Origin: Apostichopus japonicus
Taxonomy: Eukaryota; Echinodermata; Holothuroidea; Aspidochirotida; Stichopodidae
Reading direction: 5' to 3'
Assembly: GCF_037975245.1 (NCBI RefSeq)
Contig: NC_092576.1
Span: 4,982,501-5,046,500 of the forward strand
DNA length: 64,000 nucleotides
Under the pieces are notes generated by a model. It was given only the letters and a program-made list of their open reading frames with translations, was not told the origin of the DNA and did no database searches. The position numbers and the translations under genes were made by a program. The first letter of the stretch is position 1; the number at the start of each line of letters is the position of its first letter. Shown here in pieces: positions 1 to 64,000 of the stretch.

Positions 1-355
1 AACTGGAATTAAAATATGCTCATTTCCTGGCAACGATTAAACCCCCAATCGATGTCCTTCCCCTCCCCTTCCCCCTCATATTATGTGTATGTACCAGAAA
101 TGTCTGGCACCATGGTATTTTCATACTTGAAGCAGGCAGTTATGTCATATTTACGATATACCTCTGATATTTGCCATAGCCAAAAGGAGTTATTGTCATT
201 GACATCTGACCCAGAGTGGCAATGTATCACAAGTACAGAACATCAGACAGTAATATTCCATTCTCGACTCATGTATACGCCACGATGTTTGAAGGCCGCC
301 AGCTTTAAGAGAAGCTGCCAAAACACGTTTTGTGCTCCCCCTGCCCCCCCCCTTC

Positions 356-358
<3 letters not shown>
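1..358. repeat. End of cassette unit 0 (5' flank of an off-window type c receptor gene)
   Basis: This stretch is nearly identical to 40004-40361 and 62500-62856, where it lies just upstream of the first exon of a type c Ig receptor on the minus strand. By position, the first exon of another type c gene should lie about 150 bases left of base 1. One difference from the second copy is a G/C change near base 106. An open frame crosses it in all three copies, but it has no recognisable domain and I do not call it a gene. Confidence 0.8.

Positions 359-393
<35 letters not shown>
359..393. repeat. (TA)n, left side of the insertion site
   Basis: This is a simple TA dinucleotide run between host sequence on the left and the inserted 17.3 kb element on the right. 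The matching tract continues at 17703-17756 after the element. It is uninterrupted at 40362-40433 and 62856-62897 in the other cassette units. Confidence 0.9.
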
Positions 394-395
<2 letters not shown>

Positions 396-396
<1 letters not shown>

Positions 397-675
397 ACTA
401 AATTATGTCATTAGGGGACAAACACTCGGAAAAAAATGTAATTTAGGAGACAATTTTCATTTCAGGAGACATTGTTTTGTCTCCGAAGTTCTTTCAGATG
501 ATATCTCGGCGTTACCGCTGAAATCAAACCTCCCGCCAATACCAGAAGTGGCTATTGCAGCCCGCCAGAGTGTGGAATACTCCATTTAGTAATAGGAGCG
601 TCCAGTCTTCATTACAAGGCAATTTAAAATTGCAAGAAATATACTGAGTTGTTTTCACATTCCACTTTGGAGACA
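396..675. promoter_or_regulatory. Left-end terminal inverted repeat and GGAGACA motif cluster
   Basis: The motif GGAGACA or its complement TGTCTCC occurs at 446-452, 465-471, 478-484 (inverted) and 669-675, with a variant GGGGACA at 414-420 inside the TIR. The pair at 465-484 forms two perfect inverted 7 bp arms around a 6 bp spacer. That geometry matches the inverted arms and 6-8 bp spacer of known tyrosine recombinase crossover sites. Binding by the encoded recombinase is inference. Confidence 0.6.
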
Positions 676-849
676 ATCATTTTTTTGTGAACTACGGGCA
701 TATCCTGCTGTATATCTCTTCTAGATTTCTACAGAATATGTTTTTATTACTTCTATACCGGTCCATAGTCGCAACGTTATGAATATAACAAAATCGTGAG
801 ATATATAGACGATTTTCCGAAAATCGTTCCTATTTTCGTTATGGTAAGT

Positions 850-963
850 TCTGATGACGTAATTCATCCGTTCAATTCACTAACCGCACTCGTACGTGTA
901 CTAGCTTACAACTTACAAGTGCAAGCCAGGGACATCGGATCAAGTTATTGTGTTTGACCAATG
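850..963 (+). other. Candidate first (mostly untranslated) exon of the recombinase gene
   Basis: A strong donor (ATG followed by GTAAGTTAAT) ends a candidate exon at 963, and another donor-like GTAAGTT lies at 844. If the ATG at 961-963 is used, it joins in frame to the exon starting at 4581 (phase 0) or to the one starting at 3048. The left boundary is unknown and no TATA box stands out, so the promoter cannot be placed more exactly than upstream of this donor. Confidence 0.3.
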
Positions 964-3047
964 GTAAGTTAATCGAGAAAGAGTTAGTTTAGCATGTCAT
1001 ATACGGAATAAACAGTGATTTTACTTTGACAGAGTAAATTTAGGAGGCAAGCCCAGTGATTGCATCCACCGAACAATGTTCCCAAGCTGATGGCGTAGGC
1101 CGAAGTTATCCTTGACTAACGTTATGCTACAGTTACAATAGGCATATCTACCCTACACTACAGTAGGCCTACATACGGAACTGAAGTGCAGACTAAATGT
1201 TTTATTTCTAAATCTAATTATTTATGATTATGATCATTTTTTATTATTTTTAGTCTAATTCTTTAAGTATATTCATATTTTATTTTTTCGTTATTTTCTG
1301 TTGTGTTTTTTTATAATGCCTTATCTTAATAAATCAATCATATAAACTAAGACAGGGTTCATTGGCATGCATGGATGATGGAGATAGAGCGAATAATTGG
1401 TCACATTTTGGTTCCATGCAGCGAAATGCTTGAAACAATTTTGAATCTTTTTCATACTTGTGAAATTAATTACATCTACTTCGATTACTGTTTTTTCCTT
1501 GAACGGTGGTGCATATTTTTTGACAGTGAAGTTGACTTTGATTTTGCTAGACATTTTGTGTCCTATTGGAATTACCCATGTGAAATAGCTCACATTTGAT
1601 GCTGGCTAAAGAAATTAGGTAGGCTATTGCCTAGTCAATTAGTAGTACTAAGGCCTAGGCCTGTATAGTAACTACATAAGTAATGACTGGTGTTAAGGCC
1701 TACTGTAAGCCTATATAGCGAAATGTTAGGCCTAGGCAGGCCTAAGCAAAGGCATGTAGCACATATACACATAAGTAAGTCTACGTTAGGCCCTAGACTA
1801 AGTTCTAAGTTTATGTGTTTGGCTATTTGCACTTCTACTTCCCTTGTACTCTAACTTCAAAGTTAATTTCAGGGACCAAAGTTGTGAATAATAAGTGGGC
1901 TACCTCATACTCATACTCATGGTCTTACATTCAAAGCCTTGATTATTTCACATCTAGGGCTAATACTCCGAGTCCTACAAACTCCCTTTACCCTAAGTAA
2001 AGGGTTTCTTGTACCTGCATAATTGTTTAGGTCTAGGCTTAGGCTGTGGTGGCTGTAGGGAATCAGAATCTGATTTCAAGGGGAGGGGGACTTAAAAACT
2101 GCACTTTGCCTTGGCTAGAGAAGAAAAATGGAAACATCAAACATACAAAGCTTTGAATCCAGCACTTGAAGCAATATCTCCCCACTGCCCTTGTCCCCGG
2201 ATTAAGGATTTAAATAGGCATTGTGACTTCTACCTCCACTGTTCTTCACTCATGAGAATTAGTAAAAGGGTCAAATGCAGTCATCCCAATTTTTCCTGTA
2301 TTTCAAGCTTGTCTGGCTCTTTCCAACAAGACCATTCATTTGTTTCTGAATTGTTAAATTTATGGAAGATAAGTCCTTGGATCTATATGTCATTCATAAT
2401 TCTTTTATATCATTCTTGAAACATGAAAGTACTTTTGAGGGAGATGAGATTTGACAGGTACAATGTTCTGATGGTTTAAAAGTTAGGCTCAGGGGTCGAC
2501 TGATTATGCCCTTTAAATAAGGTTAGCAGTTATGGTAAGATAAAGCCACTTTCACTATGACTTTGGCTCTGCTCTAAGGGACTTGTATAGGAAGCACTTT
2601 GGAGATTGCCTGTTGTATCTACTTAGACCCTGTGTTGGATACCAAAGTAATAACAAACAAAATTGTTGTCACTTGTCAAAGTGTGTTGTGTACAGAAATG
2701 TCTTTTCATCCATTTTCAAGCAAGGTATCCCCCCCCCCCCCACCACCCGCTCCCTGAAGAAGTCTATGTAAGGCGAACTGCATCGTAGCATACCAATCAT
2801 GTGTGTTAATATGACACTGTTTTTCATATACTGAACCAATACTGTTATATACACATGCGTAGGCCTACTACTGTATATGTAGTGGCAAATACAAAACTGT
2901 TTATCCTCAATCTCAAAGAAGTGACAAATAAAGGAGCTTTGATGCTCATTATTATATATAAATAGAGGTTATGTAACAGTGAAACAGATTTAGGATAGGT
3001 ATATTTTCCTGCATTTATATAAGTGCTTTATCATTTTTATACTACAG

Positions 3048-3163
3048 CCCATAATGACTTGTGAATGTGATGTGGACTGGACAGTCGTTTCAATTATATT
3101 AGCACTAACTGGCATCGCAGCTGTACTGATTTACATATCATTTATACTACTTATGCATCCATG
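3048..3163 (+). CDS. Candidate exon or 37-aa single-span membrane microprotein
   Basis: A good acceptor (…TATACTACAG) precedes 3048 and a donor GTAAGG follows 3163. From ATG 3054 the frame gives a short Cys-containing N terminus (MTCECDVDWTVV) and then an uninterrupted hydrophobic stretch long enough to span a membrane. Read without splicing, it ends TGG-TAA at the donor, making 37 residues. As an exon it ends in phase 2, which does not join in frame to the next clear exon at 4581: TG plus A makes a stop. It may be an upstream ORF, an alternative first exon, or an independent small gene. A donor after the ATG at 961-963 could join to it in frame. No family was recognised. Confidence 0.35.
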
Positions 3164-4592
3164 GTAAGGAACTTTCAGAATTATTCTTTGTTTTTTACCA
3201 TACAAATTATGCATATTTGTTCAACCTATATCTACTATAAGAAAACAGTTTTCAATTGAAAGGGTTGTGTCATACTGTACACAGTATTGTAATGTATTGT
3301 AATGTGAAATTTGTACAGTTATGTGATATCCTACTTCAGAGTGCCGCTGTGACAGCACTAAAGAACATATAGGCCGACTCAAAATGTGTAACACCTACCT
3401 TACTGCCCAGTCCCTAATTTTGAAGATTATTATTGAGATTTAACTGCATTTAGATTTTACAACAAGTATATATGTAAAACAGCAAATAGCACAATCACTT
3501 TAGGAATAATTTATATTTTCTCAAATTAATGGCCTTATGTAGAATCATCTCTATACATAAAAACAAAGGACTACAGTTGTTAGTTTTAAATGTATATATA
3601 AATTAATCCTTACATTGCTCCAGATGAATAAATCAACCAAATGAGATTGTGCACTCAGTGTTCCAGGTGGATATATCCGCCTTAGAGGAATGGTGTGTTC
3701 AATGTATTAGTTTGTAACACCCCGTCCCATGCTGTTTTCATTTCTGAAATGTTTATATTAGAGTAAAGGATGCAATTCCGCAGAAATCTATGCTATACAT
3801 GCATTTGCACTGATACTTTTGGAGAATTTTACAATTGGACATGGCTTGTTGCTGCAAGTAGTGTATAGAGGAGGCACTTGCTGAAATAATAGCTGATCTC
3901 AGCAGTGATGATGAGGGTTTTGCTACTTGAATTCAGCATTACAGTGATAATAGTTCACATTATAAGTTAAATTTATCAAACTAAACACTTTCAAAGTTTT
4001 TCAAAGTATATACCATAAGAATGTAAATTTAGTTTCCAACAATATTTATGTATGTGTTATGTTAGGCCTTGGCAAATGATTAATTCAACTAAAGTAGTCT
4101 ACAAAGTGCAATATTATGCCTGGCCTGGTCCAGTTACATGTGTAAGCTTTGCTGATGTGACAGGCTTTTAAATATGCAAAAATGACTACGTGCCACACGG
4201 TCAGAGCAGGGGTAACTTGTGATGCAATAATAGCGCGTTCAAAATGAGAATGTGAAAGAGACAGTTCAATTTCTCTTCTGTTTCTATGCTATAACCTGTA
4301 AATGTGTGTGTGAGTACTCACAAGAGGACAAAGTCTGTCTAGTCTATGTATAATAACCTTCACCTGACAAGAAAATTTCACTGATTGACAATGACAGGGT
4401 AATCTTTCTATTGTTAGGAGTTAGTATAAAAAGGACAAAAACAAAGAGGAAAATATCACAAGAATTTACAGTTAAAAAGCATGTTTCTGGAGACAGGCCT
4501 CTCCGCCTAGTTTTGTTCAGTACAGGGTTAGGGTTAGGGTTTGATTTAGTTCCAATTCTGATGATTTTTCTTTACTTCAGAAAATTGCAAAC

Positions 4593-7500
4593 ATGGGTGC
4601 TCCAACAGATGCTCCTCCACCATATCCCGATGGCGAAAAAGCAGGTATTACATAAAGCTACCACTCATTCATTTAACAGTAACCTATGGAATCATTTCTG
4701 TTGCTCAGAGGTGCCAGTTGGAATGCAGAATCATATATAATTTTTGCCAGTTTTTTCTTTGTTACTGATTTATTACGTTCAGTGATATGCTCACGCCAGG
4801 CTGCGGCGGGAAGGCATGTGTTGGCCGTGCACGGCAGTTCTAAATCCCTCCAAGTACAAAGAGAATTGTAAACATTTCTGCCTATTCTTGATGATTAATA
4901 TCACAGCTTTTACCAAATTTACCAACAAATGGGAGAACAGTTGGGACAGAAGTTAGCTCCAGAATCGGAAAAAGATAGCACCATTTGCCATCTGAGTATA
5001 CTTGCAAAGATTTTCCAAATGGGAGGGGGACACCCCACCACTTAGACCCTTCCTCCAGGACGTGGATCACACAACCTTGCAAACCCGTCCGGCACTCAAA
5101 TATTCCTGAGCACATCCCTGTACATATACACAGGTAGTCAAGGCGTTCTGTGAAAATTCCTAACATGGCTTTGTGATTAAAGTTTTAAATGAAATTGAGG
5201 TGTCATCCATGGTTACACGGTAGTGTTGCTTCTGACTGGCCCCCCCCTCACCCCACAACCTCATCCCTAGCCTAGCAGGTAAATGGATCACCACCAACTA
5301 TGGTCTGGATAGTACAGTTGGTAGAGCATATGACTCGTTATCATGAGGTCACTCTGGTTCGGAAACGTGTTTTCGCTCAACTCTTTCTCCATGGTGTGTA
5401 TAAATTTTATCAAGTCAGATTTTCTGTTAGAATCTGTAGGTGGTCAATTTTGGTATCGTTTCTTCGTCGTCGATATTTGTGGTGTTTTGATTTTTGATAC
5501 AGATATCGTTTGATAGTTTGGTCATAGTTGGTCTTACTGCGATCGAGCTTTCCGACTTAGACAGGAGTTCTAACCAAGTAAATTCAACTCAACGATGTCT
5601 ACATTGCATTGTCATCGTCAACATTGTCCGCATAATTTCTACCCAGCAACATGTTTTTTTTCTGCATTCATTTTTTACACCCGTTACAACCCTTTTCTCC
5701 TCTTGTGATTACAGATTCACCTTCTTATACCGAGGGCACGGCTTACCCTCCTCTCTTGCAACAGGGATATCCACAAATGGGGCAATTACCTCAAGCACAA
5801 CAGCCAGCCCCAGGGTATTCGGCACAACAACCAGCCCCAGGGCATCAGGTAAGCATATGTCCACATCCCCGCCTCTCCCCCTCTCCCCACTCCCATCTAG
5901 TTTTTTGGTTGCTGTTTGGTGATATTCCTTTGCACGATATTGATATATTACATCATATACAACCTACGTGGGTTATGATTTTTCATCATACTACTTTCTT
6001 TATCAGTTTTTGCACTGTTGCACACAGGATACTGCACCGCACTGCACGTATATTGCAGTGTATTTCTTGTATTGCAGTATGAAAGTCGATTGAAACCTTT
6101 AATATTAAAAAATGTCGAAACTAGCCAGAGTTTTCTTTTGGTCTTTCTCTTGTTTGTGAATTTGAAAAATGATAAATTTGGGAGACAGTGAATACATACT
6201 GCAGTAAAAAAATTCAGAAAGTCTGTACCAGTGGCGTTTCCTCTAATAAATTAAATGTTACAGCCAAAATATCTTTGACAAAAGTATACATAGTGTCATA
6301 GGACATGGGTGTAGAGTCTAAACGTGCATATATATATGTGACCACCCAGACCATACAGAACTAAAACAGGTACTCACGATTTCAGTTTTTCCCATCCACT
6401 ACATAATAATGCTATAGTAACAGGCTATTGTATATTAAATCAGGCTTTGTAATTATTGCAAAGTTTGTTTACAGGCCTGTGCAATTGCATAGACAGTAAA
6501 TGATCCAAAGCTGCAATCCTCAATTGAATATGACATTCATATACATGCTTTCTTTTGCTTTATGCTAAGGATTCTGATGAAAGCGATGATGATGATGATG
6601 ATGATGATGATGTAAATGATCCACCGTATTGCCTAGATGATGATCAGCCTGTAAGTTTGTGAGGTCGACTATATCATTAGCAAAGCAATAGTTACCAAAA
6701 CACTTCCTAACATTTTCACTTGAACATTTCATTGGTAAATTTTGCCACTTCCTTGTAGACACCACCCTTCTCTAATTATCTAAATTGGTAGGTAGGGTCC
6801 CTTTGAGGCTTTCAGTTTATTTCAAAGTGAGTGTATCGGAAACATGCAGAATCTTTGTATATGAAGATATGTTTGAAGTTTAACAAACTTTGGTTGTGTA
6901 AAACATTTGGTTTGTCTGAAAATGAAGAGCTGGCATGAGCCGAATGGCACGATGTGATATCAGATTACTACGAAGGTAGTCACTTTGATGACTATTTAGT
7001 TGGTATTCAATCTGGAATGCTTATTGTCAAATTGGTCCATGATTTTTGGAAGCTTCAAGTTTGTATAAACATAGATAAATTTGAACCTTGTGTCAATAAA
7101 TTTGTCTACATTTGTAATATTTTTAATAGTATAATGCCCTGTTATAGATTTTATCTATCTACACTTTGAAGTATCCTGTATTCTATTTTATACAGCCACA
7201 ACAGAATATGCGATGCGGTAGACGAAAATTGCGTGACTATGTTTCAGATAGTGAGGACTCTGATGAGGATTGTTCTGATAGCAATGGGGTGTTGCAACGA
7301 CTTGCAAATCTACGTTGCCTAAGAGAAGGAAACTACAAAAAACCAAGAAGAACATGCCCATTTTGCTCTAAATCCTACAGTGAGAAACTGGCAAGACACA
7401 TTGGAACTATCCATAGACACATTCCACAAGTTGCTGCAGCATTGAAGCTTCCAAAGAAGGAAATGGATGAAGCCTTTTCAAAGATGAGGAAGGAGGGGAT

Positions 7501-10500
7501 CCTGATGGTGAACAAAGAAAAGATGAAAAGCAGAACACCAGTGTTTGAGAGAGAGAGAAACACTGCATCCAATCAACCCCTTGTCATGTGTGGACTATGC
7601 AAAGGTTTCTATGTCAAAAAGTGTTTCTCCAGACATAAGATAAAGTGTCAAGGTGATAGCTGTGAAGAAGCATGTACAATACCTGTGTCATTACTAATGT
7701 CTGAAACAACAAACCAAAACAAACTTTTGTCCGAGTTTAGTGTAAACATTTTATACAAATTCCGAGGTGATGAAGTTGGTTCTATTTGCAGAGAGGACCC
7801 TGTGATCCTGAATGTTGGCAAAAGACTATGGGATAAGGGACGAGCCAAGGAAAACAAGAAAACGGAGGTTCGTAAGTCTGTAATGAGTGACATGAGGAGA
7901 CTTGCCTCACTTTATCTGCACTTCAAGGAGCAAAAGACTATCCATGCTTCACATTTTACTCTGGAAACTGGTACATCAAGGGATATGTTTGATCGAAAGA
8001 ACTTCAGCATCCTGAGTGAAGCAATTAATGCTTACACACTAAACAAAGAGAAAGCCAGTATCAAGTCAGGATTAAAACTTGGTATCTATTATCTTCTAAA
8101 GAAGGCCTCAAAGGTGATCAAAGCAACACATCTTGTAGAAGAGAATGACATTGCAGCAGCTGACATAGACAGGTTTGTCTCTGTTCTAGAGCTGAATCAG
8201 AACTTTCTGTTTGGAGATGCTTCATATCAAATAAATATGAACCGCCAAAAGAACTTGAGAAAACCTGCGGCACTTCCATTGGAAGAAGACATCAACAAAC
8301 TTCGAAGTTATACTGTGGCAACATTGAACTCAATGATGAATGATGACTTTATCATCTGGGATTCACACAACTTCAAGAAATTACGGGATCTAACTGTCAC
8401 AAGATTAACACTCTTCAATGCTAGAAGAGGTGGTGAGCCCAGTCGTTTGTCATTGGATGAGTGGAGACAGGCCAGTTGTAATGCTTGGATTGATAAGCAA
8501 AAGGCAGAGGCTATTCAGGATCCTGTAGCGAAACATCTCCTTAATGAGCTCAAAGTCACATACCAATCTGGCAAAGGTAACAACCACTTGGTTCCAGTAT
8601 TGTTCCCTGATGATTGTATTAAGCCCATGGAAACACTCACTAGCAAGGAAACCAGAAGCACAGCATGCATACGACAATGCAACCCATACGTCTTTGCATG
8701 CACACAAGGATCCAACAATCATGTTAGTGGATGGCACGCCCTTAATGGTGTTTGTGATGACGCAGGCATTGACAGCACATCAAATCTTACAGCCACCAAA
8801 AATAGGCACAGAATTAGCACCATCTATGCATCACTTGAAATTCCTGAAAAGGAGAGAGCACTCTTTTTTAAGCATATGGGACACAGTGCAGACATAAATG
8901 AAAACATTTATCAAGCACCTGCTGCAATAATGGAGGTTGTGAGAGTAGGGAAGCAACTGCAACAAATTGATAAAGGTGAGAAAACTGGGCACCATGCATA
9001 TACCTTGGGCAGACAGCTCTGGGTAAAACTCATCAACATGACCATTCCTTGACAAATTAGAACTAGGCATCAGGGATGGCTGTAAAACCTGTGAGGGCAC
9101 TTAAGCTATTAGATACAACCCACCAGTAATTTGAGCATACTGGTCCAGTCATCACTGGATTGTAAGTGATGTACCTCACTCATCATTTTGGTATGCTTGG
9201 GTGTGGAAATATGAAATTTTAGCAGGAGTGTCACAGCACATAGATATGAACTTATTTTCCTACTAGGGTATTAATTGAGTTTTTAGAAAAATATCTAACT
9301 TACTTGTTTTAGTACTTTTACAATGTATTTTTCTTATTTACACAGCAAATCCATCCACGCAAAATGATGAGTACTCTTCCGATGGTGCAGAGAACAGCTC
9401 AGGTATTTTCCAACTAGGGTATTTAATTGAGTCTTTAGAAAAATATCTAACTTGCTTTTTTAGTAGTTTTACAATGTATTTTTCTTATCTACACAGCAAA
9501 TCCATCCACTCAAAATGATGAGTACTCTTCCGATGGTGCAGAGAGCAGCAGTTCAGGTATTGTACAAAATCATGTTGAATCTTTTTTGTAATGAATATTT
9601 TTTAAATTGATAGCACTTTTTTATTGCAATTTATTTATTAGTTTAAGCCTATATGTGTGTGGTTTGGATTTGTTATCAGATTTCAAGAATGCCTTGCAGC
9701 ATTTTATTGTAGAAAAATAAACAGTTTTGTTATAAGTTACATGAGGTAAGGTTAAGGTTAAGGTGGTAACACTTGGTAAAGCGCACATTACTGTAAAACA
9801 CTCAATAGCGCTCAATGGTAGAGTGTCCATTTAAGTCATGTCTACTTCAGTTGAGACTCATGTCAAGTAAATTAAACTTAGTCCAGAAATTCAAACTTTT
9901 AGTCTGAGTCACGGGCATGTTGTTGTTGTTACAACACAAGAATAAATTTTGTTCTAATGATTTAATGTTGATATGTTTGTAATATTCTTGCACTACAGAC
10001 AGTCAGGCAGGCACCATTTTAAGCTCTGAAGCAGAGTACCACGTTCAACGAGGTAATCAAATTTTCTTTAACCTAAAGTGTCCGTGCATTAAAACCAGAG
10101 CATTTTTCAAATTTGTAATGTTACTCCATGAAGAAAAATATACTTTCAACGTGCATTTACTGTGTAGATTATGTACTGAATAGAAATTTAATTTTATTAT
10201 CTAATTGAAATCAGTGCGAGATAAAAAACTTTACATATTGCTGTTCATTTAATTGTAACTTTTAATATGAATTATGTTAACAAAGGTGTTGGTGAGAGTT
10301 GCCTGACAAAAGTGTGAATTATATGAACAGAAACGTGCCTTCTGATATGGTGATTAGCATGTTTCTAAAATAATTTGAAAATGAGACAGTTCTCTAATCG
10401 GTGAATCAACTGATGGAAATGAAACATAGGATTCTAGTAAAAAGGATACTCAAAAATTGAATATATTGAGCATAGATAATGTTTTTTTCAATGTTATTGT

Positions 10501-13500
10501 GGACCATGCTTCACATTACATCTCTATATCATGTAAAACACACAAACATGCATACACAAAGGCAGTATCTATTGGTCTGTTTTGAATATGGTATGTTATT
10601 TAGTGGAGGATACTTAATCACAGTGTGTTTTCATTAGATGTTCCACATTATTTTGTTTGCTTGATGTAATCGATTCATTCAACAATGCTATCAATGTCAT
10701 TTCTTTTATGCAGGATGCAAACGAAAGCATGATGATGCTGGTAAAGTAAAATCAGGTTGGTCATTGATGATATCACTTGTCTATGATAACACAGCTAGCT
10801 GTAGTTTAGTCATGTATATAAGTTAGTATGGCAGCTACATAGTCCTGTTTCCCTCATATAGCTGGTGTGTGCAGTCAAGTTTCAGAAAAAGAACAAGCAT
10901 TGAGGATAGCTTTCTTACCCCTGTCATGGCCAATAACAATGTACCTATGTGGGATAGATGATAGAAACAGTTTATGAGGCAGTTACACCTAAGCAGTCTG
11001 CCTAGGCACCATCTTCCAGTGTTAAATTTTTGTCTCAGATTTGTCAAATTTACGCTCCATTCGACAGGACGAAAATATACAAGATGGAATCAAAAGGATA
11101 CTGCGCAGGTGCTTAAATACTTCAAAGGAATGATTACTGGCACCCAAGAGAAAACCATACCAGGTATGTATTTGTGCTGTCATTTGTAATTCAAAGTTTA
11201 TATAATGGATATGATCATGAAGGTGTATCCAAGCACCCATATTGATAAAAACATACTTGTAAATCAATGATATTTGCAGCCTGATTCTGTGAAAGTTTGT
11301 TAACTGAACACAGTTGACTTTTGGTGTGTATCGGTTACATAGGATGTCATTGTTGTAAGAATATAATTTTTCTCTAAGCAATTGATATGATCTACCAGTA
11401 CCAAGCAAATGACAACTGCAGATTAATGTAACACACTGCACTGCTTGCTATGCTGAAGATAAAGGTGTATATTTCAACTTCTTAGCAATTGCTCTTCTTT
11501 TTGGCTTGCAGGTTGCTTTGCACTTTTTTAGGTTTCTGGAGTCAAAGCAAACTGAAAATTATGGAATTTCAAAATAAAAATAAAACGAAAAATGAGAAAA
11601 TGTAAAACATTAGAAAGTTATCATGAAATAGGTCTCTCTCGCTGAAACTAGTTGTTCCTTTGTAACATTAGAGGCTCATTCGCTCATAATTAACATAATA
11701 TTCATACATAATTGTGCCATGCCAAATCCACGAAGTCTTGTATACTTAATATTGTCATAGAAAAGTCGAAGAATTTACTTTTCAAGATCGTGCCAGACTT
11801 TCTCATCAGTCATTTAGTAGTAAACCTCTAGTTCTATATCAAATATAGTTTTAGAAATGTAGTTGGGATTTTTTCTGCTTGTTTGGTTCCTTGCTAAAAG
11901 CAAATGACCTATGTTTTCAGGGTGGCGTGTATGCGTGACATGTGTTTGTGTGACGCTTTGCTTGTATGCACGATAACTCAACAAGGGCATGACAAATCAT
12001 TACCATATTTGGTGAGTAGATGAACCCTATAGATTTTGGCGCTCATATCATGTATATTAATGAGGTCCAAGGTCAAACGTGAAAAACTCCAAATTGCAAT
12101 AACTTGGCTACTATTAGTTGGAATTTCGTCAAACTTGGTATGATGATATTGGTAGACAGTCTTCACACACTGATATGTGTTGTAATAATTATCATGCATA
12201 TTAATGAGGGGGCGGGCTTAGCAATATTTCGGTATGAACAGTTTGTATGCACAATAACCTAAGGAATTGACCCATGATTACCATACTTGGTGGGTAGGTG
12301 GCCCATTGTGAGTAGATGAACCCTATAGATTTTGGCGCTCATATCATGTATATTAATGAGGTCCAAGGTCAAACGTGAAAAACTCCAAATTGCAATAACT
12401 TGGCTACTATTAGTTGGAATTTCGTCAAACTTGGTATGATGATATTGGTAGACAGTCTTCACACACTGATATGTGTTGTAATAATTATCATGCATATTAA
12501 TGAGGGGGCGGGCTTAGCAATATTTCGGTATGAACAGTTTGTATGCACAATAACCTAAGGAATTGACCCATGATTACCATACTTGGTGGGTAGGTGGCCC
12601 ATTGTGAGTAGATGAACCCTTTTGATTTTGGTGCTCATGTCATGAATATTAATGAGGTCACAGGGTCAAACGTGGAAAACTCTAAATTGCAAAAACTTGG
12701 CTACTATTAGTTGGAATTTCGTCAAACTTGGTATGATGATATTGGTAGACAGTCTTCACACACTGATATGTGTTGTAATAATTATCATGCATATTAATGA
12801 GGGGGCGGGCTTAGCAATATTTCGGTATGAACAGTTTGTATGCACAATAACCTAAGGAATTGACCCATGATTACCATACTTGGTGGGTAGGTGGCCCATT
12901 GTGAGTAGATGAACCCTTTTGATTTTGGTGCTCATGTCATGAATATTAATGAGGTCACAGGGTCAAACGTGGAAAACTCTAAATTGCAAAAACTTGGCTA
13001 CTATTAGTTGGAATTTCGTCAAACTTGGTATGATGATATTGGTAGATAGTCTTCACACACTGATGTGTTTTGCAATTATTATCATGCATATTAATGAGGG
13101 GGCGGGCTTAGCAATATTTCGGTATGAACAGTTTGTATGCACAATAACCTAAGGAATTGACCCATGATTACCATACTTGGTGGGTAGGTGGCCCATTGTG
13201 AGTAGATGAACCCTTTTGATTTTGGTGCTCATATCATGAATATTAATGAGGTCACGGGGTCAAACGTGGAAAACTCTAAATTGCAAAAACTTGGCTACTA
13301 TTAGTTGGAATTTCGTCAAACTTGGTATGATGATATTGGTAGATAGTCTTCACACACTGATGTGTTTTGCAATTATTATCATGCATATTAATGAGGGGGC
13401 GGGCTTAGCAATATTTCGGTATGAACAGTTTGTATGCACAATAACCTAAGGAATTGACCCATGATTACCATACTTGGTGGGTAGGTGGCCCATTGTGAGT

Positions 13501-13966
13501 AGATGAACCCTTTTGATTTTGGTGCTCATATCATGAATATTAATGAGGTCACAGGGTCAAACGTGGAAAACTCCAAATTGCAATAACTTGGCTACCATTA
13601 GTCGGAATTTTGTCAAACTTGGTATGATGATATTGGTAGATTGTCTTCACACACTGATGTGTGTTGCAATTGATATCAGGGCTTAGCATTACTTTGGCAA
13701 CAAAATTTTGTGTGCATGAATTGTTGTTATTTTAGTAGGGCTTTCTTAGAAATTTCCCTATGAATGGAACTAATGAACAGCAGCAAGAAACCATGAAACC
13801 ATGAAATGTTTTTATTCTGGATTTTCTTTGATTTGTAGGTAGACATGACGTGGAAGTATTTCTCAAGAAATGCAGACTATCAACATCTTATGACTGCTTG
13901 ACCATAAGAAGTAAGGTCATGAATGAAAGAAACAAGTGGCATCGGTTAAATGGCCTACAAGAATAA
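4593..13966 (+). CDS. Tyrosine recombinase gene of the element, about ten coding exons
   Basis: Coding exons, all with GT/AG ends and compatible phases, are 4593-4644 (exon from 4581), 5715-5848, 6570-6650, 7196-8975, 9346-9402, 9497-9556, 9999-10052, 10714-10755, 11068-11163 and 13839-13966. They sum to 2484 nt, or 827 residues plus TAA. In order they encode a Pro/Gln-rich N terminus with one PPPY motif, an Asp run (GAT repeat), a second acidic Ser/Asp stretch, two zinc-finger-like motifs, a tyrosine recombinase domain, short acidic Ser-rich exons, and a C-terminal Myb/SANT-like segment. That segment has RKYTRWNQKD and KYFKGM in exon 11068-11163 and FLKKCRL and IRSKVMNERNK in exon 13839-13966. 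The whole resembles a zinc finger/integrase-like protein family common in fish, cnidarian and other invertebrate genomes, known here from memory only. Its expected role is cutting and rejoining DNA at the element ends. The start (4593, or 961 through an upstream exon) is the least certain part. Confidence 0.72.
4965..5115. repeat. Diverged relative of the hAT-type MITE
   Basis: The stretch with a GGGAGGGGGACACC core followed by CTTAGACCC and CCTCCAGG resembles the internal part of the MITE found at 38174-38537, but is far more diverged. No terminal repeats were found. It lies in an intron of the recombinase gene. Confidence 0.4.
5297..5366 (+). repeat. tRNA-like sequence, probably a SINE head or tRNA fossil
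   Basis: A box A-like segment (AGTTGGTAGAGC) and a box B-like segment (GGTTCGGAAAC) occur at tRNA spacing, with a possible anticodon arm between them. The acceptor stem does not pair well and box B deviates from GGTTCGANTCC, so a working tRNA is unlikely. A tRNA-derived SINE is the better guess. Confidence 0.35.
7196..8975 (+). CDS. Main recombinase exon: zinc-finger-like motifs plus tyrosine recombinase catalytic domain
   Basis: Residue numbers count from the ATG at 7166 of the enclosing 628-codon frame, although splicing at 7195/7196 puts that ATG in the intron. Zinc-ligand patterns are C64-x2-C67...H78-x4-H83 and C142-x2-C145...H157-x3-C161. Tyrosine recombinase landmarks are R420/R421 in NARRGGE, R547 in NRHRIST (where the classic family has LRH), H570 and H573 in HMGH, and nucleophile Y582 in ENIYQ. 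Their order and spacing fit an intact phage-integrase fold C-terminal domain, so the enzyme may be active. A donor (GTGAGA) follows 8975 in phase 1, which is exactly what the exon at 9346 needs. If that donor is not used, translation runs on to a stop at 9050-9052, giving an alternative shorter C terminus that lacks the SANT-like part. Confidence 0.85.
9259..9556 (+). repeat. Tandem duplication of a small exon and its 5' intron
   Basis: A block of about 150 bp is repeated. Each copy has intron sequence beginning around ACTAGGGTATT and ending in TTACACAG or CTACACAG, then a small exon (9346-9402 and 9497-9556) with near-identical coding sequence NPSTQNDEYSSDGAE. The second exon is one codon longer, through extra Ser codons. 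Both keep the phase (1 to 1), so either or both can be included without shifting the frame. Confidence 0.85.
12013..13690. repeat. Intronic minisatellite, ~297 bp period, six copies
   Basis: Units start near 12013, 12309, 12605, 12902, 13199 and 13496, each beginning GAGTAGATGAACCC. They are nearly identical inside, while the first and last are more diverged and partial. Each unit contains TTGGAATTTCGTCAAACTTGG. The array fills most of the intron between the last two coding exons (11163 and 13839). Short open frames inside repeat with the unit and are not genes. Confidence 0.92.
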
Positions 13967-15400
13967 TGTGTGACTGTGCCTTATAAGTATACACATGATG
14001 TGAAAGGTTTTTTTTTTAAAGAAATGCAGACTATCACCATGTTATGATTGTTTTGCTACCTGAAGTAATGTCACAATTGAAAGAAACAAGTGGCATCAGT
14101 TACATGGTCTATATTAATAATGTGTGACTGTGCCTTATAAGTATACACATGTGAAAGGTTTTTTTTTAAAGAAATGCAGACTATCACCATGTTATGATTG
14201 TTTTGCTACCTGAAGTAATGTCACAATTGAAAGAAACAAGTGGCATCAGTTACATGGTCTACATTAATAATGTGTGACTGTGCCTTATAAGTATACACAT
14301 GTGAAAGGTTTTTTTTTAAAGAAATGCAGACTATCACCATGTTATGATTGTTTTGCTACCTGTAGTAATGTCACAATTGAAAGAAACAAGTGGCATCAGT
14401 TACATGGTCTACAAGAATAATGTGTGACTGTGCCTTATAAGTATACACATGATGTGAAAGGTTTTTTATTAAAGAAATGCAGACTATCACCATGTTATGA
14501 TTGTTTTGCTACCTGAAGTAATGTCACAATTGAAAGAAACAAGTGGCATCAGTTACATGGTCTACAAGAATAATGTGTGACTGTGCCTTATAAGTATACA
14601 CATGATGTGAAAGGTTTTTTTTTTAAAGAAATGCAGACTATCACCATGTTATGATTGTTTTGCTACCTGAAGTAATGTCACAATTGAAAGAAACAAGTGG
14701 CATCAGTTACATGGTCTACAAGAATAATGTGTGACTGTGCCTTATAAGTATACACATGATGTGAAAGGTTTTTTATTAAAGAAATGCAGACTATCACCAT
14801 GTTATGATTGTTTTGCTACCTGAAGTAATGTCACAATTGAAAGAAACAAGTGGCATCAGTTACATGGTCTACAAGAATAATGTGTGACTGTGCCTTATAA
14901 GTATACACATGATGTGAAAGGTTTTTTTTTAAAAAGAAATGCAGACTATCACCATGTTATGATTGTTTTGCTACAAGAAGTAATGTCACAATTGAAAGAA
15001 ACAAGTGGCATCAGTTACATGGTCTACAAGAATAATGTGTGACTGCCTTATAAGTATACACATGATGTGAAAGGTTTTTTTTTTTAAAAGAAATGCAGAC
15101 TATCACCATGTTATGATTGTTTTGCTACAAGAAGTAATGTCACAATTGAAAGAAACAAGTGGCATCAGTTACATGGTCTACAAGAATAATGTGTGACTGT
15201 GCCTTATAAGTATACACATGATGTGAAAGGTTTTTTTTTAAAAGAAATGCAGACTATCACCATGTTATGAGTTTTGCTACAAGAAGTAATGTCACAATTG
15301 AAAGAAACAAGTGGCATCAGTTACATGATATGACTGTGCCTTATAAGTAGACACATTAAAGAAATGCAAACTATCAACATTTTATGATTGTTTTGCTACA
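13967..15400. repeat. ~153 bp tandem array derived from the terminal recombinase exon
   Basis: About ten copies follow the last coding exon. Each contains GAAATGCAGACTATCA, GAAAGAAACAAGTGGCATC and TGTGTGACTGTGCCTTATAA. These strings also occur in order in the last exon and the start of the 3' UTR (13864-13995), so the array grew from coding sequence. Copies carry T-run length variation and have lost the reading frame. The last copy, near 15355, is degenerate. Confidence 0.92.
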
Positions 15401-16140
15401 AGGCTTAATTAGTTTTGGTTATAGGAGATATTTTTTGATGGGTGTGCCTAACAAATGCTTTTTAATGAGATGGCAATTACCATATTTACATGCTCTTTAA
15501 TGTTGGCAGGTAAATAAATGTAAATTTCTTGATGGTGAGGTAACTCACAAAAGAGACATTTTAGCATCTTTTCTGGCAACAGTTTGCACTCTATTAAACC
15601 ATTTTGATTTATACCAGCTTGTTTCATCAGAATTGTTACTTTTTGTCAATTTCACCCATGCTTGTCTGAATTATTTTAACAAGTTCTTTTAAGAAGCTAA
15701 AACTTAGAACCAGTGGAGGTTAGGAAGCTGCATCAGCTGTCTGCTATGGGACATTTTACAAGACAAGACTTCAAGTTTATGTCTCAACTGTTTATTTGCC
15801 ATTGTAAGAAACTTTATAACAGTCCTAATTGTAGCTGTGTATGTTAACTATGCCTCAGTATTGTACTAACAAAACTTACGTAATAAAGTTAAAATATCTC
15901 ATTGGTGTTATTCAGTCCAGTCCAGGCTAAATATAAATACTAATTGATTGCCAGATAGAAATTTTGCTACAGAGTAATTGTTGTATGCCTATTCAATTGT
16001 CGTATATGCTAAATTCTAATTATTTCAAACTTAATTGGTAAATCGAAAAGTATTGTGTGCATTAACACAAGCTTCAACACTGATTCCATATGAACTTATA
16101 CAAAGGTTTCATCTGATAATATAATATTTCAGCACAGGCC
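15401..16140. other. Non-coding, nothing recognised apart from the possible poly(A) signal
   Basis: AT-rich sequence with stops in all frames, no repeats shared with the rest of the window and no domain-like frame. Confidence 0.6.
15882..15887 (+). terminator. Possible polyadenylation signal AATAAA
   Basis: An AATAAA hexamer lies 1.9 kb past the recombinase stop and beyond the exon-derived array. If it is used, the array would be part of a long 3' UTR. AATAAA is common in AT-rich DNA, so support is weak. Confidence 0.25.
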
Positions 16141-16156
16141 TCATTGGACACTATAT

Positions 16157-16740
16157 GCATAATGGTTCGTTTTGGCTGTTCTTTTTCTTGCCTAAAATGT
16201 TTGCAGAAATTTAGTTATTGACCATAGTAACATTCGGTTGTTGTTTTGAGTTAAGATTTAAACCCATTTTATATGTTTTGTTATATGGTATGTTAAATGC
16301 CTGTGTGTTATATGTTGAGCTGAAAAAAAAACTTAACCGTATTAGTGTCATCTAATTAGTACACTCAGTTTCCTTCTTGATTGATGTGTATTTTAAATTT
16401 GAACACTTTATGCATAATGGTTCGTTTTGGCTGTTCTTTTTCTTAGCTAAACTGTATGCAGAAATTTAGGTGTTGACCATAGTAACATTCGGTTGTTGTT
16501 TTGAGTTATTTAAACCCATTTTATATGGTTTGTTATATGGTATGTTAACCCATTATATTGAGTTATTTAAACCCATTATATTGAGTTATTTAAACCCATT
16601 TTATATGGTTTGTTATATGGTATGTTAAATGCCCGTGTGTTATATATTGAGCTGAAAATAAACGTTACTAAACTTTACCTTATTAGTGTCATCTATTTTG
16701 TACACTCAATTTCATTCTTGATTGATGTGTATTTTAATAT
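16157..16740. repeat. Direct tandem duplication, ~260-330 bp units
   Basis: TGCATAATGGTTCGTTTTGG begins both copies, near 16157 and 16410. Both continue through TTCGGTTGTTGTTTTGAGTTA, TTTAAACCCATT and TATTAGTGTCATCTA. The second copy has an internal triplication of a short GAGTTATTTAAACCCAT segment around 16540-16600. Confidence 0.85.
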
Positions 16741-17400
16741 TTAGCGACAATTAGTACCTCCCATATAGTGTTGCACGTCTTAGCAACCCTCCCCTTCATG
16801 TGCACTTTAACAGACAACTAACCTTATAGAAAAAAAAAACATTCCAAAATGGTACAGTGCATGCAATTCCAATATATTAAGAGCCTCTTTTTGTTGGTCG
16901 CTATTTCTTCACTTTTGTACAGATGTGTACCCACATACAAATATTCCTCTCCATTGAGGTACTCAGCTGTTGTCTGGTCATTTCATAAAATAATAAATCA
17001 CGCGACGAAAAATCTTTACTCTTAACAGTGTAACAAATTATGAATAAATGAAGGGACTTCAATCCCTAGTTGCGTATGTTGAGTTGGAACTCCGGAGTAT
17101 CGGTGAATTCGTATTTAGTGGTGAAGAGTATAAAAAGCATACCAGCTAAGTCCGAGGTAAAAGAAACGATCAATTCCGCGTACAAATAAACTGCTATTTA
17201 TAATGTTGGGTAGGCTTAATTTGTTACGTCTATTACGGTCCATTTAATCAAGGAGGGCGTGGGCCTTGCGGACACTCAAAATGAAAACAAATTCTTTGTA
17301 TTCGTTACGCTTCCATAACGATCGTTTACGTCTATTATAAAAACGTAATAGTGAACAGTTTGGAATAGATATACGGAAATCACAATATATATTTTAATAT
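16741..17400. other. Non-coding right arm of the element, nothing recognised
   Basis: No open frame with domain-like content and no repeat matching the left arm was seen here. It precedes the right-end motif cluster. Confidence 0.5.
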
Positions 17401-17414
17401 TAAGTTTGCTTCTT

Positions 17415-17700
17415 AGGAGACGTCTCCTTAATATGCCTTTCTTCATAAAATGTCTCCCAAAAGAAGGAATTGCAATAAAAAAAAAAAATTGGGAGACAAA
17501 ATAACACTACAGAGAGTTATATATTTGGTCCATTCCTTTATGATCGTATTTTTTTTGTAGCTATTGAGACATAACCTTGCAAGCTAAAATGCATAAAATT
17601 TTAACTCGCTGGGCATTTCGTTCAAGATTTATGCAACATATACAATATTGTCTCCCATATATCATATTATAATCATTGTCTCCTAATGGTACAATAAAGT

Positions 17701-17701
<1 letters not shown>
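17415..17701. promoter_or_regulatory. Right-end terminal inverted repeat and GGAGACA motif cluster
   Basis: A perfect 14 bp palindrome AGGAGACGTCTCCT lies at 17415-17428. Further copies are TGTCTCC at 17451-17457, GGAGACA at 17492-17498, TGTCTCC at 17649-17655, and TGTCTCC at 17677-17683 inside the terminal repeat (17676-17701). Together with the left cluster this gives about five motif copies within 300 bp of each end. Confidence 0.62.
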
Positions 17702-17702
<1 letters not shown>

Positions 17703-17746
<44 letters not shown>

Positions 17747-17756
17747 ATATATATAT
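17703..17756. repeat. (TA)n, right side of the insertion site
   Basis: This is the right half of the TA tract split by the element. It is followed by the ATATGATATATATAT and TTTTAGAAGTG context that also follows the uninterrupted tract near 40417-40440. Confidence 0.9.
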
Positions 17757-18190
17757 TTTAGAAGTGTTTAGTTAGTATGCATTGTCCCGTTAGTGAAATG
17801 CTCTTCTGTAATATATACAGTTCGGGGTTTTCTTTCTTTTCAACTGCCTCTTGTAGCTTTAGTTAGCTCTTTATCTCTTTGAGGGTCATCTCTCTGATTT
17901 TTTTCATGTTCTATGGTTGCACTCTCTTTTCCTCAATGCAACAAAGCACGTTGTCAGCTAATTAGTATTCAAAGGTATTTGATATATATATAGAAGAAAT
18001 ATATGTTTACACCCGTTATCCGTATGCTTGGCAGGAAATGAATGTTTTTTCATGTTTATCTTAATGCAAACTGTATCGTGTGAAGATAGTTTCAACTTTT
18101 CGTTTATAACATAACAAATGTGAAAAATAATCAAAAAACTACAACAAAAGTTCCTATTCTTGACTTTACATATGTTTTTAATAGTCTTGG

Positions 18191-21100
18191 TTATAATGAA
18201 ATCTTTTGGTAATATACACAGTTCGGATTCTCTCTGTATATCTGCTTGTTGTAGTTTTCATTGGGCTGTTCCATCTCCTGATACTCGGGAATGTCGTTAG
18301 GTGCTGTCGCATGATCGCTAAAATAACCATGTGTTACGGCTTTGTGACATTCAGTTGTCATAACTTGAGCTGATGGACTCATTGGTTGCGGTTCATTGTT
18401 GATCGTGGTTACGTCTGTAGTCGAGCATTGTGGGGTATTCCTGCGAATTAATAATAATATAATTATTCATATCACGTCTGATAAAGCTGGAGAAGATGAT
18501 TTGCAGAGGCAACACGGTAATGAAACAACGCCGTTTCTTCGTTATGTGTATCTAAGATGAAAATCAGAAAATATATTTTATACTGGGTGATTAATTAGTT
18601 AAAACTATATACACTACAATACACATCATATACACTGGATGGTTAACTAGTTATCACTGCAATACACTATACCACACATCATAAACACTGGATGGTTAAC
18701 TTAGTTATAACTGCAATACACCGTAACAAACATCGTATGCGATGGATAGTTAATTAGTTATACCTGCAACACATTATGATACACATCACATACACCGGAT
18801 GGTTATAACTAGTTATAACTGCAATATACCATAACACACATCATAAACACTGGATGGTTAACTAGTTATAACTGCAATATACCATAACACACACCATAAA
18901 CACTGGATGGTTAACTAGTTGTAACTGCAATACACCGTAACCCGCATTATATGCACTGGATGGTTTATCAGTTATAACTGCAACACACTAAATACATATT
19001 GTATACACTGGATGGTTTATTAGTTATAACTGCAATACACCACAGCACACGTCATGTACACTAGTTGGTTAATTAGTTACAACTGCTAACACACTGTAAC
19101 AATGTCATGTACACACATATGATATAATGTAATTATGTTAACTTCTTTATTTATAAGATCAAATACTACCTGCTGATAAAAATCCCGCATGTAAACGCTA
19201 GCAGTATAAAGAAGAAGGAAATGACGGCAACCAATGACCAAACCAACAAATCTGAATCCTTGGTCTCGACATAATCTTGCAAAGAATCATCTTCTGAAAC
19301 TATGGAGGGATAAATTATAACAAATTCATGTCTCAACTAAAGTTAACTCAATACTTTAGGAATATAGTTGTACGATATTATCTTCTTCAATTTTCTGTTC
19401 AATTGAGCTTATGTCCGAGTCATGTGAAGGACACCTTTTATACTGAGCTATTTTCATTTGGCAAACCCAACGTTGTTGTAAAAGGCATGCACCTAAGGGT
19501 GATTTAAATGTACCCGTCGCATGTTTCACACGCAAAGGCTAACAGTTCATTACTTATCTTATGTTTTTCTTAAACGGAAATGTTAAATGACAACGATAAC
19601 AGTTGAAACAAATAGCGTTTCTAGTATCGTAATTGTGTATTTTATTGTTGTAAGAAAAGGACTTTTCAATTAACTTGAGAAAGCATTGCTGTCGTCAATG
19701 TTCATCATCTGCATGAATGTTAGGGAAATGTACATTAAACACAACACTATAGATATTGATAATTGATTGATTGATTTACGTTGACTACTTATTAGTTTAA
19801 CTTTAGTAATTATTGATGATGGCCGGAATGGTTATCTTTACATCCAAAAGATTTGTTGTTAATTGGCTAAAAGTATAGGCCTAAGGTAAACTTACTATAG
19901 CACTAGCAAACGGAAAGTGTATAATATTAAAGTCGAGACTTATTCATTAATGATTATGAATTTAAGTTTTGTATAAGTTAATGTAGTTTACCTGATATAT
20001 CTGAGATCCCAAAGAAGATCAAGTTGATGGTCAGGTTCAGACTGACTAATTCTATCCCTTTAAACTGACATGAAATGTTAACGTGAGTTCCAGTTGGTAG
20101 TAGATGTAATGCAGATTCCGAGTCTGTGGTGTTTAGCTTCTCCTTGTTTTGTTTGTATGGTACATTGTGTACATTGGAAGGGTCTACATCTTCACCATTC
20201 ACAACCCACGTTAGGCTAGCAGGTGGTCTTGATCCAACCGCCAAACATGTTATCTCCAGAGGCTCACCCGCTATTACCACGTGATCATATGTACTACGTG
20301 GTTCACTAAATGTAATCTCGTCAAATGACAACGTTAGCTCTGGGATCACTGAAAAAGGAAATAATTCAAGATTTTTGTTGAAATTAACAATTTTTGTTAA
20401 TATTTTATCACTCTTATTTCACAAATTTCAAGAAAAACGTTGAATGTAGCCATTTGACCGCTCATGGTACTTGCTCTCCCTGTATGGTGTCCTATTTTTC
20501 ATGTTAATGAAAAACAGAGTAAGAAGTTCTCTCAAAGTAGTGTGCTGAAAACTTGACAACCATTGCCTTTAAGTCAATAAAGCTGCAGGAAATGATTTTA
20601 CAAAACCTTCAAAGAACATTTATATTTTAGAAGCTATCACCTTTGTTCTAAACTGACTGCTGTGGGCTATACAACAAGGTACAACCTACAATATCCTGCA
20701 ATGTTACATAATTTTAGAATTATACTCCTTTAAAAAACACGTTTTTATACAGAAATGCTCATTTGATCCACCTTGGACTTTTAAAGCCATTGTTATAATC
20801 TGTGTACTCTTTCAAAATTTGTTTATTTGATTTTGTTCTCAATTGTTCGTTTACGAAACAAAACCTCACTTTCTTCAATTTTTGGTAATTGTCTTATTCC
20901 CTTTCTAAATCTTAACTTCTATGCTTCCTATTTTTCTTAGATAAAACTGTACATATATTTCATTGTAATTTTGAATTTATGAGTGAAACTAATTTGGAAT
21001 CATTACAACAAAAACTAAATGATACAAAATAGAGGATTATTGCTAAGTGTTAGGTCCTTGGTAGTAACTCGAGCTGTAAATTCCTAATAAGTAACAGATA

Positions 21101-21776
21101 TTGTAAGAACAGGACCCACAGCAACTCCCTCGTAAGAGAGACAGCATTATTGCAATACTAATACGCTCATGTTTGAGAAATTTACAATGTAGGAGCGTGG
21201 AGCATTTGATTCTAGGTACGTCCTACTTCTACTGAGATACAAATGTACATGTTTCAATACAAGTCTAACGACATAGATAAAATAATTTGGAGTTATTACA
21301 ACAAAATGACATCATATGAAATACAGGATTATTTCTAATTTTTAGGTCCTTGACATTAACTAGGACTGTCAATTCCTAACACGACAGGAAGTTTTATTGT
21401 TTATTTACTTACCTCCTGTTGTCACGTTGTAGCTCACAACATGGGTATAATTACGGTTACATCTATACAATCCTTGATGATTGAATGTAACATCTAAGAT
21501 TGATAATGAGTAGTTATTTGATAAATGGACACCCGACAAAGATGAAACCTGAAATGTATTTGCAAATATGACTCGATCGTCAAGAAACCATTTGTTTCCT
21601 TTTGTCGCAGAATCATTACATTCCAAGATCACAGAATCTCTTTCGACCACTCTGACTGATAATGAATGATTAAATCCATAAAAACCGGCACAGTTGAGGA
21701 AAATCAAAAAGAATATCAAACAATATATCTCCATATTGAAACAAAAACCGCTCTTAATGTTAACCTCTTTACGCAT
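18191..21776 (-). CDS. Type a Ig receptor, unit 1: two Ig domains, transmembrane segment, ITIM-like tail
   Basis: Exons on the minus strand are 21776-21413 (leader and Ig1), 20348-19992 (Ig2), 19299-19170 (stalk and membrane segment) and 18440-18191 (tail, stop). They total 1101 nt, 366 residues. The hydrophobic leader MEIYCLIFFLIFLNCAGFYG starts at a second ATG (21734), which may be the real start. Ig1 shows LECN, the core Trp in NKWFLD and GLYRC. Ig2 shows ITCLAVGSRPPASLTWVV and NISCQF. Both carry several NxS/T sites. The membrane exon has a ~23-residue hydrophobic span without charges. The tail has YQEM (a YxxM, p85-type SH2 site) and ends VYYQKI, fitting the ITIM rule V-x-Y-x-x-I. All junctions are in frame (phases 1, 1, 2). 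Likely role: an inhibitory cell-surface receptor; the ligand is unknown. Confidence 0.85.
18585..19110. repeat. ~53 bp minisatellite in the tail intron of the type a gene, unit 1
   Basis: About ten diverged copies of a unit containing GGATGGTTAACTAGTTATAA and CACACATCAT. The same repeat sits in the equivalent intron of every type a and type c gene in the window. Confidence 0.88.
20985..21375. repeat. ~300 bp tandem repeat in the Ig1-Ig2 intron, unit 1 type a
   Basis: Two diverged copies contain TTTGGA(A/G)T(C/T)ATTACAACAAAA, GGATTATT and TAGGTCCTTG. They are related to the 180 bp repeats at 38585-39420. Confidence 0.6.
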
Positions 21777-21834
21777 TGCTTGTTCTTGCTGTTGTATTCC
21801 TCTTCAGTTCGACGAAATAATGAATCTCATTCAT

Positions 21835-22075
21835 AAATTCTGAATCTGTGGTGTTTATTCTCTCCTTGTTTGGTATTAATAGTACATCGTTTACATTGGA
21901 TGCCCCTATCACAGCTTCGTCATTCACAACCCACGTTAGGCTAGCATGAGGCCTTGATCCAATCGCAATACATTTTATACCCAGCAGCCCGCCCGCTGTT
22001 ACAACGTATAGTATGTACAACGTATGTATGCTCGTCAAATGACAACGTAAGCTCTCTGATCACTGGAAAAGGAAG
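21835..22075 (-). pseudogene. Truncated Ig domain 2 relic upstream of the unit 1 type a gene
   Basis: The minus frame shows IKCIAIGSRPHASLTWVVND and PNKERINTTDSE, clearly the Ig2 domain, but it breaks off at about 21835, before the second Cys. The type a first exon starts only about 60 bases further on, so the break looks like a rearrangement junction. A matching relic with more damage lies near 44590-44815. Confidence 0.75.
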
Positions 22076-22747
22076 TAATCTTAGACATTTCAAAATTGTC
22101 TAATTTGCATTAATATTATATCAATATTCTTTCACTTATGTCAAGACAAACGTTGAATGAATCCATTTTCCGCTAATGGTATTTACTGTTCCTGTGTGGT
22201 ATCATATACATTACATGTTGAGGAAAACACTGAGGAAGATGTTCTCTCAAAATATTATCCTAATTTTTGTCGACTTGACAACCAATTCCTCTTCATTAAG
22301 GTCATTAAAACTGCAAGGTATCATTTAATAAGAGTTGCAATGAATACGTATGGCTGTTTACGTCATTTCTTTCTCCCTAGTAAGCTAACTGTTCGGTACA
22401 ATAACCCAAAGTACAACCCACAATATCCTACAATATAACATAGGTTTAGAATACTCCTTTAAAAAACACGTTGATATACAGACCTGCTCTATTTTATCCA
22501 AATTGAAGTATTCGCGCCTTGGTTAAAATCATTTTATTCTTAAAACTTTCACTTCTTTGATCTGTTTCAAACATTCTCCTACTAAACATGACCTAACATT
22601 TTTTTTTCTTTATTCCTTTTCTGAATCTTAACTTCTACAGCTTCTTGTATTTCAGTAAAATCATCAACGTCTAATCCTTCATATTCGACAAAATAAGATG
22701 CTTAACTTTTAGATCCTTCACAGATAGGATTATAAATTTCTAAGGTG

Positions 22748-22951
22748 TCAGGAGGTCATAATCTTGTCAAAATGTTTCCTTTCAACAGGAAGGCTGTATA
22801 TAGTTACAACATGGGTATTGCTATCATAACTACTACTCACTCCATTGCACATACCGTGCTGATATATTGAGAAGTCGTCTGGCAGCAAGCCGATACCTGT
22901 CAATGAAACAACAGGAAGCGATGTTTCGAATAAGGGTAGATAATCAAACAC
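22748..22951 (-). pseudogene. Degenerate Ig domain 1 relic, unit 1
   Basis: The minus frame has NTHVVTIYSLPVE, resembling the end of Ig1 (NYTHVVSYNVTT), but without a clear core Trp or YxC. With the truncated Ig2 at 21835-22075 it appears to be the remains of one receptor gene. A copy lies at 45475-45669. Confidence 0.45.
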
Positions 22952-24532
<1,581 letters not shown>

Positions 24533-24721
24533 CTTAATTTGTCAGAGAGTAATGTATCATCAACACCCTTTAAGTTACCCACGAAAGAGCCTGGACTCGA
24601 AAATGTATCATGGATGATTATGGATAATAATTATGAACCTTGTCATGCAAAGGATGTGGGACCTTTGGTATATATATCCAATAGAGGTCCTAGTGACAAA
24701 CCCACAGTGGGAGTAAAGTGA
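24533..24721 (+). pseudogene. Possible terminal exon on the plus strand, decayed in unit 2
   Basis: A strong acceptor (TATTTTTACAG) precedes an open frame of ~62 codons that contains NNYEPC and PLVYISN and ends in TGA. It looks like a short cytoplasmic tail exon with Tyr motifs. No matching membrane exon was found upstream. In unit 2 (about 46940-47120) the frame is interrupted by an in-frame TAG and small changes. It could also be a chance frame. Confidence 0.3.
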
Positions 24722-27816
<3,095 letters not shown>

Positions 27817-30800
27817 CTACTTAGAGTGATGAAGTATACGGTCATGGCTTACTGAGTGCATATTCTTCTCATATTTATTATCTGCACTTATCTCCTGGTA
27901 CTCATCCTCATCATTTGCTTCAAGAAAATAACTTTCGGAGATTTCTGTTTGTAGTTCATTTCCATCACTATCGAACATCTCATCTGGCCATTCTTGTTCG
28001 TCATTTGTCACACAACCGTCCATGTTGGAGGTTTGTGGATTTTTCTTTAGTTTCCTGTCAACCAAATAGAAATAGCATTTAGGAGAGGATAGGAGAGGAT
28101 AGGAGAGGAGAGGAGAGGAGAGGAGAGGAGAGGAGAGGAGAGGAGAGGAGAGGAGAGGAGAGGAGAGGAGAGGAGAGGAGAGGAGAGGAGAGGAGAGGAG
28201 AGGAGAGGAGAGGAGAGGAGAGGAGAGGAGAGGAGAGGAGAGGAGAGGAGAGGAGAGGAGAGGAGAGGAGAGGAGAGGAGAGGAGAGGAGAGGAGAGGAG
28301 AGGAGAGGAGAGGAGAGGAGAGGAGAGGAGAGGAGAGGAGAGGAGAGGATAGGAGAGGATAGGAGAGGAGAGGAGAGGAGAGGAGAGGAGAGGAGAGGAG
28401 AGGAGAGGAGAGGAGAGGAGAGGAGAGGAGAGGAGAGGAGAGGAGAGGAGAGGAGAGGAGAGGAGAGGAGAGGAGAGGAGAGGAGAGGAGAGGAGAGGAG
28501 AGGAGAGGAGAGGAGAGGAGAGGAGAGGAGAGGAGAGGAGAGGAGAGGAGAGGAGAGGAGAGGAGAGGAGAGGAGAGGAGAGGAGAGGAGAGGAGAGGAG
28601 AGGAGAGGAGAGGAGAGGAGAGGAGAGGAGAGGAGAGGAGAGGAGAGGAGAGGAGAGGAGAGGAGAGGAGAGGAGAGGAGAGGAGAGGAGAGGAGAGGAG
28701 AGGAGAGGAGAGGAGAGGAGAGGAGAGGAGAGGAGAGGAGAGGAGAGGAGAGGAGAGGAGAGGAGAGGAGAGGAGAGGAGAGGAGAGGAGAGGAGAGGAG
28801 AGGAGAGGAGAGGAGAGGAGAGGAGAGGAGAGGAGAGGAGAGGAGAGGAGAGGAGAGGAGAGGAGAGGAGAGGAGAGGAGAGGAGAGGAGAGGAGAGGAG
28901 AGGAGAGGAGAGGAGAGGAGAGGAGAGGAGAGGAGAGGAGAGGAGAGGAGAGGAGAGGAGAGGAGAGGAGAGGAGAGGAGAGGAGAGGAGAGGAGAGGAG
29001 AGGAGAGGAGAGGCTTGTAACCTGTTGATATTAGTATTTATTGGGAAACGAATGACCGACGAACGACGACAGATTCAAACCAGCACACGTTTTTTAAACT
29101 GTCGATATTGATTAATATCTACTAATAATTAAACTATGATTGCCTACCTCCCGCAAAATAATCCACATACAAAAGTGGCCATTAACACGAAGAAACAGAC
29201 GCTGGACGAAACCGATATCCACAACATCCACTCTTCTGTCGTGTTATTAAACCAGTTACCTTCGGAAAGAAGGACATCAGCTGCGAGTACAAAACATTAA
29301 ATGGAACGATCTGAAGTCAAATATTCTCAAGAGGACACAGTCACTTAATAATCACTGTTTATGTAGAAAATCCTCACCTCTAACATCCAATGCACAACAT
29401 TTAAGATAAATATTGTTAAAATCATAACATCATTGAGAAAGTCCAAATTGGGGAAAATTGCATAATAAAATAATAAAAGCAATGGGATTTTACTTGTTCT
29501 CGTATTTAAGCTGCTGTACTAAACTCCTCTGATGCAAGATGCATCTGAAGTTTATATCTGATATACCTTACCCCGTAGTTCAATGTCAAGGTTATCTACA
29601 GATATATAATATTTGGATTTTGGACTGGTTTGTGAGACACATCGTCAAAGACAGCATTTATAGTTCGAAGACAAACCTACATTCAATACTTATAAAATCA
29701 AAGTTTGAAAAGGAGATGGGGTCAAAACTTGAAAGCTCTACTTATTTAAAGTTTAAAGTTCTAACATGGCGTTTGAATATTTTCCGCATCAGGCTTTAAT
29801 AGTAAGGGCTTGGTAAATCTTACATAAGATGACAAGGAAATTGCATCAAAACTCTTCTACATTCTCCTCAGCCCAGCGGTAAAATTCAATAAAAAAAAAA
29901 GTCACATTGCAAATTTTCCGTCCTACCTCTAAAAAAAGGTCATGGGTATGGGATGAACGTGTCCACTTACCCACTTACTTAAATTCAATTTTTTGAGTCA
30001 GTTGATAAACAGTGCTTCCTTCCTTTCCAAAAGATAGAGATATAATATAGACAAATTAGAGACTGCAGTAGATAAATTATAAATTGATCGTTGGCTTACC
30101 TTGAAAATGTTGATCAAATATCCCACAAGGGACAAGGATGGCCACGTTGGAGCTGATAAACTCCATTCCTCTAAATTGACACGAAACATTGACCTCATCT
30201 CCAGAAGGAAGGAGATGTAATGTGGATGTTGAGTCGGTAATGTTTGGCCTCTCTTTGTTTGGTGTGTACATAACATCACGTACGTTGGGACTGTCTAGGC
30301 TTACATCTTCGTCATTAACGACCCACGTTAGGCTAGCCGGGGGTCTCGATCCAATCGCAAGACATGTTATCTCGATTGGCTCTCTCGGATCAATGACAAT
30401 GATTTCCGGTGAGTGTCTCATCATACGGATAAACGTGTCATTGTCGAATGACAATGTAACCTCTGGGATAACTGAATAGTGAGAGATATATGCTACAAAT
30501 TAAAATTGCACTGTAATGCTAATGTGCACAAAATTGATAAATAAACTGAAACTGACAATCAATCAATACATCGGAAGTTTTCACTACAGATGCTTTACAC
30601 ATGTTTCACTTGTTACTGAATATTCATGTAACCTCTTGCCGTTATTTTCTCGTCATGCCCATAAATGTATAATGATATATTAGAAATAGTAATCGTTTGA
30701 TAAATAAATTGAGACTGAAAATAAGAAATATTTTTAGAAGTTTAGAACTCTTTCATTTTCACAGCAGATATATCAAACATGGTTGACTATATAGAAACTG

Positions 30801-31996
30801 AGTATTCATTTAAGTCACGTGTTGTAGTTACTTCATAGTCGTGCACATTAATACGTAAATATCGTGTTACTTGATACCTTGGGGCATATCAGTTCGGGAA
30901 TATGTTTTGCTTACGTGATGCACATTCTATTAAAATTAGACAACACTATTATCATTGTTTGTTTCTTACAATCAACAATAAATAAATTGTTAATGCAATA
31001 GTAACATGTACGTGTCTTTTAGCATAAAAAACTGTTCACGCTGTTTAGCAATAAATTATCAAAGATTGGTTCACTTCACATTCAAGACTTGATAAATATT
31101 AAAGTATTTCTCTTTGTCATGAAACCCTTCAGAGATGAGATTTGGGTAAATATAAATATATATACACACATCAGGAAATGCTGTACATGGTGGTTATTTT
31201 GAATAATTTCGAAAAATATAAATGTACATTTGCCGGATGACAGTTGTTTCGCTGAAACTTTGTTACTTCATATGAAGCTTTCTACTTTGATAGCTGCCTA
31301 ATCCGCAGATTGGAGTATCACCAGACGTTGCACTGAATGGCAACGCCATCTTAGCTGTTGCGCGTGTACTGTAGGCCTACTCATATGCTCGCATTACATT
31401 AAACTTCCCTTAATCCACATGGGCTATCCTGTCCCCATCCCTGAGTATAACATCATCAGAGAAGCTCCAAAAATTATATTTACTTAAATGTTCTTTGAAA
31501 GAGCGCTGAGAAGATGAAATAACAATTCTACATATCATTAAAGTTATGATCATGTTTTTTGAATAACTCAATGAATATGATATATAGTTTGTGTATATAA
31601 AGGGACCATGACCTGCATATGCACTGACTTATGACTTACCCGCCACACTCAAATTGTAGGCCACATTTGGTGTACCCTCGCATGTGCAAACAATCCCTCG
31701 TGCTGGAACATAACTTCCTGTATTACTAGCGAGTAGTTTTCAGACAGAGAGACACCTTCTATTGGATGGGTGTTAATATAGTTGAAGTAAAGCAATTCAC
31801 CGTCAAACCACCATAGTTTGGTTCTTTTCTTCTCAGGTATATCACATTTTAAGATCACATGTGAACTAAGATGAACCACCTTGCGTGATACTTCAGTATT
31901 GGCTCTTAAAATCTTAACTCTTAGGAAACCAGTAACGATAAATAAAACCAAGACTTTCAGATGTATCCTATCCATGATGACAATTTTGAAACTCAT
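27817..31996 (-). pseudogene. Type b Ig receptor, unit 1, with a 4 bp frameshift in Ig1; hemITAM-like tail
   Basis: Exons are 31996-31640 (leader MDRIHLKVLVLFIVTGFLRV and Ig1), 30471-30100 (Ig2), 29280-29148 (stalk and membrane) and 28054-27817 (tail, stop TAG). Compared with unit 2, four bases are missing after GGATTGTTT near 31690 (minus strand). This removes the second Ig1 Cys (TCTC in unit 2) and leads to a TGA before the splice site. Everything downstream is intact: Ig2 has ITCLAIGSRPPASLTWVV and VSCQF, the membrane span is uncharged, and the tail has ESYFLE and DEDEYQEI. The acidic run before Y-x-x-I resembles the hemITAM of C-type lectin receptors such as CLEC-2 and Dectin-1. The summed exons miss a multiple of three by exactly the four lost bases. 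Confidence 0.78.
28081..29013. repeat. (AGGAG)n array, ~930 bp, beside the tail-exon acceptor of the type b gene
   Basis: About 186 nearly perfect pentamers with a few GGATAGG variants near 28081-28100 and 28349-28369. On the transcribed minus strand it reads (CTCCT)n and ends only ~26 bases before the 3' splice site of the tail exon. The unit 2 array is about half as long. Confidence 0.97.
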
Positions 31997-32689
31997 TGAA
32001 ACTCATTGCTAATCTCATGAGTTCCAGTTCATGACTACAATTCGTCATTACCTGTGAGACAAAATGAAATGGGATGCCGCGGTTAGTATAGAAATGGAAA
32101 AGATTAGTAACATGAATTCACAAAGCAGTGAAAATAAAACTACTTGCCTAAAAGTTGAATCTAACATAGTTGATGCAATTAGTTCAAGTGATCCGTGATA
32201 AATATTAATACATAATCAGATTTTCATTACTTCCTCTTTTCTTTACAGTGATTAAAAAGTCAGTGACATTTTAATATGGTTATTTAAGCAATTATTAAAG
32301 TTTTGTTAATGAAGTACCCGGATAAGTACCTAGATAATATTGAAAGGAACATTTTTATTTATGTCACAATGCACCTTTACAATATAAACAGAAAAACAAG
32401 TTTAACGAAACTAGAAGGGAATCATATTGTGTTCGAATTAATATTCATATATCATATTGGTCAAGATGGCTGTCTTCTCCTTGTTGGTTCCAAACTCCAT
32501 AATTAGGAATGTATCAACTGAAATAAATTATAGGTGCTCGTTGAACGTTCACCTACCTAGTGTACATATAATAAATACCTTTCCGGAAGGCAATGGTCAC
32601 ATCATTTGGTTATGTTACTGTAGTATTTAGCCTTATTTTTCAAATATTTCCATGTTATGTTAATAGGTATAAATTGGTCCTTCAGGGAA

Positions 32690-33380
32690 CAAATATATTT
32701 GCTAAGGGCGGTAACGTTTTTGTGTTTTTTGTCACTGAAGGAAGTGTGAGTGTGTTTCGGTTGAATATTTTATGGCGTTTATTGTTGGGTGGGAAGTGTT
32801 TATCGACTAGTTTGTGGAATTCTTTTCCGATATGGTTACGCTTTTGCCAAAAAGGGGGTTAAACCTGGTAATTTTACGTTGGAGATTTTTCGGTTTTTTT
32901 TTCGGTATAGTTTCTTGGTGGTTTAGACGATATGAGTAGAAGCTATTATGGTAGACAGGGATGGCTTTATTGAACATATCTTGGTTTGATAAAAGTTTGT
33001 TAAGACGATGTTTAAAACGTCGTGGGTGCTTTTCAGATATGAAGGAGGGTGATTAGAATTGGCATGTACATACAAAGGGGTGTTATTCGGTGTCGTAAAA
33101 GGGCCGTACTCGTTCTTAATAAGATTGAGGTTGACTTCGAGGTAATAGAAAACTTTGAGGTTGGCTTCAATAGTGAATTTTAGTTTATACTTTCAAACTA
33201 TTTGCACTAAAGATCCTTCTTTATTTGTTTTGTGACTCTTGGGTTCGTTAAATGCGGCGAGACCACCGTCTCTGTACAAACTGATGTTATCTTTACTATA
33301 TTTTGGGGTGATCTGGTACATCAGGTATGTGCCAACTAGCTCACATACTTCGGCACCGTCGAAGCTACCCATGGTGACAG
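32690..33380 (-). pseudogene. Penelope-like reverse transcriptase fossil, unit 1
   Basis: The minus strand from about 33375 reads [14 protein letters not shown] and then [10 protein letters not shown], where an intact reverse transcriptase would have YRDDGLA. It continues with TIEANLKVFYY, TPNNTPLYVHANSNHPPSYL and, after frame breaks, a region like NPPF...KTNIG and KIFNRNT. These strings fit reverse transcriptases I associate with Penelope-like elements; the class is from memory. Frameshifts, stops and the lost catalytic Asp make it dead. It sits between the type b and type c genes. Confidence 0.6.
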
Positions 33381-34433
33381 CTATTGGTTGTCCGACTATC
33401 TGTTACTGTACTTGCAACAAATCGCTTTTTTTTCACATAAGTTTAGCAAAACTTTATGAAATATTCACCGGATGAGTTCCGTTCCCTCTGCTAAAGGTTA
33501 AAGTTGGCTATAAATTCTCGAAAGATTGGTAAATTAGTGGTAGATATACAATTACACAAACCTTATACAATTTAAACGGAGAATCAAGAAACTGAATAAG
33601 CTGAATACTTTATTTTGATTTATTGGCATCTATATTGAAATTTAACTTATACAACTCATTATTCGTGATAAACTTTTACACATGTTGTTCATTGTTTTAC
33701 TATTAAACAAGTTATAAGACGATGATCTCTAAATTAGGCAGTCAAGTTTAGACAAAAAAGAACATAGCAAGTCAGTACTTATGTTGTATGTATTATTACT
33801 TTTATGATAGCGATATTAAAGCTAAAGAATGCTGAGAGGAGTGATGATTGAAACAAGAAACAAGCACTGTATACGGAAACATAAATGGACGTCGATTAGA
33901 CGTTGATGAAGGCAGATTGCAAATCGACAAACCATCACAATTAATCACACTAAACAACAGTTGTAGGTTGCTTGCTGTTAAAGTTGTTGGAAAACGAATC
34001 CACGTGGACAACATTGAACTCCTAATGTTAACGCTGCAATGACTAAGCAATGACGTAAGGTTCATTCAGGATATATTTCCGTCGTTTATAAAATAGTGAA
34101 CGTGAAATATTTGTTGATGCAGTCGGGTCCTCTTAGATGAGTTATCTTGGAGAGCAAAATATCTTGATGTTTGAATGTTTGGAGAACAGAGATGAGAGGT
34201 GGAAGTACAAACTTGTCGAATCGGTATATAAGTCCCAAAAACTTGCTAACACCCGTAATCGCAATGCATGTTAGGAAATTGATCTTTCACATTTAACTTA
34301 CTGTAAAATGTATCGTCTAAATATGGTTTCAACAAATCGTCTATGACATGAGACATTAGAATAGTAATCTAATTACTGCAACACAACTCCTATTCTTAAC
34401 TTTACATACTGTATGTATTTCAAAATCTTTGGG
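33381..34433. other. Intergenic, 3' flank of the type c gene; nothing recognised
   Basis: AT-rich and conserved with about 55770-56831 in unit 2. The opposing open frames near 33802-34065 have no domain features. Confidence 0.5.
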
Positions 34434-36570
34434 TTATGATGTAATTGCTTTATAGTACACCACGTTTGGATTCTCTATGTTTATCTCGATGTCGTCGTTT
34501 TTATTGGACGGTTCAAGGTCATAATACTTATGATTGTCACTCGATACTGTGATATCTTCTGTAAAACAATCAGCTGTAAAAATTTGAGCTGATGGACCCG
34601 GTGGATGTATTCCATTGTTGATCGTGGAAACGTCTGTGCACGAACATCGTGACTTTATCCTGCCAATTAAAAATAAAAGAATGAGTCATTTCACGTCTGA
34701 AAAAGCTAGAGAACGTAAAGTCATAGGTAACTCTGTAAAGGCGCAACGCCGTTAATTTCTTCTTTTCTGTGTAACTATGAGAGCAATTTCATATATCAGA
34801 AAATCAAAGTCTATATCCGATTTTTTAAAATTATGACTGGACATCTAAACTTCCCGTTTAGTAACACAATTATAACCACTAATTGCAGAAGCAGAGAGAG
34901 GAGAGAATTGGAAACCCACACAATGACTTACGGACTGACACACACACACTTATACACGACACGTTTTTGCCCCTCCCTCAGTCATGGACTTCCTGGCACA
35001 CCCGCCATTGGTTACACCCCTCCCTGAATGTAGCTATACACAGGAAAATTAACCACGTCACTGTTGCAATGGCAATTGAAACATCTGTATATGTTCCAAC
35101 TGGCAAAGGAACTACAATATCTCATCATCTCTATGGGATCGATGAGATAACAAGTATAATTTAGGAGGTTACGTGGGGACTTGATCCAGGTTTTCAAGAT
35201 TGTGTATGGTTTCGACAATTTATCCTTTACCGACTTTTTCATGTTTGCTAACAGTAGTTGTACAAGAGGTCATTGTCTTAAACTCCAAAAGTCACATAGT
35301 AGGATTAATATTCGGCATAACTCTTTTCTAATAGGGTTGTGAATGAGTGGAATGGTTTATCTGAGAAAGTTGTACTTGCAAGTAGTGTAAATGGGTTTAC
35401 GAATGCTTTGGACAAGCACTTTAAGCATTGTAATCTGGTCTGAGTGTTTGTGTCTGCGGTTTTTTTTTTTCCTCTCTCTATAGGGTCCTTGATGGGGACT
35501 TAAGTGTCCCTCCTGATCCTTTTTTCTACTAAACTAAACTAATTAAGTATAATTACAATACCCATTATATACACTAGGTGGTTAATTAGTTATAACTTTA
35601 ACATTCATCAGATACACTTGATGGTTAGTTAGTTATAACTGGAATGCACCGTAACACACGTCATGTAAAATAGGTGGTTAATTAGTTATAACTGTCAATA
35701 CACTATAACACACATCATATGCACTGCATGATTAATTAGTTATAACTTCAATACACCGTAACACACATCATGTACACTTGGTGGTAAATTTGTTATTACT
35801 ACCAACACACTGTAAGGAATGTCACAAACATACAAGATATAATGTAATTATGTTAACTTCTTTATTTATAAGATCAAGTACTACCTGCTGATAAAAATCC
35901 CACATGTTAACGCTAGCAGTATTAAGAGGAAGCAAATGACGGCAACCAATGACCAAACCAAATCCTTCTTCTCGGCATCATCTAGCAACAGATCGTAATA
36001 TGAAAAAATGGAGAGATATTTATATCAAATTATCTCATAAATAAAGTTAACTTATTTCATTAGACATGTGGTTTCATATGGTATGTTCTTCTTCATGCCT
36101 GAATTTAACACAACTTATGCAGTAACTTATGTTAAGAATGTAGTTGAAAATGATACATTCATCTTTAATTTTCTGTCTAAAAGAACTTGGGCATGACTCA
36201 ATGTGAAGCCCACCACTTTAACTGACCTATTTTATCATTGACAAAATTAAAGTGGTCTTTGAGGCATGCACTTAAGGGTGGTATTGATTTGTGTTTTACA
36301 CCCAAAGACTTAACATTACTTATCTTATGTTTAATTAAAGAGTCTCCATATAGTAATGATGAAATACAAAATAATGATACTATATTTACTACTATATTGC
36401 TATCCTAGTCATTAAACATTTCGGTGTCTTAGCCTTGTATGAAAATCCCATTCCACCGATCGTCATTGTCTACCGTCTACCTCTCATGGTAGGAAAATGT
36501 TCATTAAGCACGTTCAACACCATATATATATATATATATTATATATATATATATTCATACATATATATAT

Positions 36571-36632
<62 letters not shown>

Positions 36633-37315
36633 ATTACTGATTGATTGATTTGCAATTTTTATCGAACAGTTTATTAATTATTATTTTATCACGATTAGCT
36701 TTAGTCTTGATTTATTCAGACCGTATTAGTTATCTTCACTTCCACAACATTTGTTTTTAGTTTTGCAAAAAGTAGACGTAATGAGAACTTACGAGGGCTT
36801 CAATGCAGTTGAAAGGGTATGATTTCAAAAATCGAGTCTACTTCATTAAGTAATTCTTGATTTATTTTTCATAAAGGCAATATCCATAACTAATTCACCT
36901 GAGCTCTCAAAGATGACAAAGTTGATGGTCAGGTTCTGACTGACTAATTCTATCCCTCTAAACTGACATGAAATGTTGACGTGAGTTCCAGTTGGTAGTA
37001 GATGTAATGTAGATTCTGAATCTGTGGTGTTTGTCCTCTCCTTGTTTGGTTTGTATAGTACATTGTGTACATTGGATGGGTCTACATCTTCACCATTCAC
37101 AACCCACGTTAGGCTAGCAGGAGGTCTTGATCCAACCGCTAAACATTTGATCCCCAGAGGCTTGCCCGCTATTACCACGTAGTCATATGTACTTCGCGGT
37201 TCACTAAATGTATGCTCGTCAAATGACAACGAAAGCTCTGGGATCACTGAAAAGGGAAATAATCTAAGATATTTTTAAGTTGTTATTAACACTTTGTTTT
37301 AATATTTTATTAATG

Positions 37316-37367
<52 letters not shown>

Positions 37368-39857
37368 GAGAAAGACGCTGAATAAAGTAATTTTACCGCT
37401 CATGCTATATGCTAATCCTATATGGTATCATGTTTTAAATAGTAAAGAAACCACAGAGTATGAAGTTCTCTCAAAATATGTTGCTAAAACTTGACAACCA
37501 CTGCTTTTACATAAAGTAATTAAAACTGCAAGATATCATTTAATAAGAGTTGCAAGAATCTGTATTCTAGACATCATCTTTATCTTTCTAAGCTAACTGT
37601 TCGGTGCAATAACACACAGTGTAACCCACAACATCCTGCAATAAAACATAGTTTTAGATTACTCTTTACGAAAAAACATTCATATACAGAGCTGCTCTTT
37701 TTATCCATGTTAGACTATTAAAGCCATTGTTATAATATGTCTACTCTTTCAACTTTTGTTTATTTGAGTTTGTTCTTAATGTTTCTTTTACGAAACATGA
37801 CCTCAATTTATTTTTTTATTGTCGCTATTCCTTTTTCTGAATGTTAACTTCGATACGCTTACTATTTTTTATAATTTGCGTGAAATATCACCTGCGACCA
37901 CAAGTGACCTAAAGTAAGAAGTTCTCATCGTTCGAGCTACACACATGATAATGTCGCTAAATATATACACAATAAGTACTATACTAACACCGTCTATTAT
38001 TGAACCCGTTGGCGGTGATAAGTTTTGCAAGAGCAAGGTCCTAACAACTTCCTGGGTGAGAGAAACAGCAGTGTTGTAACACTACAAACGCTTGTGTTTG
38101 AGAAACTTAAAATCTATGAGGGTGGCGCATTTGATCCCAAGGGTATGTCCTTCTACTCAGATAAAACGGTATACAAGGGCGTAGGAACCGGGGGGCTGGG
38201 GGCGCCAGCCCCCCAGTGAAAAATGTGGAGGGGCGGAAGTATCATTCCGCCCCCCCCGCTCCGCAAGTCAGAAAACCCCTTTTTCATTTCCAAATGAGAA
38301 AAAAATCTCATTTGGAGCACCAAATTGCATCTAAGGCCAGGTGAAAATACAAAATTAAGTTTACAAAATGGAGTGGGTGTTGAAGTGTGCTATATTGCAC
38401 CAACTTGCATCTGAGGCCACCTGGAAATGCAAAAAATTCCAAAGGAGAGGGGGCACCCCTCCTCTTAGACCCCTCCCCCAGGCCGGCCATCAGTCTTCAG
38501 CCCCCCCCACACTCAAAAGTACCTTCCTACGCCACTGACGGTATATGTGTCAGTTTAAGTTTAAGTTTTATGTTTATAAATGAAAATTATTTGGAATTAT
38601 TACAACAAAAAATACATAATACTAAACACATGCTTATTCCTAAGTTTTATGTCCTTGGGATTAACTAGTAACTAATAGGTAACAAATATTGTAAGAGCAG
38701 GACCCTAACAACTCCCTGGTAAGATAAACAATAGCATTGTAATACTGACTTTATAAACAAAAATAATTTGGAATTATTACAACAAAATTACTTCATACTA
38801 AACATAGGATTATTGTTAAGTTTTAAGTCCTTTGTATTAACTAGTTATTAACTAATAAATTACAAATATTGTAAGAGCAGGACCCCAACAACTCGATCCA
38901 TGGTAAGATAAACAATAGACTGGTAATACTGACTTTATAAACAAAAATAATTTGGAATTATTACAACAAAACTTACTTAATACTAAACACAGGATTATTA
39001 TTAAGTTTTAAGTCCTTGGTATTAACTAGTAAGTAACTAATAAGTTACAAATATTGTAAGAGCAGGACCCGAACAATTTCCTGGTAAGATAGAAAATAGC
39101 ATTGTAATGCTGACTTTATAAAAAAAAAAATGGAATTATTACAACAAAACTTACTTAATACGAAACACAGGATTATTGCTCAGTTTTAAGTCCTTGGTAT
39201 TAACCAGAAGGTTACTATTAAGTAACAAATAGTGAAAGAGCAAGACCCATACAACTCCCTGGTAAGAAAGACAGAAGTATTGTAATACTACTTACTATTA
39301 TGTTTGAGAAACTTACAATCTATAAAAGTGGAGCATTTGATCCCAGAAATATCCTCCTTTTACTGAGATGCAACTGTACATGTTTCAATGCAAGCCTAAC
39401 GTCATGGATGAAAATATTAAGAAAATATTTAATAGAGGATTATTTTTAATATTTAGGTCCTTGCCATTATCTAGGACTGTCAATTCCTAACACGACAGGA
39501 AGTTTTAATGTGTATTTATTTACCTTCTATTGTCACGTTGTAGTGCACAACATGGGTAAAATTACGGGTACATCTATACAATCCTTGATGATTGAATGTA
39601 ACATCCAAGATTGATAATGAGTAGTTATTTGATAAATGGACACCCGACAAAAAATAAACCAGAAATTCATTTGCAAATATGACTCGATCGTCAAGAAACC
39701 ATTTGTTTCCTTTTGTCGCAGAATCATTACATTCCAAGATCACAGAATCTCTTTCGACCAGTCTGACTGATATTGGGTTTTTAAATCCATTAACACCGGC
39801 AAAGTTGAAGAAAATCAAGAAAATTTTCAAACAATGTCTCTCCATGTTGAAACACAA
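34434..39857 (-). CDS. Type c Ig receptor, unit 1: two Ig domains, transmembrane segment, ITIM-like tail
   Basis: Exons are 39857-39524 (leader and Ig1), 37246-36899 (Ig2), 35981-35885 (short stalk and membrane) and 34659-34434 (tail, stop TAA). They total 1005 nt, 334 residues. The leader reads MERHCLKIFLIFFNFAGVNG. Ig1 has LECN, NKWFLDD and GLYRC. Ig2 has IKCLAVGSRPPASLTWVV and NISCQF. The membrane span is like type a, but the stalk is 11 codons shorter because a different acceptor (GCTAG before ATGATGCC) is used. The tail has KYYDLEP (YxxL) and near the end VVYYKAI, fitting V-x-Y-x-x-I. It has no ATG, so a simple ORF search misses it. Two Tyr motifs suggest an inhibitory receptor recruiting SH2 phosphatases; ligand unknown. 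Confidence 0.85.
35160..35545 (+). repeat. 3' end of a LINE retrotransposon, unit 1
   Basis: The plus frame reads RGDLIQVFKIVYGFDNLSF and SSCTRGHCLKLQKSHSRINI, followed after a frame break by NEWNGL. This is the usual C-terminal end of CR1/L2-like non-LTR reverse transcriptases. A T-rich stretch and a CTAAACTAAACT tail follow. The family is from memory. It sits in the tail intron of the type c gene. Confidence 0.6.
35545..35835. repeat. ~53 bp minisatellite in the tail intron of the type c gene, unit 1
   Basis: About five copies of the GGTTAATTAGTTATAACT-type unit, shorter than the array in the type a genes. Confidence 0.8.
36522..36630. repeat. (TA)n in the type c gene, unit 1
   Basis: Interrupted TA tract in the intron between the Ig2 and membrane exons. 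A second tract of the same kind lies at 37321-37364, upstream of the Ig2 exon. Confidence 0.9.
38174..38537. mobile_element. hAT-type MITE, 364 bp, in the Ig1-Ig2 intron of type c, unit 1
   Basis: The termini are CAAGGGCGTAGGAA and the inverse of CAGTGGCGTAGGAA (12 of 14 match), flanked by a perfect 8 bp duplication ACGGTATA (38166-38173 and 38538-38545). The 8 bp duplication and CA-starting termini are typical of the hAT superfamily. The inside is GC-rich, with runs of C and G that could fold back, and encodes nothing. Confidence 0.85.
38585..39420. repeat. ~180 bp tandem repeats in the Ig1-Ig2 intron, type c unit 1
   Basis: Four clear copies and one degenerate one. Each holds TTTGGAATTATTACAACAAAA, AGTTTTAAGTCCTT and GTAAGAGCAGGACCC. 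Confidence 0.85.
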
Positions 39858-40358
39858 GCCGCTTTTAATTTTGCCTCTTGACTTATTGATCGTTCTGTCT
39901 GTTGTATTCCTTACAAATTATTACGAAACTGAGAGAACATTAGTAACTTCCTCTTACGCCCCTTTTATTCAGATCATAAATAAAACATTTCGTAATCGAA
40001 AGTAACTGGAATTAAAATATGCTCATTTCCTGGCAACGATTAAACCCCCAATCGATGTCCTTCCCCTCCCCTTCCCCCTCATATTATGTGTATGTACCAG
40101 AAATGTCTCGCACCATGGTATTTTCATACTTGAAGCAGGCAGTTATGTCATATTTACGATATACCTCTGATATTTGCCATAGCCAAAAGGAGTTATTGTC
40201 ATTGACATCTGACCCAGAGTGGCAATGTATCACAAGTACAGAACATCAGACAGTAATATTCCATTCTCGACTCATGTATACGCCACGATGTTTGAAGGCC
40301 GCCAGCTTTAAGAGAAGCTGCCAAAACACGTTTTGTGCTCCCCCTGCCCCCCCCCTTC

Positions 40359-40361
<3 letters not shown>

Positions 40362-40419
<58 letters not shown>

Positions 40420-40433
40420 ATATATATATTTTA
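40362..40433. repeat. Uninterrupted (TA)n: empty site of the 17.3 kb element
   Basis: The same flanks as at 358 and 17743 are joined here by TA repeats only, so the element is absent from this copy. Confidence 0.92.
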
Positions 40434-40864
40434 GAAGTGTTTAGTTAGTATGCATTGTCCCGTTAGTGAAATGCTCTTCTGTAATATATACAGTTCGGGG
40501 TTTTCTTTCTTTTCAACTGCCTCTTGTAGCTTTAGTTAGCTCTTTATCTCTTTGAGGGTCATCTCTCTGATTTTTTTCATGTTCTATGGTTGCACTCTCT
40601 TTTCCTCAATGCAACAAAGCACGTTGTCAGCTAATTAGTATTCAAAGGTATTTGATATATATATAGAAGAAATATATGTTTACACCCGTTATCCGTATGC
40701 TTGGCAGGAAATGAATGTTTTTTTCATGTTTATCTTAATGCAAACTGTATCGTGTGAAGATAGTTTCAACTTTTCGTTTATAACATAACAAATGTGAAAA
40801 ATAATCAAACAACTACAACAAAAGTTCCTATTCTTGACTTTACATATGTTTTTAATAGTCTTGG

Positions 40865-43800
40865 TTATAATGAAATCTTTTGGTAATATACACAGTTCGG
40901 ATTCTCTCTGTATATCTGCTTGTTGTAGTTTTCATTGGGCTGTTCCATCTCCTGATACTCGGGAATGTCGTTAGGTGCTGTCGCATGATCGCTAAAATAA
41001 CCATGTGTTACGGCTTTGTGACATTCAGTTGTCATAACTTGAGCTGATGGACTCATTGGTTGCGGTTCATTGTTGATCGTGGTTACGTCTGTAGTCGAGC
41101 ATTGTGGGGTATTCCTGCGAATTAATAATAATATAATTATTCATATCACGTCTGATAAAGCTTGAGAAGATGATTTGCAGAGGCAACACGGTAATGAAAC
41201 AACGCCGTTTCTTCGTTATGTGTATCTAAGATGAAAATCAGAAAATATATTTTATACTGGGTGATTAATTAGTTAAAACTATATACACTACAATACACAT
41301 CATATACACTGGATGGTTAACTAGTTATCACTGCAATACACTATACCACACATCATAAACACTGGATGGTTAACTTAGTTATAACTGCAATACACCGTAA
41401 CAAACATCGTATGCGATGGATAGTTAATTAGTTATAACTGCAACACATTATGATACACATCACATACACCGGATGGTTATAACTAGTTATAACTGCAATA
41501 TACCATAACACACATCATAAACACTGGATGGTTAACTAGTTATAACTGCAATATACCATAACACACATCATAAACACTGGATGGTTAACTAGTTATAACT
41601 GCAATACACTATAACACACATCATTAACACTGGATGGTTAACTAGTTATAACTGCAATACACCGTAACCCGCATTATATGCACGGGATGGTTTATCAGTT
41701 ATAACTACAACACACTAAATACATATTGTATACACTGGATGGTTTATTAGTTAAAACTGCAATACACCACAACACACGTTATGTACACTAGTTGGTTAAT
41801 TAGTTACAACTGCTAACACACTGTAACAATGTCATGTACACACATATGATATAATGTAATTATGTTAACTTCTTTATTTATAAGATCAAATACTACCTGC
41901 TGATGAAAATCCCGCATGTAGACGCTAGCAATATTAAGAGGAAGCAAATGACGGCAACCAATGACCAAACCAACAAATCTGAATCCTTGGTCTCGGCATC
42001 ATCTTGCAAAGAATCATCTTCTGAAACTATGGAGGGATAGAATTATCACAAATCCATGTCTTAACTAAAGTTAATTCAATACTTTAAGAATAAAGTTGAA
42101 CGAGATGATCTTCTTCAATTTTCTGTTCCATGGAGCTTATGTCCGAATCAATGTGAAGGAAACCTTTTATACTGAGCTATTTGCACTTTGGCAAACCCAA
42201 CGTTGTTGTAAAAGCATACACTTAAGGACGATATAAATGTAACAGTCGCATGTTGACATACATAGACTTAATAGTTCATTACTTATTGGATGTTTTCTTA
42301 AAGAGTCCTTTTCTTACAACAATGAATAATGAACAACAACTAGAAGAGCTGATTGTTTCTACTGGTATCCTTGTCATTCAACATTTCCGTTTAATAAACT
42401 TGGGAAAGCATTACTTTATTGTCTGGAATTCCCTCCATAGCTTTCGTCAATGTTCATCATCTGCATCTCATGTTAGGGAAATGTTCATTAAACACAACAC
42501 TATAGATATTGATAATTGATTGATTGATCTACGTTGACTACTTACTAGTTTAACTTTAGTAATCATTGATGATGACCGGAATGGTTATCTTTACATCCAA
42601 GAGATTTTTTTTTAATTTTGCTAAAAGCAGGCCTTAGGTAAACTTACTATAACACTAAGAAAGCAGGAAGAGTTTTATTTTAAAGACAAAACTAATTCAT
42701 TAAGTAATTTTGGATTTAATTTTCGTAATGTTAATGTAGTGTACCTGATTCATCTGAGCTCTCAAAGAAGATAAATTTGATGGTCAGGTTCTGACTGACT
42801 AATTCTATCCCTTGAAACTGACATGAAATGTTGACGTGAGTTCCAGTTGGTAGTAGATGTAATGTAGATTCTGAGTCTGTGGTGTTTTTCCTCTCGTTTG
42901 GTTTGTATAGTACATTGTGTACTTTGGATACATCTACATCTTCACCATTCACAACCCACGTTAGGCTAGCAGGAGGTCTTGATCCAACCGCCATACATTT
43001 GATCCCCAGAGGCTTGCCCGCTATTACCACGTAGTCATATGTACTTTGCAGTTCACTAAATGTATGCTCGTCAAATGACAACGTAAGCTCTGGGATCACT
43101 GAGAAAGGAAATAATCTAAGATTTTTTGTAAGTTGTAATTAACAATTTTTGTTAATATTTTATCACTCTTCTTTCACATATGTCAAGAAAACGTTGAATG
43201 TAGCCATTTTACTGTCATGGTATTTGCTGTTCCTGTATGGTGTCATATTTTACATGTTAATGGAAAAAACAGAGTAATAAAGAAGTTCTCTCAAAATAGT
43301 GTGCTGAAAACTAGACAACCGTTGCCTTTTAAAGTAAAGTCAATGAATCTGCAGGAATGATTTTATAAAACCTTCAAAGAACATTCGTATTTTAGGAGCC
43401 ATCACCTTTGTTTCTAAACTGACTGCTCTTTGCTATTAAACAAAGTACAATCCATATTATCCTGAAATATTACATAGTTTCAGAATTATATTCCTTTTAA
43501 AAACATGTTTTTACACAGAGCTGCTCATTTGATCCATGTTGGACTTTTAAAGCCATTGTTATAATCTGTATACTCTTTCAAAATTTGTTTATTTGATTTT
43601 GTTCTCAATTGTTCGTTTACGAAACAAAACCTCACTTTCTTCAATTTTTGGTAAATGTCTTATTCTCTTTCTAAATCTTAACTTCTATGCTTCCTATTTT
43701 ACTTAGATAAAACTGTACAGATATTTCATTGTAATTTTGAATTTATGAGTGAAACTAACTTGGAATCATTACAACAAAAGCTACATGATACAAAATAGAG

Positions 43801-44537
43801 GATTATTGCTATGTGTTAGGTCATTGGTAGTAACTCGAACTGTAAATTCCTAATAAGTAACAGATATTGTAAGAACGGGACCCACAGCAACTCCCTCGTA
43901 AAAGAGACAGCATTATTGCAATACTAATACGCTCATGTTTGAGAAATTTACAATGTAGGAGCGTGGAGCATTTGATTCTAGGTATGTCCTACTTCTACTG
44001 AGATACAAATGTACATGTTTCAATACATTCTAACGACATAGATAAAATAATTTGGAGTTATTACAACAAAATGACATAATATGAAATACAGGATTATTTC
44101 TAATTTTTAGGTCCTTGACATTAACTAGGACTGTCAATTCCTCACACGACAGGAAGTTTTTTTATTTACTTACCTTCTGTTGTCACGTTGTAGCTCACAA
44201 CATGGGTATAATTACGGTAACATCTATACAATCCTTGATGATTGAATGTAACATCTAAGATTGATAATGAGTAGTTATTTGATAAGTGGAAACCCGACAA
44301 AAAATCAAACAACAATATATTTGAAACTATGACTTGATCGTCAAGAAACCATTTGTTTCCTCCTGTCGCAGAATCATTACATTCCAAGATCACAGAATCT
44401 CTTTCGACCAGTCTGACTGATATTGAATTATTAAATCCATGAAAACCGGCACAATTGAAGAAAATCAAGAAGATTATCAAACAATATATCTCCATATTGA
44501 AACAGACACCGCTCATAATTTTAACCACTTTACGCAT
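40865..44537 (-). CDS. Type a Ig receptor, unit 2
   Basis: Exons are 44537-44174 (leader and Ig1), 43098-42745 (Ig2), 42026-41897 (stalk and membrane) and 41114-40865 (tail). They total 1098 nt, 365 residues, with all junctions in frame. The tail is identical in sequence to that of unit 1, including YQEM and VYYQKI. Ig1 differs from unit 1 mainly between the core Trp and HLSNNYSL: VIVSNILLFDFLSG here, VIFANTFQVSSLSG in unit 1. Ig2 keeps both Cys and the Trp. The tail intron holds the ~53 bp minisatellite at about 41265-41850. Confidence 0.85.
41265..41850. repeat. ~53 bp minisatellite in the tail intron of type a, unit 2
   Basis: About eleven copies, with one unit more than in unit 1, and individual units swapped or homogenised between the arrays. 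Confidence 0.85.
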
Positions 44538-44589
44538 TGTTTGTTCTTGCTGTTGTATTCCTTTTCAGTTCGACGAAATAAAGCATATC

Positions 44590-44815
44590 ATTCACAAATT
44601 TTGAGTCTGTGGTATTTATCCTCTCCTTGTTTGGTATTGGATGCGCCTATTACAGCTTCGTCATTCACGTACCCACGTTAGGCTAGCAGGAGGCCTTAAT
44701 CCAATCGCCATACAGCTCGGCCGCTATTACAACGTACAGTCATAAGGACTTCGCGATTTACTAAATGTATGCTCTTCAAATGACAACGTTAGCTCTGGGA
44801 TCTCTGGAAAGGAAA
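44590..44815 (-). pseudogene. Truncated, frameshifted Ig domain 2 relic, unit 2
   Basis: The reverse strand holds pieces like SLTWV around a CACGTACCC insertion and a shortened segment. It is a more decayed copy of the relic at 21835-22075, in the same place upstream of the type a first exon. Confidence 0.6.
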
Positions 44816-45474
44816 ATAATCTAAGACATTTTTAACATAGTTCAATTTGTATTAATATTATATCAATATTCTTTCACTTATGTCAAGACAAACGTTGAAT
44901 GAATCCATTTTCCGCTAATGGTATTTACTGTTCCTGTGTGGTATCATATACATTACATGTTGAGGAAAACACTGAGGAAGATGTTCTCTCAAAATAGTAT
45001 CCTAATTTTGCCGACTTGACAACCAATTCCTCTGCATTAAGGTCATTAAAACTGCAAGGTATCATTTGATAAGAGTTACAAAGAATACGTATGACTGTTA
45101 ACGTTATCTCTTCTTCCTAGTAAGCTAACTGTTCGGTACAAGAACCCAAAGTACAACCCGCAATATCCTGCAATATAACATAGGTTTAGGATACTCCATT
45201 TGAAAAAAAAACACGTTTATATACAGACCTGCTCTATTTTATCCAAATTGGAGTATTAGCGCCTTGGTTATAATCATTTTATTCTTAAAACATTCTCCTA
45301 CTAAACATGACCTAACATTTTTTTTTTCTTTATTCCTTCTCTGAATCTTAACTTCTACAGCTTCTGTATTTCAGTAAAATCATCAACGTTTAATCCTTCA
45401 TATTCGACAAAATACGATGCTTAACTTTTAGATCCTTCACAGATATGAATATAAATTTCTAAGGTGTCAGGAGG

Positions 45475-45669
45475 TCAAATCTTGTCAAAATGTTTCCTTT
45501 CTACAGGAAGGCTGTATATAGTTACAACATGAGTATTGCTATCATAACTACTACCCACACCTATGCACATACCGTGCTGATATATTGAGAAGTCGCCTGG
45601 CAGTAAGCCGATACCTGTCAATGAAACAACAGTAAGCAATTTCCCGAATAACGGTAGATTATCAAACAC
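45475..45669 (-). pseudogene. Degenerate Ig domain 1 relic, unit 2
   Basis: Counterpart of 22748-22951, again with NTHVVTIYSLPVE and no proper Ig core. Confidence 0.4.
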
Positions 45670-50237
<4,568 letters not shown>

Positions 50238-50501
50238 CTACTTAGAGTGATGAAGTATACGGTCATGGCTTACTGAGTGCATATTCTTCTCATATATATT
50301 ATCTGCACCTATCTCCTGGTACTCATCCTCAGCATTTTCTTCAATAAAATAGCTTTCGCAGTTTTCTGTTTGTAGTTCACTTCCATCACTATCGAACATC
50401 TCATCTGGCCATTCTTGTTCGTCATTTGTCACACAACCGTCCATGTTGGAGATTTGTGGATTTTTCTTTAGTTTCCTTTCAATCGAATAGAAATAGCATT
50501 T

Positions 50502-50964
50502 AGGAGAGGAGAGGAGAGGAGAGGAGAGGAGAGGAGAGGAGAGGAGAGGAGAGGAGAGGAGAGGAGAGGAGAGGAGAGGAGAGGAGAGGAGAGGAGAGGA
50601 GAGGAGAGGAGAGGAGAGGAGAGGAGAGGAGAGGAGAGGAGAGGAGAGGAGAGGAGAGGAGAGGAGAGGAGAGGAGAGGAGAGGAGAGGAGAGGAGAGGA
50701 GAGGAGAGGAGAGGAGAGGAGAGGAGAGGAGAGGAGAGGAGAGGAGAGGAGAGGAGAGGAGAGGAGAGGAGAGGAGAGGAGAGGAGAGGAGAGGAGAGGA
50801 GAGGAGAGGAGAGGAGAGGAGAGGAGAGGAGAGGAGAGGAGAGGAGAGGAGAGGAGAGGAGAGGAGAGGAGAGGAGAGGAGAGGAGAGGAGAGGAGAGGA
50901 GAGGAGAGGAGAGGAGAGGAGAGGAGAGGAGAGGAGAGGAGAGGAGAGGAGAGGAGAGGAGAGG
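50502..50964. repeat. (AGGAG)n array, ~463 bp, type b tail intron, unit 2
   Basis: About 92 pure pentamers at the same site as 28081-29013, half the length and without its interruptions. Confidence 0.97.
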
Positions 50965-51633
50965 CTTGTAACCTGTTGATATTAGTATTTATTGGGAAAC
51001 GAATGACCGACGAACGACGACAGATTCAAACCAGCACACGTTTTTGAAACTGTCGATATTGATGAATATCTACTAATAATTAAACTATGATTGCCTACCT
51101 CCCGCAAAATAATCCACATACAAAAGTGGCCATTAACACGAAGAAACAGACGCTGGACGAAACCGATATCCACAACATCCAGTCTTCTGTCGTGTTATTA
51201 AACCAGTTACCTTCGGAAAGAAGGACATCAGCTGCGAGTACAAAACATTAAATGGAACGATCTGAAGTCAAATATTCTCAAGAGGACACAGTCACTTAAT
51301 AATCACTGTTTATGTAGAAAGTCCTCACCTCAAACATCCAATGCATAACATTTAAGATAAATATTGTTAAAATCATAACATCATTGAGAAAGTCCAAATT
51401 GGGGAAAATTGCATAATAAAATAATAAAAGAAATGGAATTATACTTGTTCTGGTATTTAAGCTGTTGTACTAAACTCTTCTGATGCAAGATGCATCTGAA
51501 GTCTATATCTGATATATCTTACCGTAGTTCAATATCAAGGTAAGTTACCAGGTTATCTACAGATATATAATATTTAGACTTTGTACTTAGGACTGGTTTG
51601 TGAGGCACATCTTCATAGACAGCATTTATAGTT

Positions 51634-51823
51634 CGAAGACAAACATATATAGAATATGTTCCCCTTCGAGGGGAATTGTGATGCACACCCGACGATGATC
51701 ACAGTCACAGTCCAGATGCAAGGGGACTGGGGTTGAGAGCGAATCAGTCGTTCGGTAGTTTGGATTTCGTGCACAGGTTCTTTCCTGGGCGACCTTTTCT
51801 TAAAAAGTAGTCCGAAGGCAAAC
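51634..51823. mobile_element. ~180 bp insertion present only in unit 2
   Basis: Unit 1 has one CGAAGACAAAC here (near 29668). Unit 2 has CGAAGACAAAC, ~168 extra bases, then CGAAGGCAAAC, so an 11 bp target-site-like duplication with one mismatch flanks the insert. It ends in TTTTCTTAAAAAG and is otherwise not AT-rich. It fits a short retroposed RNA or SINE, but I could not identify a parent RNA. Confidence 0.6.
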
Positions 51824-53907
51824 CTACATTCAATACTTATAAAATCAAAGTTTGAAAAGGAGATGGGTCAACTGGTTAACTGACTTGAAAGCTCTACTTA
51901 TTTAAAGTTTAAAGTTCTAACATGGCGTTTCAACATTTTCCGCATCAGGCTTTAATAGTAAGGGCTTGGTAAATCTTACATAAGATGACAAGGAAATTGC
52001 ATCAAAACTCTTCTACATTCTCCTCAGCCCAGCGGTAAAATTCAATAAAAAAAAATGTCACATTGCAAATTTTCCCTCCTACCTCTAAAAAAAGGTCATG
52101 GGTATGGGATGAACGTGTCCACTTACCCTCTTACTTAAATTCAAGTTTTTGAGTCAGTTGATAAACAATGCTTCCTTCCTTTCCAAAAAACAGAGATATA
52201 ATATAGACAAATTAGAGACTGCAGTAGATAAATTATAAATTGATCGTTGGATTACCTTGGAAATGTTGATCAAATATCCCACAAGGGACAAGGATGGTCA
52301 CGTTGGAGCTGATAAACTCCATTCCTCTAAATTGACACGAAACATTGACCTCATCTCCAGAAGGAAGGAGATGTAATGTGGATGTTGAGTCGGTAACGTT
52401 TGGCCTCTCTTTGTTTGGTATGTACATAACATCAAGTACATTGGGACTGTCTAGGCTTACATCTTCGTCATTAACGACCCACGTTAGGCTAGCCGGGGGT
52501 CTCGATCCAATCGCAAGACATGTTATCTCGATTGGCTCTCTCGGATCAATGACAATGATTTCCGGTGAGTGTCTCATCATACGGATAAACGTGTCATTGT
52601 CGAATGACAATGTAACCTCTGGGATAACTGAATAGTGAGAGATATATGCTACAAATTAAAATTGCACTGTAATGCTAATGTGCACAAAATTGATAAATAA
52701 ACTGAAACTGACAATCAATCAATACATCGGAAGTTTTCACTACAGATGCTTTACACATGTTTCACTTGTTACTGAATATTCATGTAACCTCTTGCCGTTA
52801 TTTTCTCGTCATGCCCATAAATGTATAATGATATATTAGAAATAGTAATCGTTTGATAAATAAATTGAGACTGAAAATAAGAAATATTTTTAGAAGTTTA
52901 GAACTCTTTCATTTTCACAGCAGATATATCAAACATGGTTGACTATATAGAAACCGAGTATTCATTTAAGTCACGTGTTGTAGTTACTTCATAGTCGTGC
53001 ACATTAATACGTAAATATCGTGTTACTTGATACCTTGGGGCATATCAATTCGGGAATATGTTTTGCTTACGTGATGCACATTCTATTAAAATTAGACAAC
53101 ACTATTATCATTGTTTGTTTCTTACAATCAACAATAAATAAATTGTTAATGCAATAGTAACATGTACGTGTCTTTTAGCATAAAAAAACTGTTCACGCTG
53201 TTTAGCAATAAATTATCAAAGATTGGTTCACTTCACATTCAAGACTTGATAAATATTAAAGTATTTCTCTTTGTCATGAAACCCTTCAGAGATGAGATTT
53301 AGGTAAGGATAAATATATATACACACATCAGGAAATGCTATATATGGTGGTTATTTTGAATAATTTCGAAAAATATAAATGTACATTTGCCGGATGACAG
53401 TTGTTTCGCTGAAACTTTGTTACTCCATATGAAGCTGTATACTTTGATAGCTGCCTAATCCGCAGATTGGAGTATCACCAGACGTTACATTGAATGGCAA
53501 CGCCATCTTAGCTGTTGCGCGTATAGGTCTACTCATATGCTCGCATTATATTAGACTTCCCTTAATCCACATGGGCCATCCTGTCTCCATCACTGAGTAT
53601 AACATCATCAAAGGAGCTCCAAAATGATATTTACTTAACGTTCTAAGAAAAAGCGCCGAAAAGATGAAATAACAATTCTACATATCAATAAAGTTATGAT
53701 CATGTTTTTTGAATAAGTCAATGTATATGATATATAGTTTATGTTAATACAGGGACCATGGCCTGCACTGACTTATGACTTACCTGCTACACTCAAATTG
53801 TAGGCCACATTTAGTGCATCCTCGCATGTGCAGGTAAACAATCCCTCGTGCTGGAACATAACTTCCTGTATAACTAGCGAGTAGTTTTCCGACAGAGAGA
53901 CACCTTC

Positions 53908-54205
53908 CAAGTGCGTAGGAGCCAGGGGGGCTGGGGGGCGCCAGCCCCCCAATGAAAAATATGGGGGGCGGAGGCGGAAGTATCGTTCCGCCCCCCCGCT
54001 CCACAAGTCAGAAAACCCCTTTTTCATTTCCAAATCAGAAAAAAATCTCATTTGAAGCACCAAATTGCATCTAAGGCCAGGTGAAAATGCAAAATTCTTT
54101 ACAAAATGGAGTGGGTGTTGAAGTGTGCTATATTGCACCAAATTGCATCTGAGGCCACCTGGAAATGCAAATCCCCTTAGACCCCTCCCCCAGGCCGGCC
54201 ATCAG
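53908..54205. mobile_element. 5'-intact, 3'-truncated copy of the hAT-type MITE inside an Ig exon
   Basis: Begins CAAGTGCGTAGGAGCC, like the terminus of 38174-38537, and runs to GGCCGGCCATCAG, where it is cut off and joins the exon at TTCTCAG. The other terminus and one target duplication are missing, so a deletion accompanied or followed the insertion. Confidence 0.82.
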
Positions 54206-55079
54206 CATTCTCAGATATATCACATTTTAAGATCACATGTGAACTAAGATGAACCACCTTGCGTGATACTTCAGTATTGGTTCTTACAATCTTAACTCTT
54301 AGGAAACCAGTAACGATAAATAAAACCAAGACTTTCAGATGTATCCTATCCATGATGCCAATTTTGAAACTCATTGAAACTCATTGCTAATCTCATGAGT
54401 TCCAGTTCATGACTACAATTCGTCATTACCTGTGAGACAAAATGAAATGGGATGCCGCGGTTAGTAGGCTATAGAAATGGAACAGATTAGTAACAAAGCA
54501 GTGAAAATAAAACTACTTGCTTTAAAAGTTGAATCTAACATAGTTGATGCAATTAGTTTAAGTGATCCGTAATAAATATAATAAATATTAGTAAATAATC
54601 AGATTTTTATTACTTCCTCTTTTCTCTCCAGTGATTAAAACGCCAGTGACATTTGAATACGGTTATTTAAGCAATTATTAACGGTTTGTTTATGAAGTAC
54701 CGGATAAGTAGCTGGATAATAATGTAAGGGACCATTTTTATTTATGTTTCACTGCAGTTTACAATATAAACAGAAAAAAAAACAAGTTTAACGAAACTAG
54801 AAGGAATCATATTGTGTTCGAATTAAAATTCATATATCATATTGGTCGAGATTGCTGTCTTCTCCTTATCGGTTTTAAACTCGATAATAAGGAATGTATC
54901 AACTGAAATAAATTATAGGTACTCGTTAAGCGTTCAGCTACCTAGTGTACACATAATATATACTTTTCCGCAAGGCAAAGGTCACATAATTTGGTTATGT
55001 TACTGTAGGAGCTAGCTTTTTTTTAATAATATTTCCATGTTATGTTAAAAGATATAAATTGGTCCTTGGACAAAATATA

Positions 55080-55765
55080 TTTGCTAAGGTAGGTTGTGTT
55101 TTTTTGTTTTTTTGTCAGTGAATAAAGTTTGGGTGTGTTTCGGTTGAATATTTTATGGCGTTCATTGTTGGGTGGGAAGTGTTTATCGACTATTTTGAGG
55201 AATTCTTTTCCGATATTAATGTTTACGTTCTTGCTAAAAAGGGGTTAAACATGGTAATTTTACGTTGGAGATTTTTCCGTTTTTTTTCCGGTATAGTTCC
55301 TTGGTGGTTTAGACGATAGGAGTAGAAGCTGTTATCGAACGCTTGTTGGTAGGCATGGCTGGCTTCATTAAACATATCTTGGTTTGATAACAGTTTGTTA
55401 AGACGATGTTTATAACGTCGTGGGTGCTTTGCAGACTTGAAGGAGGGTGATTAGAGTTGGCATGTACTAAGTATTATTCGGTGTCGTATAAGAGCCGTAC
55501 TCGTTCTTAATAAGATTGAGGGTGACTTAGAGGTAATAGAAAACTTTGAGGTTGGCTTCAATGGTGAATTTTAGTTTATACTTTCCAAATATTTGCACTA
55601 AAGATCCTTCTTTATTTGTTTTGTGACTCTTGGGTTCGTTAAATGCGGCGAGACGACCGTCTCTGTACAAACCGATGTTACCTTCACTATATTTTGGGGT
55701 GATCTGGTACATCAGGTATGTCCCAACTAGCTCACATACTTCGGCACTGTCGAAGCTACCCATGG
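55080..55765 (-). pseudogene. Penelope-like reverse transcriptase fossil, unit 2
   Basis: Minus-strand [14 protein letters not shown] and LYRDGRLAAF match the fossil in unit 1 with a few more changes, so it predates the cassette duplication. Confidence 0.6.
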
Positions 55766-56831
55766 TGACAGCTGTTGGTTGTTCGACTGTCTGTTATTGT
55801 ACTTGCAACAAATCGTTTTTTTTCCACATAAGTTAAGCCAAACTTTATAAAATATTCACCGGATGAGTTCCGTTCCCTCTGCTAAAGGTTAAAGTTGGCT
55901 ATACGTTCTCGAAAGATTGGTAAGTTAGTGGTAGATATACAATAGCACAAACCTGATACAACTTAAACGGAGATTCAAGAAACTGAATAAGCTGAATAAT
56001 TTATTTTTAAGTTTTATTTCTTGGCATCGATATTGAAATTTGACTTATACAACTCATTATTCGTGATAAATCTTTACACATGTTGTTCATTATTTTACTA
56101 TTAAACAAGTAATAAAACGATGATCTCTAAATTAGGCAGTCAAGTTTAGACAAAAAACAACATAGCAAGTCAATACTTATTTTTTATTTATTATTACTTT
56201 TATGATAGCTAGATTAAAGCTAAAGAATGCTGAGAGGAATGATGATTGAAACAAGAAACAAATGCTTTAGACTGAATCATAAATGGACGTCGATTAGACG
56301 TTGATGAAGGCAGATTGCAAATCGACAAACCATCACAATTAATCACACTGAACAACAGTTGTAGGTTGCTTGCTGTTAAAGTTGTTGGAAAACTAATCCA
56401 CGGGGACAACATTGAACTCCTAATGTTAACGCTGCAATGACTAAGCAATGACGTAAGGTTCATTCAGGATATATTTCCGTCGTTTATAAAATAGTGAAGG
56501 TGAAATATTTGTTGATGCAGTCGGGTCCTCTTAGATGAGTTATCTTGGAGAGCAAAATATCTTGATGTTTGAATTTTTGGAGAACAGAGATGAGAGGTGG
56601 AAGTACAAACTTGTCGAATCGGTATATAAGTCCCAAAAACTTGCTAACACCCGTAATCGCAATGCATGTTAGGAAATTGATGTTTCACATTTAACTTACT
56701 GTAAAATGTATCGTCTGAATATGGTTTCAACAAATCGTCTATGACATGAGACATTAGAATAGTAATCTAATTTCTGCAACAAAACTCCTATTCTTAACTT
56801 TACATACTGTATGTATTTCAAAATCTTCGGG
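55766..56831. other. Intergenic, 3' flank of the type c gene in unit 2; nothing recognised
   Basis: Counterpart of 33381-34433, with the same lack of genes. Confidence 0.5.
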
Positions 56832-62353
<5,522 letters not shown>

Positions 62354-62851
62354 GCCGCTTTTAATTTTGCCTCTTGACTTATTGATCGTTCTGTCTGTTG
62401 TATTCCTTACAAATTATTACGAAACTGAGAGAACATTAGTAACTTCCTTTTACGACCCTTTTATTCAGATCATAAATAAAACATTTTGTAATCGAAAGTA
62501 ACTGAAATTAAAATATGCTCATTTCCTGGCAACGATTAAACCCCCAATCGATGTCCTTCCCCTCCCCTTCCCCCTCATATTATGTGTATGTACCAGAAAT
62601 GTCTCGCACCATTGTATCTTCATACTTGAAGCAGGCAGTTATGTCATATTTACGATATCCCTCTGATATTTGCCATAGCCAAAAGGAGTTATTGTCATTG
62701 ACATCTGACCCAGAGTGGCAATGTATCACAAGTACAGAACATCAGACGGTAATATTCCATTCTCGACTCATGTATACGCCACGATGTTTGAAGGCCGTCA
62801 GCTTTAAGAGAAGCTGCCAAAACACGTTTTGTGCTCCCCCTGCCCCCCTTC

Positions 62852-62855
<4 letters not shown>

Positions 62856-62886
<31 letters not shown>

Positions 62887-62897
62887 ATATATATATA
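62856..62897. repeat. (TA)n: second empty site of the 17.3 kb element
   Basis: Short uninterrupted TA tract between the same flanks as at 40362-40433. Confidence 0.9.
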
Positions 62898-63337
62898 TTT
62901 TAGAAGTGTTTAGTTAGTATGCATTGTCCCGTTAGTGAAATGCTCTTCTGTAATATATACAGTTCGGGGTTTTCTTTCTTTTCAACTGCCTCTTGTAGCT
63001 TTAGTTAGCTCTTTATCTCTTTGAGGGTCATCTCTCTGATTTTTTGTCATGTTCTATGGTTTCACTTTCTTTTCCTCAATGCAACAAAGCACGTTGTCAG
63101 CTAATTAGTATTCAAAGGTATTTGATATATATATATAGAAGAAATATATGTTTACACCCGTTATCCGTATGCTTGGCAGAAAATGGAAGTTTTTTTTCAT
63201 GTTTATCTTAATGCAAACTGTATCGTGTGAAGATAGTTTCAACGTTTTGTCTATAACATAACAAATGTGAAAAATAATCAAACAACTACAACAAAAGTTC
63301 CTATTCTTGACTTTACATATGTTTTTAATAGTCTTGG

Positions 63338-63587
63338 TTATGATGAAATCTTTTGGTAATATACACAGTTCGGATTCTTTCTGTATATCTGCTTGTTGTA
63401 GTTTTCATTGGGCTGTTCCATCTCCTGATACTCGGGAATGTCGTTGGGTGCTGTCGCATGATCGCTAAAATAACCATGTGTTACGGCTTTTTGACATTCA
63501 GTTGTCATAACTTGAGCTGATGGACTCATTGGTTGCGGTTCATGGTTGATCGTGGTTACGTCTGTAGTCGAGCATTGTGGGGTATTC
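63338..63587 (-). CDS. Tail exon of the type a Ig receptor, unit 3 (gene continues off the window)
   Basis: The reverse strand gives the type a tail with YQEM and VYYQKI, ending SS instead of SL. The acceptor is intact before 63587. The rest of the gene would lie right of base 64000; only part of the ~53 bp intron minisatellite (63735-64000) is visible. This shows the array has at least a third unit. Confidence 0.85.
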
Positions 63588-63734
63588 CTGTGAATTAATA
63601 ATAATATAATTATTCATATCACGTCTGAAAAAGCTGGAGAAGATGATTTGCAGAGGCAACACGGTAATGAAACAACGCCGTTTCTTCGTTATGTGTATCT
63701 AAGATGCAAATCAGAAAATATATTTTATATTGGG

Positions 63735-64000
63735 TGATTAATTAGTTAAAACTATATACACTACAATACACATCATACACACTGGATGGTTAACTAGTTA
63801 TCACTGCAATACACTATACCACACATCATAAACACTGGATGGTTAACTTAGTTATAACTGCAATACACCGTAACAAACATCGTATGCGATGGATAGTTAA
63901 TTAGTTATACCTGCAACACATTATGATACACATCACATACACCGGATGGTTATAACTAGTTATAACTGCAATATACCATAACACACATCATAAACACTGG
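63735..64000. repeat. ~53 bp minisatellite, type a tail intron, unit 3 (cut by the window end)
   Basis: Same unit and phase as 18585-19110. Five copies are visible before the end. Confidence 0.85.

Follow-up and report, generated by a model that had tools for sequence, protein, structure and literature searches.

Large recombinase-led DNA elements are described in eukaryotes as the Starships of Pezizomycotina, which are defined by a captain at one edge, carrying DUF3435 (which we take to be the captain-type domain), together with cargo genes. Starships reach up to about 700 kb (PMC12134995). Cryptons (CryptonA/CryptonI) have a tyrosine recombinase as the sole recognisable enzyme, with neither reverse transcriptase (RT) nor DDE transposase, a proposed circle intermediate and a low copy number in most hosts, and those of animals are reported to have no terminal repeats and no C-terminal domain (PMC3212892). 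Telomere-specific tyrosine recombinases are found in the endogenous nimaviruses known as majaniviruses and pemoniviruses. In sesarmid nimaviruses, inverted ends of 46 bp and insertion into (AT/TA)n are reported for a Ginger2-type DDE enzyme (PMC10871703).

The element described here (family A) lies in a window of 64,000 nucleotides, the whole stretch of DNA analysed, from an animal genome that is probably that of a sea cucumber; the window also holds a tandem cassette of 22 kb. The original prediction that the interval 394-17702 is a mobile element was confirmed, with borders exact to the base (Table 1). In cassette copies 2 and 3, window positions 1-393 are joined to 17703 onward across an AT tract and the interval is thus missing there, so the claimed absence from the TA tract of two neighbouring cassettes is seen as two empty tracts. 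The left junction reads ...TATAT/TTGACTAAATTATGTCATTAGGGGACAA and the right ...TTGTCTCCTAATGGTACAATAAAGTGG/TATATA, both identical in all four paired copies, and a target duplication is unreadable because TA repeats lie on both flanks.

Table 1. Coordinates of the element, its parts, the target tracts and the paired copies (window positions, except for the paired copies, which are given by chromosome).
Feature	Position	Strand	Remarks
Family A mobile element	394..17702	+	17,309 bp; paired ends at 4 sites, colinear copies, empty cassettes
(TA)n target tract, left half, outside element	360..393	.	sequence comparison
(TA)n target tract, right half	17703..17756	.	sequence comparison
Left terminal inverted repeat TTGACTAAATTATGTCATTAGGGGACAA	394..421	+	
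Left TTAGGRGACAA-like cluster	411..676	+	at 411, 443, 462, 666; inverted 477-487
Recombinase main exon	7195..8975	+	ATG 7208; two finger motifs, then recombinase domain; splice sites proposed from sequence
151-bp duplication	9253-9549		encloses possible acidic exon
Possible small acidic exon, 19 codons	9346..9402	+	inferred from splice-like borders
Downstream exon (probable) RKYTRWNQKDTAQVLKYFKGMITGTQEKTIP	about 11068..11163	+	SANT/Myb-like by eye
297-bp tandem array, 5.6 copies	12012..13670	.	length varies among element copies
154-bp tandem array, 9.6 copies	13865..15327	.	length varies among element copies
Right TTAGGRGACAA-like cluster	17413..17686	-	17676-17686, 17648-17658, 17450-17460; inverted 17489-17499, 17413-17423
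Right terminal inverted repeat, reverse complement CCACTTTATTGTACCATTAGGAGACAA	17676..17702	-	
Empty target tract, cassette copy 2	40363..40429	.	
Empty target tract, cassette copy 3	62856..62898	.	
Paired copy 1 (the window's own)	C16:4982894-5000202		
Paired copy 2	C16:31954707-31971114		
Paired copy 3	C16:44731439-44751606		
Paired copy 4	C7:17226879-17243630		

A search of the host genome placed segment 394-700 at six places and segment 17350-17702 at four, and the two ends recur together, which was the check suggested with the original prediction, at four sites on two chromosomes, with units of 16-20 kb. Identity is about 99% for the ends and for two fully read copies, which are colinear with the element in the window, and the flanks are unlike between copies (110 bp compared per side). 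Since TA tracts are hard to assemble and the window contains the tandem cassette, a segmental duplication or an assembly artefact at TA tracts could be suspected. However, the same two ends and a 99% colinear interior between differing flanks on two chromosomes speak against both, and we reject this explanation on the evidence of the copies, its probability being close to nil. The probable host assembly was in addition built from HiFi reads (PMC10344927).

All four paired sites lie in a (TA)n tract. TA runs of at least 20 bp make up 0.8% of a non-random sample of 94,853 bases (the window from 17703 on and 11 loci), and from this coverage the chance of finding four of four sites in TA tracts under random placement would be about 4e-9. 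It looks like the TA tract is a target rule for family A and not an accident.

The imperfect inverted ends of about 26 bp that had been claimed are present in every paired copy, and shuffle tests agree: the score of the alignment between the two ends (30 bases each) was equalled in 24 of 5000 shuffles and that of a 60-base local test in 13 of 2000. A left-end pattern, composed with both ends in view and allowing up to 3 mismatches, gave 11 matches in the whole genome against 2 for the reversed-pattern control; these were four left ends, one older left end, four right ends reversed (3 mismatches each) and two others. The motif TTAGGRGACAA is repeated at both ends (up to 2 mismatches allowed in the left cluster), and we propose these clusters as candidate arm sites for binding of the recombinase.

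The product of the element's sole recognisable gene combines two finger motifs with a tyrosine-recombinase-like domain. The ORF (7148-9052, 634 codons from stop to stop) is open in three of the four paired copies. That the dominant gene is a tyrosine recombinase is supported by hallmarks of the superfamily: the window protein has the catalytic set R407, K456, R533, H559 and Y568, the motifs RGGE, GKGNNHLVPVL, TKNRH and MGHSADINENIY, and the same GH-to-Y spacing as XerD from E. coli K-12, with threonine replacing the first H of HxxR. In an alignment of the window protein and nine relatives, all ten sequences share the finger ligands, GE in box I and R533 in box II; R407 is found in six, GH in seven and Y568 in eight. 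R407, GH and Y are all lost in L016 and L017; L021 and L022 are variable at box I, and L022 is without GH. Judged from these residues and their spacing, the window protein probably belongs with the tyrosine recombinases.

The integrase model of Pfam, PF00589, matched two of the ten aligned members (1.1e-4 and 0.0058) and, when catalytic parts were used, two of five proteins (L040, 1.7e-5; L019, 1.7e-3), all below the curated cut-off, and integrase models gave no match to the window protein, L018 or L020 with a threshold as lenient as E 10. Run against the whole genome, PF00589 found 20 places, none of them a known recombinase place of family A or family B, the related family described below. 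PHROGs gave one integrase match (4.8e-4, in one of ten members), NCBIfam chance-level matches, and PDB no recombinase match to the window protein or to the ten-sequence profile. Phage records, viral contigs (scanned with two peptide patterns from the recombinase) and bacterial and archaeal contigs yielded no relative.

The claim that the recombinase gene contains an intron is supported by a probable exon downstream of the main one. Outside family A this exon has 12 weak matches in the genome, of which six sit 1.6-5.9 kb downstream of a recombinase relative on the same strand (E 0.03 to 5.6 for these six). It has no match in Pfam, and a search of family A for the second half of the SANT-like domain found nothing.

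Neither reverse transcriptase nor DDE transposase was found in the element, in line with what had been claimed from the sequence. In 125 ORFs (at least 42 codons; ORFs starting in the tandem arrays or nested in the main ORF were left out), DDE and rve domains gave only chance-level matches and RT none, although genes made of small exons could escape such a scan. The lack of an RT match in these ORFs distinguishes the element from DIRS and Ngaro retrotransposons. Three viral-named Pfam matches (E 0.02 to 0.084) were taken as chance. The element differs from the nimaviruses with telomere-specific recombinases in that no viral gene was recognised and the targets are dinucleotide tracts. Of the predicted comparison with Starships, the layout of a large eukaryotic DNA element led by a recombinase stood, whereas no cargo genes were recognised in the 125 ORFs and about 6.8 kb separate the recombinase from the edge of the element. 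Families A and B are also only 10-21 kb in size, and no captain-type match (DUF3435) was among the Pfam matches of the ten recombinase sequences.

Family B has a recombinase with 25.9% identity to that of family A over 563 positions (E 1.5e-35), and this is the one long protein match between the elements, the others covering 24-30 residues at E 2e-4 or weaker. Its eight paired copies are about 10.3-21.0 kb, and it sits in TG tracts, in part short and interrupted, at nine of nine left ends found and at all eight right ends read (of nine found). The ends of the two families are related: the alignment score of the left ends was equalled in 5 of 5000 shuffles and that of the right ends in none of 5000, whereas crossed ends match poorly (A left with B right, 2162 of 5000; A right with B left, 234 of 5000). 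Family B has a weaker inverted repeat than A (63 of 5000). A joint left-end pattern found 15 places, 13 of them A or B ends, with 8 for the reversed control; no third family was revealed, and the pattern, being built from A and B, gives no independent proof.

Several points count against a reading based on the recombinase: the missing matches to integrase models, in the PDB and in the profile comparisons with Crypton-like and DIRS-like recombinases, the genome search with PF00589, the threonine in HxxR, the weaker repeat of family B and the poor match of crossed ends. Inverted ends and subterminal motifs are typical of DDE transposons too, and a Ginger2-type DDE enzyme is reported to insert into (AT/TA)n (PMC10871703). 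The element could be a non-autonomous or composite transposon that a DDE transposase with a preference for TA tracts (Ginger2, mariner or similar) mobilises in trans, with the recombinase as a passenger, and inverted ends together with a TA target would fit this. Precedents are the sesarmid nimaviruses and the mariner-Crypton composite MarCry-1_FO (PMC10871703, PMC3212892). We nevertheless hold it to be unlikely. A DDE or rve domain was not seen in the 125 ORFs of the window element (small or split exons could escape; in family B the domain scan covered two other ORF peptides), and the termini of family A are unlike the 46-bp repeat given in PMC10871703. In family B, a quarter-identical recombinase goes with related ends and a different dinucleotide target, which ties both ends and target to the recombinase. 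Moreover, both end patterns find mainly A and B ends with two other places each (reversed controls 2 and 8), and therefore no large separate family with such ends is visible.

With a recombinase as its only recognisable enzyme and an animal as its host, the element could also be a known Crypton (CryptonA) enlarged by tandem arrays and nested insertions, and the same genome has recombinases that we take to be Crypton-like (for example L045, L053-L056, L058 and L059). Similarity of our profile to this set was not detectable (E 0.26, and 0.74 for a DIRS-like set of the same genome; the alignments are shallow). Unlike the animal Cryptons as described, family A has finger motifs, inverted ends in which a motif is repeated and a probable multi-exon gene with a downstream exon, and both families sit in dinucleotide tracts. 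All 12 paired copies of the two families are 10-21 kb, and we find an enlarged Crypton quite improbable.

It is likely, as far as can be judged from sequence, that the element is a large DNA transposon of an animal and itself encodes the tyrosine recombinase that moves it. The recombinase would bind the terminal TTAGGRGACAA sites, perhaps by its two fingers and the downstream domain, and recombination of the flanking dinucleotide tracts would release a circle. The circle junction would read GTGG-(TA)n-TTGAC, with inverted arms flanking the core as in a normal recombinase site, and this TA core could then recombine with a TA tract elsewhere; family B would use the same reaction on TG tracts. 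We lean, with some reserve, towards a separate superfamily of animal tyrosine-recombinase transposons of 10-21 kb with inverted multi-site ends, each family being adapted to one particular dinucleotide microsatellite, either (TA)n or (TG)n. Recombinases of this superfamily would be a possible source of the simple-repeat integrases of crustacean nimaviruses. In the open-licence PMC literature searched, no comparable animal element was described.

These results suggest that large recombinase-led elements are not restricted to fungi. A class of 10-21 kb with inverted ends and a dinucleotide target gives a testable reaction, in which the cutting of a TA or TG core and the basis of the choice between them can be addressed. 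The recruitment of such recombinases by giant endogenous viruses may be explained in this way, and natural enzymes become available that might integrate into simple repeats.

A cassette of about 22.5 kb is present three times in the window, and as the original prediction had claimed, copies 2 and 3 lack the 17.3 kb that copy 1 carries within an AT tract. On its left flank, copy 1 is 99.7% and 97.2% identical to the other two copies. Long arrays of the pentanucleotide AGGAG sit in two cassette copies, adjoining an acidic open frame. The initial 307 bp and the final 353 bp of the element (family A) were used as queries against the host assembly (35 contigs, 671,581,487 bases) and gave six places for the left end and four for the right; both ends did recur together, in the correct order and orientation, at four sites. 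These paired units measure 17,309, 16,408, 20,168 and 16,752 bp, three of them on contig C16 and one on C7. The left junction (TATAT followed by TTGACTAAATT) and the right junction (AAAGTGG followed by TATATA) are identical in all four, while the flanks differ among copies. Two partnerless left ends on C17 are more diverged than the paired copies (86-88% identity); one begins at the identical base after a TA-rich stretch and the other is truncated at a TA tract. The two copies that were read fully are colinear with the window element at 99% identity, and the three pairwise comparisons gave 18 to 39 mismatches over the first 11.5 kb. Arrays of 297-bp and 154-bp units are among the length differences between copies, and judging from match positions the third copy holds about 2.9 kb more between element positions 1817 and 5296. 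On C12 there is a fifth recombinase copy (99% identity), for which ends were not detected.

The predicted inverted ends are present and imperfect, their 30-base alignment being equalled by 24 of 5000 shuffles and a cruder 60-bp local test by 13 of 2000. A left-end pattern, composed with both ends in view and allowed up to three mismatches, was found in 11 places across the whole assembly: five left ends, of which one is older, the four right ends reversed (each with three mismatches) and two others; the reversed-pattern control gave two places. Over all the end patterns used, four matches, on C8 and C19, have no known copy attached and are either chance or solitary ends. The motif TTAGGRGACAA, derived from the element's own ends, has three exact copies in the whole window, all at those ends (left 18, left 50 and right 17). 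With up to two mismatches it also occurs at left 69 and 273 and right 45 and 243, with inverted occurrences at left 84 and at right about 204 and 279. At this threshold the 17.3-kb element has 19, internal places included; the remaining 46.3 kb has 34, none of them exact and just one with a single mismatch. The terminal copies are putative binding sites of the recombinase.

The product of the main open frame has two finger-like motifs and a C-terminal part with RGGE, GKGNNHLVPVL, TKNRH and MGHSADINENIY, and its GH and Y are spaced as in E. coli XerD. When it was aligned with nine other sequences of the host genome, no variation was seen among the ten at the finger ligands, at GE in box I or at R in box II; R407 was retained in six, GH in seven and the tyrosine in eight. 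The Pfam model PF00589 matched two of the ten members (1.7e-5 and 1.7e-3 for the catalytic parts alone, under the curated cut-off) and did not match the window protein at E up to 10; its 20 places in the host genome include none of family A or B. Because these results were weak or absent, the predicted assignment to the tyrosine recombinases rests on motifs plus relatives and not on a direct model match. A 33-residue exon lies behind the recombinase in all four paired copies and in the C12 copy. Another 12 places match it weakly (E 0.03 to 9.9), six of them lying 1.6-5.9 kb downstream of a recombinase relative; the recombinase gene therefore probably comprises one or more additional exons. Thus, of the large intron-containing gene originally proposed, the gene with recombinase motifs holds and the intron is probable. 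By eye the exon looks like SANT/Myb, a reading that no Pfam model matched. Two relatives at 55-58% identity, L016 and L017, have open frames and have lost R407, GH and Y, and in L016 the finger region is present three times; they are candidate domesticated, non-catalytic proteins.

Coordinates of features in the window and on host contigs
Feature	Position	Remark
Main open frame	window 7148-9052	recombinase gene of family A
33-residue exon	window about 11068-11163	predicted
AGGAG array	window 28081-29013	187 copies
AGGAG array	window 50502-50964	93 copies
Weak exon match	C17:21943329	same strand as relative
Weak exon match	C1:6147985	same strand as relative
Weak exon match	C12:33240191	same strand as relative
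Weak exon match	C2:11522649	same strand as relative
Weak exon match	C17:25155258	same strand as relative
Weak exon match	C1:5523503	same strand as relative
Relative L016	C1:6142157	
Relative L017	C1:5525175	
End-pattern match	C8:26250170	
End-pattern match	C19:6688418	
End-pattern match	C8:4435868	
End-pattern match	C19:28822770	

Profile comparison, with shallow alignments, gave no similarity to host-genome sets that we take to be Crypton-like and DIRS-like recombinases. Starships are known for a DUF3435 captain and cargo, features that were not found in the family A element. Animal Cryptons are described as lacking both terminal repeats and a C-terminal domain (PMC3212892), whereas family A has inverted terminal repeats. 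In concept the nearest match is the recombinases of nimaviruses, which typically carry a C2H2 domain and are associated with telomere-repeat insertion (PMC10871703). No report of an animal element of this kind was found in the literature searched.

A tyrosine recombinase site is typically a core of 6-8 bp flanked by a pair of inverted 11-13 bp binding arms (PMC3212892). If the element ends were joined as a circle, the right arm, (TA)n and left arm would have this layout, and if the (TA)n core then recombined with a chromosomal (TA)n, the element would become integrated with TA on either side. The TA found on both sides of inserted copies agrees with this outcome. The main rival is that a DDE enzyme of the Ginger2 type is behind the (TA)n insertion, and (AT/TA)n insertion by the Ginger2 enzyme is reported in PMC10871703. 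As predicted, no second enzyme gene was recognised in the element: a Pfam scan of 125 ORFs with a minimum of 42 codons, excluding those starting in tandem arrays or lying within the main frame, gave matches at chance level only (best E 0.0017).

The recombinase as mover can also be judged from a second family. The recombinase search gave at least 77 matches in the host genome, a lower bound as 72 of 163 candidates were scored, and many of them show 24-27% identity and contain long open frames (e.g. 745-830 codons). Family B, of which one copy was read end to end and most of a second, has its right end in nine places and its left end in nine at up to three mismatches, forming pairs at eight sites (about 10.3 to 21.0 kb); on C17 a left end and a right end are without partner. 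Its left flanks are TG tracts in all nine cases, some short or interrupted, and the right flanks (read for eight of nine right ends) begin GGTATGTGTG or GGTATGCGTG. The left end begins TTGACT as in family A, and GRGGACA-like motifs lie at nearly family A's distance. Right ends of the two families aligned better than 5000 of 5000 shuffles and left ends better than 4995, whereas crossed ends gave little signal (2162 of 5000 for A left against B right, 234 for A right against B left); family B's own inverted repeat is weaker (63 of 5000). At the protein level the recombinase is the sole substantial match between the elements (E 1.5e-35 over 563 positions), while the remainder span 24-30 residues and reach E 2e-4 at best. 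That in two diverged families the enzyme is coupled with its ends and with its microsatellite target is the best argument for the recombinase as the mover.

Large tandem arrays were found in both families, and in family B (L065-L069) a 1.06-kb array has 3.3 copies in one element and 5.6 in another. Some family B copies are inserted in sequence that is alike: the TG tract is preceded by ATGCAGGCGGA in two of eight left flanks (L074, L077) and followed by TGACGC in three of six right flanks (L080, L083, L084), and a TG-bearing host repeat is perhaps one favoured target. C16 (46.04 Mb, 6.9% of the assembly) holds seven of the 12 paired copies (three of four in family A, four of eight in B), a crowding with a binomial value of 4e-6 in a test chosen after the data were seen, and C17 holds at least 23 of the at least 77 recombinase matches, mostly fragments. 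The crowding on C16 and the decayed matches on C17 possibly reflect low-recombination or sex-linked regions.
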